Source: a virus
Virus record (IMG/VR): IMGVR_UViG_3300021505_000001
Span: 91,703 to 155,702 of that record
DNA length: 64,000 nt
Direction: 5' to 3' (one strand)
This document shows, piece by piece, positions 1 to 64,000 of this stretch (positions are counted from its first letter, which is position 1; each line of letters opens with the position of its first letter). The notes under the pieces are model-generated. The model ran no database searches. It was given only the letters and a program-made list of their open reading frames with translations, and had not been told where the DNA came from. Both the position numbers and the translations under genes were made by a program.

Positions 1-748
1 AAAGATGTAAGTGAATTTGTCTATCATTAGAGATTGTTCCCCAACTATTCCAAAAGCCAAGCTCTCTTTCTGTTATACCCTGTATTCCTTCCTGAGCTAT
101 ATTATATTTGACTCTATGATATTGAACAGCAGTATCGGTTAATAGTATTAAATATACTGATTCTGAATCAGAATCAATTTTGTATCTTATAAGGTATTCT
201 GAACTGTACTCTTTATAAGTTGTATTAGTTAGTTTTATATTATAGAAACTTTGATGTTTATTTCCTAAATGTATTGTATAACTAGAAACATTTGAGACAT
301 AAAAAAGTATATTGTATTTTGATTCATTTATTTTCGTTAAAGAATATCTTATGTAATAGTCAGATTTATGACTTGTTGATAGTCTAATGCTATAACTAAC
401 TATATTTTCTGTGCCGAATCTATGTAATATGTAATAAGGGCTTTCAAATATGGATAAATAGATATCATAGTTTAGAATATTGTATTTGGAGACATGATTG
501 TTGATTAACCGTATTCCATAATTAGAAGCATGCAGTGTAGTAGCTTTAAATCGTTTAATATCATACTTAGAGCGATGATTATTATTTAATAATACCTTAT
601 AAACAGAAGTATGTAATGTAGTAGCTTCAAATCGTTTAATATCATATTTAGAGCGATGAGTAGCTAATTCTCTAATACTATAAACACTATTGTGGATAGT
701 AGTGATTGATGTGCGTGGTGTTTCTCTGAATATAGTTAGTATAGGCAT
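1..748 (-). CDS. Repetitive beta-rich protein, likely virion/tail (3' end outside window)
   Basis: This frame is open from an ATG at 748 leftward to the window edge, giving about 249 codons with no stop, so the C-terminus is missing. The protein is built from imperfect repeats around the pattern S-K-Y-x-I, for example HRSKYDIKRF twice and SKYNILNY. Two neighbouring copies are also nearly identical as DNA. A late-type TAAAACATT element lies about 45 bp upstream, pointing at this gene, so I infer late expression with virion proteins. The repeat style recalls the SER-motif proteins at 14399 and 37310, but no domain family is recognised. The ribosome site is weak (GATAGGAC). Confidence 0.65.
   Translation of the reverse strand, partial: MPILTIFRETPRTSITTIHNSVYSIRELATHRSKYDIKRFEATTLHTSVYKVLLNNNHRSKYDIKRFKATTLHASNYGIRLINNHVSKYNILNYDIYLSIFESPYYILHRFGTENIVSYSIRLSTSHKSDYYIRYSLTKINESKYNILFYVSNVSSYTIHLGNKHQSFYNIKLTNTTYKEYSSEYLIRYKIDSDSESVYLILLTDTAVQYHRVKYNIAQEGIQGITERELGFWNSWGTISNDRQIHLHL
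524..659. repeat. Two 55-bp near-identical direct repeats, period 81 bp
   Basis: Positions 524-578 and 605-659 match at about 50 of 55 bases. They lie in frame in the partial left-edge gene and encode a duplicated 27-residue unit, so they look like a recent internal duplication. Confidence 0.8.
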
Positions 749-793
749 TTAGAGATTATAGTCCTATCTTTTTTAAATGGTTAAGTTTTTTTG

Positions 794-802
794 AATGTTT
801 TA
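794..802 (-). promoter_or_regulatory. Late-type element TAAAACATT
   Basis: The minus strand reads TAAAACATT, followed by an A-rich tract, about 45 bp before the ATG at 748. It is one member of the recurrent set found ahead of virion transcription units. Confidence 0.55.
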
Positions 803-811
803 CTTATAATA

Positions 812-847
812 AAAAAGCCTCATATGATTTAACATATGAGGCTTTTT
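812..847. terminator. Bidirectional intrinsic terminator
   Basis: A perfect 15-bp stem (812-826 with 833-847) has a 6-nt loop and is flanked by A and T runs. It ends the leftward transcript of the 1196 and 871 genes and would separate it from the next unit. Confidence 0.85.
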
Positions 848-870
848 GGATTTCTTTATAGATTTTCTGC

Positions 871-1194
871 CTATCTTTCGATTTTATAATAGATTTCATC
901 TAGGATATATTCCTGAGTTTCTTCATCGGGAATTTCTCCACTTTTTGTTATATATTCTAAATCAAATCCTTTTTTGTCTGTTTCAAAAATACGTACTGTA
1001 AAATGAAACCATCCAATATAAAAACCAAGTTCGTTCATCAGATGATAACTTCCACTAAGAAGAATATCACTACCAACAATTTTGATACTCCACTCAGCAT
1101 CAAATCCACTCCCAGATGGCAATATGTCATACCAACTAGAACTTTCTATAATTTCTTTAAAGGCTCTGAAAACATTTAAAAATGTAATACTCAT
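871..1194 (-). CDS. Small hypothetical protein, 107 aa
   Basis: This acidic, aromatic-rich protein matches no family I recognise. It has no signal peptide or membrane segment. The gene starts one base after the stop of the 1196 gene, so the two are translationally coupled, and a strong terminator follows at 812-847. The pair has no late TAAAACATT element. A TATAAT-like box lies upstream of the first gene, so the two probably form a separate accessory unit inserted between structural operons. Confidence 0.75.
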   Translation of the reverse strand: MSITFLNVFRAFKEIIESSSWYDILPSGSGFDAEWSIKIVGSDILLSGSYHLMNELGFYIGWFHFTVRIFETDKKGFDLEYITKSGEIPDEETQEYILDEIYYKIER

Positions 1195-1195
1195 T

Positions 1196-1378
1196 TTAAC
1201 ACCAAGAACTTTTCTTCAATTGTTTATTTGTAAAGTTACGAATGTATACTTTTTCTTCTTCTTTTTTATAAAGGACATTAAGAGGACCCCAATCATAACA
1301 TGCTCCTCTTTCCAATATTCTAATCTCAGTATCATCAGGGATATTTTTTAGCCTATCTATTAATTCTTTCTTTTTCAT
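1196..1378 (-). CDS. Small hypothetical protein, 60 aa
   Basis: The start is supported by a good site (GAGGAG, 6 nt before ATG). The N-terminus MKKKELIDRLKNIPDDTEI resembles a recurrent type of short phage/bacterial protein with a helix followed by an acidic strand (an 'xxELIxxLxxxPxDxxV' opening), but I cannot assign a function. It is first in a two-gene unit with the 871 gene and has one TGG-TGT (W-C) C-terminal end. Confidence 0.7.
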   Translation of the reverse strand: MKKKELIDRLKNIPDDTEIRILERGACYDWGPLNVLYKKEEEKVYIRNFTNKQLKKSSWC

Positions 1379-1426
1379 AGTTAACTCCTCATTTTTTACT
1401 TGACTACTTTTGAAGGAATCTATATA

Positions 1427-1432
1427 ATTATA
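1427..1432 (-). promoter_or_regulatory. Possible sigma70 -10 box (TATAAT)
   Basis: TATAAT on the minus strand lies about 50 bp before the 1378 start. No convincing -35 box is visible at 17 bp, so this is a tentative call. Confidence 0.3.
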
Positions 1433-1553
1433 CTTATTAAAATTAATATTTAAAGAAAAATGTTGATATGTCTTTTTTGTGAATTGGGTGAGATTAAAGT
1501 GTAGGAAATTATTGAAGATTTTAAATATGTAAAGATTGCTATGAATAATACTC

Positions 1554-1766
1554 CTAAATAAAGGTTCTTCCTCTGTATTTATTAAATACTTCCCATATTT
1601 GTGAGTATTTTTCAGTAGATGGTGGTATACCTCCTGTCAATTTACCGTCTACTACTAAAGGTGGGGTTCCAAAGAGTTCCCCACCTTTTTCTTTTAGAAA
1701 TTCATGATAGAATTTTCTTTTTAAACTTTTAAATTTTTCAAGTTGTCTTAAAGTTGATGCCTGCAT
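1554..1766 (-). CDS. Small hypothetical protein, 70 aa, end of structural operon
   Basis: The ATG overlaps the stop of the upstream gene (TAATG), which implies coupled translation. The protein has a basic helical N-terminal half and a C-terminal half with G-T-P-P-L and G-G-I-P-P motifs. No family is recognised. Its place as the last gene of a leftward operon with a late-type promoter suggests a virion or assembly role. Confidence 0.7.
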   Translation of the reverse strand: MQASTLRQLEKFKSLKRKFYHEFLKEKGGELFGTPPLVVDGKLTGGIPPSTEKYSQIWEVFNKYRGRTFI

Positions 1767-2521
1767 TAAATTAATCCTAAACCATCCCCATCATAATCTA
1801 TAGCTATTGAGCTGATGATTCTATCTTTTCTTCTTTGTAAGCTTCTCGTTATACTTTCTGTGGCTGGAACATTAAATGATACAGAAAGTCCAGAAAGAGA
1901 AACACTTCTGATTCCTCCCTCTGATGAAAATGTATCTGATTGATAGATATGTAACATCATATTTATTTCAAAGAGTTCTTTAAATATTGTGATCATATTA
2001 ATAGGTATTTCATCAAGGGTAAAATACCTATTATACAATGCTACATATTTAATGTTTGGTTTCAGTTTTATATTTGTTCCACTAAGAAAATATTTGGATA
2101 CATGGGTATCAAAATATTCCTTTACAATATATAGACTTTCTTTTACAGCTAATGCCCCCTTTAATGACCCGCTTTGATATGCATAGGATAATGGAACTGA
2201 AGGATTTGAATATCCATAATGAGAATAGAAAAGAGTCCTCAATTCATCGACAATCAAATCCTTTTCACGTAGTATAATAAATTCCATAAAGTTTTCGTCA
2301 ATGGTATCATAAACATTAACCAGGACATACTCATCATTTGGGTTAGCAGGGGGTGGTGAAGTAAATTCTTTCTCTTCAAGTATAGGTGTATTTTCAGACA
2401 TCTCATTCATCGTTAGTTGTGCGATGAAATTAAGCATATCTGTATACTTTGCTACATCTGTAATTTCAAAAGGTGGATGTTGAAGGAAATAATTTATTAC
2501 ATCTTGAGCTGATAATGCCAT
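1766..2521 (-). CDS. Hypothetical structural-operon protein, 251 aa
   Basis: No known domain is recognised. The N-terminus is helical and is followed by a Pro-rich stretch at residues 52-60. The rest is mixed alpha/beta, and the C-terminus reads IDYDGDGLGLI. It lies in the operon that starts at 5364 under a late-type promoter, between the 158-aa gene and the 70-aa gene it overlaps. A baseplate or neck role is possible, but nothing in the sequence proves it. Confidence 0.7.
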   Translation of the reverse strand: MALSAQDVINYFLQHPPFEITDVAKYTDMLNFIAQLTMNEMSENTPILEEKEFTSPPPANPNDEYVLVNVYDTIDENFMEFIILREKDLIVDELRTLFYSHYGYSNPSVPLSYAYQSGSLKGALAVKESLYIVKEYFDTHVSKYFLSGTNIKLKPNIKYVALYNRYFTLDEIPINMITIFKELFEINMMLHIYQSDTFSSEGGIRSVSLSGLSVSFNVPATESITRSLQRRKDRIISSIAIDYDGDGLGLI

Positions 2522-2548
2522 TTTAACTACCCGTTTTTTAAAGTGTTT

Positions 2549-3025
2549 TTAAATTCCAACATTTTCATTTTTTATTGGTTCATATGCCAAGTAACGAATA
2601 AAATTCACAAAATCAATAAAATCTCCATAGTACATTCTTAGGCTACCAAGATAGTTACCAACATCTGAACCATAATATTTGTCTACTATTGGACTCATTA
2701 CCTTTACAATATTTTGTCTTGATGGAAGTTTTTTATTAAGCCAAACTTCAATAATCTCTAAATCAATATCCATTGATTCTACTATTTCTTTAGCTACTAA
2801 TGAATCTATAGGAATATACTTTTTTAAATTGCCTTCAAAAACTATACGAACTTTTAACATAATAAGTTTTTTAGTTTCTAAAGCCTCTCTATTTGCATGA
2901 GAAGTTCCTTTGTATAATCTTATAGATACAAGTTTTCTGTTAAGTTTATCTTCCTCAATCTTGATGCCAACATTCCCTTCAGGGATTTTAACATCTACCT
3001 TTTCTTTTACTACATTTATAGACAT
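2549..3025 (-). CDS. Hypothetical structural-operon protein, 158 aa
   Basis: This mixed alpha/beta protein has a Lys-rich N-terminal half rich in beta-strand residues (VDVKIPEGNVGIKI) and a helical C-terminal half. An AAAGG site precedes the ATG. No family is recognised. It is the third or later gene of the leftward late operon and lies 10 bp after the 105-aa gene. Confidence 0.7.
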   Translation of the reverse strand: MSINVVKEKVDVKIPEGNVGIKIEEDKLNRKLVSIRLYKGTSHANREALETKKLIMLKVRIVFEGNLKKYIPIDSLVAKEIVESMDIDLEIIEVWLNKKLPSRQNIVKVMSPIVDKYYGSDVGNYLGSLRMYYGDFIDFVNFIRYLAYEPIKNENVGI

Positions 3026-3035
3026 ATAAATACCT

Positions 3036-3353
3036 TTACTTACTGTTCAGTAGTTTAGCATTTTTTATTATGGACATTATTTTATTAAATAACTGTTGTA
3101 TTTTTTCAGAAACTTTGTTTGCTTCTTTTACTGTTGCTATACCTACCATATAGGAATAATTCTCTATATTTTCAACAACTACTTTTCCGTATATTAATTT
3201 ATTTTTGGAAGTCTTTGCAGACAGTTTTTCCAATGTAGGGGTTAAATATCTTGATACGGGAACTTTTACAAAAACCAAAATATAGTCTTTGTCCATTAAT
3301 TTTATCTCTATTTTTGCATTACTGTTAAGCATTTTTTCTAAAACTTTTTCCAT
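3036..3353 (-). CDS. Hypothetical structural-operon protein, 105 aa
   Basis: A strong AAGGAG ribosome site sits 7 nt before the ATG. The protein alternates strands and helices, is Lys-rich and has no cysteine or membrane segment. It follows the 570-aa gene by 13 bp in the same leftward late operon. Function unknown. Confidence 0.7.
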   Translation of the reverse strand: MEKVLEKMLNSNAKIEIKLMDKDYILVFVKVPVSRYLTPTLEKLSAKTSKNKLIYGKVVVENIENYSYMVGIATVKEANKVSEKIQQLFNKIMSIIKNAKLLNSK

Positions 3354-3366
3354 TTTTTTAATCTCC

Positions 3367-5079
3367 TTAAACGATAGCTTTAACTGGGTTTACAATTATA
3401 GCCCTATCCTCTCTCATAGAAATTATGTTTTGTTTTTTCACTGTTAATTTTATTGTATTTTCTCTTGGTTCCATATAAACAGCTTCTAATGGACGTGCTT
3501 TCCTATATAACTGTCCATCTAAAACTTCTTTTTTTGGAAGGGGTAAAAATACATCGATTTTATTACTATTTATTTTATCAGAAATATTATTTTTTGCTGT
3601 TACTATGAATTTAGCTAATTCATCTCCTTTCAAATTTATATAGTTACGTAATATTTTTATTATAATTATTGGGGTAAACACAGAAGGTTGTATATACTGT
3701 ATTGTTTGATATGGTACATAATGGAGTTTTTCTACTTTAGCTATTAATAGCTGAAGTAGAAAATACTGTAGTGTGGGTTTAGAATTTTCTAACTGAATAT
3801 TATAAATTTCATTTATACCATGTCCTATCTTTAATAGTTTACTATCAAATGTTGTCAATGAAGCCATTATATCTGCTGGTAATAAATGAATTGCTAAACC
3901 ACTAAGTAAAATCAATCCATCATTATAGTCAATTGATGAAGCTACTGATATTACCATATCTTTATAACGCAAAGCATTTTCTTTATGTAATGCAGCTAAA
4001 ACACTTGCTTTATCAGAGGCGTCTAAATTTACATCGAACAATATTGTTTCAAGACTTTTGTTGTTTCTTTCTATTGAACTTATTTGTTTCCCTATTACTG
4101 TATTTAAAGAATCAATAATTTCCGTGTAACGTTTTCCATCCATCCTTTTTAATATTAAGGCATGATATAGAGTAACGTTACGTTGGAAATTTGATAAATC
4201 ATCAGAAAGAGAAACATCTACAAGAAGTTTACCTAATAATGCTATCCAAAATTCTTTGTTTGCAAAGTAATTCTTTGGTAGAAGAGACAAATTATGTGTT
4301 ACAAAGGATGCATCTTTTAAAGACTTAGAAGATATAAACTGAGATATAATACCAACTATTTTATTTGGATGAGGGTTTACATAATTAAGAAATTTTGAGA
4401 ATTCATTTCCAAAATTAACTGGGTCTTTTATGTTAGACACTTTAAGTTTGTATGTTACAATATTTCCAAGTTCTTTATTTTCATGTGGTTCTTCAGGAAT
4501 AATATTATTTTCTATTAGTTCTTTAGTTTTTTCATAACCAATAATTTTAAAGGGTAATTTGGGAATTAAAGGAAAAGTCAAAGGCTCTACAGCTTGTTCT
4601 TTTACTTTTGTATTTCTTTTCTTACGTTTTAGCCCTTTTTGTTTTTTTGTTTTAGTTATAAGTTGAAAATCAGTTTTAGTTTTGCTGTTTTTAAAATTAT
4701 CACGTATTGTTTTTTGATAAACTTTATCCTGTGTTAGAACATAAGCATATGTCGCTTGGTTTAATCTACTGCGTTTCTCTTTGTGAGATGTTATGGCATC
4801 AAATGTTTGGCTTCTTTTATGTATATTTTGCCATATATTACTATCTTTGGGAAAGAGTTTTCTAAGGTTTGTAATATCTTTTGTATTTACGGTCTGCTCT
4901 ACTTTATCATAGTTGGGAATTCTTAACAAGTACGATTTGGCAGGAATCTCCTGAGCTTTCTTGATCATTTGCTGTAATTTTTCAGGACGAATGTAATAAG
5001 TCCTAAAAATTACACCTTTTCTTGGGTCAACAGCCCCTTTTAATACTGGTACTAAATATGTGCTTGATTTGAAAGGCAT
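3367..5079 (-). CDS. Hypothetical virion-associated protein with N-terminal RTYYI motif, 570 aa
   Basis: The N-terminus carries LVPVLKGAVDPRKGVIFRTY, completed as RTYYI. A version of this module recurs in the 5113 and 5913 proteins. A very basic segment lies near residues 140-165 (KTKKQKGLKRKKRN), followed by a long helical domain to the C-terminus. No enzymatic motif is visible. The shared N-terminal module, the late-type promoter at 5440 and the neighbouring structural genes suggest a capsid-internal or connector-associated protein; this is inference. The ribosome site is weak. Confidence 0.7.
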   Translation of the reverse strand: MPFKSSTYLVPVLKGAVDPRKGVIFRTYYIRPEKLQQMIKKAQEIPAKSYLLRIPNYDKVEQTVNTKDITNLRKLFPKDSNIWQNIHKRSQTFDAITSHKEKRSRLNQATYAYVLTQDKVYQKTIRDNFKNSKTKTDFQLITKTKKQKGLKRKKRNTKVKEQAVEPLTFPLIPKLPFKIIGYEKTKELIENNIIPEEPHENKELGNIVTYKLKVSNIKDPVNFGNEFSKFLNYVNPHPNKIVGIISQFISSKSLKDASFVTHNLSLLPKNYFANKEFWIALLGKLLVDVSLSDDLSNFQRNVTLYHALILKRMDGKRYTEIIDSLNTVIGKQISSIERNNKSLETILFDVNLDASDKASVLAALHKENALRYKDMVISVASSIDYNDGLILLSGLAIHLLPADIMASLTTFDSKLLKIGHGINEIYNIQLENSKPTLQYFLLQLLIAKVEKLHYVPYQTIQYIQPSVFTPIIIIKILRNYINLKGDELAKFIVTAKNNISDKINSNKIDVFLPLPKKEVLDGQLYRKARPLEAVYMEPRENTIKLTVKKQNIISMREDRAIIVNPVKAIV

Positions 5080-5112
5080 CTGTTTTCTTCTTTCACTTGG
5101 TTTTGTTTAAGT

Positions 5113-5364
5113 TTAAATTCCACAGAAAAATTGTTTGGCTGCGTTGGGGTCAATTCCCTGTTTAGCAAAATCATCATAATTATTGATTTCTTTAAGATTA
5201 AGAGTGCCTTTTTCCAATTTCTTTGGAGTTAAAGTTTCTTTCTTTCCTTTTTTACGTCCTTTCTGTGGGTCAATATAATAAGTTCTTTCAAATGAGGTTT
5301 CTTTCTTTTTATCAAAAACTGTCTTTTTAATTGGAACAAGTTTTCCTAAATTTTTACGAGACAT
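5113..5364 (-). CDS. Small basic protein with RTYYI motif, 83 aa
   Basis: I chose the ATG at 5364 (protein MSRKNLGKLVPIKK) over an upstream TTG at 5415, because the shared LVP...RTYYI module begins there. The protein is strongly basic, with KKGRKKGKK-like runs, and ends FFCGI. It is the first gene of the leftward structural operon. The late element at 5440-5448 lies 75 bp upstream. The N-terminal module matches those of the 570-aa and 376-aa proteins, so the three may share a binding partner or location. Confidence 0.65.
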   Translation of the reverse strand: MSRKNLGKLVPIKKTVFDKKKETSFERTYYIDPQKGRKKGKKETLTPKKLEKGTLNLKEINNYDDFAKQGIDPNAAKQFFCGI

Positions 5365-5439
5365 TTTATAATACCCATTTTTTGTTTTTAATAGATTTCT
5401 TAGATATATATACAAATATTACTTTCCATAATTATATAA

Positions 5440-5462
5440 AATGTTTTATCCTATAAAACATT
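5440..5462. promoter_or_regulatory. Divergent late-type promoter pair (palindromic)
   Basis: A minus-strand TAAAACATT (5448-5440) and a plus-strand TAAAACATT (5454-5462) form a palindrome with 10-bp arms and a 3-nt spacer between the leftward 5364 gene and the rightward 5489 gene. The right-hand copy is 26 bp before the ATG at 5489. Confidence 0.6.
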
Positions 5463-5488
5463 AAAAAAACTTAAATAAGGAGGTTCCA

Positions 5489-5920
5489 ATGAAGGTTCAG
5501 CTTATTACAAATACTAAACAGTTATCTACTATGAAAAACTATCCTGAGAATGTAGGACATGTTTTTGCATCCAAAGGTGAGGACAAGATATTTCTTATAA
5601 CTCTTATTCCTGTAGCTGAGGGAACTTATGAAGTTAGAAGAATGCCAAAAGAAAAGGATTTTAAGTATTTTCTTAAAAAGGCACAAGTAGGAGAGATTTA
5701 TGATTCTTTTGAACAATATCTTAAAGAAGTCCGTAATTTTGAAGTACTTACTTCTGAAGAAACAAAATTGTTGGAGAAATATAAGGTTGATATAGAATTG
5801 AAGAAGGTAACATCTACAATATTTCATGCTTTGGATTGGACGGAAACAGTCAATTACAATATGGAACCAAAAAACGTAAATCCAACAATAGAAAAAGTAA
5901 TGGAGGCTATTCATGGATAA
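5489..5920 (+). CDS. Hypothetical structural-operon protein, 143 aa
   Basis: A strong AAGGAGG site lies 5 nt before the ATG and a late-type element 26 bp upstream, so this is the first gene of the rightward portal operon. The protein begins with a beta-rich region and continues with Lys/Glu-rich helices. It overlaps the next gene by 8 bp. No family is recognised. Its position ahead of the portal suggests a head or neck component. Confidence 0.75.
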   Translation: MKVQLITNTKQLSTMKNYPENVGHVFASKGEDKIFLITLIPVAEGTYEVRRMPKEKDFKYFLKKAQVGEIYDSFEQYLKEVRNFEVLTSEETKLLEKYKVDIELKKVTSTIFHALDWTETVNYNMEPKNVNPTIEKVMEAIHG

Positions 5921-7043
5921 GATACTTGTTTTTTTGGAAGATGAAACAACTCACCTTGAAGATGACAGAGTAGAAGAAAAATATGTTAGAAGAGGACCTT
6001 CTGCACATATTAAAAGAAGAATTCGTCCTGTAAAAATTTTACAGACTTCTAAAAAAGGGAATACTTTTTATAGAACTTATTATGTCGGTGATAAAAAACA
6101 CGAAAAGTACAGTCGTGAATTTATGCGTTCTGTACTAAGTGGAGAAAGGTATCCAAAATATATTGCTTATAATGCAAAAGCAGATGCTAAAATGAATCAA
6201 TCAGAAGTTCCTAGAGAATTTAGAGATGTTCTTGATAAATGGTCAAATACACATGTCTTTGCATCTGGTATGGAACAAGCCTATACAGATTATCGTGGGC
6301 ATCTTATTGATACAGAAGGAAGAAGATATATCCGCAATCCTGAAAATAATTCTGATAGGATTGTTTACAGTGATGGTTCTTTTATTGAATCTAAAATGAA
6401 AATGAGTCGTAATGATGATGGAGTAGATATACAATATAATAATCGTTATCGTTCATCTCAAGGAGTTGAAAGTAGAAGTAGTATATTAGCTACTGCTAAA
6501 GCAGAAGGAAACAGAAGAATTTTAGAGATTAAAAGTATAAATAACTATCATAATGAGGAACTAGGTTTATTCCTTACTAATATGGCAAAGAAATTTAATA
6601 CTATTAAATTTTCAAGTCAAACAAGACTTACTAATCCTGATACATTGTTTACATTATTACAAATGGGTATGAAAGCAGGTGATCGTCCGAGTAAATTCAA
6701 TAAATTTAAAGGTTTTTTTACAGAGGGTTTAGAGAGTGCTGATGGAGTTAGTAATGGTATGAAAGCAAAGTTAAAACAAACAATAAATCAATCAAGAAAT
6801 ATGGACGATTGGTTTTTCAGAATGGTAAAAAGTGGGATGACTGGGGAAGTACCTACTTGGGTAAAAAGTCAAGTTTTTGCTTATCTTGGTACAATAGGAG
6901 TTTCAAATTTTAAAATGGACCTTAATAAAGATAGAGCCAGTACTAAATCTTTAACTCAATTACACAGTTATATGTTACAAATAAGTCCAGATAATGATTA
7001 TCATAAAGGGTATATTCAATATAAAAAAGAAAGACATGCCTAA
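5913..7043 (+). CDS. Hypothetical head-operon protein with RTYYV motif, 376 aa
   Basis: GGAGG precedes the ATG by 6 nt. Residues about 25-60 carry a basic patch and the module VKILQTSKKGNTFYRTYYV, related to the N-termini of the 5113 and 3367 proteins. The central part contains YSDGSF and a repeated NNRYR region, and the C-terminal half is helical. It lies directly upstream of the portal gene. A minor head protein is likely, but I see no Mu gpF-type or enzyme motif. Confidence 0.7.
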   Translation: MDKILVFLEDETTHLEDDRVEEKYVRRGPSAHIKRRIRPVKILQTSKKGNTFYRTYYVGDKKHEKYSREFMRSVLSGERYPKYIAYNAKADAKMNQSEVPREFRDVLDKWSNTHVFASGMEQAYTDYRGHLIDTEGRRYIRNPENNSDRIVYSDGSFIESKMKMSRNDDGVDIQYNNRYRSSQGVESRSSILATAKAEGNRRILEIKSINNYHNEELGLFLTNMAKKFNTIKFSSQTRLTNPDTLFTLLQMGMKAGDRPSKFNKFKGFFTEGLESADGVSNGMKAKLKQTINQSRNMDDWFFRMVKSGMTGEVPTWVKSQVFAYLGTIGVSNFKMDLNKDRASTKSLTQLHSYMLQISPDNDYHKGYIQYKKERHA

Positions 7044-7069
7044 ATTTAATAAGATACGGAGAGTAAATT

Positions 7070-8815
7070 ATGTTTTCAATGTTTAAAAGGTCTTCAAGTG
7101 AGGAATCTCAATCTCCAATTGAAATGAAATTGGATTTTGATAAATTACAAGATGACTTATTTAAAAATGGGTATACTAAAGAACAAGTAGAATCTGTTAT
7201 AGAAAGATTGGATGATAATCTTTCCGAAACTGTAAGTGAAAAACGAGTTTTAAGTTATGATGATTTTTTTGGTGCAGTTACACAAGCTATAGGAGGAATA
7301 TATGATATTCCAGGTAATAGATTAAAATTATGTGATGAAATAGATAACTTTGTAGACCAAAATCCTGAAGTAAGCAATTCAGTTAAACTTTATGCTTCCT
7401 ATATTGTTTTTGGAGCTGCTGAAATAAAAATGGATGAATATGAAGTTGTTTTATCCGGTGATGATACAAATGTTGTTTCAGCGGCTTATGAATATATTGC
7501 TAAGTGGGAGGAACGTACTAAAATAAGACGTACATTTTTCCAAATAGCAAAAGATGTTGTTAAATATGGGGATGCTTTTTACGAAAAGATTCTTTCTAAT
7601 GACAGAGAAACTTTTGGTTTATTTTATATTCCTGCCAATACAATGTTAATAAAGTTAGATGAGTATGGACAACCTGTAAAATATTATCAAATCCTTGATA
7701 ATACTATTAAATTTGCAGATATGTCTGATATAACTCAGACACAGATACAGCAATTCATTACAGATAAAAAGGTTATAGAATTTGAACCCAATGAGATATT
7801 TCATTTTAATGATGGAACTTCAATTGGTTTTTCAGATGCCCCTATTAGAAATTTAGTTGTTTTATGGAAATTTTTTAAACTATTAGAACAAGCGTTAACA
7901 ATTCATAGAGTAACACGGGCAAGGCGTTTTATTGTATTTTTCCTTGATGTAACAGGAAAAACAAAGAAACAAATACGTGAAAGTATTAGGAATTTTACGA
8001 GAAAAATAAAACGGATATTTAATATCGATGTCAAAAGTGGAAGTCTTTATAGTAATCGTTCAACAGTAACTTCCTCTTCTGATTTAGTAATTCCTATTAC
8101 TAGTGAATCTAAAACAAAAGTTCAGACAATCCCTTCAGATCCTTCAGCTTCTAAAACAGAGGACTTATCCTTTTATCTTGAAAGACTTGTTACCAACCTT
8201 TTAACATCACACATTCTTTCTCCAAACAAAAGTGGAAAAGAAGAATATGTTGAAAAAGCTTTTCTAAGAATTGTAAAAATCTATCAGAAATTAATGTCTT
8301 ATACAATTGAGGACATTTATCATGAAATTTTATATAGAAAGGGTTTTAAAGATGTAAGAGTATCAATTACCTTTCCAAATCCTGATATGAAAGAGGAAAT
8401 AAAGCTGATTGATACTATTGTGCGTAGGATGATGATAGTTAATCAAATGATAGCAACTCTTGGAGTGGTTCCCCCAAATAAATGGGTCGTAAAATATGTA
8501 TTTAAAGATTTGAATTTTGCAGAGATAAATGAACTCACTCAAATGCTTGATTTTGAAAAAAAGAAACAAGAAAATGAAGCTGAAGGTGAGGAATCTCCTA
8601 CTTTATTTGAAGAGGAAGAAGTACCTGAAAATACAACAGAATCTTTTAAATTTGATGAAAATGAGAATATATCAGATTTTCTAATATCAGATATGTCCAG
8701 TAGAATTAATGAAAAAAAGCAACACCAAAATTTATCAAATATAGAAAGAATAGAGAAAGCCATAAATATGTCTCTACGGTATCTTGAAATGCAAAATAAA
8801 AATAATACTCCTTAA
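7070..8815 (+). CDS. Portal protein (T4 gp20-like)
   Basis: This is the dodecameric portal at the capsid vertex through which DNA is packaged and ejected. At 581 aa it is close to the size of T4 gp20. It has the typical layout: an acidic N-terminus, the central segment RARRFIVFFLDVTGK (near residue 280) as in the gp20 family's 'R.FYVDVG' region, then a basic stem-like helix with KSGSLYSNRS. Long C-terminal helices (LVTNLLTSHILSPN onward) precede an acidic tail with ESPTLFEEEEVPEN. A GGAG site lies upstream and a terminator downstream. The assignment also fits the terminase, protease and capsid genes elsewhere in the window. Confidence 0.85.
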   Translation: MFSMFKRSSSEESQSPIEMKLDFDKLQDDLFKNGYTKEQVESVIERLDDNLSETVSEKRVLSYDDFFGAVTQAIGGIYDIPGNRLKLCDEIDNFVDQNPEVSNSVKLYASYIVFGAAEIKMDEYEVVLSGDDTNVVSAAYEYIAKWEERTKIRRTFFQIAKDVVKYGDAFYEKILSNDRETFGLFYIPANTMLIKLDEYGQPVKYYQILDNTIKFADMSDITQTQIQQFITDKKVIEFEPNEIFHFNDGTSIGFSDAPIRNLVVLWKFFKLLEQALTIHRVTRARRFIVFFLDVTGKTKKQIRESIRNFTRKIKRIFNIDVKSGSLYSNRSTVTSSSDLVIPITSESKTKVQTIPSDPSASKTEDLSFYLERLVTNLLTSHILSPNKSGKEEYVEKAFLRIVKIYQKLMSYTIEDIYHEILYRKGFKDVRVSITFPNPDMKEEIKLIDTIVRRMMIVNQMIATLGVVPPNKWVVKYVFKDLNFAEINELTQMLDFEKKKQENEAEGEESPTLFEEEEVPENTTESFKFDENENISDFLISDMSSRINEKKQHQNLSNIERIEKAINMSLRYLEMQNKNNTP

Positions 8816-8852
8816 ATTAGTTCCCACCTGTAATAACTTCCTTATTGTTATG

Positions 8853-8886
8853 AATCAGCTTTTATATTTAAATATAAAAGCTGATT
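8853..8886. terminator. Intrinsic terminator after portal gene
   Basis: A perfect 34-bp palindrome (17-bp arms, beginning AATCAGCTTTTATATTT) is followed by a T run, 38 bp after the portal stop. Confidence 0.85.
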
Positions 8887-8933
8887 TTTTGTTTATTGTT
8901 GTATATAAATGTAAAGTTTAAGTTCATTAACAT

Positions 8934-8942
8934 TAAAACATT
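8934..8942 (+). promoter_or_regulatory. Late-type element TAAAACATT
   Basis: It lies 40 bp upstream of the ATG of the giant Kelch-type gene and just after the portal terminator, so the Kelch gene begins a new transcription unit. Confidence 0.6.
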
Positions 8943-8982
8943 CCAAAAAGAATATTATTTCTAAAAAATAGGAGTGCTTGTT

Positions 8983-11900
8983 ATGGCTGAAAGCCGTGTT
9001 TTAACAAATATACCGTATACAACACATAATTATAGTAATTATGATATTGTTACTGAAGAAACAAGAGATATTGTTGATGTTCCTTATTTTCCAGCTCAGA
9101 ATTTAGTTGATGTTTCAAGGAAACTAAATCTCTATAATCCTATAGCTGATGTTTATGTTCCATTTATTGATGATTATGGACATGAGAGACTATTCGCTTT
9201 ACTGTTTAGAAAAGATGCTCGATATCTCTTTGTAGAATTTGCTGATAATGCCCGTTATTTAAGTTATGCTTTTTCGGGTAATTCTTTTCCGCAGGGTCGT
9301 GAAGATACTTCATATACTTATGATGGACATAATTTCTATCTGTTTGGTGGTTTTAGTGATGGTAGATGTATGAACGACATGTGGGAATATGATCTCAATT
9401 CAAATAGTTGGCGTATGGTCAATTTTTCAAATGTTGAAATTACAGCAAATGAAGCTCCTACAAGACGTAGAAAAGCAAGTATACTTAAAACACCTTCTAA
9501 ATTATATTTGTTTGGTGGTGAGACAGATGTTTTATCTATAAATACAGCTAATACAGATTCCTTTATAGTACCTTTAAATGATATTTGGGTATATGACTTT
9601 GATTATGAAACTTGGACAAATTTTGATAAAAATAGAGAAATCCCTCATCGTCCTGGAAATATCATTTACGCTGACAGTGCAGTTATTAAGATTATTGTCA
9701 AAGGAGGTATTAATGAAATAGGTATTAATGAACCAACAGCTATATGGACTATTGATATTGCTACAGATGATGTTACAAGTCAGGTATTTTCTCCACCATT
9801 TACACCATCATCAAATAATGTATGTCTGCTTGTTGACGGAAATTATTGTATATTAACTGATGGAGGAGATTTGTATAGATGGGATAATACAAATGGTTCC
9901 TTTCATCTTGAAAAAAGTAATGCTACTGCTGTAAATCCTATTACTAAACATTATTGGAAAATAAATATTATAGAAAAAGATTATGGTAATAATTCCACAA
10001 TGGGACATACTGATATTCAGATTGCTGAAGAATATCAATGGGATGATACACTTGTTTCTACTAGGGATATAAATCTTATTCCAAAAGGAGTTTCTATATC
10101 CTCTATAAATGTTGGTAATCTTCAAACATTCTTTTATGGAGGAATGATCGATAACCAACATTTTAATGAATCAACTTATATATATAATCACACAACAAGA
10201 AGTGTAGAAAAATTAGATTTTGTACCAGAAGAAAGACCAACTGAAAGAGTATTTTCATCATTTGCTTATGATAAGTTTCGTGGACGTGTATGGTTATTTG
10301 GTGGATTTGATGGTTCAAAATACTATAATGATTTATGGTATTTTGATCTGGGTTTAAAGAAATATTTTAAGGTACATGATCAACTTGAAAATACAGATGT
10401 GGATAATCCTAAATATCCTCAACCCCGATGGAAAGCAGGTATGGCTGTAGTAGCAGAAGATTATCTATATGTGATAGGTGGATATTCAGATGTTAGAGCT
10501 TTTAATGATTTTTGGATGTATCATATTCCAACTGGGGAATGGAAAAAAGAATATCCTGTAGATGATATTCCTTGGGGTTCTCAATATTTTATTTTTGAAT
10601 GGAGAGATAGGCTTTGGTTTTATAATGGACAAAAACTATATCGTTACTTTTATAAAATAAAACAATTTGTTGACCAACCATTTCTAATTCCAGATATATA
10701 CACAGATAATTCAACGAATCATAAAACGATTGTTGACGTAATTCAAAGTAAAGAATATCTTGACCCACCTATAGATGTTACTGTTACAAATGATGCTTTG
10801 TTTGTTCAGAATATTAGCAGTGGAAAAGGATATACTTTTCGTGTGGACTTAGAATCTCGTGTTCTTATGGATTTAAATTTTGATTTTGACTTTGATGAAA
10901 AAGTTTTATGGATGGATAGATACTATGGTGTAGGTGTTGGAAGTTTATCTGACTACTATATTAACGTTTCACTACTATATCCTCTTACAAAAAATCAAAT
11001 TCCAAATTCTTATTTCCATAGAGAAACAGATGAAATGCCTTTAAATGCTCTATGGTTTCAGGATTATTCAGTAGTATCCGGTGAAAATAAAGAATCCTAT
11101 ATGGATAATGCTGGTATTTTTAGAATACAAAAAGAAACAATTAAATTAGATAAAGCTGAACTTCTTGTTGATAGAGAAATATCTGTAGCTGGAACAAATG
11201 AATGGGTTCCAAATGTAAATTTTGATGACCCTGATGATGTTTGGAATGCAACTATAGACGTTATAACAAAACCAACATCTTATGTATATACACCATGGTT
11301 TTTATATCAAAAATATCTTCCACCTGGTTTTCCCTATAAGGGGGCACAAAAGGTTGTTTATAATAGTAGTGCCAAAAGGATATATATTATCTATAAAAAT
11401 GGTAATACAGTTAAATACAATCCATTTGATAATACTTTCTTTACATATTTTAGTAAAATATGGGAAGGCACTGCTATAGGATATAATGAAAAAATTAATA
11501 AAATATATGCTTTTGGTGGCTTAAAAAATGATAGAAAAGTATATATGCAATCAGGTGTAGAATGGAATCCAGTTGTAATAGGACAAAAGAATGGACAAGG
11601 TTTTTCTGCTGTAGGAACAAAAGAAGAACAAAGTCATTGTGGTTTAATGGAATTTGACCTTAATATGAATGAAATGAACCTTGGTAGTATTGAAGGTTAT
11701 TTAAGAGAAAAAAAGGTTGCATCTGTTGACTATTCAGTGACTAAAGAATATCTAACAGAAATTGTTAGACATTATATTGAAGGTTACTCTCAGAATATTA
11801 TTCCTAATTCATTAGATGATATTAAACAGAAAATTTATCAGGCAACACAACCAATAGTAGATGATTTATCTCAGTTTGATTTTGCTTTTGAAAATGGAAC

Positions 11901-14385
11901 CCGTCCTCTTTCAAAAGCTTATACACTTAGTACACAAATAGGTAGTAAACTTTATATATTTGGTGGGGGACAATGTTATACGGTAGAATGCACACCAGAA
12001 ATAGCTAATACTCCTTATTGGGTATGTAAACCTGGCGCATTACAAAATGAAGCTGCTGATGATCATGATGACTCAACACCACCACCTTATAATCCAGATG
12101 TGGAAGCACGTAGAGCTTATGAATTCGATATGGATACAAGAACTTGGAAAGAGTTAAGTTTATTACCTGAATGGTTATATGCTGGTACTGCTATTCCTAG
12201 TCCAGATAATAGATATATTTATCTTGTTGGAGGTTATACAGTAGAAGATTGTGGTTCTCCTTCTGATAAGATTTACGTTTATGATACTTATACTGATAGA
12301 TATTCAGAAATAAAAGGTATTCCTTCTACATATGCTGGAAGAGCCCTTCCTGTTCTGAAATGGATTGATGATGAACATTTAATGATTCAATTTGGATGTC
12401 GAACACATACTGTATGTGAATCAGGAGGCGGGTGTACATTCTGTCACCATGTCCATATTCCTATAAGAGATACTTGGATAATGGATACCAGAAACTTTTT
12501 ATTTTATAAAGCTTTTGAGGACATTTCAACTTTTACTGGGATGCTTGTAAAGGATTCTTTCTATGTTGGGGATGAAAGAGATGAAAGTAAAGTGTGGATA
12601 ATGAGTACATCCCCAATTGAAGATAATAATGGAAATCCAACTTTAATTGTATATGAGTGGAATCTTGTTAATGGAGATGTTGATGTCTTACCAGTAATCC
12701 CTTCAAATGAAATTATAAACGACTATAATATGTTTAGTTTCATGGATGATGAGAGTAAAGCTGATTCTCTTTTTGAAGATGGTGGAGGTACATCTACTAA
12801 AGATTTACTGATGTTCTCAGCATTAAAGAGTAATTTCCGTTTCCGTTATGCATGGAGTGAAGAATATGGAACTTACAATCATAAACATTTATTTATAGTG
12901 GGAGAAAGAGCAGAAAAATCAGGTATAGAATTTATAGAGGAGATAGCACGTGGACATAAAGAAGCTCATTTACGTTTTTGGTATGTTGATATGGAGGTTC
13001 CTGCTAATGGACGTGTAATGGTAAATGTTACTTATGAATATCCACTTCCAATATCACCTGTTTGTATAGCTTATGATGGAGATAAATACCTATATGTTAT
13101 TTACAATAAATACAATATATGGCGTTTAAATTTTAAAAAAGTTTTAGAAGATGTAAATGGAAATTGGTGGTATCAATTACCCCCATGTATGGATTGCAAT
13201 TTCTTGGGGGATGACAGAACAGATGATGCATGGCAGTCTTTCTTTACACCACCAAAATATCTCACTCTTGTATCTCAAGATGGAAAGTATGCTAGGATGG
13301 ATGCTGAAACCTTTACATGGTTTTTAGATAAGAAAGACCCTCCTGAGCCTCCACTTCCAAAAATGAAATTAAAGGCAGCATCCGGTGTTGATCAGAATGA
13401 AATTTATATGTATCAACTTGGTTCTATTGCTGGTAAAGTAATGAATGTTTATGAAAGGCAATGGGATAATTTCTATTTTGATATGACAATTACAAATGAT
13501 GTTGTCAAAAACTTTCAGGCTGTTATAGATAAAAATTTGTGGCCAACTATAATAAGACGTAGGAGATTATATACAATAAATTCTTTTGGGCATGTATTTT
13601 ATGCTTGGTTGCGAATAGAAGGTAAATTTGATGTTGAGTACCAATTAAATGATTTTTATCAAGGAGATGAAGTTCGGATTTATGGTGATTATGCATTTTT
13701 ACAACAGTGGGATAATGCCAAAGTATCTGTTTTTACTATAAATAATGGTTGGGTAGAAATTGACCAATCTAATCTTACTCCAATTACAAATGAAACAGGA
13801 TGGGATTGGGATAGTAATTTCATGAGGCGTTACCGGCGTGAATTTGTTGGTGCAACTGGAGATATACAAGTTCAATACTCTAAAGTTCCACCAAATTATC
13901 TTTCTGTTGATTTAGATAGTGCTATTGGTGATGTACCAATATCAAAAATAAGAGTATTCTTTCAAAATGACCCAAAACCATATAATTATATGTCTCATAT
14001 TAACAGAGTAGAACTAATAACTAATCAAGTTATTATGGCTGCTTATGATGACCCAAATTCAGCTTCCCCTTTAACAATCGTTCATATAGAACCTTTGTCA
14101 CCAGAGCAGGATTATAGTAATGAATTTGCAATTTATGTTAGAAATGATGGTTCTGATACAGCACGGGAAGTACAAACTTATGTAATGAATAATGAATGGG
14201 TTCAGTTTACTAAAGACCCAAATGATCAAACATCTTGGACAATACGTGATGAAAATCATCCGTTTTGGTTAGAAGATGAATTATTACCAGGAACAGTAAC
14301 ACGTTTCTATGTAAGAGCTGTTAATATTGATATGAGACCTCATCTTAAAGACTTGGTTGTTAAAGCTATTTATCCATTTAGCTAG
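8983..14385 (+). CDS. Giant Kelch-repeat virion protein, 1,800 aa
   Basis: I set the start at ATG 8983, 8 nt after AGGAG, rather than the upstream GTG at 8974, which overlaps that site. The protein carries Kelch-type blades with the G-G, Y and W signature: YLFGGFSDGRCMNDMWEYD (near residue 117), LYLFGGETD, VWLFGGFDGSKYYNDLWYFD, LYVIGGYSD, LYIFGGGQ and IYLVGGYTVED. At least two propellers are implied. A Cys/His cluster (CTFCHHVH) lies near residue 1150. The C-terminal ~100 residues look like an Ig-like domain. Its size, late promoter and neighbours suggest a tail or fibre protein for surface recognition; Kelch domains commonly bind proteins or glycans. Confidence 0.8.
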   Translation: MAESRVLTNIPYTTHNYSNYDIVTEETRDIVDVPYFPAQNLVDVSRKLNLYNPIADVYVPFIDDYGHERLFALLFRKDARYLFVEFADNARYLSYAFSGNSFPQGREDTSYTYDGHNFYLFGGFSDGRCMNDMWEYDLNSNSWRMVNFSNVEITANEAPTRRRKASILKTPSKLYLFGGETDVLSINTANTDSFIVPLNDIWVYDFDYETWTNFDKNREIPHRPGNIIYADSAVIKIIVKGGINEIGINEPTAIWTIDIATDDVTSQVFSPPFTPSSNNVCLLVDGNYCILTDGGDLYRWDNTNGSFHLEKSNATAVNPITKHYWKINIIEKDYGNNSTMGHTDIQIAEEYQWDDTLVSTRDINLIPKGVSISSINVGNLQTFFYGGMIDNQHFNESTYIYNHTTRSVEKLDFVPEERPTERVFSSFAYDKFRGRVWLFGGFDGSKYYNDLWYFDLGLKKYFKVHDQLENTDVDNPKYPQPRWKAGMAVVAEDYLYVIGGYSDVRAFNDFWMYHIPTGEWKKEYPVDDIPWGSQYFIFEWRDRLWFYNGQKLYRYFYKIKQFVDQPFLIPDIYTDNSTNHKTIVDVIQSKEYLDPPIDVTVTNDALFVQNISSGKGYTFRVDLESRVLMDLNFDFDFDEKVLWMDRYYGVGVGSLSDYYINVSLLYPLTKNQIPNSYFHRETDEMPLNALWFQDYSVVSGENKESYMDNAGIFRIQKETIKLDKAELLVDREISVAGTNEWVPNVNFDDPDDVWNATIDVITKPTSYVYTPWFLYQKYLPPGFPYKGAQKVVYNSSAKRIYIIYKNGNTVKYNPFDNTFFTYFSKIWEGTAIGYNEKINKIYAFGGLKNDRKVYMQSGVEWNPVVIGQKNGQGFSAVGTKEEQSHCGLMEFDLNMNEMNLGSIEGYLREKKVASVDYSVTKEYLTEIVRHYIEGYSQNIIPNSLDDIKQKIYQATQPIVDDLSQFDFAFENGTRPLSKAYTLSTQIGSKLYIFGGGQCYTVECTPEIANTPYWVCKPGALQNEAADDHDDSTPPPYNPDVEARRAYEFDMDTRTWKELSLLPEWLYAGTAIPSPDNRYIYLVGGYTVEDCGSPSDKIYVYDTYTDRYSEIKGIPSTYAGRALPVLKWIDDEHLMIQFGCRTHTVCESGGGCTFCHHVHIPIRDTWIMDTRNFLFYKAFEDISTFTGMLVKDSFYVGDERDESKVWIMSTSPIEDNNGNPTLIVYEWNLVNGDVDVLPVIPSNEIINDYNMFSFMDDESKADSLFEDGGGTSTKDLLMFSALKSNFRFRYAWSEEYGTYNHKHLFIVGERAEKSGIEFIEEIARGHKEAHLRFWYVDMEVPANGRVMVNVTYEYPLPISPVCIAYDGDKYLYVIYNKYNIWRLNFKKVLEDVNGNWWYQLPPCMDCNFLGDDRTDDAWQSFFTPPKYLTLVSQDGKYARMDAETFTWFLDKKDPPEPPLPKMKLKAASGVDQNEIYMYQLGSIAGKVMNVYERQWDNFYFDMTITNDVVKNFQAVIDKNLWPTIIRRRRLYTINSFGHVFYAWLRIEGKFDVEYQLNDFYQGDEVRIYGDYAFLQQWDNAKVSVFTINNGWVEIDQSNLTPITNETGWDWDSNFMRRYRREFVGATGDIQVQYSKVPPNYLSVDLDSAIGDVPISKIRVFFQNDPKPYNYMSHINRVELITNQVIMAAYDDPNSASPLTIVHIEPLSPEQDYSNEFAIYVRNDGSDTAREVQTYVMNNEWVQFTKDPNDQTSWTIRDENHPFWLEDELLPGTVTRFYVRAVNIDMRPHLKDLVVKAIYPFS

Positions 14386-14398
14386 GGATGATTAACTG

Positions 14399-15622
14399 AT
14401 GCTATTTACAGACTCATCTGAAAAAAGATGTTTTACATTTTCGGATTCTCCAAGGTCTAATCGCTACATTACCTTGAAGTACTTCACGTATTGTGACAAA
14501 GAAATTTATGTAAAATATCAACTTGTTCTTAATTCTGAAAGAAGATGTTTATGTAATGGCTCATTACAAGTAACTTACAGAAAGTGTTTTATACCTGATG
14601 TTATTTTAACTAAAGATACAAATAGATATTGTATAAGTGGTTGGGGTGAAGCAAATAGTGCTGAAAGGAAATGTTTTTATATTCCTAACTATAATTGGAT
14701 TTTAACAACCCCAACCGTTTATCTTACACTTATTTATTATTCTGAAAAGAGTTCTATATGTTGTACTGATCCAATAAGTATTAGAACAGTTATCCTTCAT
14801 TATACTATCTATAGTGATAGGTATAGTGTAGTACAAAGAATAAACAAAACTCTTATTGATTCTCCTCAAGTCTCTCTTGCTATACGTTTCTTTAGTGATA
14901 AACAACTTTTTTGTGAGGCACAACTTAAATACACCCAAAGATTTACTTTATTAACATATACTACTTCTTCTGAAAAAGAAGTGTTAGCAATGCGTTTTAA
15001 TCAAACTACTTTATATACACCTACTGTTCAAACTACTATTTTTGATTATTTAACCGAAAGAAAATGTGTAACAAAAAGTGAATATACTTTAACAGAACGC
15101 ATTTGCTTAATAATGACAGCATATTTTACAGAGAGAAACATTGGATTTAGAATGGGTGTACATTCTGAAAGATATTGTTGTAGTATTATTCCAAAGAGTA
15201 CTCATTTACATTCATTTATAATTACTCCATCAAGACTTGAATACAGTGAAAAGTGGGGGTTCTGTATTGGAACTAAGTATTTAACAGAAAGACAAGTTTT
15301 TTATGAAATGAGAAAGCTTTTTGTAACAAAAACACCCACTTCTTCAACAGATTCTCATTTTATAACTTCAGATAAAGATGATTCACAAACAACTATCTAT
15401 CTAACAAATGAGAGAAGTATTTCCTTACATGGAAATGTTGAAAGAACAGAACTACAATCTAAAATTGATAGAAATATCTATGTTATTGGAATTAAAGATA
15501 AAGAAGTTACAATAGCTGGTACTGATGATAAGGGAGCTAAAATTGTATTTAAAGATAATGAACAGAAAGAAAAAAAATTAATATATACAGCTCCTGCTAC
15601 AATTGATATAAATTTTATTTAA
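14399..15622 (+). CDS. Cys-rich SER-repeat virion protein, 407 aa
   Basis: The protein consists of some 14 short repeats spaced about 20-30 residues, each with S/T-E/D-R/K followed by hydrophobic or Cys residues: SEKRCF, SERRCL, AERKCF, SEKSSI, SDKQLF, SEKEVL, TERKCV, TERICL, TERNIG, SERYCC, SEKWGF, TERQVF and NERSIS. It has about 15 cysteines, unusual for a cytoplasmically assembled virion protein. It follows the Kelch gene by 13 bp and precedes two small structural genes. The 37310 protein has the same motif style. A repetitive beta-structure in a tail or fibre is likely; function unknown. Confidence 0.75.
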   Translation: MLFTDSSEKRCFTFSDSPRSNRYITLKYFTYCDKEIYVKYQLVLNSERRCLCNGSLQVTYRKCFIPDVILTKDTNRYCISGWGEANSAERKCFYIPNYNWILTTPTVYLTLIYYSEKSSICCTDPISIRTVILHYTIYSDRYSVVQRINKTLIDSPQVSLAIRFFSDKQLFCEAQLKYTQRFTLLTYTTSSEKEVLAMRFNQTTLYTPTVQTTIFDYLTERKCVTKSEYTLTERICLIMTAYFTERNIGFRMGVHSERYCCSIIPKSTHLHSFIITPSRLEYSEKWGFCIGTKYLTERQVFYEMRKLFVTKTPTSSTDSHFITSDKDDSQTTIYLTNERSISLHGNVERTELQSKIDRNIYVIGIKDKEVTIAGTDDKGAKIVFKDNEQKEKKLIYTAPATIDINFI

Positions 15623-15634
15623 AAGGAGATTGAA

Positions 15635-15853
15635 ATGGCTGTTAATGTTTCAATAAATGGAAAATCTTGGGGAGACTTGATGTTAGATGTATCTGATACA
15701 CGTAATCAAGTTGAAGTTTATCAAAAAACAAATGAAGGAAAATTTTCCACATTTGAGGAATCTTTAGGTGGGGATATAGGTATTAGTAAAGAAGGAAAAC
15801 AACCATTTATAGGTTCTTCTTCTGCTTTTTCTTTGGAAAGTTATTTAAACTAA
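15635..15853 (+). CDS. Small hypothetical virion-operon protein, 72 aa
   Basis: AAAAGGAG lies 6 nt upstream and the gene follows the SER-repeat gene by 12 bp. The protein is polar and Gly/Ser-rich, with VSINGKSWGDLMLDVSDTRN at the N-terminus and an E-S-L-G-G-D region. It contains no cysteine or membrane segment. Probably a small structural or chaperone protein; no family is recognised. Confidence 0.7.
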   Translation: MAVNVSINGKSWGDLMLDVSDTRNQVEVYQKTNEGKFSTFEESLGGDIGISKEGKQPFIGSSSAFSLESYLN

Positions 15854-15882
15854 AACATTAAAATTCTAACCTGTAAAACATT
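15851..15882 (+). promoter_or_regulatory. Tandem late-type elements
   Basis: TAAAACATT occurs at 15851-15859 and again at 15874-15882, both pointing at the 15932 gene. It is the only tandem pair seen, which suggests strong expression of that gene. Confidence 0.6.
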
Positions 15883-15931
15883 ATATAATAAAAAGCTAAC
15901 GCTTTAAAATTTCTAAAAAGGAGAAAAGTCT

Positions 15932-16498
15932 ATGGCTATTACATTTGATTGGAAAGGACATGATGGTACAGGTTGGAATTTTACCGTAGGAACTACAAAT
16001 GTTATAGGTTTCTATGGACCTGGTGGATATGGTTCACCAATCCAGGTTGGTCAATATAATGATAGTATGCACATTAGAACATCAACTTCTGATGATACTG
16101 ATGCTTGTGCCCCACCACATATGACAAATCTTAAATATACTTCTGATACAGAGGTTTCTATAGCTGGTGGCGCTCCTGTTGCTCTTACATCAGTTGTTAA
16201 TGAAAATTGCATACGTATTGGAGTTAATTCTGATACAAATATAGCTATAATTGGTTCACGTTTATATGCTTATGATGGAACTAATGTAGATAATCCACCT
16301 GCAAATTTACTTTTTAAAGCTTTTAAATTAGGAGATACAACTTGGTCTCAACCACATGGAAGAACAAATGCTTTAGATTGTGGTACATCAACAACACCTG
16401 CTACAGATCATTATTTTTATATTGGAATGAGTCTTAGCCCTACTGCCACCGGTGCTTCGACATTGTTTGTTACACGCTTTGAGGTAGATGTTCAATAA
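15932..16498 (+). CDS. Likely abundant small virion protein, 188 aa
   Basis: Two tandem late-type elements, a strong AAAAGGAG site and a downstream hairpin make this a compact monocistronic unit of the kind used for abundant phage proteins. The protein is Gly/Thr/Ser-rich and predicted all-beta (MAITFDWKGHDGTGWNFTVG at the start, FVTRFEVDVQ at the end), with few Lys. It could be a capsid decoration, tail tube or head fibre protein. I do not recognise the family, so the functional label rests on context. Confidence 0.75.
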   Translation: MAITFDWKGHDGTGWNFTVGTTNVIGFYGPGGYGSPIQVGQYNDSMHIRTSTSDDTDACAPPHMTNLKYTSDTEVSIAGGAPVALTSVVNENCIRIGVNSDTNIAIIGSRLYAYDGTNVDNPPANLLFKAFKLGDTTWSQPHGRTNALDCGTSTTPATDHYFYIGMSLSPTATGASTLFVTRFEVDVQ

Positions 16499-16546
16499 TG
16501 TGTGTAACTTTTTGTTTTTACTAATAAAATTTATAACTCTTTAAAA

Positions 16547-16575
16547 TTGACAAAAATCCCCTTTATTGTTATAAT
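16547..16575 (+). promoter_or_regulatory. Consensus sigma70 promoter inside a hairpin
   Basis: TTGACA (16547-16552) and TATAAT (16570-16575) are both perfect and are separated by exactly 17 bp. The expected start of transcription is about 16582, the first base of the right hairpin arm, so this transcript would lack the left arm and leave the endonuclease ribosome site free. Confidence 0.75.
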
Positions 16576-16600
16576 TGATTAAACAATAAAGGGGATTTTT
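16552..16600 (+). terminator. Terminator hairpin that also covers the endonuclease ribosome site
   Basis: A perfect 19-bp stem (16552-16570 with 16582-16600, 11-nt loop) ends in a T run that touches the ATG at 16602. It can terminate the 15932 transcript. In read-through RNA the AAAGGGG ribosome site in the right arm would be paired with CCCCUUU in the left arm. Confidence 0.8.
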
Positions 16601-16601
16601 T

Positions 16602-18434
16602 ATGTTAACTGTAGATGAAACCACTAAAAAATTAAAAGAGTTACTTAAAACAACTCATCCAATGCAGATAGCTTCTAAGCTCAGACTTGGAAAAGCTTAT
16701 AGAAATATTTATGAAAGTCTAATTAAACACACATCATTTTTAGATTCCTATAATCCAACTATTACAGAAAGAATATATTGTTTACTGAATGAAATATATA
16801 GTAGACCAAAATGTGAAACTTGTGGAAAAACGGTTAAATTTCATTCTCTTACTGAAGGATATCCCAAATATTGTTCAAACCGTTGTGTAGGAAAGTCAAA
16901 AAATCGTATTAAAAAACAACAAAAAACCTGTCTAAAAAAATATGGGGACATATCTCCTCTCAGTAAAAAATCTTCATGTTACAATAGAGTGAAAGAGGGT
17001 GTTATTAAAAAATATGGTGTTGATAATGTTCAAAAAGTAAAAGAAATACAAGAGAAGAGAAAACAAACATGTCAAGAAAGATATGGTGTTTCGCATCCAA
17101 TGCAGTGCCATAATATATCTACAAAATATGCTTCAACACTTAAAGTATCTTTATTGAAAAAATATGGTGTTGATAATGTAGCTAAACTTCCTCATATACA
17201 AACCAAAATCTCTAAAACACATAAATCTGAAAAAACAAAAGTAAAAATAAGACAAACCTTAAAAAAGAAATATGGTTTGGATGTCTGTAATGTTAGTCAA
17301 ATCCCTGCCGTTAAGAAAAAGATTAGAATTACAATGGCAGAAAAATATGGTGGTTGGAAGAATCAAGAACACATTAAAAATTTTGAAAAATACAATGATA
17401 GTAGTTTTTGGAATAAAGAATTTGTTTTATCAAACAGGACACTCGATGTTGCTGGAGCGTGCCAATTCTTTGGAGTGAGCGATCAAACTATTAAACATCA
17501 TGCTACAGAGATTTTAAGATTAAATATTAACCTACCCCGAAATAGCTCAAAAATTAAACAAGAAATAGCTTTATTCGTTAAACAATTACTTGGTAAACAA
17601 GAAGTCTTTTGTAATACTAGAAAAGTGATACCACCATTTGAAATAGATGTTTATGTTCCATCTAAACATCTTGCTATTGAGTTAGATGGTGTTTATTGGC
17701 ATTCAATTGGTAAGTATCCATGGAATAACTTGGCTAATGAGTATTATGAAAAAAACAGATTAGTTAGAAAATTTGAAAAAATAAAGGAAAAAGGATTAAA
17801 TCTTTTAAATTTCAGAGATATTGAATGGATTCACAAACAACAAATCTGTAAAAGTATGATTAAAAGCAAATTAAGTCTTATAGATAGAAAAATATCTGCC
17901 AGAAAGTGTGAATTAGTTGAATTATCTACTGATAAAACAAATTCATTTTTGAATCAAAATCATTTACAAGGAAGTGTTCCTGGTGGTAAAATTAGATTAA
18001 GTTTGATGTCTAATAACGAAATTGTTTGTGTAGCAACATTTGGGAAGTGGAGATTTGGAAAAAATAGTTGGGAATTACTTAGATTTTCCAATAAAATTGA
18101 TACTGTTGTTGTAGGAGGAATTTCTAAAATAATCAAACATTTTCTTAAAAGTTATAAAACAAATAAACTTATATCATATGCTAATAAACGTTGGTCTAAT
18201 GGAAATGTTTATAGAAAGATAGGATTTGAATTTATAAGGGATACAGGATTGGGTTATTGTTATGTTCATCCTTCTACAAAACAATTGATTTCAAGACAAA
18301 CTTTTCAGAAACATAAACTATACAGTTTATTAGGGGATAAATTTGATAAGAATAAAACAGAAAAGCAAAATATGATTAATGCAGGATATAGAGTTCTATA
18401 TGAACCTGGAAATTTGCTTTTTCAAATTAAATAG
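16602..18434 (+). CDS. Homing endonuclease, EDxHD/Vsr-like type, 610 aa
   Basis: This is a free-standing homing endonuclease that would cut phage alleles lacking it. In order it has: a zinc motif C-x2-C-x17-C-x3-C (near residues 69-93, CETCGK then YCSNRC); several K/R-Y-G helical repeats (KKYGVDNV, RYGVSHPM, KYGVDNVA, KKYGLDVC) of the kind that bind DNA; and a PD-(D/E)XK-like core near residues 345-370 (FEIDVYVPSKHLAIELDG then VYWHS). A C-terminal domain from about 450 carries NHLQGS, RWSNGNVY and AGYRVLYEPGNL. A homologue lies at 28229. It sits just after an abundant virion gene and has its own sigma70 promoter. Confidence 0.85.
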   Translation: MLTVDETTKKLKELLKTTHPMQIASKLRLGKAYRNIYESLIKHTSFLDSYNPTITERIYCLLNEIYSRPKCETCGKTVKFHSLTEGYPKYCSNRCVGKSKNRIKKQQKTCLKKYGDISPLSKKSSCYNRVKEGVIKKYGVDNVQKVKEIQEKRKQTCQERYGVSHPMQCHNISTKYASTLKVSLLKKYGVDNVAKLPHIQTKISKTHKSEKTKVKIRQTLKKKYGLDVCNVSQIPAVKKKIRITMAEKYGGWKNQEHIKNFEKYNDSSFWNKEFVLSNRTLDVAGACQFFGVSDQTIKHHATEILRLNINLPRNSSKIKQEIALFVKQLLGKQEVFCNTRKVIPPFEIDVYVPSKHLAIELDGVYWHSIGKYPWNNLANEYYEKNRLVRKFEKIKEKGLNLLNFRDIEWIHKQQICKSMIKSKLSLIDRKISARKCELVELSTDKTNSFLNQNHLQGSVPGGKIRLSLMSNNEIVCVATFGKWRFGKNSWELLRFSNKIDTVVVGGISKIIKHFLKSYKTNKLISYANKRWSNGNVYRKIGFEFIRDTGLGYCYVHPSTKQLISRQTFQKHKLYSLLGDKFDKNKTEKQNMINAGYRVLYEPGNLLFQIK

Positions 18435-18737
18435 GTAACTTATAAACTTAAACAAAGGTAACAAATATGAAATGCAAAAATGGATATAAACATGATAAAT
18501 CAAAATTTAACACAAGAAAATGGCTTAAACGATATTTTGAAAAAAGAACTACCAGAAAATTTAAAGGGAGTTTAAAAAAATTATTAAATGAAGAGTAACA
18601 TATAATTATTTCTTTAACCTAAAACATTATTGTAATAGCTTTGCGCACCTACCTTCTTTCTTTCCTAAAAAAAGCCCTACTGATTCGCCTTGTCAGTAGG
18701 GCCTTTCCTTTTGTGATGCCTTTAAGAATCAAGTGAA
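18435..18737. other. Intergenic region with two possible tiny ORFs and an orphan late-type element
   Basis: Two overlapping short plus-strand ORFs follow the endonuclease: 18467-18565 (32 aa, very basic, AAAGG site upstream) and 18492-18575 (27 aa, acidic, weak site). Neither can be supported further. A plus-strand TAAAACATT (18620-18628) points at no gene, only at the hairpin at 18674-18702. A short RNA is possible. Confidence 0.4.
18667..18702 (-). terminator. Intrinsic terminator for the 18738 gene
   Basis: A 10-bp stem, GCCCTACTGA (18674-18683) with TCAGTAGGGC (18693-18702), has a 9-nt loop. On the minus strand it is followed by seven T residues (complement of 18667-18673), 36 bp past the gene's stop. 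Confidence 0.8.
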
Positions 18738-19454
18738 CTAGAAACGATTGCCACAATTCATACAAAATTTAGCTTTAAAGGGATTTTTCTTGCCACATTT
18801 AGTACAATATTTTTTACGAGTTTCTTTCACTGTTAATGATGATTCTCTACCTATCATTGTCAATCGGATTTTTGCTGGTATAATTGTAGTTGGAAAATCA
18901 TTAGTAGTATAAAACTCTTGGTTTACATCTTCCCCAGCAATTGTTGTTCCATTTGATTGAAGATTATTTGTTAAACAACAATTTATTGGACAATAATCCA
19001 AAGGATTTCCATTTGAACTATCATTCCGTTTCCAATAATAAACTAAAGGATTTCCATTTGAACTATCATCCAATCCCAAATAATGAAAAAATGTTTCATC
19101 TATCTCTTTGTAAAAAGAAACCTCTATAATTCCATTTTCCACATTTGATGGGTCATTTGCTCTACTATCATTTACAGATACAAAACGTAACTTGCTTCCA
19201 CGTTTCATATTACCGTCAATTAGCAAACGTTTTATATCGAAGGTATCATTGGGTTGCAAAACAAAAGAAATGTCCTCTGGATGGATATAGCTTCCATCTA
19301 CCTTGACTTTTGCTTTACACCTTAATTTACTATCAAGATTTTTAAGTCGTATTTGATAATCTGAATTAAAGGGAAGATAGACTTTCCCGTCTATCTCACG
19401 AAGAACATTACCTTTGTAGAGTATGGACACTACAAAATTTTGATAATATACCAT
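18738..19454 (-). CDS. Protein with C-terminal zinc ribbon, 238 aa
   Basis: The C-terminal ~24 residues form a zinc ribbon, YCTKCGKKNPFKAKFCMNCG. The N-terminal 200 residues are beta-rich and not recognised. An in-frame duplication gives DSSNGNPL twice, 15 residues apart, matched by 25-bp DNA repeats. AAGGAGG lies upstream of the ATG and a strong terminator downstream. The gene is divergent from 19683, with overlapping host-type -35 boxes (TTGACA and TTGTCA on opposite strands), so it may be early or middle rather than late. Role unknown. Confidence 0.75.
   Translation of the reverse strand: MVYYQNFVVSILYKGNVLREIDGKVYLPFNSDYQIRLKNLDSKLRCKAKVKVDGSYIHPEDISFVLQPNDTFDIKRLLIDGNMKRGSKLRFVSVNDSRANDPSNVENGIIEVSFYKEIDETFFHYLGLDDSSNGNPLVYYWKRNDSSNGNPLDYCPINCCLTNNLQSNGTTIAGEDVNQEFYTTNDFPTTIIPAKIRLTMIGRESSLTVKETRKKYCTKCGKKNPFKAKFCMNCGNRF
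19000..19069. repeat. 25-bp direct repeat, period 45 bp
   Basis: Positions 19000-19024 and 19045-19069 are identical 25-mers inside the zinc-ribbon gene and encode a repeated S-S-N-G-N-P-L unit. Confidence 0.8.
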
Positions 19455-19571
19455 TTTTAAACCTCCTTATTTTAATAGCCCGTCCTGTAAAGGCTAAGTT
19501 TTTGTTTAAACAGAACTATTAGGCATCACTATAAAATGCTTTAACTTTTAATAAATATGTATGAAAATCGG

Positions 19572-19602
19572 TTGACAAAGGAAAATCTTTAATATATATA
19601 AT
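19572..19602 (+). promoter_or_regulatory. Sigma70-type promoter for the 19683 gene
   Basis: A perfect TTGACA (19572-19577) is followed by TATATA at 17 bp (19595-19600), overlapping TATAAT at 19 bp (19597-19602). The leader of about 70 nt then contains two small hairpins, GGTTG/CAACC (19629-19645) and ACAACTT/AAGTTGT (19649-19667). Confidence 0.65.
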
Positions 19603-19682
19603 TAAATTAATATATAAAAACTTATAATGGTTGAAAAGGACAACCTTTACAACTTTTTGTAAGTTGTATAAAACAGATTATT

Positions 19683-20135
19683 ATGTTGGATAATAGAAAC
19701 TTTTTCTTTTTTGAGGCTAAATATTGTAATGAATATGTACATGATGAGTTTATAAAAAACAGTTTTGCTGGTATATGTTATAATTTTGAAGAAGCCCCTG
19801 AATTATATTATTTGATGAGTGCCATTAAAAAGAATGATATTATAATTCTAAAAGCTTTTGCTCCTTCAAGTAATGTAATGACTGTATTTGCAATAGGTGT
19901 TTGCAAGAATCCTGAAATACATCCAGCAGTTGATTCAGAAGGTTCTGATATTTCTTATAAATTAGGATTTGGGATAACTGTTGATTGGAGAGTAGTTGAA
20001 ACTATTACAATTCCAAAAAATCTTTTTAAAGATAAACTTTATAATTGGCGAATAAGCCCAATTTATCAAGAGTTTAATCCTCGTATCAACAAGATTATTC
20101 TGAACCTTCTTTTTAAAAAATATTTCTATAAATAA
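19683..20135 (+). CDS. Possible PUA/EVE-like small protein, 150 aa
   Basis: The pattern NDIIILKAF, then VFAIGVCKNPE, then GFGITVDWRVVE resembles PUA-like/EVE domains, which bind modified bases or nucleotides. The match is to fold pattern only and is uncertain. The gene stands alone, has a host-type promoter and a hairpin-rich leader, and shows no good ribosome site before the ATG, so its start or translation control deserves care. It converges on the 20713 gene with a 20-bp gap. Confidence 0.65.
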   Translation: MLDNRNFFFFEAKYCNEYVHDEFIKNSFAGICYNFEEAPELYYLMSAIKKNDIIILKAFAPSSNVMTVFAIGVCKNPEIHPAVDSEGSDISYKLGFGITVDWRVVETITIPKNLFKDKLYNWRISPIYQEFNPRINKIILNLLFKKYFYK

Positions 20136-20155
20136 TTTTGTTGAGAAAGACTTTC

Positions 20156-20713
20156 TTAATTTACAATTGTTATACATAAAAAGTAAAACAGTCTATCCAT
20201 TAAATTTTCATATCTTCCTACTGGAACTTTTATTCTATAAGAGTTTCCGCTTATTTCTATTTGGTAATTTTGATTATCTAAAACTATTTTTTTCGGTTTA
20301 ATACATACTGTTTCCTTAATACTTCTAACTAATATCATCTTTTTATCACTAAATATTTCAATATTATTGTTATAGAAGATAAATTTATATATTTGTTCCA
20401 AATTGATAGTAGTTTTTTTAGTTAGTCGATTAACCCTTCCAGCAACAAATTTCTTCCCTGATATATGTTTTAAAATTATTACAGCTTTAAATAATCCAAA
20501 ATTGATTTGAGGATTACTTATTACTGCATAAACACATCCAAACTCTTCATTTATTTTAGTTAAAAAATATTCAGTGTATTTCTTTTGTTTTTGTATTTTG
20601 TACTTTGTTTTCCATTCCTTTATAGAATAAAGAGAATTTGAAATAAAGTTCTTTATTTCAAACCATAAATTTTTTAACCAAGTAATATCTACTTGAACTT
20701 TTATAATACTCAT
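20156..20713 (-). CDS. Hypothetical protein, 185 aa
   Basis: I set the start at the second of two adjacent ATGs (MSIIKVQ), 6 nt after AGG. The protein is Lys-rich and mostly beta in its C-terminal half, with one Trp-rich helix near residues 10-30. No domain is recognised. It is the last gene of a three-gene leftward unit (21910, 21491, 20713) downstream of the tape measure gene and reads from a host-type promoter rather than a late element. Confidence 0.65.
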   Translation of the reverse strand: MSIIKVQVDITWLKNLWFEIKNFISNSLYSIKEWKTKYKIQKQKKYTEYFLTKINEEFGCVYAVISNPQINFGLFKAVIILKHISGKKFVAGRVNRLTKKTTINLEQIYKFIFYNNNIEIFSDKKMILVRSIKETVCIKPKKIVLDNQNYQIEISGNSYRIKVPVGRYENLMDRLFYFLCITIVN

Positions 20714-20720
20714 CATGCAC

Positions 20721-21491
20721 CTATGATATAATATCTTCAAGTATAAAAACTAAACGATTTCTAAAACCAAGTATTTCTTTAGCTTCTGATACATCCATAG
20801 CCCCACTTGCTATCATATCCTTTAAGGAATATAAAACTATTGCTGTTGGCACAGCAATATTTGGTAGTATTTTAAAGAAATTATCATCTATCTCTTCCAC
20901 TAACGTGGGGTCATTATCTATTTCAGCTTTTACTATTCTAACAACTGTATTGAACTCTTTATGCCTTTCTAAAAGAGAATTTGTCATTCCTACAATTGAA
21001 AATCCTTCATCTGTCTTTTCTGATACATTATTATTTTTGCTTTTAAAAGTAGTATCATATAATCTCAAAAGTAAGGAATGTTCTAATGATACTTCCCAAG
21101 CAGATGGAATATTTATTTTTATATTGCCTAACTGATTATCTGTTTTAGTCTGAAAAGTCTTTCCACTCTGAGAAATTGTAATTTTAGTACTGGTATTAAA
21201 AAACTGTTTTCGTATTTCTGATCTTTCCTCATCAAAATCCAAAGGAAATTCCTTTATTAATTCTTTTGTTGGAATATCTTCAGATTTTTGGGGTAGAGTC
21301 TTTTGTGAATTTAACAATAAATTTTTAATATCTTCCTCATCCTTACTAAGGATACTATCTTCTAAATATATTCCATAATCCTCCACAAATTGAGCTTTTA
21401 ATTTTATAAGCTCTGCCAGTTCCACGGGAGTTAAACAATATATTCTACTTTGCAGATTTTTTATACGGGATATTTGTTCTGTACTCAACAA
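20721..21491 (-). CDS. Hypothetical protein, 256 aa, TTG start
   Basis: The frame has no suitable ATG, but AAGGAGG lies 6 nt before TTG at 21491 (another TTG follows), so TTG is the likely start. The N-terminus is helical and the middle has a Thr/Lys-rich beta stretch (STKITISQSGKTFQTKTDNQ). The C-terminal 100 residues are helical (GAMDVSEAKEILGF near the end). No family is recognised. It could be a tail-assembly chaperone given the tape measure gene nearby, but this is a guess from position. Confidence 0.7.
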   Translation of the reverse strand: MLSTEQISRIKNLQSRIYCLTPVELAELIKLKAQFVEDYGIYLEDSILSKDEEDIKNLLLNSQKTLPQKSEDIPTKELIKEFPLDFDEERSEIRKQFFNTSTKITISQSGKTFQTKTDNQLGNIKINIPSAWEVSLEHSLLLRLYDTTFKSKNNNVSEKTDEGFSIVGMTNSLLERHKEFNTVVRIVKAEIDNDPTLVEEIDDNFFKILPNIAVPTAIVLYSLKDMIASGAMDVSEAKEILGFRNRLVFILEDIIS

Positions 21492-21508
21492 TTTAAACCT
21501 CCTTTTGA

Positions 21509-21910
21509 TTATCGGTTAGACAATCTATTAATTGCGTCTGCTATCATCTGCTTTCTTGCTTGCATAGGCACTAGTGCTGAAATATAATCTACATCTAATA
21601 TACAAATATCTTTCTTTGCCTCTGTATGACTATTAGCCTTAAGATAAACTTTAATTGAATCTAAAGTTTCCTCCTTGTATATTTCTACAACATCTTTTGT
21701 TGGAGTATCTATTGGTAGTATTTCTTTTGTTAAATCTCTACCATGGCAAGCTTCTTGATAGACAAATAATGCTATTTGTTTGCCATAGTCTTGTTCTATT
21801 TTTTCGAGACTTTTGTTTTGAAAATCAAATATAGAAATATCTTTGTGACAAGGCTTTTGAAAAATATATTGAGGATACAAAAAATTTTTTCTGTCTACAA
21901 CAATTTCCAT
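21509..21910 (-). CDS. Hypothetical protein, 133 aa
   Basis: I chose ATG 21910 (MEIVVDRKNF), which follows AAGGGGG by 9 nt, over an upstream in-frame ATG at 21955 without a ribosome site. The protein is mixed alpha/beta and ends in a basic helix. It is the first gene of the three-gene unit ending at 20156. The sigma70-like boxes at 22005-22033 fit this start. Function unknown. Confidence 0.65.
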   Translation of the reverse strand: MEIVVDRKNFLYPQYIFQKPCHKDISIFDFQNKSLEKIEQDYGKQIALFVYQEACHGRDLTKEILPIDTPTKDVVEIYKEETLDSIKVYLKANSHTEAKKDICILDVDYISALVPMQARKQMIADAINRLSNR

Positions 21911-22004
21911 ATAATAAACCCCCTTTAAAAAATACTCATAAAATCTAATCCCCAAAGATAGGGTTCTAACAGTACTATTACAAATCTCTTACTAATTACA
22001 TTAA

Positions 22005-22033
22005 ATTATACAAAATAAAGAAAAATAATGCAA
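22005..22033 (-). promoter_or_regulatory. Sigma70-like promoter (TTGCAT-17-TATAAT)
   Basis: On the minus strand TTGCAT (22033-22028) and a perfect TATAAT (22010-22005) are separated by 17 bp, about 95 bp before the 21910 start. The region is bracketed by the inverted repeat GGTTCTAAC/GTTAGAACC (21962-21970, 22082-22090). Confidence 0.5.
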
Positions 22034-22093
22034 GTTTTTAGGATAGTTTATTCTATGCTTAAATGTTGCTATTATTTTCTGGTTAGAACCTTA

Positions 22094-25000
22094 TTATCCA
22101 CCAATACTTACATTTGGAGCACTTATATTTATTTGAGCAGCTTCTCTACGTTTATCTTCTGTAGTTTCTGATATAGCTTTTTTTGTTTCATCACCCATAA
22201 ATGGAGAAAGCATCCATTCACTTGTTTTACGTCCTGCCATAGCCGCAATATCAAGCAATCCCGTTCCTCCTGTAGCAAATCCTCCCAATGCCCAATCTAT
22301 AACATCAAAACCCATTTTATTTACGTTTCCTACAGCATTTGATATAGATGAAAAAGCACCAATACCTCTTTCTTTTGTATCTTTCCAAGCATTTTCTACA
22401 AATGCATCATATCCTCCTTCTGTTAATTTCTTAGGAGTTACCCCACTTATTTCTTTTAGATTTTCAGATAAATTACCACCAGGTGTTACTTTTCCTGTTT
22501 TTGTTTCCTCACTTGTATTCTCTGTTGTATTTCCTTTCTTCTCACCAAAAGCTGATTCAATTGTACTTATTAAACTTTGAAATGCTGATTCAAGATTATT
22601 AGAAGTTGAAGCTAAACTAGCAAAACTACTTCCAACTTCTTCAGCACCAGTAAATTGTCTTTCAAAACCAAGTTTTTCAGCCGTTTTAGCTTGTGTTTCT
22701 AATCCAGCTACTTGTTTACTCATAAAAGTTAAAGTAGGTTTCCTAAATAACTGTCCAATATCTTCCATTGAAGCCCCTGAAAGCATAAGGGACTCTGCCA
22801 TTTGTGGACCGGCTTGTGCTAAAGTTTCATAACTTATTAAACCTTTTTCAAGAAGTGATTTATATGCCATTCCTTGAGACTTACGAAAACCCATATATTC
22901 TTCAGGAGATACAGCTCCATAAGCCATAGCAACACTTTCTAAAGACTTATTCATTTTAGCTCCTTGAATTACCATTCCTTGTGTCTGAGGCACAAATTCT
23001 TGTAGTTTTTGAACAAGAAGTTGTCTGTTTTCTGGTTGTAATAAATTTTCGGAAACACGGGTTGGTTGCCAATTTTCATATAACATTTCATTGATTGTAC
23101 GGGTAGCTATTTGAGGAACAACTTCTCTACGATATGTTTCTCCTACTTGTTGTTTTGATTCTTTAAATTGTTGACTTTGTTTTTGTAATTCAGCTAACAT
23201 TTGGCGTAAAATAGCTTCAACCATTTTTTGCCCTGTTTCTGATTCTGGTTTAACACCAGCAGCTTTAAGAGAAGTTTCAATTCCTGCACGGAGTTCTTTT
23301 TCATAATCCCCACGAAAACGTAAATTACCCCCTTTACTAATTTCTGTAATATTTTTAAAATCAACAACACCTCGTGACATAAGAGGACTTATATTTTCAC
23401 CCCATGTTGTCATAAAAGCTTCTCTTTTTTCAGGAGAAATATTTAATCCTCTTTTTGTAGTTTCATATAGAGTTTTTGATACCTCAAAAGGCATTTTTGT
23501 CATTTTAACATATTCTTCTCTCCAACTACTAAAATCAGGCATTTTTTCAGGTAGTTTATATTCCTTTTCAATAGCTTTCATTTCTTTTCCTGCTTTGGTT
23601 CCAGCTTCACTAATAGGTGTTTCCATATATGATTTTTCAAGTCTACTAAGATACTCTTGATTTGTTGCAGAAGATGCTAAACGTTTTTGTTCTTTTTCTC
23701 TTTTATATCCAGCATATAATTTGTATAATTCTGCACCACCTACCATAGCAGTCCCTATTCCTATTGTCCAAGGATTAGGAATCATCATCATTCCTGCACC
23801 AAGTGCTTCAATACCACCTGCAACTGTCATTGAAGTACTTTGAGTTCGGTAACCTTCTACCATTGAGGATACACCCCTTAAACCACCAATACCAATACCA
23901 CCATAACGCAGATAACGCCCAAATGCATTACTTCTTTGGAATGCCCGTGCATAGGGGGAACCTTCTTCTGCCCAAACTGGAGGCGTAGCACTTATATTAA
24001 GTAAACCTTTTAATCCACCTTGTAATCTTCCCATATTTAATTGTGGATTTGTAAATCGTCCAATTATTGTAGGAATAGTTGTTGATAATGCTGTACCTAT
24101 AGTTGTAGCTAATCTACCAATTCCACTACTTCCACCTACTCTAGCAAGTTTATCTCCTATTCCTGCAAAACCACCAACTTTACTCCATAGCCCAGGACCA
24201 AATTGTAATGCAGAACCAATACCAATATCTAATAACCCTTGCATATATCTACCTTTTGATATATCTTCTCCACCAACAGAATACATAGAAGTTCCAAGAA
24301 GCCATCTAGCAGCAGCTCCAGTACCTTTTCTTGTAGCTATAGAAGGAGCTAACCAAGCAGCGGCTCCTGTTCCTGTTTGTAGTAGTTTTCCAAAACCTTG
24401 AAGAAGTCCACCATATCCGCCACCAGAAAAAGCTTCTCGTATAGCAGATGGTATTCCTTTAATTCCACTACCAATCATAGCTCCAGGAAGTTCAACTGCT
24501 GTTCGTACTGTTTGCTGTAACATAACACCTGCTATTGGTTTAAAGGATGTCATTGCAGCTTTTTGCATAACATCAGCCATTCGTTTCATAACAGGGGCAA
24601 AAGTACTATCATTTATAGAACTACCAACTTCATCAATACTATCTTCAAGTGCAGAAAGAAAATCATTTATAAGACGTGCTGTAGCACGTTTCATTTGTTC
24701 TCCACCTTCACTTCCACCCATTACTTCAGCAGCTTTTGTAGCTTTTTGATAACTTCCAATACTACCAAACAATTTCTTATTAAAATCTGAAATTATACTA
24801 CCTATACCTCCACTTAAATTCATTCCTCCAACAATACTTTGTATAACTTGATTAATAGCTGTAGCTGATAATGCCATGCCACCTTGAGTTGTTCCATAAA
24901 GACGAGTAGTAACACTAGCCAGCTCCTGATTATAATCTGATTTAAAACGAGATATATCTAAGCCTGCTTTTGCTATATCTCTTAAGGCATCTGCTATATT

Positions 25001-27403
25001 TGTAGCTTTAGACAGATCAGCTTTAGCATATTCAGATTTAGATGCCACACGTTGAATAGTAGTTCTTTCAATATATCCCTGTTGTGATTCTGGTAACAAA
25101 CGTCCCAGCTCAGTATTTTTTAATTCTATTATTTGAGAACTTTGTATTTTTTGTTCTCCACCAAGTAATTTAAGAACATCTTGTGTTAATGGTTGGTTTT
25201 GGCGGGAAACCATAGGAAGTATTAAAGCAGATGTTAAACTATCTGAAAGGTTTCTTAACTGAACATCAAACTGAGCACCTTTACTCATTAATATTTCATT
25301 ACCACCAAACATGTTCATCATAGCTTGTGCCATAATGTTTAGTTTTTCTTCACCAGTACCACCTTTAAATTCTGCAACTGTTTTACCAGCATAAGAGGCC
25401 AAAAGTTCAGGAGATATATTAAATCTCATCTGAAGTGATCTGAATTGTCCACCTAACATTTCACGTATAGCAAATAAAGCACCACCAGTACCTTGTTCAG
25501 GAGCTAACATACTCAATAACTGAACAGTATTAAACATCTGTTTTTGAAATTGTGGTTGTGTAGCTAATGGACGTGTTGATGGATATGTTGCCATAGCTGT
25601 TAACACTTCCATTGCTTCTGGAAATTGAATTGGTTGTGTTTGAGCTATTCTTAAAGCAGAACTTACTGCTTGTTGTGAATATGAGCGTGAACCAAGTAAA
25701 GCTTGCATACTATTCATACGCCCTTGTATATCAGACATAATTTGAGGAGCTTGTTGAGCAAATCCAGCAATTTCCTGATACATAGGTTGTAAACCAGTAA
25801 TATTTCCTGCTGTCTGATATACAGGTTGTACTGCTTGATATGTAGCTTCCATTGGTATTCTTGTCATGGCTTCAAATACTGCACCAGACATACCAAACAT
25901 CAAAGCCCATTGGAGTTGTTGAATATTCATACCAACAAACTGTTCACCTACACCTTTGACAGTTGGAGCATACTGATATTTTATCTTTTCTCCAAATGTC
26001 ATTTTTTCACTACCACCAAGAAGTGACTGTTGTCGTCTTAGTGTTTTAGCACTTCTAGATAATTGTGCAATTTCACGATAAAGATCATTATTAACTGATT
26101 TTAAACGTTGTGGTTTAATTGAATCAGATGCCTGTTTAAATTTCTCTGAAAAATCAGATGCAGCCTCCTGAAATTGTTGAGAATATCTATTCCATTCATC
26201 TGTACCTGGTTCAGCTTTTTCTAATTTACTTTGTAATTTATCAGCTCTGGCAAAAGATTCTTCAAGCCCTCTAAAATTTATACCTGTTTCTCTTTCTGCT
26301 TTTCGTACATCACCACCATAAGCTTCTTTTATTTTGTTTATAATAGATGCTTCAACAGATGTCGCTTTTCGACCAACATCCATCACAGCAGCCGTTTTCA
26401 TTTCTCTGGCTGATAAATTTCTATCAATTTCACTTATATTAGATTTAACAGCTCCTATAAGTCCTGCAAAAGCATCTTGACTTGTAAATTGAAAAGAACC
26501 CCCCATCCCATGTATAGATGTTGCGGGTCCAAACATACGGGTTGCTGAATGAATTCCACCAGTTTGAACTTGTTCTTGAAAAGCTTGCATATAATTTTCA
26601 AGACTTCGAAAAGCTGGTTGTGATAACTGTTGTGCTTCTCTTGCTTGTCTTTGTGACAAACCTCTTTCAAGAGCATCAACAACATCCTGTGTAAAAACAT
26701 CAGGCCGTTGTTGTTGAAGTTCTTTAACACCTGAACGGGCATTCAAGGTAGCCATATAATCTTGTAAAATTTTATTCTGTCCTTCTTTATCAAAAAAACC
26801 TCTATCTGTTCCTCTGAGATATGTAAGACTGGATTCTAACGAACCAAGAGCAGTATTCAATTGAGATGGAGAAAAATTCTCTCTCATTAAATTACCTGCC
26901 TGAATTTCAGTTTGATAAGCTGGATACTTTTTAGGTTCTAAAGGACTTTCTGATAACAGGGATGCACGCAAACCTTTAAGAACTTCTTCCTCTTTATAAC
27001 CAGGAATTGTGCTAGGGGGTGGAATATACTGAGGAGGATTATTATAATCATAGGCATAGGGATTTGTGGGTCCTTCTGGTGGCACATTTCCACTTGTAGA
27101 AGATATAGATTCATCAAAATCTTTAGCAGACCTACTAGCCCCTCTCAATTGTTGATTAAAATCATCAAAAGCAGAACGTACATCTTCCATTAATGATTTA
27201 ATATCATTATCTTTTGCTGAGGGACGTATTTTTTGAGAAGCTTCTGATGTTCCACCAGTAGCAGAACCAACTAATTTATTAATACCAGTATCTAATTTAT
27301 TAAAGATATCTGATAACCCATTAATAGATTCAGCAGATGTTTGTAATATTTCTAATATAGTATTGGCTGTTCCTATATCAGAAGAAGAACCAGTAGGTGG
27401 CAT
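22094..27403 (-). CDS. Tape measure protein, 1,769 aa
   Basis: This protein sets tail length and is threaded through the tail tube. The evidence is its size, a Gln/Ala/Gly/Met-rich helical composition and long stretches without Cys. There are several hydrophobic Gly/Ala segments (for example WALMFGMSGAVFEAMTRIPM near residue 500, and GGIEALGAGMMMIPNPWTIG near 1200) typical of tape measures that enter membranes. The N-terminal 120 residues are low-complexity and Pro/Ser-rich. AAGGAG precedes the ATG. It follows the ClpP-like gene by 11 bp in the leftward head/tail region. At about 1.5 angstrom per residue the family rule would predict a tail of roughly 250 nm. Confidence 0.85.
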   Translation of the reverse strand: MPPTGSSSDIGTANTILEILQTSAESINGLSDIFNKLDTGINKLVGSATGGTSEASQKIRPSAKDNDIKSLMEDVRSAFDDFNQQLRGASRSAKDFDESISSTSGNVPPEGPTNPYAYDYNNPPQYIPPPSTIPGYKEEEVLKGLRASLLSESPLEPKKYPAYQTEIQAGNLMRENFSPSQLNTALGSLESSLTYLRGTDRGFFDKEGQNKILQDYMATLNARSGVKELQQQRPDVFTQDVVDALERGLSQRQAREAQQLSQPAFRSLENYMQAFQEQVQTGGIHSATRMFGPATSIHGMGGSFQFTSQDAFAGLIGAVKSNISEIDRNLSAREMKTAAVMDVGRKATSVEASIINKIKEAYGGDVRKAERETGINFRGLEESFARADKLQSKLEKAEPGTDEWNRYSQQFQEAASDFSEKFKQASDSIKPQRLKSVNNDLYREIAQLSRSAKTLRRQQSLLGGSEKMTFGEKIKYQYAPTVKGVGEQFVGMNIQQLQWALMFGMSGAVFEAMTRIPMEATYQAVQPVYQTAGNITGLQPMYQEIAGFAQQAPQIMSDIQGRMNSMQALLGSRSYSQQAVSSALRIAQTQPIQFPEAMEVLTAMATYPSTRPLATQPQFQKQMFNTVQLLSMLAPEQGTGGALFAIREMLGGQFRSLQMRFNISPELLASYAGKTVAEFKGGTGEEKLNIMAQAMMNMFGGNEILMSKGAQFDVQLRNLSDSLTSALILPMVSRQNQPLTQDVLKLLGGEQKIQSSQIIELKNTELGRLLPESQQGYIERTTIQRVASKSEYAKADLSKATNIADALRDIAKAGLDISRFKSDYNQELASVTTRLYGTTQGGMALSATAINQVIQSIVGGMNLSGGIGSIISDFNKKLFGSIGSYQKATKAAEVMGGSEGGEQMKRATARLINDFLSALEDSIDEVGSSINDSTFAPVMKRMADVMQKAAMTSFKPIAGVMLQQTVRTAVELPGAMIGSGIKGIPSAIREAFSGGGYGGLLQGFGKLLQTGTGAAAWLAPSIATRKGTGAAARWLLGTSMYSVGGEDISKGRYMQGLLDIGIGSALQFGPGLWSKVGGFAGIGDKLARVGGSSGIGRLATTIGTALSTTIPTIIGRFTNPQLNMGRLQGGLKGLLNISATPPVWAEEGSPYARAFQRSNAFGRYLRYGGIGIGGLRGVSSMVEGYRTQSTSMTVAGGIEALGAGMMMIPNPWTIGIGTAMVGGAELYKLYAGYKREKEQKRLASSATNQEYLSRLEKSYMETPISEAGTKAGKEMKAIEKEYKLPEKMPDFSSWREEYVKMTKMPFEVSKTLYETTKRGLNISPEKREAFMTTWGENISPLMSRGVVDFKNITEISKGGNLRFRGDYEKELRAGIETSLKAAGVKPESETGQKMVEAILRQMLAELQKQSQQFKESKQQVGETYRREVVPQIATRTINEMLYENWQPTRVSENLLQPENRQLLVQKLQEFVPQTQGMVIQGAKMNKSLESVAMAYGAVSPEEYMGFRKSQGMAYKSLLEKGLISYETLAQAGPQMAESLMLSGASMEDIGQLFRKPTLTFMSKQVAGLETQAKTAEKLGFERQFTGAEEVGSSFASLASTSNNLESAFQSLISTIESAFGEKKGNTTENTSEETKTGKVTPGGNLSENLKEISGVTPKKLTEGGYDAFVENAWKDTKERGIGAFSSISNAVGNVNKMGFDVIDWALGGFATGGTGLLDIAAMAGRKTSEWMLSPFMGDETKKAISETTEDKRREAAQINISAPNVSIGG

Positions 27404-27414
27404 AATTTAACTCC

Positions 27415-28179
27415 TTATAAATTATACATTTCATCAGCGAATCCCATTTTAATGGCATCCTTAGCAGTAAACCAAGATTCACTTTTTAACATCTCTTTTG
27501 TTTCATCTACAGATAATTTCGTTTTACTTGAAATAAAACTGACTAATTGTTTATAGATATTTTCAAGATGTTTCATATAATCAAGAATATCCTGATGTTT
27601 TCCTACAATTCCTGTTCTAAACTGATGAACAAGAATATGAGTGTTTGGTGTTATATATCTCTTTTTCCCAGCTATAAGAATACTTACTGCCATAGAAGCA
27701 ACTGTACCAGTTCCAACAGTGTATATTGGAATAGGAAAATTTTCCATAAAATCAATTAAATCAAAACCATCTGACATAGACCCACCAGGACTATTTATAT
27801 GTAAATAAATTGCCATTTCCTTTGGATTATGAACACCAATATTAAAATAATTTTTTGTAACACAACCTCTCATATCAATTAAAAATCTTTTAATTTCATT
27901 GACACTTTCTTTATGTACTTCCCCACGAAAATATAAGTGATTACCATCTACATATATAATTGGAAAATCTACAAACAAAAATCCCCATACAAAATCTACA
28001 TCTTTTCTAATATTTTCATTGGAATATCTACTCGCTTGAAATTTATCCTTTGTAGATTTATCATCCTCTTCAGGATTTTTAGGTAACAAACCTACAGATT
28101 CTCTAACCTTCTCTAAATCATCAGATTTATAACTTAATAAATCTTCTATATTTGGTACTTCATTTACAGGAATAAACAT
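27415..28179 (-). CDS. ClpP-like serine protease, 254 aa
   Basis: A ClpP-fold peptidase domain occupies residues about 85-254. It has the oxyanion loop INSPGGSMSDG (129-138), catalytic Ser162 in VASMA and His185 in LVHQ. In the third-residue region (ESWFTAKDAIKMGFADE) a Glu sits where E. coli ClpP has Asp, as is common in phage ClpP-like head proteases. The N-terminal 80 residues are an unrecognised extension with an acidic patch. A late-type element lies 33 bp upstream and AGGAGG before the ATG. Clustering with capsid and scaffold genes suggests a role in virion maturation. Confidence 0.85.
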   Translation of the reverse strand: MFIPVNEVPNIEDLLSYKSDDLEKVRESVGLLPKNPEEDDKSTKDKFQASRYSNENIRKDVDFVWGFLFVDFPIIYVDGNHLYFRGEVHKESVNEIKRFLIDMRGCVTKNYFNIGVHNPKEMAIYLHINSPGGSMSDGFDLIDFMENFPIPIYTVGTGTVASMAVSILIAGKKRYITPNTHILVHQFRTGIVGKHQDILDYMKHLENIYKQLVSFISSKTKLSVDETKEMLKSESWFTAKDAIKMGFADEMYNL

Positions 28180-28212
28180 TTTTTTAAACCTCCTATTTTA
28201 TTGTTGTTTTTC

Positions 28213-28221
28213 AATGTTTTA
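28213..28221 (-). promoter_or_regulatory. Late-type element TAAAACATT
   Basis: On the minus strand, 33 bp upstream of the ClpP-like protease start, followed by GAAAAACAA. It would also drive the tape measure gene 11 bp downstream of the protease gene. Confidence 0.6.
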
Positions 28222-28228
28222 CTATTAC

Positions 28229-29995
28229 TCAAAGAAATAAATATTTTAGATTACCAGCGTCATAGATTCTTCTATATCCATGTATGTATAAATTTTCTGA
28301 AGTACTTAGATTGGAATTAAAATTTGGTAGGAGTTTTTTTAATTTATATCGTTGGAAACTAATTCTATGCTTTAAAGAATAAATATCATCCTGATGAAAA
28401 ACCCAAAAATTTGGTTTGGTTATCGATAAAAGCTTGAAATTATTTATTTCATAAACACTACCATTACTCCATCTACGATTAGCAAAACTTATAATTTTAC
28501 AGTTTCCATTGTGTTTTAAAAGCTTTGAAAACCCACCAACAACAGATATATATTTTAAATTACAATAGCGTAACAATTCAATTGTATCTTGATTTCCAAA
28601 ACGAGATTTGCCAAAAGACATACAGGCAACTAACATATTTTTAAATAATAATCCTATATGTAAATTTCCACCAACAATACCTCCTTGTAAATGATTATCA
28701 TAATAAAAATTATTTGCTTCTTTTTGAGATAGTTTAATTATATTACAATTTCTTGCATAAATCTTCTTTTTAAAAAGACCAAACTTAGAAGATATAACAG
28801 ACTCCCAAATTTTTTGTTTGTTAGGATTATTCCATTCATTTTCAAAAATCTGAAGTAGTAAGATACCTTTTTGAGAAGCTTTATTAGCCTTTTCCCATAG
28901 TCTACTTTTTAGTTTACCTTCCATATAAGCATTATTTGGGTGGTAACCAAATGAATGCCATATCATACTATGGAATTCTATTCCTATTTTCTTTTCAGGA
29001 ACATAAACATCTATTTCAAATGGTGGGATAACATTTCTTACATTTAATTCTATTTTATCTATTCCAATTGATTCTAAAAAGTCTTTAATTTCCACCTCAA
29101 ATCGGGAGTGTCCTCTATATGGTTTATAAGGAATACCAATACGATTTAAATGACATCTGATATTAGTTAAATTATTTATCCCAAAAAAAGACATCATTTC
29201 CCGATAGCGAATAGTTCCATCAGAATTAATAAAATTCTCTTTAATAAAAGAACTATTATTCCATAAATCAAGATTTTTTATATGCCTTTGTGATGGATTA
29301 GATACACCATAACGTTGCATACAAGTATTTTCTCTTTTTTCAACTATAGCTTTAAGCTGGCTAACATTATCGACACCATACCTCTTTTTTACTGTCTCTT
29401 TAATCTTTCTTTTAACTTTATCTGATTGAGATGGATGGCAACCATAATTCTCTACAAATTTTCTTTTTATCTTTCTTTTTATTATTTCAGATTGGAAAGT
29501 AAATTCTGTACCATATCTTTCTTTATTTGTTTTCTTTCGTTTTTCAGTAGCTTTTTTACTATGAGCTTTTAATGAATTGTTTTTTTGAAAATTAGAATTA
29601 TGAAAATTTGAGGCATAACCATACCTTTTTATAAAAGTAGCTTTTGTAGCCTCTTTTAAATGAATTTTACGAGCTTCTAAACTTCCATATTTTTTAATCC
29701 AAGTTTCTTCAGTTTTTTTCTTTTTCCTTTCATCACTATTAGCACACTTAATACTACAGTAAGGAGCATAACCTTTATTAAAAGATATAAAACGAGATTT
29801 TTTTAATTTACAATGTTTGCATATAGAAGTACCGTATAGGATAACATATAATCTTTCACTAAGAGAACTATCCTCTGAAAGGAAATTTGTAGCTCTTATA
29901 ATTTTCTCTAACAAATCTTTCTTAGTACGAAAAATTAAACCAAAACTTTTTGGTGATTTATCTTTAATAAGTTTACTTATTTCCTGTTTTAACAT
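28229..29995 (-). CDS. Homing endonuclease, EDxHD/Vsr-like type, second copy, 588 aa
   Basis: It has the same architecture as the 16602 protein. A zinc motif CKHCKLKKSRFISFNKGYAP continues to YCSIKC near residues 59-82. Then come K/R-Y-G helical repeats (KRYGYASN, ERYGTEFT, ENYGCHPS, KRYGVDNV, QRYGVSNP), the nuclease core FEIDVYVPEKKIGIEF followed by IWHS (near residues 322-348), and a C-terminal domain with NHLQGG, RRWSNGSVYE and HGYRRIYDAGNL. The residues after IEF are HSM, where the first copy has DGV. It lies between the capsid gene and the ClpP-like gene. An AGGAG site 9 nt before the ATG can pair with the upstream terminator arm. Confidence 0.85.
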   Translation of the reverse strand: MLKQEISKLIKDKSPKSFGLIFRTKKDLLEKIIRATNFLSEDSSLSERLYVILYGTSICKHCKLKKSRFISFNKGYAPYCSIKCANSDERKKKKTEETWIKKYGSLEARKIHLKEATKATFIKRYGYASNFHNSNFQKNNSLKAHSKKATEKRKKTNKERYGTEFTFQSEIIKRKIKRKFVENYGCHPSQSDKVKRKIKETVKKRYGVDNVSQLKAIVEKRENTCMQRYGVSNPSQRHIKNLDLWNNSSFIKENFINSDGTIRYREMMSFFGINNLTNIRCHLNRIGIPYKPYRGHSRFEVEIKDFLESIGIDKIELNVRNVIPPFEIDVYVPEKKIGIEFHSMIWHSFGYHPNNAYMEGKLKSRLWEKANKASQKGILLLQIFENEWNNPNKQKIWESVISSKFGLFKKKIYARNCNIIKLSQKEANNFYYDNHLQGGIVGGNLHIGLLFKNMLVACMSFGKSRFGNQDTIELLRYCNLKYISVVGGFSKLLKHNGNCKIISFANRRWSNGSVYEINNFKLLSITKPNFWVFHQDDIYSLKHRISFQRYKLKKLLPNFNSNLSTSENLYIHGYRRIYDAGNLKYLFL

Positions 29996-30041
29996 CGAAA
30001 ATACTCCTGGATAAGGTTTGTTGTAATGTAACCTTTAGAAC

Positions 30042-30082
30042 AAAAAAAAGCAAGGAGTATTTATTAGATACCCCTTGCTTTT
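30042..30082 (-). terminator. Intrinsic terminator after the capsid gene
   Basis: A 15-bp stem with one mismatch (30046-30060 with 30068-30082) is followed on the minus strand by eight T residues (complement of 30042-30049). It is about 20 bp past the capsid gene stop. Its 3' arm segment (30053-30062) can alternatively pair with the endonuclease ribosome site (29999-30008). Confidence 0.85.
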
Positions 30083-30104
30083 AAAGTTTATAGGAGAATT
30101 AATC

Positions 30105-31178
30105 CTATGAAATAGTTACAACTCCATAAAGGTCTGTCATTGGATAAGCTTTTGCGTAGAATGAACCTACACTTCTAATCCAAGTCCAGTTTTCTATATT
30201 ATAGAAGCTGTCCATAATTACAAGTGGAATATATGGGGCATAAATAGCTCCACATTCAAGTTCACTACTTCCCTTATAACCAACAAGAATGCTGTTAATA
30301 TTAAGATTCGGAACCACGTAAATATCAAATTCATCGTTAAGAGTTCCTTGCAGGAAGAGCCTCTTAATACTTTGTGGATTTCCAGGACTTCCAACACCAA
30401 TATAGTCCCCACTTCTCTTCATATAAGCAGCAACACGTGGATTACAAACTGTAAAGTTTGGATAACGTCTTGTTTTGTTATAAATTTCAGATGCTACATC
30501 AACAATACTATAGAAAAGTTCTTTTTCTTTTCTATCTTTAGTTTGTGGAGAATCAGCAGGAATAGGAGCTGACCAACTTGCAGTTGCCCCTGTAGCATTA
30601 TTGAATAAGTCATACAAAATTTCAAAATTGATTTCTTCAACAATTTTAGAAGCTAATGCTTTGGTAATTTCCTGTTCAAGGTTCATCCCAAGTTTTGAAG
30701 TAGCATCAGCAGCTTCAAATGTCCAACGACCTGCTAATTTTCTCTGACGTGCCCTTGCCCCTTCTTCACGGACAACAAAATCAATAGCTTTTGTAACATC
30801 TTGACCTTCACCAGGGTCATTTGAATAGTTAACAGTTACGTTATCAATTGCTGAATCCCCAGCGGAAATACCCTCAGCAGCAAAATCTGTTGAATAAACA
30901 TAGTCAATATACTGAACCAAAGCAACCCTATCAGGTATTGGTTGTACACCAACCAGTTTATTAACCAGACTATCACGTGCTAATTTCTTAATAGCAGGAA
31001 GAAACACAGTAGCAATTCTATCAATATTTGCTGTTGTAGTTTGTTCTGCTATTCTGGTAAGTTCCTTAGTTTCATTATCCAAAAGAGAATGATACATATC
31101 TATCATTTCCTCTGGAATACCAGCAATATCATTTTTTGCTTCTGTAATGTATTGAAGGATTTTTTCTTCTTTATCCAT
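30105..31178 (-). CDS. Major capsid protein (T4 gp23-like, HK97 fold)
   Basis: The 357-aa protein has features of myovirus major capsid proteins: an N-terminal helical arm, a region RKLAGRWTFEAADATSKLGM followed by NLEQEITKALASKIVEEINFE that parallels the gp23 spine helix and nearby loop, and C-terminal APYIPLVIMDSF and SVGSFYAKAYPMTDLYGVV. I chose ATG 31178 (MDKEEK), 9 nt after AAGGAGGG, over an in-frame ATG at 31205 that lies before the ribosome site. It follows the protease-scaffold gene and is followed by a terminator. Confidence 0.85.
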   Translation of the reverse strand: MDKEEKILQYITEAKNDIAGIPEEMIDMYHSLLDNETKELTRIAEQTTTANIDRIATVFLPAIKKLARDSLVNKLVGVQPIPDRVALVQYIDYVYSTDFAAEGISAGDSAIDNVTVNYSNDPGEGQDVTKAIDFVVREEGARARQRKLAGRWTFEAADATSKLGMNLEQEITKALASKIVEEINFEILYDLFNNATGATASWSAPIPADSPQTKDRKEKELFYSIVDVASEIYNKTRRYPNFTVCNPRVAAYMKRSGDYIGVGSPGNPQSIKRLFLQGTLNDEFDIYVVPNLNINSILVGYKGSSELECGAIYAPYIPLVIMDSFYNIENWTWIRSVGSFYAKAYPMTDLYGVVTIS

Positions 31179-31197
31179 TATTAATTTCCCTCCTTTA

Positions 31198-31626
31198 TTA
31201 TACACTCTTCATAAGTTTTGAGAAAAGTGGATTTATTGAATCTTTATGATTATTTTTTTCGCCCTTTACCCGTGCTTTACCCCCTGTTGGAATAAAATCA
31301 AAACCATTCTCATGTTTACGTGAACGAGATTCATGGAATTTTTGCCCAAGTTTAAGTAACTTATCAGCTACTTTTTCCAATTCATCCATATCAGAAACAT
31401 CTTCAAATTCTGCTTTAATTGTTTCAATATCAAGACCCACAGAATCAGCAAGTTCCCTTATTTTAGATTCCTTCACTCTTTCAAGTTCCATTGCCTGAAC
31501 TTCCATAAAGGTTTCTTGATAATCTTTCATAAGTTTTTCTGTAGCTTTTATAAGTTCTTCCTCAGAATTAATAGTGATCCCCTCAAAATTGTTTTCCATC
31601 ATTGTTTTTAATTGTTCAAACAACAT
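31198..31626 (-). CDS. Second internal start: predicted 142-aa scaffold/core protein
   Basis: ATG 31626 (MLFEQLKTMMENN) corresponds to residue 733 and lies 10 nt after AGGAGG (31642-31637). The same ACAGGAGGAAA string precedes both internal starts. The product is a charged helical protein with a basic C-terminus, as for small core proteins. Confidence 0.55.
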   Translation of the reverse strand: MLFEQLKTMMENNFEGITINSEEELIKATEKLMKDYQETFMEVQAMELERVKESKIRELADSVGLDIETIKAEFEDVSDMDELEKVADKLLKLGQKFHESRSRKHENGFDFIPTGGKARVKGEKNNHKDSINPLFSKLMKSV

Positions 31627-33072
31627 ATCCTCATTTCCTCCTGTTTTTTCGGAAAATTTTTGGTTTTTATTTTCTTCTGGATTTAAAGGTTCCTCTGGTT
31701 TTTTATTTTCTCCTTTTTCTTCCTCTTCTTCCTTTGGCATATCAGATAAGGAAACCATTACAATAGCAAAAACATCTTTAATTTTCTCATCAATAACCTC
31801 ACGTGTAAGTACTTCCTGTGTTGGAAGTTCTCTTCCAAGATAAGCAGATAAAAGAGCTTGAGTCATAGACAAAATGGTAAGAAAATCATCATTTTTTGCA
31901 AACTCAACTAATTTATCAATAAAATTAGTTTGAAATGACGCTACATCCTCTATATTGAAAGCTTCACCAAATGTTGACGGAGTACCATCTTCATTAAATG
32001 CAACCTTATCAACAAGAACAGCTAAATTAACTTCAGGAAGATTATCAGTATCCGCTTTAACATTATTAGTAGATTGTTCTTTTACTTCTCCATTTGCACT
32101 ATGAATAAGAGTATTTATGATTGCATTAACAATATTTTTGTAAGCTATATTTTTATCAACAACAATTTTACTTTCAGAAGATTCATCTTCAATTTCAATG
32201 AATCCCTTTGTAACTGCACTTTCAATAACTGGTGTAGCAAAGTCATCCATATCATCGATTTCAAATCTATCTAAGATATTTACACGTTCAGCTACATTTC
32301 TAAGAGACTTTGGAATTTCACCAAGTCCTTCTTTTTCAATTTCCTGATACTTTGAAAGAAGGAATTTCATAAGAGCTTTCTTCTCTTTCTTTGTAAGTGC
32401 CATTCCAGCTCTTCCTTGCATAAAAACCAAAGCTGTTTTGAGACCATTCTTATTAAGAACAGCATCAATGTCATATCCTTCCTCTTTAGACTTAAATAAT
32501 TGATAAACAGGATATTTAAGATTGTCCTCATCAGTGGGGTCTCCATCTACAAGCCCAAACAATTGTTTGGCAAGTTTTTCATCTCCAACTAAAGACACAA
32601 TTTGTTTAAGTTTATCTTTATTAACATTACCCCATTCAGTATCAGATACCCTTTCTGATATTGGTACTACTCTTATTTTTGGGGGATTATCTGAAGAAAA
32701 AGATTTACCAGCAAAGTAAACTACTTTTCCCTTAGAAGCTTTTTCAAGGAACTTTGTATAAGATTCCTTTACTTCTTCCAATTTTTCTTTAGTTTCATTA
32801 TACTGAGCTGTTAATTCTTCAAACTCTTTTTTCTTTTTTTCAAGAGTTTCTTCTAATTCACTTTGTTTTTCCTTAAGGGAATTTTCGAGTTTGCTGAGAC
32901 CAGTAACAATTGATTCTTTCTTTTGAAGTTTTTGATTCAGATCTTCAAGACTTGCTGTAATTGAATCCAATTCTTCCTTAGAAGATTGAATATCATGCTC
33001 AATTTTTTCTTTCTCAAAAGCAAGCTGTTTGACCTGAAGCTCAACTTCTTTTGGCTCCAGTTTGTAACTCAT
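31198..33072 (-). CDS. Internal in-frame start: predicted separate scaffold protein, 624 aa
   Basis: ATG 33072 (MSYKLEPKEVELQ) corresponds to residue 251 of the fusion, at the end of the protease part, and lies 9 nt after AGGAGG (33087-33082). The product would begin directly with the coiled coil. In-frame nested scaffold genes are known, for example lambda Nu3 within C. Confidence 0.6.
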   Translation of the reverse strand: MSYKLEPKEVELQVKQLAFEKEKIEHDIQSSKEELDSITASLEDLNQKLQKKESIVTGLSKLENSLKEKQSELEETLEKKKKEFEELTAQYNETKEKLEEVKESYTKFLEKASKGKVVYFAGKSFSSDNPPKIRVVPISERVSDTEWGNVNKDKLKQIVSLVGDEKLAKQLFGLVDGDPTDEDNLKYPVYQLFKSKEEGYDIDAVLNKNGLKTALVFMQGRAGMALTKKEKKALMKFLLSKYQEIEKEGLGEIPKSLRNVAERVNILDRFEIDDMDDFATPVIESAVTKGFIEIEDESSESKIVVDKNIAYKNIVNAIINTLIHSANGEVKEQSTNNVKADTDNLPEVNLAVLVDKVAFNEDGTPSTFGEAFNIEDVASFQTNFIDKLVEFAKNDDFLTILSMTQALLSAYLGRELPTQEVLTREVIDEKIKDVFAIVMVSLSDMPKEEEEEKGENKKPEEPLNPEENKNQKFSEKTGGNEDMLFEQLKTMMENNFEGITINSEEELIKATEKLMKDYQETFMEVQAMELERVKESKIRELADSVGLDIETIKAEFEDVSDMDELEKVADKLLKLGQKFHESRSRKHENGFDFIPTGGKARVKGEKNNHKDSINPLFSKLMKSV

Positions 33073-33822
33073 ATTAGTTTTCCTCCTGTTTTCGAATAAT
33101 CGTTGTTTATTTTCAGATGAATGAAATAAGTCCATTATTTCTTCGGTATTCATACCTGTTTCTTTTGATACATCTAAAGCAAAACTTTCTAAAACTCTAC
33201 TAAATTGATTATCACTTGTATTGTTTTCCATATCATAAAGCGGATGATATGTTTCATCTAAATCAATAAAATCTGGTTTGATACCATTTGTAGTTTTTTC
33301 AACTATTTTTCCATGGTTAACATGAGTAGTAACAAAAGATGGATAGACTACAAAATCAATACCCTCAAGTTTTAAATCATAACGTCTGTTTATATTTAAT
33401 ATTTTTCCACTTTGAGTTTTATAGGTATCAGGTGTACTCTTTGCATCTCCTCTTATTGATACTCCAACAAAATAACCATTATCTATTAACCATGATATTA
33501 ATCTTCCATATATCGTAGGTAAAAGTGTAAAATCAGCTTTTACAACTTTTTCTCTGTCATCGTAGTAAATATCATCTACTACCCCAGCTAATAAACCTAT
33601 CCACTCTTCATCTTCATTTTTTGGATGTTTCGCAAATGAATACTTATATGTTGGGTCTAACTCTACAAGTCTTTTGTAGAAGTCAATCCCTTTTAATACC
33701 TCATCTTTTGGAAAAATATTTGTATTGCGCCCAGGCCTGTCAGTATATACAACAGGGACACCTTCTATTTTTTTAGGCTTAAACGAATCTACAAATATAT
33801 TATTTTCCAATTTTGTATCCAT
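31198..33822 (-). CDS. Prohead protease-scaffold fusion, 874 aa
   Basis: Residues 1 to about 170 match T4 gp21-type prohead proteases: His66 in FAKHP, Ser122 in GVSIRGDA, and LEGIDFVVYPSF near 152-163. The family cleaves scaffold and capsid arms during maturation. Residues about 250-370 are a long Lys/Glu coiled coil, as expected for a core/scaffold. The middle (370-700) is acidic and helical. The C-terminal 142 residues form another charged helical unit. Two internal in-frame ATGs (33072, 31626) have perfect AGGAGG sites, so shorter scaffold products are likely. A late element lies 42 bp upstream, but the first ATG lacks a clear ribosome site. Confidence 0.8.
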   Translation of the reverse strand: MDTKLENNIFVDSFKPKKIEGVPVVYTDRPGRNTNIFPKDEVLKGIDFYKRLVELDPTYKYSFAKHPKNEDEEWIGLLAGVVDDIYYDDREKVVKADFTLLPTIYGRLISWLIDNGYFVGVSIRGDAKSTPDTYKTQSGKILNINRRYDLKLEGIDFVVYPSFVTTHVNHGKIVEKTTNGIKPDFIDLDETYHPLYDMENNTSDNQFSRVLESFALDVSKETGMNTEEIMDLFHSSENKQRLFENRRKTNMSYKLEPKEVELQVKQLAFEKEKIEHDIQSSKEELDSITASLEDLNQKLQKKESIVTGLSKLENSLKEKQSELEETLEKKKKEFEELTAQYNETKEKLEEVKESYTKFLEKASKGKVVYFAGKSFSSDNPPKIRVVPISERVSDTEWGNVNKDKLKQIVSLVGDEKLAKQLFGLVDGDPTDEDNLKYPVYQLFKSKEEGYDIDAVLNKNGLKTALVFMQGRAGMALTKKEKKALMKFLLSKYQEIEKEGLGEIPKSLRNVAERVNILDRFEIDDMDDFATPVIESAVTKGFIEIEDESSESKIVVDKNIAYKNIVNAIINTLIHSANGEVKEQSTNNVKADTDNLPEVNLAVLVDKVAFNEDGTPSTFGEAFNIEDVASFQTNFIDKLVEFAKNDDFLTILSMTQALLSAYLGRELPTQEVLTREVIDEKIKDVFAIVMVSLSDMPKEEEEEKGENKKPEEPLNPEENKNQKFSEKTGGNEDMLFEQLKTMMENNFEGITINSEEELIKATEKLMKDYQETFMEVQAMELERVKESKIRELADSVGLDIETIKAEFEDVSDMDELEKVADKLLKLGQKFHESRSRKHENGFDFIPTGGKARVKGEKNNHKDSINPLFSKLMKSV

Positions 33823-33864
33823 TTTTTTAATTAATTTTTTAGTTTATTTTAGTTACCGTTTCTT

Positions 33865-33873
33865 AATGTTTTA
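33865..33873 (-). promoter_or_regulatory. Late-type element TAAAACATT
   Basis: Minus strand, 42 bp before the protease-scaffold start. No other candidate promoter is seen ahead of the capsid gene, so this element probably also serves the capsid. Confidence 0.6.
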
Positions 33874-34011
33874 TATTGCGAAATTTTTAACTGATTTAAG
33901 TAATTGAATTAACTAAAAAAGAAGTATAAGGTAGGTAAATTGTAGATTAGGATATTTTAAGATGGGTTTTTATGGTAGGATTTTTATAAAGAAAACAATA
34001 ACTTAAACTAA

Positions 34012-34041
34012 AAAAAGCCCCTGTTAAATAAGGGGCTTTTT
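34012..34041. terminator. Bidirectional intrinsic terminator
   Basis: AAAAAGCCCC and GGGGCTTTTT form a 10-bp stem around a 10-nt loop. It ends the leftward unit of the 34150 gene and separates it from the protease-scaffold unit. Confidence 0.85.
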
Positions 34042-34072
34042 GAAGATACTAACAGTACCTTTTTATTTATTT

Positions 34073-34123
34073 TCAGTGTCTTGGACGTCTTGATGAAGAT
34101 TTCCTTACTTGAGATTTTTTCAT
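34073..34123 (-). CDS. Possible 16-residue basic peptide
   Basis: An ATG preceded by GGGGGA (7 nt) opens a 17-codon frame, MKKSQVRKSSSRRPRH, between the 34150 gene and its terminator. Seven of the 16 residues are Lys or Arg. A DNA- or RNA-binding peptide is conceivable. A 39-codon frame starting 4 bp upstream overlaps but is too close to the ribosome site. Confidence 0.35.
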   Translation of the reverse strand: MKKSQVRKSSSRRPRH

Positions 34124-34149
34124 GCATTTTCCCCCAATAATAAATATTT

Positions 34150-34656
34150 TTATTTATTAATAGTAATAGTGTAACTAATGTTAAATGAAACATTTCCTGG
34201 AACAATTCTTACACCTTTACCACTACTTGGAGCTGTTGTAGCAAATACAGAATTAGATAATGAATCAGAAGTTGTTATAATAACTTCTTTTTCAGCACCG
34301 GAATCATTCGCAACATAAATTAATTCTATCTTTGATAAATAAGCATCAGCAGCAAGATTAACTGTTGATACTGTATTTGCATTAATAGTATAACTTGTTT
34401 GAGTTTCAAACCAGTCCAATTTAGATACAACTGTTTCCGATACAATATTATTATCAATATCATAAACTTTAGCTTTTATGCCTGTAATAACTCCACCTTG
34501 ATCAGCACCTGTTACAGTTCCATTCATCATATCAAAGAATAAAAGGGCATAAAATTCTTGAGTAACATCTGCATTTTTAAAAGTATTAACTTCAATGTCA
34601 AACTCACCTTGAGTTACACGAATAAATGAAGAAATATCCAAATTTTTAAGTTGCAT
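34150..34656 (-). CDS. Hypothetical beta-rich virion protein, 168 aa
   Basis: AAGGAGG lies 7 nt upstream and a late-type element 32 bp upstream (34689-34697), so the gene has its own late promoter. The protein is polar and beta-rich with no Cys (MQLKNLDISSFIRVTQGEFD start; VSFNISYTITINK end), and looks like a tail tube, decoration or fibre subunit. No family is recognised. Confidence 0.75.
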   Translation of the reverse strand: MQLKNLDISSFIRVTQGEFDIEVNTFKNADVTQEFYALLFFDMMNGTVTGADQGGVITGIKAKVYDIDNNIVSETVVSKLDWFETQTSYTINANTVSTVNLAADAYLSKIELIYVANDSGAEKEVIITTSDSLSNSVFATTAPSSGKGVRIVPGNVSFNISYTITINK

Positions 34657-34688
34657 TTAAGTTTCCTCCTTAAATCTTGTTTTCCATT

Positions 34689-34697
34689 AATGTTTTA
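34689..34697 (-). promoter_or_regulatory. Late-type element TAAAACATT
   Basis: Minus strand, 32 bp before the 34656 start. A second, weaker GAAAACATT lies at 34731-34739 in the end of the upstream gene. Confidence 0.6.
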
Positions 34698-35093
34698 AAC
34701 AAAAAGTAATTTCAATTTAAAGTTTCTAAAAATGTTTTCTCCTGTAAGCTTATAATATTCCAAAAAATCATCACAATATATTTTTATTTTAAATGGTATA
34801 ATTTGGGTGGTTCCTATAGCACTAATTGTTTCATTTTTTTCGATAAATTTAAACCAAGAATCCCCATTCCATGATAAGCGAACTCGAATTGTAGTCATCT
34901 GTCCTGAAACTTCTATTTTACACCACTCAATTTCTATATCATTTACAATAATATAAAGATCCTGTATATAAGTGATTGTTTTTTGGGAATCTTTTAACCT
35001 AAAAGTTTTCGCTATTGGATTTATAAAATCCCCTGTAGATACTAAATCATAATCAGGTTCATTGTTCATTCCTATATAGACACCAGAAAGCAT
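34695..35093 (-). CDS. Hypothetical virion-operon protein, 132 aa
   Basis: AGAGGA precedes the ATG by 6 nt. The protein is beta-rich with alternating hydrophobic and charged residues. It follows the 130-aa gene in a leftward operon that starts at 37206 under a late-type element. Probably a small tail or baseplate component; no motif decides. Confidence 0.7.
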   Translation of the reverse strand: MLSGVYIGMNNEPDYDLVSTGDFINPIAKTFRLKDSQKTITYIQDLYIIVNDIEIEWCKIEVSGQMTTIRVRLSWNGDSWFKFIEKNETISAIGTTQIIPFKIKIYCDDFLEYYKLTGENIFRNFKLKLLFV

Positions 35094-35129
35094 TTGTTTC
35101 CTCTTTATTAAAGGTTGTTTGTTAAACTT

Positions 35130-35522
35130 CTAACTATCATAAACATTTATAGCCACAGAAGCATGATGTTTTTTTATTATGTATATGTTATTCAAAACAT
35201 TCCATTTATATTTAAACATTAAATGCTGTGTATTATTTGTAGCATCTATATTCGTATAAATTATCTGTTTCCCCCAATGAGTTGGATTTCCAATTAAATC
35301 AGTTGGAGATATATATAAAGAAACCCCTGTTACAGTTTCATTTTCAACAAGTAGTGTTAATGAAGGGTATAAATCTTCGGTAACAACTAAATATAAAGTT
35401 CCTTCCAAAGATGTAGTTCCATCCCCAACAGTTCCATCTACAGTTACCGAATCATGCACAAAATTATTCCAATCCACTTTATTATAAGGTTCAAAATTAT
35501 TTGTAGCTATAAATACAGCCAT
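35130..35522 (-). CDS. Hypothetical virion-operon protein, 130 aa
   Basis: AGAGG lies upstream. The protein is beta-rich (TVDGTVGDGTTSLEGTLYLV near residues 28-47) and ends in a basic/aromatic segment. It has no cysteine and no membrane segment. It lies between the 555-aa and 132-aa genes of the late leftward operon. Function unknown. Confidence 0.7.
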   Translation of the reverse strand: MAVFIATNNFEPYNKVDWNNFVHDSVTVDGTVGDGTTSLEGTLYLVVTEDLYPSLTLLVENETVTGVSLYISPTDLIGNPTHWGKQIIYTNIDATNNTQHLMFKYKWNVLNNIYIIKKHHASVAINVYDS

Positions 35523-35538
35523 TAAAATTCACCTCTAT

Positions 35539-37206
35539 TTAAAAAGATTCTACATAGCTCAATGAATAATTACCTCTTCTCTTAAGTCCATCATATTCTA
35601 TAGAAAAAGAAGCTATGTTTGGATCAAGTGTCATTTGAGTAAACCAAGAAGTAACTGTATCAACACTTTCAGTCTCATAAGTATAACTCTCACTAACATG
35701 ACGTAGTTTACCAGGCATAATTTGACTTATTTTAATTGCATCATTCCAATTAGTTGTTGGTATTTTTATTGTTTTATAAACCTTGGAAGTTGAAATTAAT
35801 AAAGAATTATTTTCTTCGTTTTCTTCATTAGGGGAATCTCCACTTTCAATTTTTACTTTATCTCCATCTATATAAACTTTAGCTTCTATAGGAGAACCAT
35901 CTCTTACAACTATTCTACGCTTTATAGGTTGAACACTTTTAATTGTATTTCCAATTGGGGTAGATTCTGTTTCTATATTGAAACTTTCCATACTTCCATC
36001 AGAATTTATCTTATTAGAATAATGAGTAATATTTGTTACAAGTCCTGAGTGAGCATATAAAGTATATGTTGTGGATTCCAATTCTCCACCAAATACACAT
36101 TTCATACTAGTAGTTACTTCCTGTAATTTTTTCCAATCTTCTTTATAATATTGTAGTTCAACATATTTATCATAATACTTTTTAGCTTCATTAACTGGTA
36201 AACAAACATATTCTATATCATTAAAAGATACATTATGTTGAACTGCACGCATCAATGTATCTATAGCAGCATCAAGAAGAGGAGCTATATAACGAATCTC
36301 TCTAACTTTCCTCCAAATATCATTTATATAATCTTCAATAAGAGTGCCTTTTATTTTTTCACGTATCCTTGTCATTCCAAATGTCTTTGATGATACTGCT
36401 GCTAAAGCAAAAAATGACTCGAAACTAAGATTCTTTAATATATAAACACAAAATAACGTCTTTATTATTTCGTTTATCTCACTAACATTTAAATCCATAA
36501 GATTATAAAGGCGATAACGTGGACGTACTATTGCTGGATCAAGCCAACCTGCATTAAATAATGGTAATTTAATAGTTGGTATATATTTCCATTTTTCAAC
36601 TGTTATTGGCAATGCCATTGGGTCCATCCATAGCCATGAATGAGCTTTTACTTCTATTGATGTTCTAGCACTAAAAGAAGATGTAGTTTTATCTGACCCT
36701 TCTCCATATGTAACCCTAAAAAATGGAACAGGTACATTCATTTTATTTTCATTTTCTGTTCTAAATAAGGTATTAAATTTGAACTTTTCTAATGCTGAAT
36801 TTAAATAGACAAGATAGGGATTATCTTCTTTAAGAAATGTATATTTTATAAATTCTTTGGGTAGTCCTTGTGAATATCTTGAACGTGGAACATCATCTTC
36901 GTAGTAAGTATGTATATCTGACACAGTTATTTTAATTGGAATAGTTGTTTCCCCTTGTCCAACATTTAATCCAATATCAAAAGGAATTGAAGCAACATCA
37001 ATAAATAATTCAAGTGCAGTTATAATATCTTCTGTGTTAACTCCATCAAGAATAGAAGGGGGTAAAGCACTTCCTCCTTCAGGAACTTTAATTAGAGGAG
37101 TTTTTACAATCTCTACTTTATATGATTTTCCATCATCTCCATTTAATCTTTTTGGAGACCAAACTCCTTCTTGACTTGAACTATTTGCAGATGGATTTAT
37201 AGACAT
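35539..37206 (-). CDS. Hypothetical structural protein, 555 aa
   Basis: First gene of a leftward late operon, with AAGGA 8 nt before the ATG and GAAAACATT about 30 bp upstream. The N-terminal half is beta-rich. Residues about 240-340 are helical with several basic and aromatic positions. The C-terminal third is again beta-rich with an acidic linker (SGDSPNEENEENNS). The size and layout suggest a baseplate or tail protein, but no known family is recognised. Confidence 0.7.
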   Translation of the reverse strand: MSINPSANSSSQEGVWSPKRLNGDDGKSYKVEIVKTPLIKVPEGGSALPPSILDGVNTEDIITALELFIDVASIPFDIGLNVGQGETTIPIKITVSDIHTYYEDDVPRSRYSQGLPKEFIKYTFLKEDNPYLVYLNSALEKFKFNTLFRTENENKMNVPVPFFRVTYGEGSDKTTSSFSARTSIEVKAHSWLWMDPMALPITVEKWKYIPTIKLPLFNAGWLDPAIVRPRYRLYNLMDLNVSEINEIIKTLFCVYILKNLSFESFFALAAVSSKTFGMTRIREKIKGTLIEDYINDIWRKVREIRYIAPLLDAAIDTLMRAVQHNVSFNDIEYVCLPVNEAKKYYDKYVELQYYKEDWKKLQEVTTSMKCVFGGELESTTYTLYAHSGLVTNITHYSNKINSDGSMESFNIETESTPIGNTIKSVQPIKRRIVVRDGSPIEAKVYIDGDKVKIESGDSPNEENEENNSLLISTSKVYKTIKIPTTNWNDAIKISQIMPGKLRHVSESYTYETESVDTVTSWFTQMTLDPNIASFSIEYDGLKRRGNYSLSYVESF

Positions 37207-37228
37207 TTTTATGTTCCTTTATTGAAAC

Positions 37229-37270
37229 GTTTTTCAAATGTTTTCTTTATAGGTAAAACATTTGAAAAAC
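37229..37270. promoter_or_regulatory. Divergent late promoter with 16-bp palindromic arms
   Basis: GTTTTTCAAATGTTTT (37229-37244) and its exact inverse (37255-37270) flank a 10-nt spacer between the 37206 and 37310 genes. Each arm carries an AAAACATTTGAAAAAC element facing outward. The same two arms recur at 39297-39340. Confidence 0.7.
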
Positions 37271-37309
37271 TTATGCTAACAAAACTATATAGTAGTTAAA
37301 GGAAATACT

Positions 37310-37966
37310 ATGGCGAGTGATGGAATTATAATAATTGGCTCTCAAACTATTGGCTTTACTGAAAGAAGAGTATATGTTTATTGGGATATACCTCCCGATC
37401 TCGTTACTAATAGATATACTTTTGTCGAAAATCCATATAGGCTTTTTATAAATACAAGATATGCTGGTTGTAATTATATCCAACATGTATATATAACCCG
37501 TTGGATGCATGTTGAATATGAACCTACTCCTATAACCGAAAGAAACATTTATCTTAACTATTCACTCTGTCAGGCATCTGAAAGGCACTTATATTTTTAC
37601 CCTGATTCAAGAGAGAGAATGGTATTTACTGAAGGATTGTTTACTCAAACTCCTCTCTTATTAAAATATCCAAAATATTTCAACTGGAACTACATACCAC
37701 AGATAATTTCACCTGAGTTTAATATATGGTCTTTTTATCCTCTCGATGAGGATAATATTACGTTGGTAATAACAACAGATCAAGGGACACATCTGAAATA
37801 TAATTCAGGGATACACCCAGAATCATTTAGAATTGAAAAAGTAACTAATGAACAATACAAAATCACAGTATTTGTAGACCATGAATTTGCATTTGGAGAA
37901 ACAGTCACTTGTTATCTTACAGTCTTTGATATAAAAGGAAATTATTTAAAAGATGGTATGTGGTAA
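37310..37966 (+). CDS. SER-motif virion protein, 218 aa
   Basis: The N-terminal 110 residues carry the same motif style as the 14399 protein (FTERRVYVYW, ITERNIYLNY, ASERHLYFYP, SRERMVF). The C-terminal ~90 residues form a beta-rich, Ig-like region (PLDEDNITLVITTDQ onward). AAAGGAAA precedes the ATG and the divergent late element lies 47 bp upstream. It ends directly against the convergent 37967 gene. It probably belongs to the same virion structure as the larger SER-repeat protein. Confidence 0.7.
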   Translation: MASDGIIIIGSQTIGFTERRVYVYWDIPPDLVTNRYTFVENPYRLFINTRYAGCNYIQHVYITRWMHVEYEPTPITERNIYLNYSLCQASERHLYFYPDSRERMVFTEGLFTQTPLLLKYPKYFNWNYIPQIISPEFNIWSFYPLDEDNITLVITTDQGTHLKYNSGIHPESFRIEKVTNEQYKITVFVDHEFAFGETVTCYLTVFDIKGNYLKDGMW

Positions 37967-38284
37967 TTATTGGTTTTTGGTGGCTACTAATATTAATTTA
38001 TTACCTTCAATTGTGTAGTCACCAGAAATTGTCCATCTTTCTTCATTATCCATATCAACAGCAATAATTTTATAATTACCAACAAAATCATTTAGATATG
38101 ACTTAAATGATTGTGTTCTGTTATCACGAATATTATAATTTGCTGTTACTTTAAGTAAAAAATAATTTCGTGTTATTATATCAAACACTAAATCTTTTGG
38201 GTATTTAAGTTTATTTCCTATTTTGACTTCTATTAACCTTATACCCTTTTCCATTATTATTTCAAGTAGTTGTTTACTTTTCAT
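37967..38284 (-). CDS. Hypothetical protein, 105 aa
   Basis: GGGAGG lies 4 nt before the ATG, and the gene overlaps the upstream 73-aa gene by 11 bp. The protein has a short helical start and then beta strands with many aromatic and basic residues. It is third in the leftward late operon 39269-37967. No family is recognised. Confidence 0.7.
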   Translation of the reverse strand: MKSKQLLEIIMEKGIRLIEVKIGNKLKYPKDLVFDIITRNYFLLKVTANYNIRDNRTQSFKSYLNDFVGNYKIIAVDMDNEERWTISGDYTIEGNKLILVATKNQ

Positions 38285-38495
38285 TCAGACCTCCCATAAA
38301 TTTTTCTATCTCTGATTTAATATCTATTTCTTCAGAAATACCTATATCAGGCATCTTATAAAAACAATCCCTTGCTTTTGAAGCTTTCTCTAAAAATTCT
38401 GTCATCTTCTCAACAGCCCCAGAATAAGATATTTTAGTATCTTCTTTTTTAATTTTTCCCGATTCAAAATCAAAATCAAGATTAAGTATAGCCAT
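38274..38495 (-). CDS. Hypothetical protein, 73 aa
   Basis: AAAGGAA precedes the ATG. The protein is helical and acidic (FDFESGKIKKEDTKI start, IEKFMGGLNEK end). It is the middle gene of the leftward late unit and may act with its overlapping neighbour. Function unknown. Confidence 0.7.
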   Translation of the reverse strand: MAILNLDFDFESGKIKKEDTKISYSGAVEKMTEFLEKASKARDCFYKMPDIGISEEIDIKSEIEKFMGGLNEK

Positions 38496-38507
38496 AAGTA
38501 TTCCTTT

Positions 38508-39269
38508 CTATTCATTAAAAGAAAACATCCCCATTCCTGTACTAAATGAAAATTTAACTGATTTAGCTCCTGCTGGAACGTTCATTATAACCTCATGTTT
38601 CCCAGTCCATATATCTACAACAGCAAACTTTGAATAAGGTAATTCAATATTGTTTTTCTCTGCAAATTCTTCCTTTTCTTCTTCTGATACTAAAACGTGT
38701 ATACCTTTAATCTGTGAATGTTTCAAATCACCCGTATCATTTGTATCTATATAAAGCAAATAGTTATCATAAGTAGCTTTTGATTTGGTATCTGAAAACA
38801 TAATACTATCTCGACTCATTATTTCAAGAATAATATTCAAAGTATCAAAAATCTTATCATCAAAAATAACAGATATTTGAATCTTATCAAGATCAGTATT
38901 ATGGTCTTTAACATTTACCTGTGCTACATAATGAAAACCTGCTATGTTTCTTATAATAAAAAATATAGATGAATAGGTATGTTTTGGATATTCAGAATTA
39001 TCAAGTATTCCAAAAGCATTTTCAATAATTAAGTCAGTTTCTTTTATACCTGGTACAAATTTACTGAGTTGGGAAACAACCCTTGATAAAAATCGCAATC
39101 TTGTTTTGTATTTTACTATAAATTTCTCTCTATCAATTACAACATAACTAACTGAATTTGTATTGCTAACCAAGATAACAATATCCTCATCTTTAATTTC
39201 ATTTTTATAACAATGAAGATTTTGGTAAATGATAAGTTTATCTGATGTTATAGGTATCATTGTAGACAT
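38508..39269 (-). CDS. Hypothetical virion-operon protein, 253 aa
   Basis: First gene of a leftward unit driven by the divergent element at 39305-39313, 35 bp upstream. The protein is mixed alpha/beta, begins MSTMIPITSDKLIIYQNLHC and ends with a Gly/Phe-rich VKFSFSTGMGMFSFNE. No catalytic motif is visible. A structural role is inferred from the late promoter. Confidence 0.7.
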   Translation of the reverse strand: MSTMIPITSDKLIIYQNLHCYKNEIKDEDIVILVSNTNSVSYVVIDREKFIVKYKTRLRFLSRVVSQLSKFVPGIKETDLIIENAFGILDNSEYPKHTYSSIFFIIRNIAGFHYVAQVNVKDHNTDLDKIQISVIFDDKIFDTLNIILEIMSRDSIMFSDTKSKATYDNYLLYIDTNDTGDLKHSQIKGIHVLVSEEEKEEFAEKNNIELPYSKFAVVDIWTGKHEVIMNVPAGAKSVKFSFSTGMGMFSFNE

Positions 39270-39296
39270 TATACATTTCCCTTTTTAGCTTTTATG

Positions 39297-39340
39297 GTTT
39301 TTCAAATGTTTTAATAACGTATAGAAAACATTTGAAAAAC
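39297..39340. promoter_or_regulatory. Divergent late promoter, second copy of the 16-bp palindromic module
   Basis: The 16-bp arms at 39297-39312 and 39325-39340 are identical to those at 37229-37270, with a 12-nt spacer. They drive the leftward 39269 and rightward 39362 genes. Confidence 0.7.
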
Positions 39341-39361
39341 AAAGAATTTAAGGAATTTAAT

Positions 39362-41785
39362 ATGAGTGTTTTAGATTTAAAAGATATATTTGCACAAAAT
39401 TTTGATTGGGATATTGAAGCTCATTACTATGATGATGGAATTACTGCTTTCCTTGAAGGGGAAGAGCTTTATATAATAGATTTAAAAACGTTGAATTCCA
39501 ATTTTGATGGGGAAGGTGTTTCCACAGGATTATATAAAACTAATACCTTTGAATGGAATCTTTATCAAACCAATCCAAGATTTTATAATATTAATGGAAA
39601 CTACTACTGGTTTCGTGGGGATATAAGTACTTATAAAGCTAAAGCAAGCTGTACTGAAATAGATACAAGTCAGGTATCAGGAAATACAAGTACAAATGAA
39701 ATTCCAACAATAGATGTACGGGATACAGATAATTATGTTGTTTATGGCTATATTGCAAATGATGTTTATTTAACTACTTACTGCCACAGCCATAGAAACA
39801 ATGATATTTTTGAAACTAAGAAAACAGCTTCCTCCTCTATAAAAGGAATCATTGATGAATACAATATAGATATGTATATATTTCAGGACCCAAAGTATAG
39901 ATATATTCCTACATTTGGGGATGTTCTTGTTGGAGATGAAACAACAGGAGTTGATATATTAGGTACTAATTTTAGTGCAGATGCAATTCTAAATGTAAAT
40001 GGAACTAAATCTATTATGTGCTGTCCTATAAATCTTAAAAAATATGGGAAAGATATATATGAAATGATTAAAACAGCACATAAAGCTATTGATGATATTG
40101 GGGATGCCACTTTAAAACGAAGTCTGTCAAGTCCACTGGCCATAGTTGCAGATGCAGGGACTGGAGCTTCATATCATATACCAATTTTTCAGTTTATACC
40201 TTCTTTCTTTCCATCTCCACTTGGTCCAATACCATATACATCAACTAATGTGGTTTGGACAACAGAATTTCATTGGTATATGGATTTTTCTATGATGAAT
40301 TGGATATCTCCTATGGCAACCTCTATTTTTCTTTGTGTTCCAAATATTTACATTAGTTTTTATGGCAATCCAATGGTTCCTTTATGGGTACTTCATCATA
40401 GCAATAATTTTGGAATTCTATTAAGTTATTATAAAGGTGAAGGTACTAAAATTATAAGTCTTACAAGTCATCCTCCAGGACAAGAAACAAATAATATATG
40501 TTATTATAGAAATACTCTTTTGCATGATGATTATTTATATACAGATGGTGCTTTGTTTTGTCGTCCAAAGTTTAAATATAGTACATATACAGATATTGGT
40601 GATCATATACAAAAACCTCCTTCAGACAATCCAACAGAAATTGCTGATTTTCTTATAGGTTCTTTTGGATTAAAATGGAAATTTGCGGATACAAATCAAA
40701 AATTTGAATGGGATGAAGAAAGAAATGAATTTATAGTGACAGAAGATGCTTTAAATGGTCTTACAGAAGATGAAATAGCTACAGATACTATAAACCATTG
40801 TTATCCAACAATACACCGTAATGAGGAAGAAGATGAAAAATATAAAACTGTTCCATGGAAAGTCTATAAATATAATATACATGAAACTTGTTTTGCTGAA
40901 ATTATTGAAGATTTAAACTGCCATACTATTGAAAATCTTGCCTTTTCAGAAACTCCAATACCAGTAGGATTAGGAGCTGAAATTGGTTTTCTTGATAAAA
41001 TATATGATGCAATAATAAATGAAATTCAACTCTATATAAATAATAAAATAGCTTCTCATAATGAGGATACTACAGTAACACCTCCTTCTACAAGTATTCC
41101 AATTGACATATACTATGTTATTAACTTGGCAGAAGAAGATACTAATTCAAGTCTCGGTAAATATTATGGCACTTTAAAAGGTTTGGGAACTTCCAGACAT
41201 GAATGGCATCTTCGTTCTACTTTAAGTAACTTTTCAGTAACTTTAAATTCTACAAATTATAATCCAAAACGGACAAAAGTAGCATCATGGTTATCAAAGA
41301 TAGATAATCTTACGCAGAATCTTCTTATTATGCAAGCATCTTATTATATAAACTATAATTATGATGAAATTGATATAATGGAAAACTTAGCAATGGTAAA
41401 TAACCTGAGCTTTATTAAACAACCTTTATCAGGGCTTATACAATCATTAGGGGTATTTAAAGTTACAGGAAACAATAGTAAAGGAAAGCCACAAACAAAA
41501 TATTATCCATTAAGACTCCATGACTTAGAACTTGAACCAAATGGAGCTCCAATAATAATGGATACTATAAATTTCAAAGGAAAATTAGCTTTTCCAAAAA
41601 TAGTTAGAAAAGAAGATTTTTTATATACTCATACAGATACTAAAATAATACGCTTGTATATTGGAGAAGATAGAAATATTCCTTATGAGGATGAAATGGA
41701 AATAACCTCAATAGTAAAAAGTGGCCTTCATCATACACTCATACCAAACTTTGAGGAATTTGTAGATTTACTAGAATGGAAATAA
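39362..41785 (+). CDS. Large structural protein, 807 aa
   Basis: I set the start at ATG 39362 (MSVLDLKDIF), 7 nt after AAGGA; an upstream TTG at 39332 lies inside the promoter palindrome. The protein has a beta-rich N-terminal half, a hydrophobic aromatic segment near residues 275-350, an acidic region around 440-480 and a mixed C-terminal third. No family is recognised. It opens an operon that continues into the phosphoesterase and terminase genes, so a structural late protein is the best reading. Confidence 0.7.
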   Translation: MSVLDLKDIFAQNFDWDIEAHYYDDGITAFLEGEELYIIDLKTLNSNFDGEGVSTGLYKTNTFEWNLYQTNPRFYNINGNYYWFRGDISTYKAKASCTEIDTSQVSGNTSTNEIPTIDVRDTDNYVVYGYIANDVYLTTYCHSHRNNDIFETKKTASSSIKGIIDEYNIDMYIFQDPKYRYIPTFGDVLVGDETTGVDILGTNFSADAILNVNGTKSIMCCPINLKKYGKDIYEMIKTAHKAIDDIGDATLKRSLSSPLAIVADAGTGASYHIPIFQFIPSFFPSPLGPIPYTSTNVVWTTEFHWYMDFSMMNWISPMATSIFLCVPNIYISFYGNPMVPLWVLHHSNNFGILLSYYKGEGTKIISLTSHPPGQETNNICYYRNTLLHDDYLYTDGALFCRPKFKYSTYTDIGDHIQKPPSDNPTEIADFLIGSFGLKWKFADTNQKFEWDEERNEFIVTEDALNGLTEDEIATDTINHCYPTIHRNEEEDEKYKTVPWKVYKYNIHETCFAEIIEDLNCHTIENLAFSETPIPVGLGAEIGFLDKIYDAIINEIQLYINNKIASHNEDTTVTPPSTSIPIDIYYVINLAEEDTNSSLGKYYGTLKGLGTSRHEWHLRSTLSNFSVTLNSTNYNPKRTKVASWLSKIDNLTQNLLIMQASYYINYNYDEIDIMENLAMVNNLSFIKQPLSGLIQSLGVFKVTGNNSKGKPQTKYYPLRLHDLELEPNGAPIIMDTINFKGKLAFPKIVRKEDFLYTHTDTKIIRLYIGEDRNIPYEDEMEITSIVKSGLHHTLIPNFEEFVDLLEWK

Positions 41786-42678
41786 TAGCTGTTGGAGATA
41801 TGCACTTTGGAAAAGAATTATGGTTCCTTCAACCAAATCCCTTTCTGAAGTCAAATAAAGAAAAGTTAGAATCTATATGGGCTAGTAGTACTGCTTCTTG
41901 TATAGATTTTATATTAGATGATATTAAAAAACCTTTACATTTTATATTTCTTGGGGATTTAATTGATAACCCTTATATTGATGATATATGGATAAATAAA
42001 ATAAAGAATATTTTTTTGAAAATAACTGAAAGACAAGGAATAGTATCTGTTATATTAGGAAATCATGATACAAATACAACACGACTTAATACCTCAAAGT
42101 TATCCAAAATAGAAATACCAAATGTATATTTCTATGATAAACCCTTCTCATATGAAAAAATACTTTTCTTACCTTATAGAAAACCCTCAAGATTGTTAAA
42201 TTCATTAAAAAACATTAAAGAAAAGGAATTTAAATATCTATTTACTCATAATAATATCTATTGTAATAGTTTTTTTATGAAAACTCCGATGTTTCACGTG
42301 AAACATTTGAGAGAGATATTACATAGTCCAAAAATGATAGTTTACAATGGACATTTGCATAGGAACTTATTTGATAGAACCTCTGGATATTTTCAGCCTG
42401 GTTCTACTGCACCAACTTCTTTTAAAGAATATCCAAATGCTTATGGTTTTATACATATAAGTAAAAATAATAAGCATAGATACTATAGAAACAACAGATT
42501 ATTTTTTATATCAATATCAAACAAAGCCAGTTTAGACGCTTTTAAGAAATTTGTTATAAATGCCCGAAAGTATAAAGCTAAATTATGTGTTAAATATTCA
42601 ACACTATTAAAAAATAACATTTCTTACTACCTCAAGTATTATAAAGATGTAGTGGTAGGAGTTCAGGAGTCAATATGA
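41776..42678 (+). CDS. Calcineurin-like metallophosphoesterase (SbcD/Mre11-type), 300 aa
   Basis: All metal-binding signatures are visible in order: GDMHFG (residues 7-12), GDLIDN (61-66), GNHDT (95-99), FTHNN (near 157) and NGHLHR (192-197). This is the SbcD/T4 gp47 type of nuclease or phosphatase, but no SbcC/gp46 partner is in the window, so its substrate is open. The gene overlaps the 39362 gene by 10 bp and the terminase gene by 4 bp. Positions 42290-42305 inside it are a perfect parS palindrome, encoding MFHVKH. Confidence 0.85.
   Translation: MEIIAVGDMHFGKELWFLQPNPFLKSNKEKLESIWASSTASCIDFILDDIKKPLHFIFLGDLIDNPYIDDIWINKIKNIFLKITERQGIVSVILGNHDTNTTRLNTSKLSKIEIPNVYFYDKPFSYEKILFLPYRKPSRLLNSLKNIKEKEFKYLFTHNNIYCNSFFMKTPMFHVKHLREILHSPKMIVYNGHLHRNLFDRTSGYFQPGSTAPTSFKEYPNAYGFIHISKNNKHRYYRNNRLFFISISNKASLDAFKKFVINARKYKAKLCVKYSTLLKNNISYYLKYYKDVVVGVQESI
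42290..42305. promoter_or_regulatory. Perfect parS-like site TGTTTCACGTGAAACA
   Basis: The 16-bp palindrome equals the bacterial chromosomal parS consensus (TGTTNCACGTGAAACA), bound by ParB/Spo0J. It extends to an 18-bp palindrome with the flanking A and T. It lies within the phosphoesterase coding sequence. I saw no ParA or ParB gene in the window. Confidence 0.7.
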
Positions 42679-44750
42679 ACATAAATTCTGAAGAGTTTAA
42701 AGATTTAAGTGTTAAAGAAAAACGTAGGATTGCCATAGAAGAATTCACTAAATGCAAAAATGACTTTGCATATTTTCTTAACAATTATGGATATATAAGA
42801 CACCCAAATGCAGGGATAATAAAAGTTAAGCCTTTTGATTTTCAATTTGATGTTGCTTTACCAATTGCAACAGCCTTAAAACTTGGTAGATCCGATGAGA
42901 CATCAAAAGCACTAAAGGAAATCCAACCAAAATTTGATTATGAGAAATGGTTTAAAAAAATCTCTGAAAAGAATATTGAACTTACCAAAAAAATACCCTC
43001 TGAATTTCAAAATTACTATAAAAATACCTGTAAACATCCTGATATTCCCTTACGTATAGATACAATAATCCTAAAAAGCCGTCAAACAGGACTTAGTACA
43101 ATATTCGAACTTCTTGGTGGATGGCATATTAATTTCTATCCCAGTGTATATGATATAGTTATATCCCAACGTGATAAAGAAGCTATGAAGTTTTTAAATG
43201 ATGTTATAACTTGGTGGGAATTAATTCCTCCACTATTAAGAGGGAAAAAATTAACAGGAAATCAACATCAATTATGGGTAAGTATTACTGGCCAGAAATC
43301 ACACCGTTCAGGATTTGAAGCTTTTCCTCCTGTTCCTGATGCAGGACGTTCTTATTCTCCAAATCTTGTTATAATGGATGAATTTGCTATGTGGAGAAGA
43401 GCTGGTGATGTGTGGACAGCAGTTACAAGCTCTGTATCAGGTGGTGGAATTATTGTTGTAATTTCAACTCCAAAAGGTGTTGGAAATCTTTATCATAGAA
43501 TATGGGAATTAACGAACAAATCTTTGTCAATTTCTTTTAATAATGAAGAAACCAAAACAGAAATAGATAATCCTATTCAAGAAGATGCTATAATGTCCTC
43601 TTTTAAACCTATGGTTGTGCATTGGTCTCAAATGCCAGAAGAGGAGTTTATCAGACGTGGTTTTAAATCATCTCTTGATTGGTATAACCACATGAAGGGT
43701 AAAATAGCTATTGAAAAAGGGGCTAAAGCTGTAGCTCAGGAGCTTGAATTAGATTTTCTAACATCAGGAGAAACTATAGATGTAGAAGTTTTAAATAAAC
43801 TTAGAATAAATTGTCTTGAACTTCGTGATGATATTAAATTACTTATACTAAAGAAAGGAATTCCAGGACTTGTTATATATGAGAAACCCCAAAAAGATGT
43901 AGAATATTTGATAAGTGTTGATGTTGGGGAAGGTATCTTAAAAGATTATAGTGTTTTAAAAGTTTTTAAATTACCAACAGAATCTAATATAGGTATTCCA
44001 AAAATTGTAGCAAAATTATCTACAAATAATAGAACACCCAGACAATTTAAGGACTTAGTTAAATTAACAGGGAAACTATATAATAATGCATGGCTTCATA
44101 TTGAAAGAAACAATCATGGACAGGTATTATTATCTTATTTAGTAGAGGACAACGAATATATACTTTCACGGATTATTAACCGATATAATGTAGGTAAAAG
44201 TACTTTTGATAATGGAATAAAAGGTTGGGGAACTACAGGAGCTAGTAGAAATATCCTTATAGCTAATATGATTGATTTTATTTATTCTTACCCAGATGAT
44301 ATATCTCTACCAAAAGAAACAGCAGAAGAATTTAAGACTTTTATAAATAAGAATGGTCGTTGGGAAGCACAATCAGGATATCATGATGATTGTATTCTTT
44401 CACTATCTCTTGGTTTAATGGGATATAGAATACTTGATAAATACAAAGAATGGATTCGTAAGAATAGTCATGAAAGTATTCCAAATAATATAGAACCAGA
44501 TATGTATATTACATCTTCAAATATACTTCCAAATAGAGAAAATAGATTTGAAAGAATAACAAACCAAAAAAAGGAAGTAAAATTAATAAAGAAGGATGAA
44601 GATTTATTAAGAGAGGCCTTTGATGAAATCGATATAACAGAAGATATTAAAGAAAAAAGGCCAAAAACTTTGCAAACAAAAAAAGTAACAGAACATAAAT
44701 TTATCAGTCAAGTTAACGAATTAAGTGATGAAGTAGACTTTATATTCTAA
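42675..44750 (+). CDS. Terminase large subunit, 691 aa
   Basis: This is the DNA-packaging motor: ATPase plus headful nuclease. The ATPase part shows a Walker A variant LKSRQTGLST (near 134-143), Walker B VIMDEF (near 232-237) and the coupling motif ISTPKG (near 262). The nuclease part shows SVDVGEG (near 414), IERNNHG (near 476) and HDDCILSLS (near 570), consistent with the RNase H-like nuclease of T4 gp17-type terminases. An AGGAG site lies 6 nt upstream, and the gene overlaps the phosphoesterase gene by 4 bp. Residues after about 600 form a charged tail. No small terminase subunit was recognised. Confidence 0.9.
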   Translation: MNINSEEFKDLSVKEKRRIAIEEFTKCKNDFAYFLNNYGYIRHPNAGIIKVKPFDFQFDVALPIATALKLGRSDETSKALKEIQPKFDYEKWFKKISEKNIELTKKIPSEFQNYYKNTCKHPDIPLRIDTIILKSRQTGLSTIFELLGGWHINFYPSVYDIVISQRDKEAMKFLNDVITWWELIPPLLRGKKLTGNQHQLWVSITGQKSHRSGFEAFPPVPDAGRSYSPNLVIMDEFAMWRRAGDVWTAVTSSVSGGGIIVVISTPKGVGNLYHRIWELTNKSLSISFNNEETKTEIDNPIQEDAIMSSFKPMVVHWSQMPEEEFIRRGFKSSLDWYNHMKGKIAIEKGAKAVAQELELDFLTSGETIDVEVLNKLRINCLELRDDIKLLILKKGIPGLVIYEKPQKDVEYLISVDVGEGILKDYSVLKVFKLPTESNIGIPKIVAKLSTNNRTPRQFKDLVKLTGKLYNNAWLHIERNNHGQVLLSYLVEDNEYILSRIINRYNVGKSTFDNGIKGWGTTGASRNILIANMIDFIYSYPDDISLPKETAEEFKTFINKNGRWEAQSGYHDDCILSLSLGLMGYRILDKYKEWIRKNSHESIPNNIEPDMYITSSNILPNRENRFERITNQKKEVKLIKKDEDLLREAFDEIDITEDIKEKRPKTLQTKKVTEHKFISQVNELSDEVDFIF

Positions 44751-44752
44751 AG

Positions 44753-45163
44753 CTATAATAATTCTCTATCAAGAAAGTTTATCTTTTTAACTATATCTGA
44801 AATTTCATCAAGAAATACATCTTTTTTTAAATAATTGGTATCAGAAGGATTATTTGTTATAAAAAAACATAATTGTCTTAGAAAATGACAAATAGACATT
44901 AACTCATTTAATATAAGACTATCTGAAATAGTATCTTTAGAATATTCATTTGAAGAAGATACTGTTTCAGAAATTCCCAATTCAGATAATAGAGAAGATA
45001 AATAGTTACGATATGTCTTATAAAAGGGGCGTAAAGCATCTCTATCCTTTATAACAGCTTGAAGTTTCATAGGTTCTGTCATTCGGATAGTAAAACAAGC
45101 ATATATAGCCGCAAAATAAGGCTCACTATCAGAAATAATTTTAAAAATCTTTTGATTATCCAT
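44753..45163 (-). CDS. Hypothetical helical protein, 136 aa
   Basis: All-helical protein with no recognised family. It lies 2 bp after the radical SAM gene and converges with the terminase gene, and is last in the leftward accessory operon starting at 48369. It has two Cys. There is no late element upstream of the operon, so it is probably not a virion protein. Confidence 0.7.
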   Translation of the reverse strand: MDNQKIFKIISDSEPYFAAIYACFTIRMTEPMKLQAVIKDRDALRPFYKTYRNYLSSLLSELGISETVSSSNEYSKDTISDSLILNELMSICHFLRQLCFFITNNPSDTNYLKKDVFLDEISDIVKKINFLDRELL

Positions 45164-45165
45164 AA

Positions 45166-45972
45166 CTATTTTATAATCTCATATTCAGATTCAATTTCCT
45201 TTCTGATTTTATCCCCTATTACAAAACTATCACTAGAAACCGGAGTCCCATCTAAATTCAAAGAAGAGATTTTAACAGAAAAATATTCTTTAGGAAACCA
45301 TTTTCTTAACTTCTTAATATCAAAATCTCTATTTCTTCCTATTGTTAAATTAAGTATAGTTTTAAAATTACTCTTTGTTCGAACTTTACCTAACTCCTCC
45401 AAGCTTGCCTTAAATTCATAAGGTATTAAAAAATCACGATATTTCTCATCAAATGAATGGATTGAAAATTGTAGTGCCATATTTTCTTTTATCCAACTAT
45501 AATCTGCATTTTTTATACCTATGGTTGATATATAATGCTGTGCTTTAACACCTATAAACAAACCATTATCAACAACATCAATGACTTTTTTAACAGCATC
45601 TATATTAAGAAAAGGTTCTCCCATTCTTGTATAATTTATTCTAAATTCCTTTGCTTGTTGTGGAAGAAATGATTCTTCATTATTCCATCCCTTATGATAT
45701 TTATTTGTTATAAACAATATTTGCTCTACTATCTCTTGGGATGTTAAGGTGCGAAATCTTTCCAAATTTTTAGTAGCGCAGAATTTACATCCAATTGGAC
45801 ATCCACTCATAACAGACACACCAATTATCCATTTTTTCTTTTTAATAGAACTTAGATTTTTTGTATCGGATAGAATAAAAGTACTTGTAACTTCAACTGG
45901 ATAACCATCCTCAGTTTCAAGTAAATAAAATGTCTCATTTGGGAATTCTATTTTATTAATTTTCCTTAACAT
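45166..45972 (-). CDS. Radical SAM protein, RlmN/Cfr-related, 268 aa
   Basis: The iron-sulfur motif Cys58-x3-Cys62-x2-Cys65 (GCPIGCKFC), the MGEP motif (117-120) and QFSIHSFDE are typical of the RlmN/Cfr branch of radical SAM enzymes, which methylate adenosines in rRNA/tRNA. These three are the only cysteines. The second, methyl-carrying Cys near the C-terminus of RlmN is absent, and the protein is about 100 residues shorter than RlmN. A different reaction or substrate is therefore likely. It shares an operon with a tRNA guanylyltransferase, which hints at RNA modification. AAGGA precedes the ATG. Confidence 0.8.
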   Translation of the reverse strand: MLRKINKIEFPNETFYLLETEDGYPVEVTSTFILSDTKNLSSIKKKKWIIGVSVMSGCPIGCKFCATKNLERFRTLTSQEIVEQILFITNKYHKGWNNEESFLPQQAKEFRINYTRMGEPFLNIDAVKKVIDVVDNGLFIGVKAQHYISTIGIKNADYSWIKENMALQFSIHSFDEKYRDFLIPYEFKASLEELGKVRTKSNFKTILNLTIGRNRDFDIKKLRKWFPKEYFSVKISSLNLDGTPVSSDSFVIGDKIRKEIESEYEIIK

Positions 45973-45999
45973 ATTAAATATCCTTATAACGAATTAAAA

Positions 46000-46314
46000 T
46001 TACCACCACAACCAACCAGCATCTTTCTTGGGCACATCAAAATTATAAGTCCATAAATCCATTTTACGTAAAATTCGGTTACATTCTTGTTTCATACGGT
46101 TTCTATAAAAGCGGTTTCTATACCTACGAAACCAGGCTGGAGCATTTGACATACAATGATGCCCACATCCTTTATCAGAATAATATAACGCTTTTAGACG
46201 TTCTAATTCTTTCCCTGTAGCTTTTACCCATACACAAATATTACCATCATATTTAATATTTGATAGTGCCCAATCAGGAACCTTAGTATTTCTACGTCTA
46301 TAAGTTCTGCTCAT
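46000..46314 (-). CDS. Small basic Cys/Trp-containing protein, 104 aa
   Basis: I set the start at ATG 46314 (MSRTYRRRNTKVP), just after AGGATGATTG, in preference to the TTG one codon earlier. The protein is very basic, with Arg-rich segments (RRYRNRFYRNRMK) and a CGHHC motif near the middle, and ends WLWW. Nucleic-acid binding is plausible. No family is recognised. It lies between the radical SAM gene and the zinc-ribbon and Thg1 genes. Confidence 0.7.
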   Translation of the reverse strand: MSRTYRRRNTKVPDWALSNIKYDGNICVWVKATGKELERLKALYYSDKGCGHHCMSNAPAWFRRYRNRFYRNRMKQECNRILRKMDLWTYNFDVPKKDAGWLWW

Positions 46315-46358
46315 CAATCATCCTAAGTTTAATTTTGGACAAATTTTGCTATGATATA

Positions 46359-46580
46359 TTATTTCTTATCATCTGGAAGAGGGGGAATCCTTTTCATGTT
46401 AGCAACTAACTGAACAATGTTTCCTTTAATTAATTCTTTATGATAGTGACTTCCAATTGAATAAAACTTTGATAAAGTAGATAATTTACAGTTTGGACAG
46501 GAATAATCAAAACGTGCATATTTAACAGCATCTTTTGCTACAGCAAAATTGCAGTTAGGACAAAAAACACAACCTTCCAT
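46359..46580 (-). CDS. Zinc-ribbon protein, 73 aa
   Basis: Two CxxC knuckles, CPNCNF (near residue 8) and CPNCKL (near 33), plus an extra Cys at position 4, indicate a zinc ribbon. AAAAGGAG lies before the ATG. It sits 12 bp after the Thg1 gene in the leftward accessory operon, and may bind RNA or act as an adaptor. Function unknown. Confidence 0.75.
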   Translation of the reverse strand: MEGCVFCPNCNFAVAKDAVKYARFDYSCPNCKLSTLSKFYSIGSHYHKELIKGNIVQLVANMKRIPPLPDDKK

Positions 46581-46592
46581 ATAAAGCTCCTT

Positions 46593-47288
46593 TTATTTTG
46601 GATATTCAAACAAATTTCCAACTATTTTTGAAATACTATCGTAAGAGGGTTTGACATAATACTTTTGTAATTTACCAAAAGTATTATATCGAAAGAAAGT
46701 TCCATTTTTTTCCATATCATTCAAATCAGTAGCCCAATTTTTGCCAATATCATATAACATTTGATGCATATCACATTGTTTCTTGCCTTTAAGCTGTTTA
46801 TTAGAAAAGAAATGTCTACAATACATTTGAAGGCTATTCTTTTTCCAATCCATTGCACGCCACAGCAAACAATTTACGACTTCATTATGAGGGATATTGA
46901 AAGCTCTGGCATCAAATACAACAGGATTTTCATAACTCCCATACAATTTATTAAAGAAAACAGACATATAAGATGCTGTAACACTTTCAATTTTGTTTAG
47001 TCTATAACCAAACCATGCTTCTGTGTTCAAAGTATCATAATCAGCAAGACAAAATGTAACTTCATCACTTTGAACATAAGCTATTTTAAAACCCTGCATT
47101 TGGCGGGAAACTTCTATCGCTGAGTTTACCATAGCTTCCATCAATTGACTATCAAAAGGCCTTTTACAATGTTTTGTAAACGTATGAAAAGCCTTTCCAT
47201 CAACCCGAACTATTAATGGGGTTCTCCTTAAAGCATACCTTTGTGTTACAAATTCATAACGTTTAAAACGTTCCCCTATAGTAAGCAT
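46593..47288 (-). CDS. tRNA-His guanylyltransferase-like protein (Thg1 family), 231 aa
   Basis: Thg1 enzymes add nucleotides in the 3'-to-5' direction, classically G-1 on tRNA-His, using two metal ions. The catalytic residues are all present: RVDGKAFHTF with Asp30, and VQSDEVTF with Asp75 and Glu76 (human D29, D76, E77). Length and layout fit the bacterial/archaeal Thg1-like proteins, with WRAMDWKKNS in the finger region. No tRNA-His gene is seen in the window, so it probably acts on host or distant phage tRNAs, or repairs damaged 5' ends. GGAG precedes the ATG. Confidence 0.9.
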   Translation of the reverse strand: MLTIGERFKRYEFVTQRYALRRTPLIVRVDGKAFHTFTKHCKRPFDSQLMEAMVNSAIEVSRQMQGFKIAYVQSDEVTFCLADYDTLNTEAWFGYRLNKIESVTASYMSVFFNKLYGSYENPVVFDARAFNIPHNEVVNCLLWRAMDWKKNSLQMYCRHFFSNKQLKGKKQCDMHQMLYDIGKNWATDLNDMEKNGTFFRYNTFGKLQKYYVKPSYDSISKIVGNLFEYPK

Positions 47289-47312
47289 TAATAATCTCCT
47301 TTTTAAGACAAA

Positions 47313-47627
47313 TTATTTTTTCAAGTTAAGCTTTGTATATTGTGGATGATGTTTACTTCTCATATGAAGAGTCCATTTAGTTACATCATTCCCAAAGGTA
47401 TGAATAACTTTACTTAAATGAGTTCGACTATCTATCTTATTAATATCATCCATAGAAGCTATTGTTACAAGATAATAAATACCATTCTGAGCTATATCTA
47501 TTTGACGTTTTAACTCACCTATAGCTGTTTTCTTTTTTTGAATCATTAGATGTATAGTAGAAAGAGTACACTCAATCATATAAAAAAGAGCGCTTTCACA
47601 GTTACGGATATGATGATGATCTAACAT
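47313..47627 (-). CDS. Hypothetical His-rich protein, 104 aa
   Basis: I chose ATG 47627 (MLDHHHIRNC), 7 nt after GAGGG, over an upstream TTG. A DHHH cluster lies at the N-terminus and MRSKHHPQYTKLNLKK at the C-terminus. It is helical overall, with no recognised family. It lies between the Thg1 gene and two zinc-ribbon genes in the accessory operon. Confidence 0.65.
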   Translation of the reverse strand: MLDHHHIRNCESALFYMIECTLSTIHLMIQKKKTAIGELKRQIDIAQNGIYYLVTIASMDDINKIDSRTHLSKVIHTFGNDVTKWTLHMRSKHHPQYTKLNLKK

Positions 47628-47629
47628 AA

Positions 47630-47962
47630 TCAATCCCTCTTTCTTGGCTTCAAATGAATAGTCCTGCCATTATTCCATGTAGAAAAACCTGTATTTTCTT
47701 CGTTGACTTCTTCCAACATAACTGCATTAAATGTTGGATACTCCTCTTTTACAGATATTGGGTCAAATCCAAACATCATTATTCCTGATTCCTCATCATC
47801 ATAGTAGGATTCACCACCAACTCCATAGCATGAATTACATTCACATACAACAATCCCAAAGAAAATACCTTCAGATTCTACACCCCTTGAAAGAGATTCC
47901 TCAAATTCATCTGGAAGGGTATAATAGTTTCCACACTTTGGGCACTGATATAATCCTGACAT
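47630..47962 (-). CDS. Zinc-ribbon protein, 110 aa
   Basis: CPKCGNYYTL at the N-terminus and CECNSC near residue 40 form a zinc ribbon with a long insert. The rest is acidic. GGAGG lies 8 nt before the ATG. It is one of three zinc-ribbon genes in this operon. Function unknown; adaptor or anti-host factors are possible. Confidence 0.7.
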   Translation of the reverse strand: MSGLYQCPKCGNYYTLPDEFEESLSRGVESEGIFFGIVVCECNSCYGVGGESYYDDEESGIMMFGFDPISVKEEYPTFNAVMLEEVNEENTGFSTWNNGRTIHLKPRKRD

Positions 47963-48027
47963 TTTTTAAATCCTCCTTAGTTTTTATATAAAAATACACG
48001 TTTCTATTAAGTATGTCAAGAAAAAAA

Positions 48028-48369
48028 TTAAAACTTTTTGAAAGACTCAACAATATCCTTTATACTGAAAGTAACTGTTGTTTCTCCTGTATTGTTTTCA
48101 ATAATAGAATCAAAAACAGGAAGATTTGCATCCGATTCTACAACATCAAAAGTAAAAAGTTTTGTTGTATGTAATCCTTTAATTTGAAAAAGTTCCTCAT
48201 CTGTAAATTCATGTACACCAAAACCCTGCTTATAGTGACATCGAGGACATCTTTCTATAGCTCTAAAAACAGGACTTGTTTCTGAATCAAAATACTCATT
48301 GAATTGTTTTATATACTCATCTGAAATCCTTAATTGGATTCCACAATTCTTACATTTATAGCTTTCCAA
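48028..48369 (-). CDS. Zinc-ribbon protein, 113 aa, TTG start
   Basis: The protein opens ESYKCKNCGIQLRIS and later has CPRCHY, forming a zinc ribbon. The C-terminal half is a separate beta-rich segment. No ATG fits; AAGGAGG followed about 9-11 nt later by TTG (48369) marks a TTG start. It is the first gene of the leftward accessory operon. The promoter is not clear in the intergenic region upstream. Confidence 0.65.
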   Translation of the reverse strand: MESYKCKNCGIQLRISDEYIKQFNEYFDSETSPVFRAIERCPRCHYKQGFGVHEFTDEELFQIKGLHTTKLFTFDVVESDANLPVFDSIIENNTGETTVTFSIKDIVESFKKF

Positions 48370-48753
48370 AACAAACGTCCCCTCCTTATTAATCCTAAAA
48401 ATTTTTTTATTTTATCTCTATAAATATACATACAAAAAATGGAATAACAATAATTTTCTAAATATATAAAACATTCTGTATAGATATCTAAGAAAAGTTC
48501 CTATATTTTCTATGATTTATAATAACATACTTATCAAAAACCCACCAAAGTAAGGTATAGATAAATGGAAAAACATTATACATAACTACTTCTGTCTAAT
48601 CTTTATATAAAGGTTGAATCTTAATGGCATTATAAAATAATTTATGATGTAGATTAAGTAATAAAAATTTGTGAGTTGAGACAGAAGTTAGAAAAATTAT
48701 TTATTTTCAATTATTGTATTTAAAAACTTCGTCTCTCACATAAGAGGATTAAT
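48370..48753. other. Intergenic region, 384 bp, with inverted repeats
   Basis: No gene is seen. A plus-strand TAAAACATT lies at 48467-48475, some 280 bp before the 48754 gene. An inverted repeat ACTTCTGTCT (48588-48597) with AGACAGAAGT (48679-48688) encloses a 12-bp palindrome CTTTATATAAAG (48601-48612). It may contain an operator or a structured leader for the 48754 operon. Confidence 0.5.
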
Positions 48754-49116
48754 ATGCCATTACACATTCCTATAAAAATATCAGATTCTACCTTTATAAT
48801 CGAAAGTAAATTAATTATATTTATAATAAATGGCACTCTGACAGCTATTATAGGGGGAATAGTTAGAAATTTAACGGATTATTCTGATACTATAAGAGAT
48901 TTAATCATTGAGGGGATAGTTGCAGGATTCCTTGGATTTATAGCTTCTTTATTTTGCTATGAACACCAATTTACTTTCTCTCATGTACTTATAACTTGCA
49001 GTATTTGTGGGTTTCTAACAAGAAATATTTTAAAAAATTTAAATGAAGTTGAACTATTAATAACAAAGTGGAAAGAATTCACTGATTTTATAAAAAATAA
49101 TCCTGATGATAAATAG
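48754..49116 (+). CDS. Small membrane protein, holin-like, 120 aa
   Basis: Three hydrophobic segments are visible: about 23-40 (LIIFIINGTLTAIIGGIV), 53-70 (IVAGFLGFIASLFCYEHQ) and 76-92 (FSHVLITCSICGFLTR). The pattern 'loop-G-G-I-V-R ... G-F-L-G-F' and a charged C-terminal tail resemble three-helix phage holins, which form lethal membrane lesions at lysis. No endolysin is in the window, so holin is only a suggestion. AGAGG precedes the ATG. It starts a rightward three-gene unit with a second membrane protein and a receiver domain. Confidence 0.7.
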   Translation: MPLHIPIKISDSTFIIESKLIIFIINGTLTAIIGGIVRNLTDYSDTIRDLIIEGIVAGFLGFIASLFCYEHQFTFSHVLITCSICGFLTRNILKNLNEVELLITKWKEFTDFIKNNPDDK

Positions 49117-49127
49117 AGGTATTTAAA

Positions 49128-49721
49128 ATGAATAAAAAACTTCAAGGTTTTTTAATATTTTTGTCTGTTGCTATAATCTTATTTGGTATATTTACTCCTT
49201 CATTGTTATTAATAGTATTTGTAGGGTATCTTCTATTTTATGAAGGTATTTGCCTGATAAGTGGATTTTTTGAATGGATGGAATCTAAAAAAGAAAGGTA
49301 TTATGAAGTTACTGGAACTGTAAAAAACTTGATAGGAACACATCTAAGGGCATCTCTATTTATAATATTTCCTTTAGCTTCTATTACTTTAATTATTACA
49401 GACATCCAAAACTATCATACATGGAAAGCAATTTTATATCCATATACAGATTTTCTAACAATTTTAAATCATACAAGTAATAGTGCTGAATTAAACATAG
49501 GTAGATTCCTTTTTGAAACAACTACAAGAGCATTTCTTATATTCAATTCTCTTCAGATTATACATACTTCTATAGTTTTAGAAAGAATAATTGGTGTAAG
49601 ATTTACCAAAAAATATCCTCCTCTTACAAATATAATCTACAAAATAGTTAAATGGGCTAAAGAATGTGATGAAACTAAAATTATAGATACTGCTGAAATA
49701 ATTTCCTTCTTAGAGAAATAG
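49128..49721 (+). CDS. Membrane protein, 197 aa
   Basis: Hydrophobic segments lie near residues 6-24 and 26-45, then 70-88, and probably 120-140. The loops include a charged stretch (GFFEWMESKKERYYEV). AGAGGT precedes the ATG. It is 11 bp after the first membrane gene and 2 bp before the receiver gene. No family is recognised. Adjacency suggests that the three work together. Confidence 0.7.
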   Translation: MNKKLQGFLIFLSVAIILFGIFTPSLLLIVFVGYLLFYEGICLISGFFEWMESKKERYYEVTGTVKNLIGTHLRASLFIIFPLASITLIITDIQNYHTWKAILYPYTDFLTILNHTSNSAELNIGRFLFETTTRAFLIFNSLQIIHTSIVLERIIGVRFTKKYPPLTNIIYKIVKWAKECDETKIIDTAEIISFLEK

Positions 49722-49723
49722 TT

Positions 49724-50275
49724 ATGACAAATGAAAAATGTCCAACAATAAGAATCATAGATAATAATGTTACTATTTTAGAGATATTACAAGATGTTTG
49801 TTCTTCTACATGGAAAAATGCAAACATAAAAACATATCTTGGTAATAATAATCTAAAACTATTGGAACTCTGTAACTCTTCACTTTTGATATTAGATCAA
49901 ATACTAGATAATACAACAGGTATTGAAATTATCAAAGAAATGGCAAATAGTTATAAAGATAAAGAATTACCTGCTGTTATTCTTATGACAGGGATTCCTA
50001 AAAATGAAATACTCAGTATAATTAAAGAAAGTAATATCATGGATAGGGTAAAAAACTTAATAATTCTATTTAAACCATTTCATATAGTAACTTTACATGA
50101 AGTAGCCTGTAATATGTGTATTGAGTTATGTAACGAAAAACTATTTTCTGTTGATTGTGATTGTCATAATAACAACTTTCAAGAGAAGTCAAAATCTATA
50201 GTACAAAAGTTATTCAACGTTATCAAAAATAAACAAAGAAAACCTACTCATAAACAAATAATAAATGAAAATTAA
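49724..50275 (+). CDS. Stand-alone response-regulator receiver domain, 183 aa
   Basis: The CheY-like residues are all present: acidic Asp13 (RIIDNN), phospho-acceptor Asp58 (LLILDQIL), Thr89 (LMTG) and Lys117-Pro118 (LFKPF). Residues after about 125 form a Cys-containing helical tail and a basic C-terminus with no DNA-binding domain. Stand-alone receivers relay phosphate from a histidine kinase; none is in the window, so a host kinase or an unphosphorylated switch are options. It is the last gene of the membrane-protein island. Receiver domains are unusual in phages. Confidence 0.8.
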   Translation: MTNEKCPTIRIIDNNVTILEILQDVCSSTWKNANIKTYLGNNNLKLLELCNSSLLILDQILDNTTGIEIIKEMANSYKDKELPAVILMTGIPKNEILSIIKESNIMDRVKNLIILFKPFHIVTLHEVACNMCIELCNEKLFSVDCDCHNNNFQEKSKSIVQKLFNVIKNKQRKPTHKQIINEN

Positions 50276-50279
50276 AACT

Positions 50280-51677
50280 TTATGTCATTGAACATTGTTT
50301 TGCCATATTAACTACAAATTGTTTCTCAAATTGAGTTTTAATCCCAATATTATCTAAGAAATTATTAAACCAACGTTTTGTCTGGTTCATACCTCTTTCA
50401 GTAAGAGGAGTAAGTATATCTTCCTTAAATCCTGTTTTGTTCCTTAAACGAATTGTAGAAAATTCTGGCATTTCATAATCTGGAACATTCTGATTTTCCA
50501 TTCGTTTTGTATATGCCCTAGTATCAGCACCTATTTTTGAAGCAAAAATTAGTTGATTTGAAATATAAGCTTCGTTGGCTACAGGACCCGGATATCGTAT
50601 TTCCAATCTTCCACCTGATCCAAACCTAAAATCATGTCTTTCAGAATCATAACTTTTCCGCATACCAAGATAACTTGATGATTCCCACCTAGGATTAGTT
50701 TTCGTTAAAGCATTAAATATACTACCTACATGATTAAGATATGTTGATATAACTTCTTGTTTATGTGTATCAGAATTAGGAACAGTAGTGGATATATGCA
50801 TCCCAGCAAATTTATCCATTACAACATCACGTCTATCTAAAATACCTGTTTGCTTCCAAGCATTTGTCATAAGATGAGACATCATAATCATATTTGATAA
50901 TGGAGCTGAACCTATAACAATTTCTCTGGCTGTTCTATTTCCTATAGAAGAAAAAGACCCATCATTATAAGCTGTAAAAGATGTTGAAGTAGAATGACCA
51001 GAAGAAAAATCATATGTCATTAAAGGTGAAACTTCTATTCCTGTTGTTTCTTTAATTGGGTCTATTACAATTTTATTTAATAGTTTTTGTTCAGGTGTTC
51101 CACTGGGTATTTTCCATCTACCCTCATATTCTAATGAAAAATAATTTGGATGCAAAGCAAAATTTGGAACAAATATACCTTTCTTACTATTTAATGGAAC
51201 AATCTTTCCATATTTAAGTAATTCCTTAACATGTGTTTTATTTACAGGATTTTTAGAAATATTACTAATAACAAAGTTATCTAAATCAATTCCATTTTTA
51301 AAATTAGATTTATTAATCTCTTGTAATGTCTTTTTGAAATCTAAACTGCGTTGTGAATACTGCTGATTTTCTGAATGCAATCTTTTCTTTTTTTTAAGCT
51401 TATAATTCATTACATCTATAGTTGCTAACTTAACATTTCCATCATCTTCAATATCCCATATATATGGAATTGAAGAAGCCTCTATAGGTAATTTAAATTT
51501 ATTTCCTTTTCCTCCATTAAATAAACGTATCTGTCTATCTATTTTAAGTTTATCTAAATCTATACTTTCTCCTATTGTTTTATAGACTTCAGGAGATAAA
51601 TGTAAATCAGCAGTATTTGTTAATTTTTGTAAATATTTAGAAGTTTTTTGTGCTAAATCATTGTAATCAATTGTCAT
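50280..51677 (-). CDS. Amidoligase-like (glutamine-synthetase fold) protein, 465 aa
   Basis: The C-terminal part has the motif order of GS-fold amidoligases: FSLEYEGRW (near 179-187), YNDGSF, REIVIGSAPLS, GMHISTT (near 291-297) and GRLEIRYPGP (near 359-368). These parallel the family's 'GvElE', 'DgS', 'EivSp', 'GlHvHv' and a later catalytic/ligand Arg/Glu. Such enzymes form amide bonds using ATP. The N-terminal 170 residues are unrecognised. GGAGG precedes the ATG. It is the last gene in an operon headed by a second amidoligase-like protein at 52708. Assignment is by motif pattern only. Confidence 0.6.
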   Translation of the reverse strand: MTIDYNDLAQKTSKYLQKLTNTADLHLSPEVYKTIGESIDLDKLKIDRQIRLFNGGKGNKFKLPIEASSIPYIWDIEDDGNVKLATIDVMNYKLKKKKRLHSENQQYSQRSLDFKKTLQEINKSNFKNGIDLDNFVISNISKNPVNKTHVKELLKYGKIVPLNSKKGIFVPNFALHPNYFSLEYEGRWKIPSGTPEQKLLNKIVIDPIKETTGIEVSPLMTYDFSSGHSTSTSFTAYNDGSFSSIGNRTAREIVIGSAPLSNMIMMSHLMTNAWKQTGILDRRDVVMDKFAGMHISTTVPNSDTHKQEVISTYLNHVGSIFNALTKTNPRWESSSYLGMRKSYDSERHDFRFGSGGRLEIRYPGPVANEAYISNQLIFASKIGADTRAYTKRMENQNVPDYEMPEFSTIRLRNKTGFKEDILTPLTERGMNQTKRWFNNFLDNIGIKTQFEKQFVVNMAKQCSMT

Positions 51678-51731
51678 CTTTTTTCCTCCAGCATGGATAA
51701 CACAGCTTTATATATGTGACGCTGACCAATA

Positions 51732-52238
51732 TTATCTCTTTAATTTCATTCCAGGTTTTATTCTAAATACATTATATGCATTTGTATAAGTTACTATTTT
51801 TTCATAAGTTTCTGAAGGATTTGCTACATGACTATTTGCTAAAAAAGAAATCATCTTATGAGAATCAGGCATTTCAACATAGAAAAAACTAACATCTGAT
51901 ACCAAAGAAGCTTCATTTATAAGATAAAGGAAACTCAAATCATTTAAATTGTGTTTTGATGGTTTTGAATCATTAATTATAGACTTTTCAAGATAATAAC
52001 GACATAAACCATAATCAGGGTTGTCCATTATGGAATAGTAAAGCCATGTAGTAGGACTATTATAATCCTTTGACAATGGATAGTAATCCTTCCATATTTC
52101 AGCAATTATATTATAAGGATGTTTATAGGTTGACATAACTTCACGTTTAATCCCATGCACCCTACAATATAATATATAGGAGCTATACTGTCTGGGAAGG
52201 ATAGATTTTATAAATGTTTCAGTATCTTTTAATCGCAT
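51732..52238 (-). CDS. Hypothetical protein, 168 aa
   Basis: I set the start at ATG 52238 (MRLKDTETF), with GAGG 9 nt upstream, over the TTG one codon earlier. The protein is helical and Tyr-rich (SSYILYCRVHG; DNPDYGLCRYYLEKS). No family is recognised. It lies between the 136-aa gene and the 465-aa amidoligase-like gene, so it may provide or recognise the substrate. Confidence 0.65.
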   Translation of the reverse strand: MRLKDTETFIKSILPRQYSSYILYCRVHGIKREVMSTYKHPYNIIAEIWKDYYPLSKDYNSPTTWLYYSIMDNPDYGLCRYYLEKSIINDSKPSKHNLNDLSFLYLINEASLVSDVSFFYVEMPDSHKMISFLANSHVANPSETYEKIVTYTNAYNVFRIKPGMKLKR

Positions 52239-52241
52239 CAA

Positions 52242-52652
52242 TTAAAACCTCATAAAGATGTTCATATTGTCTTTTATATGCTTTTTTACTTCATCAAATG
52301 AATATAATTTTATATCGGATCGTTTATGTTTATCTTTAAGATAGTATTCAATTACTTCTTTTATGTCTTTCCAATTACGCTTATTAAAATCAAAAACATA
52401 TGGGAATATTGAAGTAATTAAATTTCTTGTTTGAGATTTGTCAAGAAAAGTATTTTTTACCAAAGTTTTAATATTGGCTTTATCTACATACTTATAATAT
52501 CTTTGAAGATACCCAGCTACAAACATATCAAATCCTGTATAAATATTTACAGGACTTGCTAAATAAAATATTTCAAAAATTTTTATAGGATTATTATCCC
52601 ATATAGAATCCTCTACAGCAATTAAACCTGATTCATCGATTAAAACTTTCAT
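52242..52652 (-). CDS. Hypothetical protein, 136 aa
   Basis: I chose ATG 52652 (MKVLIDESGLIAVED) with GAGG 8 nt upstream, over an upstream start that would overlap the preceding gene. The protein is helical with many aromatic and Lys residues. It follows the 977-aa amidoligase-like gene in the same operon. Function unknown. Confidence 0.65.
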   Translation of the reverse strand: MKVLIDESGLIAVEDSIWDNNPIKIFEIFYLASPVNIYTGFDMFVAGYLQRYYKYVDKANIKTLVKNTFLDKSQTRNLITSIFPYVFDFNKRNWKDIKEVIEYYLKDKHKRSDIKLYSFDEVKKHIKDNMNIFMRF

Positions 52653-52707
52653 TACTTTTCCTCTATTATGAAACCCCTTGCTTTTTAAACATGGGTTTAA
52701 GGTGTTA

Positions 52708-55641
52708 TTATCCTCTACAGTGGGTACTATACATTTCCCACCAGAATTTTTGTCCAACTGGATTGTTTATTCCCATAACTTCTTTTAATAGTTTTTTAAA
52801 TGAAGTACTATTATCCCATCCTTCAGTAGGAGGAATAAGTTTATCAGTTTTTGCAAAATTTCCTCGTTGTAACCCACCTTGGTATATATCAGATGCTAAT
52901 TTGGTTGTAAAAGCTAAATGAGCTAAACTAAAATCACCTCCAGGTCTAAAAATAGCTGTACGATTTTCAATAATTCCATGAGCAGTTAATTTATGTACAG
53001 CTACAGTACGATATTTTGCTAAACGATTTTCATTTGAAGAGGCATGGAAAGCGTTAATTTGTCCATAGTGTTCCCCATGTTTTCTTAACCATTCATATTC
53101 AGTTAACCCATTCCTAGCCATTCTAACGTTGGAAACATCTTGTGCCCAAAATTGACGACCTCCATATTCAGCTACATTTCTTGCTGCCTCCGGTGTTAAC
53201 CGTCCAATATTTGCAAAAGTATCTCCTGATGGCATTACACCATTATCATAAGGCCATCCACTTATAGCTCTATAACGATAACGATTATCAGGACTTGTGG
53301 CTTTTTTGTAAAAATCTTCTGTAAGACGTAAATAATCAGCCATAAAACGTATGGAATCTTTTCTAAGACCTGGAGGAATACTTCCTACATTAACATGTAT
53401 TCCAACTGGATCATTTCTACTATAACTATGGTGTTGTATTTCCTGTGCCCCAAAATCCTTTAACGCCTCAGCAAACATATAAGTGGCTTTAAATCCTCTG
53501 ATTCCTGACATAGTTGGAGATACATATTCGGTTCCACCACCAGGAATAGAAGGTTCTGATGTAGTGTTCCAATCTCCAACAAAACCCAAATTATTAAGTT
53601 TATATCCAAAACGGTTTTCAACATGATTTAAAATATCTCTTATTCCTGTAAATATATTTGTCTCCCATTCCATTCCCATTGTAAAATCAGGGGAAGCAAA
53701 TGATGGAACAAATATAGCATCACTTCCTTTTATAGGAATAATATATCCATTTCCTAAAGCATCACGGTAAGGTATATCTGTATTCAATAAATTCCATTCT
53801 TCTGTATCCCAATTTATATTTGGAGTAGATGCATTTCGAACATCTATATCCTGATTATTATTACGCATTAATTGGGAATGGAATGCCTGAGTACCTATAG
53901 CATCTGTTAACCATATTTGTTTACCATCTTCAGTTTTACCAACTAAAGCTCCACCAAGAGACAAAGCTTTTTTTCTTAAATTAGAAAGCTCATTTGGATT
54001 ATCAACAATAACTTTATCAAAAGCATCAGTAGGTAAAGAATTTTTACCTACTTGTTCATAGAACTTTTCTGAAGAATCATTAATATCAAATTGTTTCCTA
54101 AGATTATTTAATTTCTTTAAGGCTTTAATGGTTCTTTCAGTAGTTGCTACATTTGGAATACCTTCCTTTTCAATACCACCTATTGGAAATCTTTCTTCTA
54201 AACGTTTAAATTCTTCTGGAGAAATAATTTCAGGACGAAAATCCAATCTTCCTCGTGAAGTTGTTTTTATTTTTCTACTTGCTTTCTCATAATTATCAAA
54301 TTCATCATTTGTAAATAAAGAATTTTCACTATCAAATAAAGAAAGAAGATTTTCTTCTGTAAGTGATTGTTCTGGTTGTTGTTCTTCACGTCTTTCAGGT
54401 TGTCGTTCTTCACGTCTTTCAGGTTGTCTCTCTGGTTGTCTTTCAGGTTCCTCACGTATAGGAGTTTCTTCACGTCTTTCAGGTTGTCTTTCAGGTTCCT
54501 CACGTGTAGGTGATTGTTCTGGTTGTCGTTCTTCACGTCTTTCAGGTTCCTCACGTGTAGGAGTTTCTTCACGTCTTTGTTGTGCTTCCTCAGTAGTAAT
54601 TTCTCCTTCATCATCAAAGGTAAGTGTTTCACTTCTAAAACTATTAAGTAAATCCCCAATTGAAATACCACTTTGAGAACTTTCTTCGTTTAAATTGGTA
54701 GAATCTTCATGTGATGCTTCAGAATATCTTTGTTGAGATTCATAATTAGCAAGTCCAATATAAGGATTAGAATGATCAATTGTATTAAGAAATTGTTGTA
54801 TATTAAGATTGCCACTTTCATCTTTACTATTATCAAGTGCCTCAAAAGTTCTACGGCGTAACGATGGACCATCTAATGGAAAACCATTATTAGTACCTCC
54901 CCGTGCAAAAACTGTTTCTAATCTACTATCAAACGAACGGGCACTTAAACTAACATTATTATGAAAATAAGTATTAAAGTCAACTGGAGGAGTACCTTGT
55001 TCATCTCCATAGGCTATTTTATAAAATGGATTATAACAACCTGATAAACCAAATCTATTTGCTATATCCCTAAAATATTCACCACCATTATTTTCATTTT
55101 CTGTATAGGCTGAACCCATAGGAAGGTCAAATTCTCTGGAACCTACATATTGTAGAACATCCATAATCTTTATATCATCTGCATCGACTTCATCATTAAA
55201 AGCCATTAAAGCATTAGCAGATATAGAAGGTGAACTATAAACACCACCATATACTAAAGGCACACCAGTAGTATTTAAATTATTACTATGATATTTATTA
55301 ATAACTGTATTGTAATAATGAGCAGCAGCTAAATGTCGAGTTCTAGCAGCTAAATCTCTATCAGAATTGGGTTCCGCATCTAAATGTGTAACAATCATTG
55401 CTTCATTACTACGTACACGAGTCAATTCTGTAGGAACCGTAGATAAAGCTGATGCTGTTGTTGGAAATTCTCCACCATCCCTATCCCTGAATCTAGTAAC
55501 CAGAAAACGCTGTCCTCCTAAAGTATTATGAACAAATGTCTCTACTCGTCGTCCACGTATAAGATTAGTATTATCCAGATGTTCATTAATACTATTAGTA
55601 TCTAATAAATCAACTTCACTGAGACTCCTAAATAAACGCAT
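52708..55641 (-). CDS. Large amidoligase-like (GS-fold) protein, 977 aa
   Basis: Residues about 650-960 show amidoligase motifs: GMEWETN (near 655), a WNTTSEPSIPGGGTEYVSP segment (near 690-708), AEALKDFG, and GIHVNVG (near 747), ending with RTAIFRPGGDFS (near 899). The N-terminal ~330 residues form an unrecognised domain. Residues about 350-425 are a low-complexity linker of EEPER/QPERREE units. AGAGG precedes the ATG and a late-type TAAAACATT lies 37 bp upstream, so I infer late expression and possibly packaging in virions. Catalysis is not proven by sequence. Confidence 0.6.
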   Translation of the reverse strand: MRLFRSLSEVDLLDTNSINEHLDNTNLIRGRRVETFVHNTLGGQRFLVTRFRDRDGGEFPTTASALSTVPTELTRVRSNEAMIVTHLDAEPNSDRDLAARTRHLAAAHYYNTVINKYHSNNLNTTGVPLVYGGVYSSPSISANALMAFNDEVDADDIKIMDVLQYVGSREFDLPMGSAYTENENNGGEYFRDIANRFGLSGCYNPFYKIAYGDEQGTPPVDFNTYFHNNVSLSARSFDSRLETVFARGGTNNGFPLDGPSLRRRTFEALDNSKDESGNLNIQQFLNTIDHSNPYIGLANYESQQRYSEASHEDSTNLNEESSQSGISIGDLLNSFRSETLTFDDEGEITTEEAQQRREETPTREEPERREERQPEQSPTREEPERQPERREETPIREEPERQPERQPERREERQPERREEQQPEQSLTEENLLSLFDSENSLFTNDEFDNYEKASRKIKTTSRGRLDFRPEIISPEEFKRLEERFPIGGIEKEGIPNVATTERTIKALKKLNNLRKQFDINDSSEKFYEQVGKNSLPTDAFDKVIVDNPNELSNLRKKALSLGGALVGKTEDGKQIWLTDAIGTQAFHSQLMRNNNQDIDVRNASTPNINWDTEEWNLLNTDIPYRDALGNGYIIPIKGSDAIFVPSFASPDFTMGMEWETNIFTGIRDILNHVENRFGYKLNNLGFVGDWNTTSEPSIPGGGTEYVSPTMSGIRGFKATYMFAEALKDFGAQEIQHHSYSRNDPVGIHVNVGSIPPGLRKDSIRFMADYLRLTEDFYKKATSPDNRYRYRAISGWPYDNGVMPSGDTFANIGRLTPEAARNVAEYGGRQFWAQDVSNVRMARNGLTEYEWLRKHGEHYGQINAFHASSNENRLAKYRTVAVHKLTAHGIIENRTAIFRPGGDFSLAHLAFTTKLASDIYQGGLQRGNFAKTDKLIPPTEGWDNSTSFKKLLKEVMGINNPVGQKFWWEMYSTHCRG
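54370..54590. repeat. Low-complexity repeat encoding Glu/Arg/Pro linker
   Basis: Short interspersed direct repeats (variants of TTCACGTCTTTCAGG and GGTTCCTCACG) encode REEPERQPE-type units in the 977-aa protein. The number of units probably varies between relatives. Confidence 0.75.
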
Positions 55642-55914
55642 ATTTGAACCTCTTTATTAGTATAAAATATTATTTTTTAATGTTTTATATAAGAAAGATA
55701 TTTTTGGAAAGAAAATAGTAGAAAGAATTGAAAATAGAAGGGTTTTTATAAAAGACAAGAATCTATTCAATATTATTTAAATGTCGTTTTGAAACTATAA
55801 AAGTATCAATTCCTTGGGTTTTCCCAAATTCACAAATACTTAAACATTTTTAGATTGCTATTAATAAGAGATATTGTAAATGTCTGAATAGTTGTATCAA
55901 AGAAGCCTGACATG
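55642..55914. other. Intergenic region, 273 bp
   Basis: The late-type element at 55679-55687 (minus strand) lies near its left end. The rest has no gene. A short hairpin TTGGG/CCCAA (55814-55827) lacks a T run, so I do not call a terminator. Confidence 0.5.
55679..55687 (-). promoter_or_regulatory. Late-type element TAAAACATT
   Basis: Minus strand, 37 bp before the 977-aa amidoligase-like gene, preceded by CTTATA and followed by an A-rich tract as at other virion genes. Confidence 0.55.
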
Positions 55915-56772
55915 CTATACTCCAAAAATACGCCTTTTAGCTAATTGAAAATAATTCTCATTCATCTCTATTCCAATAAACTTACGTCCCAATAAACGAG
56001 CCATTTTTCCAGTAGTGCCACTACCCATAAGAGGGTCAAGTACTGTATCACCTTTGTTAGACCATGAAATAATATGGTCTTTAGCTAATTGCTCTGGAAA
56101 GATAGCAGGGTGTTGAAAAGCTATTTCATCTTTTGTAGAATATCCCTTACCATTATTTATTTTCCAAACATTAAAACGTATACCAACATCTTGAATTTGT
56201 ACTTTACCTTTCTTTTTTAACTTACCATCTTTTGTACGATTGGATATTCTACCAAAAGATGTAGTACCTCCCCATCTATTTTTTCTATCTTTGATAAGGT
56301 TAATAGTCTTTGGAGCTCCTTTGCTAAATACAAACATATATTCAAACACTTGATAATATCTATTAGAAGAAGGAAAAGAAGAACCTGATTTTAAATAAAT
56401 CATTGTATCATGTATTCTAAAACCTATTTCTTTAAAATATAAAGCTTGACGAAAACTAGTCCCTGTTTCACTTCCATTGACTGTTCCATCACCAACAACC
56501 CATACTACAACTCCTCCTTTTTTTGTTACTTTATACAAACCATTAGCTATCTTGGTAAATACATCCCAATTCCAAATAGACTTATTTTCATAAGTCCTCA
56601 AATTATCATAAGGTGGAGATGTTATTGTTAAATCTACAGAATTTTCTTTAACAGTTCCATCATTTAAAAGAATAGAGCTATTTCCTAATAATAATTTAAA
56701 ATTTGCTTCAAGTAAAACAGTATCTACTGATTTACTCAATGAAGTCCCCTTTTCAAAAAAAACATCTGCCAT
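55915..56772 (-). CDS. DNA methyltransferase, N4-cytosine/N6-adenine beta-type, 285 aa
   Basis: The catalytic motif TSPPYDN (51-57) comes before the SAM-binding motif DPLMGSGTTG (246-255), the order of beta-class amino-methyltransferases. TSPPY is frequent in N4-cytosine enzymes but also occurs in N6-adenine ones, so the target base is open. No restriction partner is adjacent, so it is an orphan enzyme likely to protect phage DNA or regulate it. GAGG lies before the ATG. It precedes the amidoligase operon but is separated from it by a 273-bp gap with a late promoter. Confidence 0.85.
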   Translation of the reverse strand: MADVFFEKGTSLSKSVDTVLLEANFKLLLGNSSILLNDGTVKENSVDLTITSPPYDNLRTYENKSIWNWDVFTKIANGLYKVTKKGGVVVWVVGDGTVNGSETGTSFRQALYFKEIGFRIHDTMIYLKSGSSFPSSNRYYQVFEYMFVFSKGAPKTINLIKDRKNRWGGTTSFGRISNRTKDGKLKKKGKVQIQDVGIRFNVWKINNGKGYSTKDEIAFQHPAIFPEQLAKDHIISWSNKGDTVLDPLMGSGTTGKMARLLGRKFIGIEMNENYFQLAKRRIFGV

Positions 56773-56781
56773 ATTAAAACC

Positions 56782-57360
56782 TCAAATCATTAAAAGTAAT
56801 CTTACATTTGTGTTTTTTGAATACTTTTCAAGAAATTCCTTCTTAAGAAGATTAACTTCATCCTCAAAGGTATCAAAATAGGTATCTATCATTTCTATAT
56901 CCGTAGTTAGAATCTTCTTCTGTGGACTATTATTAAAATAATCACGCAAAATAAAAGGTTTACTAATACAATTTATAACAACAAACCTACGGATTTTAAA
57001 CATATGATTCGTTTCTAAAAATTCTTTACTTACAATAGTTTCTTTTACATTTTTATTATCATCTGTCCATAAAATTTTTTCTTCAACAAATTCATCCTTA
57101 TCATTAACTTTTATTAAAGAAATATAAGGTGAATAAACATTTTCTAAGTTATTTGCTTTCTTGACAATCTCTAAATCAATAACATAATCTTTAACAATAG
57201 CATGATAAGACTTTGGAAAGTCCAAATTTTTATCCTGTGCAATATCAAAAGCATCTTCCCATCCATTACAAAAGATATATTTAAATAAGGACTTCCAAGA
57301 AACAAATTCCCTCTCTTGCATATTTATTACTTCAACTAATTGTATATATTTTATCTTCAT
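56782..57360 (-). CDS. Hypothetical protein, 192 aa
   Basis: AGAGG lies about 10 nt before ATG 57360; a second ATG at 57318 has no ribosome site. The protein is alpha/beta, acidic and Lys/Glu-rich, with no recognised domain. It is 9 bp upstream of the methyltransferase gene in the leftward accessory region. Confidence 0.65.
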   Translation of the reverse strand: MKIKYIQLVEVINMQEREFVSWKSLFKYIFCNGWEDAFDIAQDKNLDFPKSYHAIVKDYVIDLEIVKKANNLENVYSPYISLIKVNDKDEFVEEKILWTDDNKNVKETIVSKEFLETNHMFKIRRFVVINCISKPFILRDYFNNSPQKKILTTDIEMIDTYFDTFEDEVNLLKKEFLEKYSKNTNVRLLLMI

Positions 57361-57387
57361 AATTTATAACCTCTTACTTAATAAACT

Positions 57388-57789
57388 TCAGGTTTCATAC
57401 TCATCACTTTTATAAAATGAGTCAACAAAATCTTCAAACAATGGTTTCCACTCTTTTGAAACATTATCAAAATACAGAATTTCACCAAGATATATATAAT
57501 AAAATTCTGAAAACTCATCTGCAAGGTTAAGTATTCTCTCTTTAATAGTATCCAAATCTTTTTCTGGAATAACACGTGAAATTTTAACCATATCCCATCT
57601 CAAGAAATTTTTTGATATATGAAATTCTTCCATAAATAAAGTATTTAAGGTAACAGATTTTATAATTGTTGGAGATTGGAAAAAAGAATCTACTCCAATA
57701 ACAAGAAATAAAATATAATCCCCATTTTTATTATACATTCTATAAATTCTGCCCTCTTTTAAATCTAATTTGTTTTTAAATTTTTCCAT
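57388..57789 (-). CDS. Hypothetical protein, 133 aa
   Basis: The N-terminus KNKLDLKEGRIYRMYNKNGD and the strands that follow suggest a small beta-barrel, and the C-terminal half is helical. No family is recognised. A weak ribosome site lies upstream; it starts 5 bp after the stop of the 57795 gene, so it is probably translationally coupled. Confidence 0.65.
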   Translation of the reverse strand: MEKFKNKLDLKEGRIYRMYNKNGDYILFLVIGVDSFFQSPTIIKSVTLNTLFMEEFHISKNFLRWDMVKISRVIPEKDLDTIKERILNLADEFSEFYYIYLGEILYFDNVSKEWKPLFEDFVDSFYKSDEYET

Positions 57790-57794
57790 AGTAA

Positions 57795-58280
57795 TTATCC
57801 TATAAAATCTTCCACATCACTACGTCTCTGTTGTTTCAGATAAAAAAGGCATTTTTCTATAAAAGTAATAGCATCTTTTTCGTCCCAACCATTTTTTTCT
57901 AATCTACCTTTGGTATCCATAAGAGATAAATAAATCACATCAGAAGATATAAATTGTCTACCAAGAGAAGCAAGAAAATGTTGCATAACAGATGGAATTT
58001 CTACATCATCCACATTATTTTGTGGTATACGATTTTTTAATGGTTTATAATACCATGAATTCAAAGAAGCACAACATCCCTCACCAGCATATAATTCTTT
58101 TCGATAACTACGCCCAACTTCTCCAGGAAGCAACATTAACTTACATATATGTCTCTTACCATTCCATTCAAGAAACGGACATACATCAGCAGTAGGATAT
58201 AATCTAACTGAAGCTACACAACGAGACTTAAGGCAACAATATCCACAGCCAATACAAGGTTTAATATTTGAATCTTCCAT
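57795..58280 (-). CDS. Cys-cluster protein, YkgJ-like, 161 aa
   Basis: The N-terminus has CIGCGYCCLKSRC (from residue 9), then CPFLEWNGKRHICKL and GEGCCAS. This resembles the YkgJ/Fe-S-type 'zinc- or iron-chelating' small domain with C-x2-C-x2-C-C and later paired Cys. The C-terminal half is helical. The metal and reaction are unknown. It is part of the leftward accessory series 60457 to 55915. Confidence 0.7.
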   Translation of the reverse strand: MEDSNIKPCIGCGYCCLKSRCVASVRLYPTADVCPFLEWNGKRHICKLMLLPGEVGRSYRKELYAGEGCCASLNSWYYKPLKNRIPQNNVDDVEIPSVMQHFLASLGRQFISSDVIYLSLMDTKGRLEKNGWDEKDAITFIEKCLFYLKQQRRSDVEDFIG

Positions 58281-58306
58281 TATGACTTTAATTACCTCTC
58301 TAACTA

Positions 58307-58474
58307 TTATATATCTTCATCTATATATTCCTCAAATACCAAACAACATCCACATACAGGACATTCTTCTATTTCATACCAAATTTCTTCTCCACATTCA
58401 GGACAAATACCTATTGATTCTGGTGGATTAAGATTATATTCTGGAAGCCTTCTACCAAAAGAATAGTTTTCCAT
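58307..58474 (-). CDS. Small zinc-ribbon protein, 55 aa
   Basis: An ATG at 58474 opens a 55-residue frame containing ICPECGEEIWYEIEECPVCG followed by CCLVFEEYIDEDI, a clear zinc ribbon with two CxxC knuckles and an acidic tail. It fills the gap between the 58519 and 57795 genes in the same direction. The upstream GGGATATTGAA is a modest ribosome site. Confidence 0.7.
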   Translation of the reverse strand: MENYSFGRRLPEYNLNPPESIGICPECGEEIWYEIEECPVCGCCLVFEEYIDEDI

Positions 58475-58518
58475 TTCAATATCCCTTTATGTTTTTAGCT
58501 ATCAAATATAGGATTTTA

Positions 58519-58779
58519 TTATTTCCAACGAAGATTATCAACATATTCTTTAGCTTCTTTCAATGATGCCCCTTTTTCAGAACGAACAACTTTGATAGCT
58601 TCTACAAAACCTTTATCTTTTAGAATTTTTTCTACCTCACATTCAAATGGGTCTTTAGAAAATCTAATAGCATCATATACTATTTTTGGATGCTTTGTAG
58701 CTATTTCAACAACTAATGCCTTCCAATCCAAATCCTGTGTTAACAATGGTATAAGTTTCTTATAAAAATTACTTGACAT
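58519..58779 (-). CDS. L7/L12 C-terminal-domain-like protein, 86 aa
   Basis: I set the start at ATG 58779 (MSSNFYKKLI), 9 nt after GGAG, over a TTG upstream. The C-terminus EAIKVVRSEKGASLKEAKEYVDNL matches the ribosomal L7/L12 C-terminal pattern (IKxVR, GLKEAK, V-x-x-L), which binds translation factors. The rest is helical. It could be a decoy or recruiter of translation factors; this is inference from pattern. Confidence 0.7.
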   Translation of the reverse strand: MSSNFYKKLIPLLTQDLDWKALVVEIATKHPKIVYDAIRFSKDPFECEVEKILKDKGFVEAIKVVRSEKGASLKEAKEYVDNLRWK

Positions 58780-58843
58780 CTTTAATAACTCCCTTTTTTT
58801 CAATAAATATATACTATATATTAAAGTATGTCAAGAAAAAAAA

Positions 58844-59509
58844 TTATTTTTCGTAAATTTTAGCATAAGGCAATACTTCCTTAAACATAGCACTTACGAT
58901 TCGCCATGAACCTCCAGCAAGTCCACAACCAATTTTTGGTGAACGTATCTCAACTTCATAGTCACCATAAAATTGGCTTGTAAAATCCCTTACAAGAGAC
59001 AAACAACTATAAATAGCTTCATAAGAAACCTTGCGAGAATCTACACCATAGTAGTATTGTGTATAACAATTTACTATATACAGATTATCCTTTACTTTTA
59101 CAGGGACAATATTCCCTAGTTTGGTTGCATTCCCAATTTCTGTACTGTTATCTGCATCAACAATTTGTGGGAATTTACTTGATAGATATTTAGCTATCCC
59201 TAATTTCATTTTATTAAAACAATTACATCCATGCAAAATGAAAGTAACTGTGTTCTTATCAGTAGAAATATCAGATAGAATATCAGCTTTAATTACAGAC
59301 ATCTCATTCCATCGTGAGTTCCAAATAGAGATTGTACGTCTTTTAACCTCTTCAGGTGGTATTCCTTTTCCATAAACACCTGTAGTAAAACCAATTCCAC
59401 AACCATCACATGTAATTTTAGGCACACGCCATCCATCTACTTCTATTATTTTATCTGAATAAAGAATCTTCTTACTTCCACAAAAAGGGCACTCTTTAAA
59501 AATTGTCAT
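58844..59509 (-). CDS. Lar-type zinc ribbon fused to a macro domain, 221 aa
   Basis: Residues 1-70 match the Lar family: CPFCGSKKI, then CDGCGIGF, and a final IWNSRW. Residues about 70-221 match a macro domain: FILHGCNCFNKMKLGIAK in the ADP-ribose-binding region, IVNCYTQ and SPKIGCGLAGGSW. Macro domains hydrolyse or bind ADP-ribose derivatives, including products of NAD+-based host defence. GGAGG precedes the ATG; the gene overlaps the upstream 59496 gene by 14 bp. The fusion is unusual. Confidence 0.8.
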   Translation of the reverse strand: MTIFKECPFCGSKKILYSDKIIEVDGWRVPKITCDGCGIGFTTGVYGKGIPPEEVKRRTISIWNSRWNEMSVIKADILSDISTDKNTVTFILHGCNCFNKMKLGIAKYLSSKFPQIVDADNSTEIGNATKLGNIVPVKVKDNLYIVNCYTQYYYGVDSRKVSYEAIYSCLSLVRDFTSQFYGDYEVEIRSPKIGCGLAGGSWRIVSAMFKEVLPYAKIYEK

Positions 59510-59684
59510 CTTTTACCTCCTCTCCTTCAAAATAAGGGCATTCTTTTCTTGATATTTCCCATGTACAAAATTTTGAAAGGTGACATCCTTCTTCTTCACA
59601 TAAAGGTTGCATTTTATTACAATATCGACAAATGCAATCTTTGTTTTTACACTTAGCACAAGACAAATAAATTGATTTTTTCAT
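59496..59684 (-). CDS. Cys-rich small protein, 62 aa
   Basis: It has ten cysteines in 62 residues (SCAKCKNKDCICRYCNK near the start, then CEEEGCHLSKFC and ECPYF), indicating a multi-zinc or Fe-S binding fold. It overlaps the start of the macro-domain gene. Function unknown. Confidence 0.65.
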   Translation of the reverse strand: MKKSIYLSCAKCKNKDCICRYCNKMQPLCEEEGCHLSKFCTWEISRKECPYFEGEEVKDDNF

Positions 59685-59712
59685 TTTATATTACCATAGA
59701 ATCCATCTTCCT

Positions 59713-59958
59713 TTATTTTGGTTCAGTTAGTTTAATGAAAATACCACCCATAACAAAAAGGAATAAAACTATGGGAAAAATGGCTTCTGGATTTTCAATC
59801 AAAAATTTTATTCCTTCCATAAGAAAACCAAGACCAAGTAAACCAAACATTATATATATAATTATATTTTCATCAAAGGATTGTTTTTCTTTTGAACTTG
59901 CAACCAAAGAACCACCAAGTACAAATATCAAGAATATAACTACTACCAAAAAAGTCAT
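59713..59958 (-). CDS. Small membrane protein, 81 aa
   Basis: Three hydrophobic segments: residues 1-21 (MTFLVVVIFLIFVLGGSLVA), about 33-52 (IYIMFGLLGLGFLMEGIKFL) and 59-75 (IFPIVLFLFVMGGIFIK). AGGAGG lies 6 nt before the ATG. It is 3 bp from the phosphatase gene upstream. Function unknown. Confidence 0.7.
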   Translation of the reverse strand: MTFLVVVIFLIFVLGGSLVASSKEKQSFDENIIIYIMFGLLGLGFLMEGIKFLIENPEAIFPIVLFLFVMGGIFIKLTEPK

Positions 59959-59961
59959 AAT

Positions 59962-60378
59962 TTACCTCCTATCATAAAATTTGTTTAATATTGTACTTAT
60001 AACTCTGCTATTCGGTATGTACATTCGGTAGAAAGCATCTATTTCTTCCTTCATTCCACCTATAATGTAACATATACCTATAGCAACTCCACTACTACGA
60101 CTTATACCTCCATCACATTGACAGATAAAAAGTTTTACAGAATCTTTCCACTTATTAACAAAATCAATAATTTCTAAAGCTTGTTCTTCGGTTATAGGAA
60201 ACATTCCTTCTACAGCACTATTAATATCATCAAATTTTAACCTAAGAACATCCCTTCTATTTTTATTATAGGGTAGATTAGGAAACTCTCCATTAGTACT
60301 AGTTATTGATATAACAACAAAAGCTTCCTTTGGTTCAATAAGTTTTACCAGTTCTCTATTAGTTACTATTATTTTCAT
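59962..60378 (-). CDS. Tyrosine/dual-specificity phosphatase-like protein, 138 aa
   Basis: The P-loop signature C-x5-R is present: QCDGGISRSSG with Cys88 and Arg94, preceded by the hydrophobic strand KLFI. This is the protein tyrosine / dual-specificity phosphatase catalytic loop. The general-acid Asp is not certain; length is near the minimum for the family. The start overlaps the 3' end of the 60359 small frame and has no strong ribosome site of its own, so translation is probably coupled. Substrate unknown. Confidence 0.75.
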   Translation of the reverse strand: MKIIVTNRELVKLIEPKEAFVVISITSTNGEFPNLPYNKNRRDVLRLKFDDINSAVEGMFPITEEQALEIIDFVNKWKDSVKLFICQCDGGISRSSGVAIGICYIIGGMKEEIDAFYRMYIPNSRVISTILNKFYDRR

Positions 60379-60457
60379 CTTTCTTACTATACCTTATATA
60401 TGTTTCAACAAAATAATTTGTTTCCTCGGCAACAGTATTTATAAATTCTGCTACCAT
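60359..60457 (-). CDS. Possible small protein upstream of the phosphatase, 32 aa
   Basis: ATG 60457 opens MVAEFINTVAEETNYFVETY and ends shortly after the phosphatase ATG. TAGG lies 7 nt upstream. The frame extends back 9 codons as SCYGLCRSC, a Cys cluster, but without a standard start, so the true start is unclear. The overlap suggests that the phosphatase is translated by coupling. Confidence 0.4.
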   Translation of the reverse strand: MVAEFINTVAEETNYFVETYIRYSKKDENNSN

Positions 60458-60547
60458 ACAAGACCTACACAAACCATAACAGCTAATTTAAAAATTTTTT
60501 AATTATTTCTATCAAATCTTTTTCCCATACATATAAACTTCTTTCTT

Positions 60548-60556
60548 TAATTATAC
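60548..60556 (-). promoter_or_regulatory. Extended -10 promoter (TGGTATAAT)
   Basis: The minus strand reads TGGTATAAT, matching the extended -10 TGnTATAAT, about 100 bp before the 60457 frame. No good -35 is seen, as is usual for this class. Confidence 0.45.
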
Positions 60557-60579
60557 CACGTAAAAACACTCTTATAAAA

Positions 60580-60607
60580 TAAAAAGGCAGGATGTTTTTC
60601 CTGCCTT
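60580..60607. terminator. Intrinsic terminator after the NAMPT gene
   Basis: AAAAGGCAGGA (60580-60590) pairs with TCCTGCCTTTT (60597-60607) over a 6-nt loop, with T runs on the minus strand, 24 bp past the NAMPT stop. Confidence 0.85.
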
Positions 60608-60630
60608 TTAACTTTTGTTGTATTTAAAAA

Positions 60631-62994
60631 TTAATCCCAACTACGTTTTCTTATGGTTTCAAAATCATCTTTAATAAATATGTCCCCATTTTTAAAAACT
60701 GTATTCAAAAGTGGTTTCCAATCAAATGGCACTACATTTCTTTTATCTGTAGTTACATATTTACCTTCTGTTGTTTTATATAATGTAAGTAAACCTTTTT
60801 TACTAGCCTTCCATGGAGCATCTTTTGGACATTTAAAAACATCATACCATCCATTATTTCCATATATGGCACTACATTTCATAGCAAATTTATAAGTATC
60901 TCGATTTACTTGTTGTAAAAGACCTCCACCCATACCAAATGATATATTATCTACACTAAAATTTTCTGCTACAACAGCCTCCAGTATTTCATCAACAACA
61001 TCAGGATTGGATATTCCATCACCCTGAATAACTTTAACATAATTAATAACATTATAACCTTTACTATTTGATTGATACCCAAAACTATTTGCTAACATTT
61101 TAAGGGCACGAACAACCACTTCTTTTGGTTCTCCACTGTCTGGACGAATAACTACAGTTGCCCCGCTATTAATTACTTTCTGCTTTAACTCCTTACCCCA
61201 TATATTACTAATAGCATTATCCAAATCATAACTATCACTTACACAGGCAACAACTGTACCAGGTTTAGCAAACTCATCAAGTAAGCTTTCATATGCTTCT
61301 CTTTCTCGTTCTTTGCCCCAAGCTGTAATTGTACTATGTTCAGAATTACCACATACAACCACACAATCATTTCGTCTGACAACTAACATTCCACTGGGAA
61401 CAGTAATACAATAAATATTTCCTTTATAATCATATGTTTCAGCTATAAACTTATATCTTTTATATCTGCACTTACTGTTATATGTAAAACTAACTGTAAA
61501 CAGATTTTTACGATTATCTCTTTTATCCTTATAAAGATGTGTGCTTACAAAATAACCACATAGAGTACCTATAGCGGAAACAATATCTACTACCTTACGA
61601 TTTACTGTAGAAAAACTTATAGTTTGTTTCCCTGCTATCTTACCATCCCAATACTGTAATTCCTTAATAAAATGACGCCCCCATTCAAATGTTAATTTAC
61701 TAATATCTACCCATTCAAAATTTTTATCTATAGGTATATTTACTGGCCATTTAACATAAAAATGAGTTTGTCCTTTTTGAGTACCATTTGTTATTAAAGT
61801 TTGTGTATAATCCAAACCTGCTTCTTTCAATAATTTGCACAATCTATCTATTTTACGTTGCTTTTTAAATTTAAAACGTATTCCTTTACAACCACTTCTA
61901 CTACCATCACGCTTATCATCATCTGCAAAGAAAGACCCATCAGCCTGAAAAGCAACTCTTATAGCATCAATAGGTGTAAACTCATTACTGCCATTTTTAA
62001 TAAAACCACAATGTTTAAAAAACAAATTCCTATCATAATTTGTATCATCTGCATAAGTTACACATATCTTATTTTCATTATTAAAACGTATCATTCTATG
62101 ATTAGGTGTAACACAGATATCCAATCTTTTAGGAACACTGCTATTAAATCTATACATTTTACCATCATAGAATTCTGATACTTTATTTGTGTAATTAACA
62201 AATTCAATACTACCATCTTTATTATATTGAGCTACCTTTAAATTATCATCAAGTTCATCAAATCTTTTCCAGCCCTTTTCAGTTAAAATTTCAGTCTTTT
62301 CATCATAACATGCAGGCAGACTATATGCAGGCATTTCCTTTTTGTTTTTTTGGTCATAGTATTTCCATACACCTACAATGGCAGCTGTAGTATCAGTACC
62401 CATAAAGTTTACCAAATGAGATAAACCACCAATCATAGCACTCTGATAACTACTTACACCTCTAAAACCAAAATCATGTAATTTAAATGGGAGACCTTCA
62501 AGAGTATCACATGTTTTTTCCATCCATTTTTTTATAACTTGTTTTATTTCCCAACTTCTTGTTGCTACAGTAGTTGGATACCACATTTGTAATATTTGAG
62601 TTTCCATCCAACCAGGAAGCCAATAAAAATCAGGTTCCGTATTTTTAATAGTCATAATTACATTCTGAGTGGGAATTATTGTCCCTTCTGGAACAGCTTC
62701 TATTTCCATTGGATAATAACCCAAATCAACTATCTTCTTCCAACCATCATAGTTAAAAATACCTTTACCAACATGAATATCCCAAAAGTATTTTGCTTCC
62801 TCTACTTCTTCTATTGTTGGAAGTCTCAACAAAGCTTCTTCTATAATAGGCTTATATATAGGAAGAATATGCTTATTTTTACTTCTACTTTCTATATAGT
62901 AGAATGTCCCTTTTGTATCTGGTGGGAATTGTTTATAATGAGTACTTTTATAGCTATCTGTAGCTATTGCCGGATTGTAAGCTAATTGGAGCAT
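60631..62994 (-). CDS. nadV: Nicotinamide phosphoribosyltransferase (NAMPT/NadV) with intein, 787 aa
   Basis: NAMPT makes NMN from nicotinamide and PRPP. Without the intein (residues 229-550) the host protein is 465 aa, near the usual length. Conserved parts are visible: LHDFGFRGVSS (172-182), FMGTDTTAA with Asp201, the catalytic-His loop SEHSTITAWGK just after the intein, VIRPDSGEP and GDGISNPD. AGGAGG lies before the ATG. The upstream gene (63011) makes NAD+ from NMN, so the two form a complete two-step salvage route. Such phage pairs are known as NARP2 and restore NAD+ depleted by host defences. Confidence 0.9.
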   Translation of the reverse strand: MLQLAYNPAIATDSYKSTHYKQFPPDTKGTFYYIESRSKNKHILPIYKPIIEEALLRLPTIEEVEEAKYFWDIHVGKGIFNYDGWKKIVDLGYYPMEIEAVPEGTIIPTQNVIMTIKNTEPDFYWLPGWMETQILQMWYPTTVATRSWEIKQVIKKWMEKTCDTLEGLPFKLHDFGFRGVSSYQSAMIGGLSHLVNFMGTDTTAAIVGVWKYYDQKNKKEMPAYSLPACYDEKTEILTEKGWKRFDELDDNLKVAQYNKDGSIEFVNYTNKVSEFYDGKMYRFNSSVPKRLDICVTPNHRMIRFNNENKICVTYADDTNYDRNLFFKHCGFIKNGSNEFTPIDAIRVAFQADGSFFADDDKRDGSRSGCKGIRFKFKKQRKIDRLCKLLKEAGLDYTQTLITNGTQKGQTHFYVKWPVNIPIDKNFEWVDISKLTFEWGRHFIKELQYWDGKIAGKQTISFSTVNRKVVDIVSAIGTLCGYFVSTHLYKDKRDNRKNLFTVSFTYNSKCRYKRYKFIAETYDYKGNIYCITVPSGMLVVRRNDCVVVCGNSEHSTITAWGKEREREAYESLLDEFAKPGTVVACVSDSYDLDNAISNIWGKELKQKVINSGATVVIRPDSGEPKEVVVRALKMLANSFGYQSNSKGYNVINYVKVIQGDGISNPDVVDEILEAVVAENFSVDNISFGMGGGLLQQVNRDTYKFAMKCSAIYGNNGWYDVFKCPKDAPWKASKKGLLTLYKTTEGKYVTTDKRNVVPFDWKPLLNTVFKNGDIFIKDDFETIRKRSWD
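61345..62310 (-). mobile_element. Intein with LAGLIDADG-type endonuclease in NAMPT, 322 aa
   Basis: The insert begins with Cys229 (CYDEKTEILTEKGWKRF, intein block A) and ends VVVCGN before Ser551. VTPNHRMIRF is block B (TxxH). AFQADGSFF (near 348-356) matches the ADG part of a dodecapeptide endonuclease motif. Block F/G is YCITVPSGMLVVRRNDCVVV with final Asn550 and the +1 Ser551 needed for splicing. The usual penultimate His is Gly. The insertion lies at PA|SEHS, directly before the catalytic His, a typical conserved insertion point. Confidence 0.85.
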
Positions 62995-63010
62995 CTCAAA
63001 ACCTCCTTAA

Positions 63011-63901
63011 TTAATTTGGATTCCTTGTTTTGTTAATAATATCTAAAACAAGATGTCTATGTTCTTCAACAATATCATTCTTAATATCAATATTATTGAC
63101 ATTAAACCATTTTAATTCATAAATATCATCACCCGGTTCAGGTCTCCCACAAAACTTTGTGGTAGCAAAAAGTGTTGTTGTTATTTTATGAATACATTTT
63201 TTATAACGCCAACAATCAACAAAGTAACTTCCTATATATTTAAGATCGGTAATTTCAAGGGATGTTTCCTCTCGAACTTCCCTTCGTGCTGTGGTCTCCC
63301 AATTATCACCCGGTTTAACAAATCCACCGATCAAACGATAACCATTCTCTTCTTTTTTACGTCCAAGAAGTATTTCAGTATAATTATCATTAAAAATACC
63401 CACATCAACAGTTGGAATAGCTTTCGGAAACTGATTTTTAGAATGCCATATAGCTCCTATTCTAAATTCTTCAGTACCCTTAACTTTACTGGCTATTTTT
63501 TCTCTAATTTTTGTTCCAGAAATAAATATTTTCTGTTCAAAAATTTCAACTGGATACTTACCAAAATAATGATTTGCAAAACTATCTCTACTTCCATAAA
63601 GAATAGCTTCTTGTTCTGGAGCAGTCAAATCTTTGATCATTTCATCTAAATGAGTACTCCATACTTTATCATCATGTGTATCTTTTATATAAAGAACAGT
63701 TATATCAGGATATTCAGCCAACAACATCTGTTTTCTTGCCTCAAAATCAAGTGGATTAGGGTCCTCACACTTGATTGGAGACAATCCAAGAAAAATAATC
63801 ACTTTATCATGTTGAGAAATCACATGATCTATAAGTTGTTTATGTCCTTCATGGAGTTTTGGAACTTGAAATCTACCAACAATTATTCCTACTGGTTTCA
63901 T
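63011..63901 (-). CDS. Bifunctional NMN adenylyltransferase (NadM-type)-Nudix hydrolase, 296 aa
   Basis: Residues 1-145 are an NMN adenylyltransferase: GRFQVPKLHEGH (9-20, His17-x-x-His20) and ISGTKIR (127-133). Residues about 160-290 are a Nudix hydrolase with the box GGFVKPGDNWE followed by REVREETSLE (192-216). The same domain pair occurs in cyanobacterial and phage NMNAT-Nudix proteins. The first domain converts NMN and ATP to NAD+; the Nudix part may clear ADP-ribose or similar products. AAAGGAGG precedes the ATG. The NAMPT gene follows after 16 bp. Confidence 0.9.
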   Translation of the reverse strand: MKPVGIIVGRFQVPKLHEGHKQLIDHVISQHDKVIIFLGLSPIKCEDPNPLDFEARKQMLLAEYPDITVLYIKDTHDDKVWSTHLDEMIKDLTAPEQEAILYGSRDSFANHYFGKYPVEIFEQKIFISGTKIREKIASKVKGTEEFRIGAIWHSKNQFPKAIPTVDVGIFNDNYTEILLGRKKEENGYRLIGGFVKPGDNWETTARREVREETSLEITDLKYIGSYFVDCWRYKKCIHKITTTLFATTKFCGRPEPGDDIYELKWFNVNNIDIKNDIVEEHRHLVLDIINKTRNPN

Positions 63902-63956
63902 AATGACCTCCTTTAAGTATCAATAAACCTATTAAGTCAAATAAATGCTTACAAAA

Positions 63957-64000
63957 TAACTATTAACTATTAACTATTAACTATTAACTATTAACTATTA
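63957..64000. repeat. Tandem heptamer repeat (TAACTAT)n at the window edge
   Basis: At least 6.3 perfect copies of a 7-bp unit run to the end of the window and probably continue. They lie about 55 bp upstream of the NMN adenylyltransferase start, where a promoter would be expected. Confidence 0.9.

Follow-up and report, generated by a model that had tools for sequence, protein, structure and literature searches.

Does a phage use a CheY-type receiver to decide when its host cell bursts? Phage yield is set by the timing of lysis, and to our knowledge few protein regulators of that timing have been recognized. The question is raised by three neighboring genes in a 64,000-nucleotide stretch of viral DNA (here called the window), which covers bases 91703 to 155702 of a 155,702-base virus record. 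According to the original prediction, two of these genes encode membrane proteins and the third encodes a receiver, an arrangement that would tie a membrane lesion to a phospho-signal. We examined the three genes, the rest of the record, and stand-alone receivers in other phages.

The island and its membrane proteins

The predicted layout, a rightward three-gene island in a leftward region, was confirmed exactly. Three open reading frames (ORFs) on the plus strand occupy positions 48754 to 50275, encode proteins of 120, 197, and 183 amino acids, and are separated by gaps of 11 and 2 nucleotides. The flanking genes on either side (48028 to 48369 and 50280 to 51677) run leftward. Among 1,000 order-1 Markov sequences matched to it in length and composition, one contained an ORF as long as 120 amino acids and none contained one of 183; therefore, three abutting ORFs of 120 to 197 amino acids are not due to chance. 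Genes 1 and 2 each have a GAGG-type ribosome site upstream, and the short gaps between genes of one direction suggest co-translation. The tight three-gene operon is real. A promoter would be expected in the AT-rich region upstream of gene 1 (48370 to 48753, plus strand, 22% GC), and none stands out there. Over positions 48000 to 50700, we counted 18 promoter-like sites against 20.5 expected from shuffled sequences, which is no excess, and found no terminator-like site.

We searched for relatives of the island in two collections. Scans of IMG/VR with each of the three proteins returned no relative at a usable E value, and neither did tblastn searches with genes 1 to 3 in 50,697 phage records (genes 1 and 3 also at an E value of 10). 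Accordingly, the searches of IMG/VR and of these phage records revealed no relative of the three-gene set. The terminase and the major capsid protein place the phage only remotely, with best listed identities of about 24 to 26% and 25 to 31%, respectively; IMG/VR yielded 11 distant terminase loci and none for the capsid. The three genes could be an accidental neighborhood of recently acquired accessory genes that have no joint function. The island runs against its surroundings, no relatives of it were found, and its GC content is 25 to 27%, compared to 30% for the window. Nevertheless, we judge this explanation improbable, as the gaps of 11 and 2 nucleotides suggest co-translation and receivers recur near lysis genes in other phages, as described below.

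Gene 1 (48754 to 49116, plus strand; 120 amino acids) belongs to the LydA-type holins of holin superfamily III. In a Pfam scan it scored 32.0 bits against PF16083 (Phage_holin_3_3), above the curated cut-off of 28.4. A search of the genome gave 32.6 bits, and gene 1 was the only match to this family in the 155.7-kb record. The protein also matched phrog_785, annotated as holin, at 1.2e-8. To call membrane segments, we used a Kyte-Doolittle hydropathy scan with a threshold of 1.6, which misses weak segments. Two segments were called in gene 1, in keeping with the two or three expected for the superfamily. The expected likeness to three-helix holins thus held for the family, while two helices were called instead of three. 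Neighbors found by tblastn were very weak (E values of 0.8 to 7), with a holin or holin family annotation in 4 of 19 rows. We consider the holin label sound as family membership, from which lethality is predicted only.

Gene 2 (49128 to 49721, plus strand; 197 amino acids) was expected to encode another membrane protein, and the scan indeed called two hydrophobic segments in it. Searches of Pfam, PDB, PADLOC, and the phage collection gave nothing for it, and its only match in PHROGs was a marginal one (phrog_10847; E value of 0.038). Position alone suggests that gene 2 is a candidate holin partner. In this respect the island can be compared with LydA-LydB of phage P1. As the name of PF16083 indicates, the P1 holin belongs to the same Pfam family, and it forms a holin/antiholin operon that is unlinked to the endolysin gene (PMC9025707). 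Unlike in P1, gene 2 has no LydB-like match in Pfam or PHROGs, and the excerpts of the P1 source describe no receiver gene in that operon (PMC9025707). Unlinked lysis genes have also been reported in Campylobacter phages (PMC7692668).

We then considered which other genes of the record might serve in lysis. Neither Peptidase_M15_3 nor Phage_lysozyme had a match in the record, which contains one receiver, one PF16083 match, and one DUF5675 match. Genes for the DUF5675 protein, a protein with one transmembrane segment (1TM), and a protein with three (3TM) stand in a row at L017:2832-4269 (G000:82832-84269), outside the window and about 56 kb from the island. In single BLASTP comparisons, the DUF5675 and 3TM proteins were 38% and 19% identical to a corresponding pair in Alteromonas phage PT11-V19 (7e-24 and 8e-8), and the 3TM proteins of both phages match phrog_6637. 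This row is possibly a second lysis locus of the window's phage. Moreover, a 155-amino-acid protein (L016:7493-7960; G000:67493-67960) carries a membrane segment at its N terminus and weakly matches an L-Ala-D-Glu peptidase family (phrog_2307; 4.1e-5); it may be an anchored endolysin. The DUF5675 protein and this protein are endolysin candidates of the phage.

Nearby lies a 122-amino-acid protein (L016:9079-9447; G000:69079-69447) that also has a membrane segment at its N terminus and is similar to lipoproteins of the superinfection-exclusion and Ltp types (phrog_15667, 1.1e-5; PF07553, below cut-off). It bears on a different view of the island, in which the membrane genes would serve superinfection exclusion or membrane protection instead of lysis and the receiver fold would be the soluble arm of that unit. 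Holin family membership of gene 1 is no proof of lethality, and candidate endolysin-type genes are located elsewhere in the record, as is the exclusion-like protein. On the other hand, gene 1 exceeds the curated holin cut-off, and PADLOC defense families gave no match for genes 1 to 3 at E values up to 0.01. We regard such a protective unit as rather unlikely.

Other genes of the record were recorded in passing. Three neighboring ORFs at L016:10556-13761 (G000:70556-73761) share a near-identical N terminus (MNFYKILN...), and ankyrin-repeat matches in three members of the scanned set probably correspond to them. Upstream of the island, the window carries a Thg1-like tRNA-His guanylyltransferase gene (46593 to 47288; PF04446, 2.7e-28; phrog_4717, 8.3e-73); no tRNA genes were found in the window.

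A divergent receiver

Gene 3 (49724 to 50275, plus strand; 183 amino acids) matched the receiver family PF00072 with an E value of 1.8e-5 and 25.3 bits, below the curated cut-off of 30.2. Judged by its sequence, gene 3 is a divergent CheY-type receiver. Pfam detected no output domain, and the protein ends in a C-terminal tail of about 45 residues. Single-sequence AlphaFold models were poor for both gene 3 (pLDDT of 44) and gene 2 (pLDDT of 52). A PDB fold search with gene 3 gave no match at an E value of 0.001; receiver domains appeared at ranks 4, 16, 20, and 24, and we give these ranks no weight.

The catalytic residues of receivers are five: two acids, an aspartate, a threonine or serine, and a lysine. 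Gene 3 had been predicted to be a stand-alone receiver with all phosphorylation residues. The phosphorylation aspartate, D58, is firm. The acid pair reads D13-N14, however, with N14 aligned to the second acid in four phmmer alignments as well as in MAFFT alignments. For T89 and K117, likely assignments come from the local motifs MTG and FKP, which fall at the ends of two strands in the low-confidence model (pLDDT of 44); MAFFT instead places M88 and N111 in the T/S and K columns. The second acid of receivers binds Mg2+ directly, and asparagine is a common replacement for it (PMC12632262). In the 2025 nomenclature, a recognized receiver that lacks at least one of the five residues is a pseudo-receiver (PMC12632262); with N14 at the second acid, gene 3 therefore falls into this class. 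Loss of the second Mg-binding acid probably favors protein contact, or at most weak phosphorylation, over a full phospho-switch. Gene 3 shares its replacement with bacterial pseudo-receivers, in which asparagine commonly takes this place (PMC12632262), but differs from them in being encoded by a phage and sharing its operon with a holin gene.

A kinase gene in the same genome, as in a phage-encoded two-component system, was not found: the HATPase_c kinase domain profile (PF02518) had no match at E values up to 1 in the 155.7-kb record, which may be a fragment. A receiver that stands alone, with no output domain and no HATPase_c partner in the record, could act as a decoy: by binding sensor kinases or response regulators of the host, it would alter two-component signaling there, and the membrane genes would have separate accessory functions. 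Phages do encode proteins that target two-component systems of the host, as reported for PIT4 (PMC10714779). However, a decoy leaves unexplained both the operon with a holin and the repeated placement of receivers near lysis genes in Alteromonas phages, and we find it an unlikely account, if one that deserves some weight.

Divergent receivers unpaired with a histidine kinase have also been described in jumbo phages as cRec domains (PF20274), and these are linked with NAD-related genes (PMC7824862). Gene 3 might then be an enzyme of the cRec type, with cyclic ADP-ribose or cyclic nucleotides as its substrates in an NAD-centered counter-defense. The phage does have families of this kind. A NAMPT gene (window positions 60631 to 62994) is followed by an adenylyltransferase-Nudix gene (63011 to 63901), and ADP-ribosylglycohydrolase and NADAR families occur elsewhere in the record. 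The middle of NAMPT (residues 228 to 552) matches segments from phage families that are unrelated, a pattern that would be expected of an intein. Conversely, PF20274 found nothing in the record at E values up to 10 and did not appear among the Pfam results for gene 3 at E values up to 1. Gene 3 also keeps different company: it shares its operon with genes for membrane proteins and lies about 10 kb from the NAD-synthesis genes. We consider an enzymatic role of this type highly improbable.

Receivers near lysis genes in Alteromonas phages

To find stand-alone receivers in the phage collection, we used a CheY segment and then the receiver of Alteromonas phage H4/4 as queries. The former matched 75 records and the latter 173 (60 listed in each case), and a minority of those listed were opened. 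Records were picked by receiver similarity or receiver annotation before their neighbors were seen, except V22 and A5, which were taken from papers naming a CheY-like gene in each. We opened ten Alteromonas phage genomes (H4/4, R8W, R9Y1, R9Y2, XX1924, PB15, PT11-V19, R22Y, V22, and A5), leaving out R9Y3 and the duplicate NC_047834. From other sources we opened MW202601, Bhz63, OQ658365, and six fecal records; OQ572403 lay outside the analysis. The Pseudomonas record OQ658365 was dropped, having two bacterial-type genes annotated nearby. Three scans of IMG/VR with Alteromonas receivers returned 5, 0, and 3 loci.

The stand-alone receivers of the ten genomes, which come from phages of marine bacteria and include several unrelated ones, represent six receiver types. 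In seven genomes, a holin, endolysin, or spanin, identified by match or annotation, lies within two genes of the receiver. For the remaining three, the link holds by homology in V22, and in PT11-V19 and R22Y the receiver is near DUF5675 only. H4/4 and R8W share the order holin, 1TM protein, receiver, transmembrane protein, and terminase, so that the holin (a phrog_1356 match in H4/4) is located two genes upstream of the receiver. A lysozyme adjoins the receiver downstream in R9Y1 and R9Y2 (GH108 for R9Y2), and R9Y2 has a 1TM protein upstream of it. XX1924 displays the order 3TM, 1TM, receiver, DUF5675, and GTA_holin_3TM; this order recurs in PB15, where the last protein is nearly identical and an M15 peptidase takes the place of DUF5675.

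The DUF5675 gene of XX1924 (L025:2438-2836) and the M15 peptidase gene of PB15 (L026:3384-3740) thus stand at corresponding places, with the receiver on one side and the holin on the other, in phages that are otherwise syntenic. From this positional exchange we infer a lysis role for DUF5675, a family of unknown function, and suspect that it acts as a lysis enzyme.

In A5, an N4-like phage whose closest Alteromonas phage was named as PT11-V19 (PMC10579305), a small protein and the receiver are followed by an Rz-like spanin, a protein with two transmembrane segments (2TM), and an annotated endolysin, the third gene past the receiver. The order in V22 is amidase, small protein, receiver, homologue of the A5 spanin-like protein, and 2TM protein, with DUF5675 five genes past the receiver. 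The V22 gene next to the receiver is reported to have 55% similarity to the A5 spanin-like gene (PMC10579305). In PT11-V19 and R22Y (the latter from ORFs only), a 1TM-receiver pair faces a 3TM-DUF5675 pair. Altogether, a membrane segment was called in the upstream partner in 7 of the 10 genomes (for H4/4, from the annotation and near-identical copies); none was called in V22 and A5, and the R9Y1 partner was left untranslated. Metagenomic contigs displayed similar arrangements by likeness: the R9Y pattern in four (L030 to L033), the A5 pattern in L123, and the V22 pattern in L122. The pattern in L122 is followed by a small, overlapping ORF whose start resembles that of a lipoprotein, which recalls an Rz/Rz1 pair. 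A further 48.7-kb metagenomic contig (L041), the one locus analyzed from a genome scan that kept 80 of 162 loci, had the order 1TM, receiver, and 2TM.

The residues of these receivers fall into two groups. All five are present in H4/4, R8W, R9Y2, XX1924, PB15, V22, and A5 (R9Y1 was not tabulated), while the PT11-V19 and R22Y receivers lack the D, T/S, and K. The Alteromonas receivers resemble gene 3 in having no output domain, a small protein upstream (with a membrane segment in the 7 called), and lysis-type genes nearby. The island conforms to the receiver-near-lysis arrangement, with the gene 1 holin two genes upstream of gene 3. It departs from it in gene 2, which at 197 amino acids is larger than the partners of about 100 amino acids just upstream of the Alteromonas receivers. 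Several Alteromonas receivers also keep the five residues, and only the receiver fold is shared with gene 3, at 9 to 19% identity in the five compared. The association of receiver and lysis genes may be convergent.

Some records depart from the pattern. In Manatee Spring phage MW202601, the receiver is away from the lysis genes, with an M15 peptidase seven annotated genes on. The regulator of Stenotrophomonas phage Bhz63 is full-length and PhoP-like, and a kinase-like gene accompanies it. Two of the six unannotated fecal records (L124 and L125) carry stand-alone receivers with no lysis gene recognized by eye; also by eye, L125 has a flagellar-type operon, and L126 to L129 have longer regulator-type ORFs. 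Judged in the same manner, the six fecal records are probably bacterial; if they are phage, L124 and L125 count against the pattern. The six are filed as "Bacteriophage sp." (MT835474, MT835480, MT835486, MT835489, MT835517, and MT835525), and the bacterial look of their opened stretches calls for caution with receiver counts in phage collections.

We estimated the weight of the pattern as a product of adjacency probabilities, which is 6e-9 with one lysis gene per genome or 2e-5 with four scattered ones; the calculation is post hoc, since both the distances and the choice of lysis genes were fixed once the loci had been seen, and it counts DUF5675 for PT11-V19 and V22. Omitting these two phages raises the product, still post hoc, to about 2e-6 with one lysis gene per genome or 5e-4 with four. 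All that the estimate shows is that the receiver-near-lysis pattern is hard to dismiss.

A possible control on lysis

We prefer to read the island as an operon for lysis control in which the receiver gates the holin, and we give this reading a probability of roughly 45%. According to this model, the gene 1 holin would open the inner membrane, and the gene 2 membrane protein would bind or tune it in the manner of an antiholin. The cytoplasmic receiver fold of gene 3 would bind gene 2 or the holin from inside and set the moment of opening. Control by gene 3 would more likely involve protein binding than phosphorylation. The operon, the holin family match, and the receiver fold with N14 were computed directly; the joint action of the three proteins, the direction of control, and the signal would follow from the model.

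Several results agree with lysis control: the tight operon, a holin match over the cut-off, the receiver match, the Alteromonas receivers near lysis genes, and DUF5675 and 3TM genes in the window's phage that are homologous to the PT11-V19 pair. Others oppose it, namely, the receiver identity of 9 to 19%, the larger gene 2, the lack of three-gene relatives, and the distance of about 56 kb to the DUF5675 and 3TM genes. MW202601, Bhz63, and two fecal records also weigh against it, and the lysis link of PT11-V19 and R22Y consists of DUF5675 alone. Together, the link between receiver and lysis, predicted from sequence, is partly supported: the wider pattern raises it, and the lack of homologues holds it down.

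The proposed tie between a membrane lesion and a phospho-signal fared differently in its two halves. The lysis half gains from the Alteromonas receivers near lysis genes; the phospho-signal half is weakened for the window's phage by N14 and by the lack of a HATPase_c match in the record. Alteromonas receivers with all five residues could respond to phosphorylation, which does not extend to PT11-V19 and R22Y. In these two phages, as in the window's phage, the chemistry is impaired and the fold would more likely act by binding. More tentatively still, several unrelated phage lineages may repeatedly have taken a CheY-type receiver into their sets of lysis genes, where it would serve as a cytoplasmic timer. 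Such a timer would read host phospho-signals, through kinase cross-talk or acetyl phosphate, and act on the membrane partner of the holin; some phages (the window's phage, PT11-V19, and R22Y) would since have lost the phospho-chemistry and retained a binding switch.

Small proteins that regulate holin triggering are known in other phages, and we liken the receivers to them by description: the T4 antiholins RI and RIII (PMC8385771) and the N4 regulator gp62 (PMC12642591). The "Receiver domain" of N4 was set aside, as it is a named region of the pinholin gp63 and not a CheY fold (PMC12642591). Lysis inhibition in N4 is described as unsolved in the same source (PMC12642591). Alteromonas phage receivers have been called PhoB, with reference to low phosphate (PMC8228385), or classed as CheY-like auxiliary genes of class II (PMC7289586, PMC10579305), and the excerpts of these three papers do not tie the lysis neighbors to the receiver. 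In the open-access literature, no title among the matches listed links a receiver or CheY-like protein with a holin, lysis cassette, spanin, or antiholin.

If the wider reading is true, receiver timers would be a class of antiholin-like regulators undescribed in the open-access literature surveyed, and annotations as PhoB or CheY-like auxiliary metabolic genes would be corrected. R9Y2, R8W, and A5 are named culturable phages that carry such receivers. If kept near lysis genes across lineages, the receiver would be a direct input from the signaling state of the host into lysis. The pattern hints at an unrecognized control on the timing of host cell bursting.

Follow-up and report, generated by a model that had tools for sequence, protein, structure and literature searches.

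Do two proteins encoded in one operon of a large T4-like phage form amide bonds, and if so, on what? We analyzed the final 64 kb (the window) of a 155.7-kb viral record with 30% GC. The source phage is T4-like by its capsid, portal, terminase and head protease, with only 25-30% identity to anything named, and a search of IMG/VR with its major capsid protein returned no kin.

A four-gene operon with a promoter-like motif

A first-pass annotation had described a four-ORF operon with amidoligase motifs in its two largest products, p977 and p465. All four minus-strand ORFs (977, 136, 168 and 465 aa) are present where it had placed them, with operon-like spacing or overlap (Table 1), and the ordered motifs could be located at defined residues of both proteins. 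Curated libraries gave no match for any of the four; the ligase domain of p977 found none in Pfam, PHROGs, NCBIfam or the PDB, and no relatives were found for the 136- and 168-aa proteins, which had zero matches in curated libraries. Close kin of p977 and p465 were absent from IMG/VR, GTDB and 50,697 phage records. Scanning IMG/VR for LEIRYPGP returned zero matches, and the 16 matches to GIHVNVG were all judged to be chance. The two small proteins were also compared with LUZ24 gp17, and a gp17-like identity was rejected.

Table 1. Coordinates of the operon and its features in the window
Feature	Position	Strand	Remark
AAAACATT promoter-like motif	55679..55686	-	45 nt before p977 start codon; common to structural genes
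p977	52708..55641	-	977-aa ORF; the N-terminal part is unknown, a charged repeat linker follows, and the C-terminal domain is amidoligase-like
Glu/Pro/Arg low-complexity repeat of p977 (residues 351-431)	54349..54591	-	
Segment IIPIKGSDAIFVPSFA of p977 (residues 634-649)	53695..53742	-	Resembles p465 residues 159-174
GS-fold amidoligase-like domain of p977, E-x-E to G-I-I-E-N-R (residues 656-894)	52960..53676	-	
GIHVNVG motif of p977	53383..53403	-	H-x-N variant of H-x-H
136-aa protein	52242..52652	-	ORF counted from ATG; mechanical TTG start gives 171 aa
168-aa protein	51732..52238	-	ORF counted from ATG
p465	50280..51677	-	465-aa ORF; probable second, more divergent amidoligase-like protein
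Ordered p465 motifs, S-L-E-Y-E to G-R-L-E-I-R-Y-P-G-P (residues 181-365)	50583..51137	-	

The late-type promoter that had been proposed for the operon holds as a statement about sequence, in that its motif is shared with structural genes. Counting occurrences 20-75 nt before the start, we found AAAACATT at 19 of the 152 mechanical ORFs of the whole record, whereas 300 shuffles averaged 1.1 and never exceeded 4; the opposite orientation gave 7, several from divergent pairs. The genes that carry it are mostly structural, including the capsid-operon leader (874 aa), the head protease and the genes preceding portal and terminase. It also precedes the genes for a 995-aa and a 1803-aa protein and p977, and none of the genes bearing it is a recognized replication gene. 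By this motif the operon is late, its timing being read from the motif. A sigma-70 region 2 protein is also encoded in the record. At window positions 5447-5455, 37244-37255 and 39312-39325, the overlapping, opposed motifs of divergent genes form near-palindromes.

Several other features of the record were observed along the way. Facing the operon tail to tail on the plus strand (window 48754-50275) are genes for a LydA-type holin, a membrane protein and a response-regulator-receiver-like protein. The minus strand of the window carries a tRNA-His guanylyltransferase gene (46593-47288), which Atu_ph07 also has, near its capsid region, and a nicotinamide phosphoribosyltransferase gene (60631-62994) with a split PHROG match and an intein-like insert at about residues 228-552. 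Another gene with a similar insert lies at record positions 2671-4560, and three tandem paralogous genes made of repeated ~30-aa units occupy record positions 70556-73761.

Amidoligase homology of p977 and, probably, p465

The ligase domain forms only the C-terminal part of p977; the remainder is the unknown N-terminal part and the repeat. Its motifs are GMEWE (656-660), SEPS (695-698), GGGTEYVSP (701-709), GIHVNVG (747-753), TE (774-775), R787 and KYRTVAVHKLTAHGIIENR (876-894). A motif regular expression was tuned on 28 reference phage amidoligases, 26 of which it matches. Apart from p977 and p465, the only ones of 418 other ORFs that it matched were two COOH-NH2 ligases, genuine if distant relatives; among the 394 ORFs outside the two ligase families, p977 and p465 were the sole matches. 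The shuffled C-terminal domain of p977 produced a match in 51 of 20000 trials. COOH-NH2 ligases of type 2 (PF14395; for example, LUZ24 gp16) share, according to the literature, the fold class of the amidoligases. An identity of p977 or p465 as such ligases was considered and rejected; the PF14395 profile detects neither.

Profile comparison carries the case for p977. With a profile of 14 podophage amidoligases, p977 ranked best of 418 non-family ORFs, matching in two pieces, in order, on both diagnostic blocks, and its domain outscored all 3000 shuffles. When amidoligases of large phages were added and p977 was excluded, the domain scored 13.7 bits (0/3000 shuffles, best 5.2; hhalign P 2e-5), and full-length p977 was the top non-family ORF of about 2,000 in the combined-profile search (E 0.0065). 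Adding 11 further family members, again with p977 excluded, gave 13.0 bits, 0/3000 shuffles and an hhalign P of 1.3e-5 at 81% probability. The profile alignment is in the right register from E-x-E through GIHVNVG. The combined set gave the best score; the huge-phage subfamily profile alone placed p977 only moderately (P 4e-4). MAFFT aligned the motif blocks unguided in several alignments, and in some others the C-terminal motif block of p977 fell out of register. In alignment A8, p977 retains all ten family-invariant columns, E-x-E, Ser, Glu, His and Glu-x-Arg among them. On these comparisons we regard it as established that residues 656-894 of p977 are homologous to phage amidoligases; they would constitute a divergent glutamine-synthetase (GS)-fold domain, so that this part of the first-pass identification stands. 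The Pfam comparison proposed with it was negative: p977, its domain and p465 have no PF12224 (Amidoligase_2) match even at E 10. The curated cut-off of that family is 22 bits; both proteins fall below it and are therefore filed not as members but only as distant relatives. The second His of H-x-H is replaced in p977, and activity is not guaranteed for that reason.

Structure prediction yielded no confident fold for p977. A single-sequence AlphaFold2 model had a pLDDT of 33. Modeled with relatives, residues 641-940 of p977 reached 54 overall and 70-80 in the core, with the expected order of strands and helices; because the folding alignment (A11) was picked for keeping the motif register, this model counts as weak evidence only. 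Its matches in BFVD were headed by an unnamed protein, followed by the amidoligase of Arthrobacter phage Salgado (E 2.5e-3, prob 1.0), and named amidoligases from Salgado, Atu_ph07 and others were among the viral matches, a partly circular result, given that the folding alignment contained relatives. Searching the PDB with the p977 model gave no GS-fold match; the best PDB matches were of other folds.

For p465, the amidoligase assignment is plausible, and we consider it likely that this protein is a second, more divergent amidoligase. Its motifs, SLEYE (181-185), NDGS (238-241), REIV (251), GMHIS (292-296), R330 and GGRLEIRYPGP (355-365), occur in the same order as those of p977, in the same operon. 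The independent profile support obtained for p977 does not extend to p465, which phage amidoligase profiles left undetected (P 0.04-0.07, scores inside the shuffle range), and its motif match arises in 31 of 20000 shuffles. Both results speak for a reading in which only p977 is an amidoligase and p465, a late protein, is unrelated and has its motifs by chance. We think this reading unlikely, in view of the shared operon and motif order and of two further likenesses. BLASTP found a collinear 35-aa similarity between p465 and p977 whose end falls exactly on E-x-E in either protein (E 4e-4; 1/3000 shuffles), and GRLEIRYPGP of p465 resembles the E-x-R strand GRIELRYFGG of SCTP-2 gp125. In raw BLAST against p465, p977 does no better than two unrelated ORFs.

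Relatives at baseplate loci of large phages

Following the BFVD match to Atu_ph07, we found PF12224-like genes in three of the six capsid-nearest phages. The Atu_ph07 protein (AUZ94978.1) lies above the Pfam cut-off and carries H-x-N, the Vibrio phage 2.275.O gene falls just below the cut-off, and SCTP-2 has an adjacent amidoligase pair, gp124/gp125 (PHROG 33777), as the p977/p465 operon has. Further members came from 462-735 kb records (LR756500, LR745206 and LR756501-LR756504), and five records are from phages of >600 kb. A single pattern scan of IMG/VR yielded at least 305 relatives (contigs), of which 80 were kept (L068-L147); the family as a whole is one of ~432-aa amidoligases of the H-x-N type. 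The residue two past the His is Asn in 70 of the 80, the same variant as in p977. Next to phiEco32 or LUZ24 an H-x-N or H-x-S signature looks unusual, but it is the norm in the huge-phage family. No amidoligase annotation was seen for any member.

In 70 of the 80 loci, a gp5-like OB baseplate hub gene lies 1-3 kb upstream of the amidoligase. Downstream genes are conserved in 77-79 loci, one of them gp25-like (77 loci; a weak PDB match, E 0.002) and a larger one gp6-like by position and length only. These gp5-like and gp25-like neighbors place amidoligases of this type in the tail gene cluster of other large phages. In Atu_ph07, the amidoligase gene adjoins a putative tail lysin and the portal gene. 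Members share with p977 the E-x-E, EP-x-S/GG, E-[LY]-[VI]-[ST]-x-P, G-I-H-x-N/S, KY and E-x-R elements, as well as an origin in large T4-like phages near structural genes. They differ in length (~430-650 aa) and in being without the long repeat linker of p977, and the main clade differs in its baseplate-cluster location: the p977/p465 operon is outside any baseplate cluster, and our own profile found no gp5-OB-like ORF in the record.

Possible roles of the ligases

On balance, these comparisons suggest that the operon encodes, for production with the structural proteins, one clear (the p977 domain) and one probable (p465) GS-fold ATP-dependent carboxylate-amine ligase. Ligases of this fold, as Iyer et al. 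reportedly described in 2009, bind metal and ATP via Glu and His residues and an Arg, and are said to prime a carboxylate so that an amine can attack it. In the mechanism that we propose, the N-terminal part of p977 and its long charged linker would tether the protein to the virion or to an assembly intermediate, and the ligase domain would join an ATP-activated carboxylate to an amine. The resulting amide bond may be placed on a virion protein of the tail or head, or on a peptide of the cell wall where infection or release takes place. p465 could be a partner or provide a second specificity, and the two small proteins may be accessory factors or substrates.

Known phage amidoligases are regarded as early wall-modifying enzymes. 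The nearest described systems are those of phiEco32 (gp84) and LUZ24 (gp18), whose PF12224 proteins resemble p977 in motif order and in the invariant E-x-E, Ser, Glu, His, Tyr and Gly-x-x-Glu-x-Arg, but have H-x-H where p977 has H-x-N and are only 370-390 aa long. They also differ in that their genes belong to an early cassette, alongside COOH-NH2 ligase, GATase, RimK-like and GGCT genes. The operon might nevertheless be a late counterpart of that cassette, with ligases that alter host peptidoglycan side chains and so exclude other phages or change lysis. Both phages likewise have two GS-fold ligases with a small gene between them, and two recurrent partners of phage amidoligases, GGACT-type cyclotransferase and class-II GATase (PMC5498523, PMC5513430, PMC11318856), are encoded in the same genome. 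A GGACT gamma-glutamyl cyclotransferase (E 2e-21) and a class-II glutamine amidotransferase (GATase_4, E 1e-24) lie side by side at record positions 10076-11434. This pair, however, is ~130 kb off in the linear record, outside the operon and beside a sigma factor, and the sole phage matches of the YafJ-like GATase are in no amidoligase cassette known to us. Profile search found no RimK-like ATP-grasp in the record, the small genes of the operon are not gp17-like, and the operon does not gather two ligases, GATase, GGCT and ATP-grasp in one cluster as phiEco32 and LUZ24 do. Moreover, known cassettes sit among early or replication genes (PMC5498523), whereas the motif of the operon is late. We hold wall modification to be improbable. 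As a separate observation, record positions 10076-12487 encode consecutively the GGACT, the YafJ-like class-II GATase and a sigma-70 region 2 factor.

Less probable still is that the GS-fold domains are catalytically dead and serve late proteins as modules for structure or binding. Their extreme divergence, the lost second His, the missing match to any curated model and, in p977, the charged linker and long unknown N-terminal part to which the domain is fused would all fit such a role. Against this, every position that is invariant in the family alignment (E-x-E, Ser, Glu, His, Glu-x-Arg) is intact in p977, and relatives also conserve H-x-N, a pattern unlike decay. A role linked to the structural proteins is the reading that we tentatively favor over wall modification, and a dead domain or some other function would account for the rest. 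Because the relatives lie in baseplate clusters, a late, tail- or assembly-linked former of amide bonds appears likelier than an early wall cassette of the phiEco32 type, and the virion or tail option likelier than the window alone implies.

It is conceivable, if doubtful, that an amide-bond-forming enzyme is widely incorporated into the tail baseplate of large T4-like phages, or used on it, with p977 and p465 as a highly divergent, late, two-enzyme form. If true, a baseplate ligase encoded in the hub-wedge gene interval of hundreds of aquatic phages would be either a means of virion self-crosslinking or tagging or a tail-delivered wall-modifying enzyme. The baseplate-cluster family is the more general finding: hundreds of large phages, including records of >600 kb, carry such relatives, and Atu_ph07 and SCTP-2 are cultured phages that have relatives. 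Together with these baseplate-cluster relatives, a ligase made with structural proteins would suggest that covalent amide-bond chemistry takes place in the phage tail or is performed by it.
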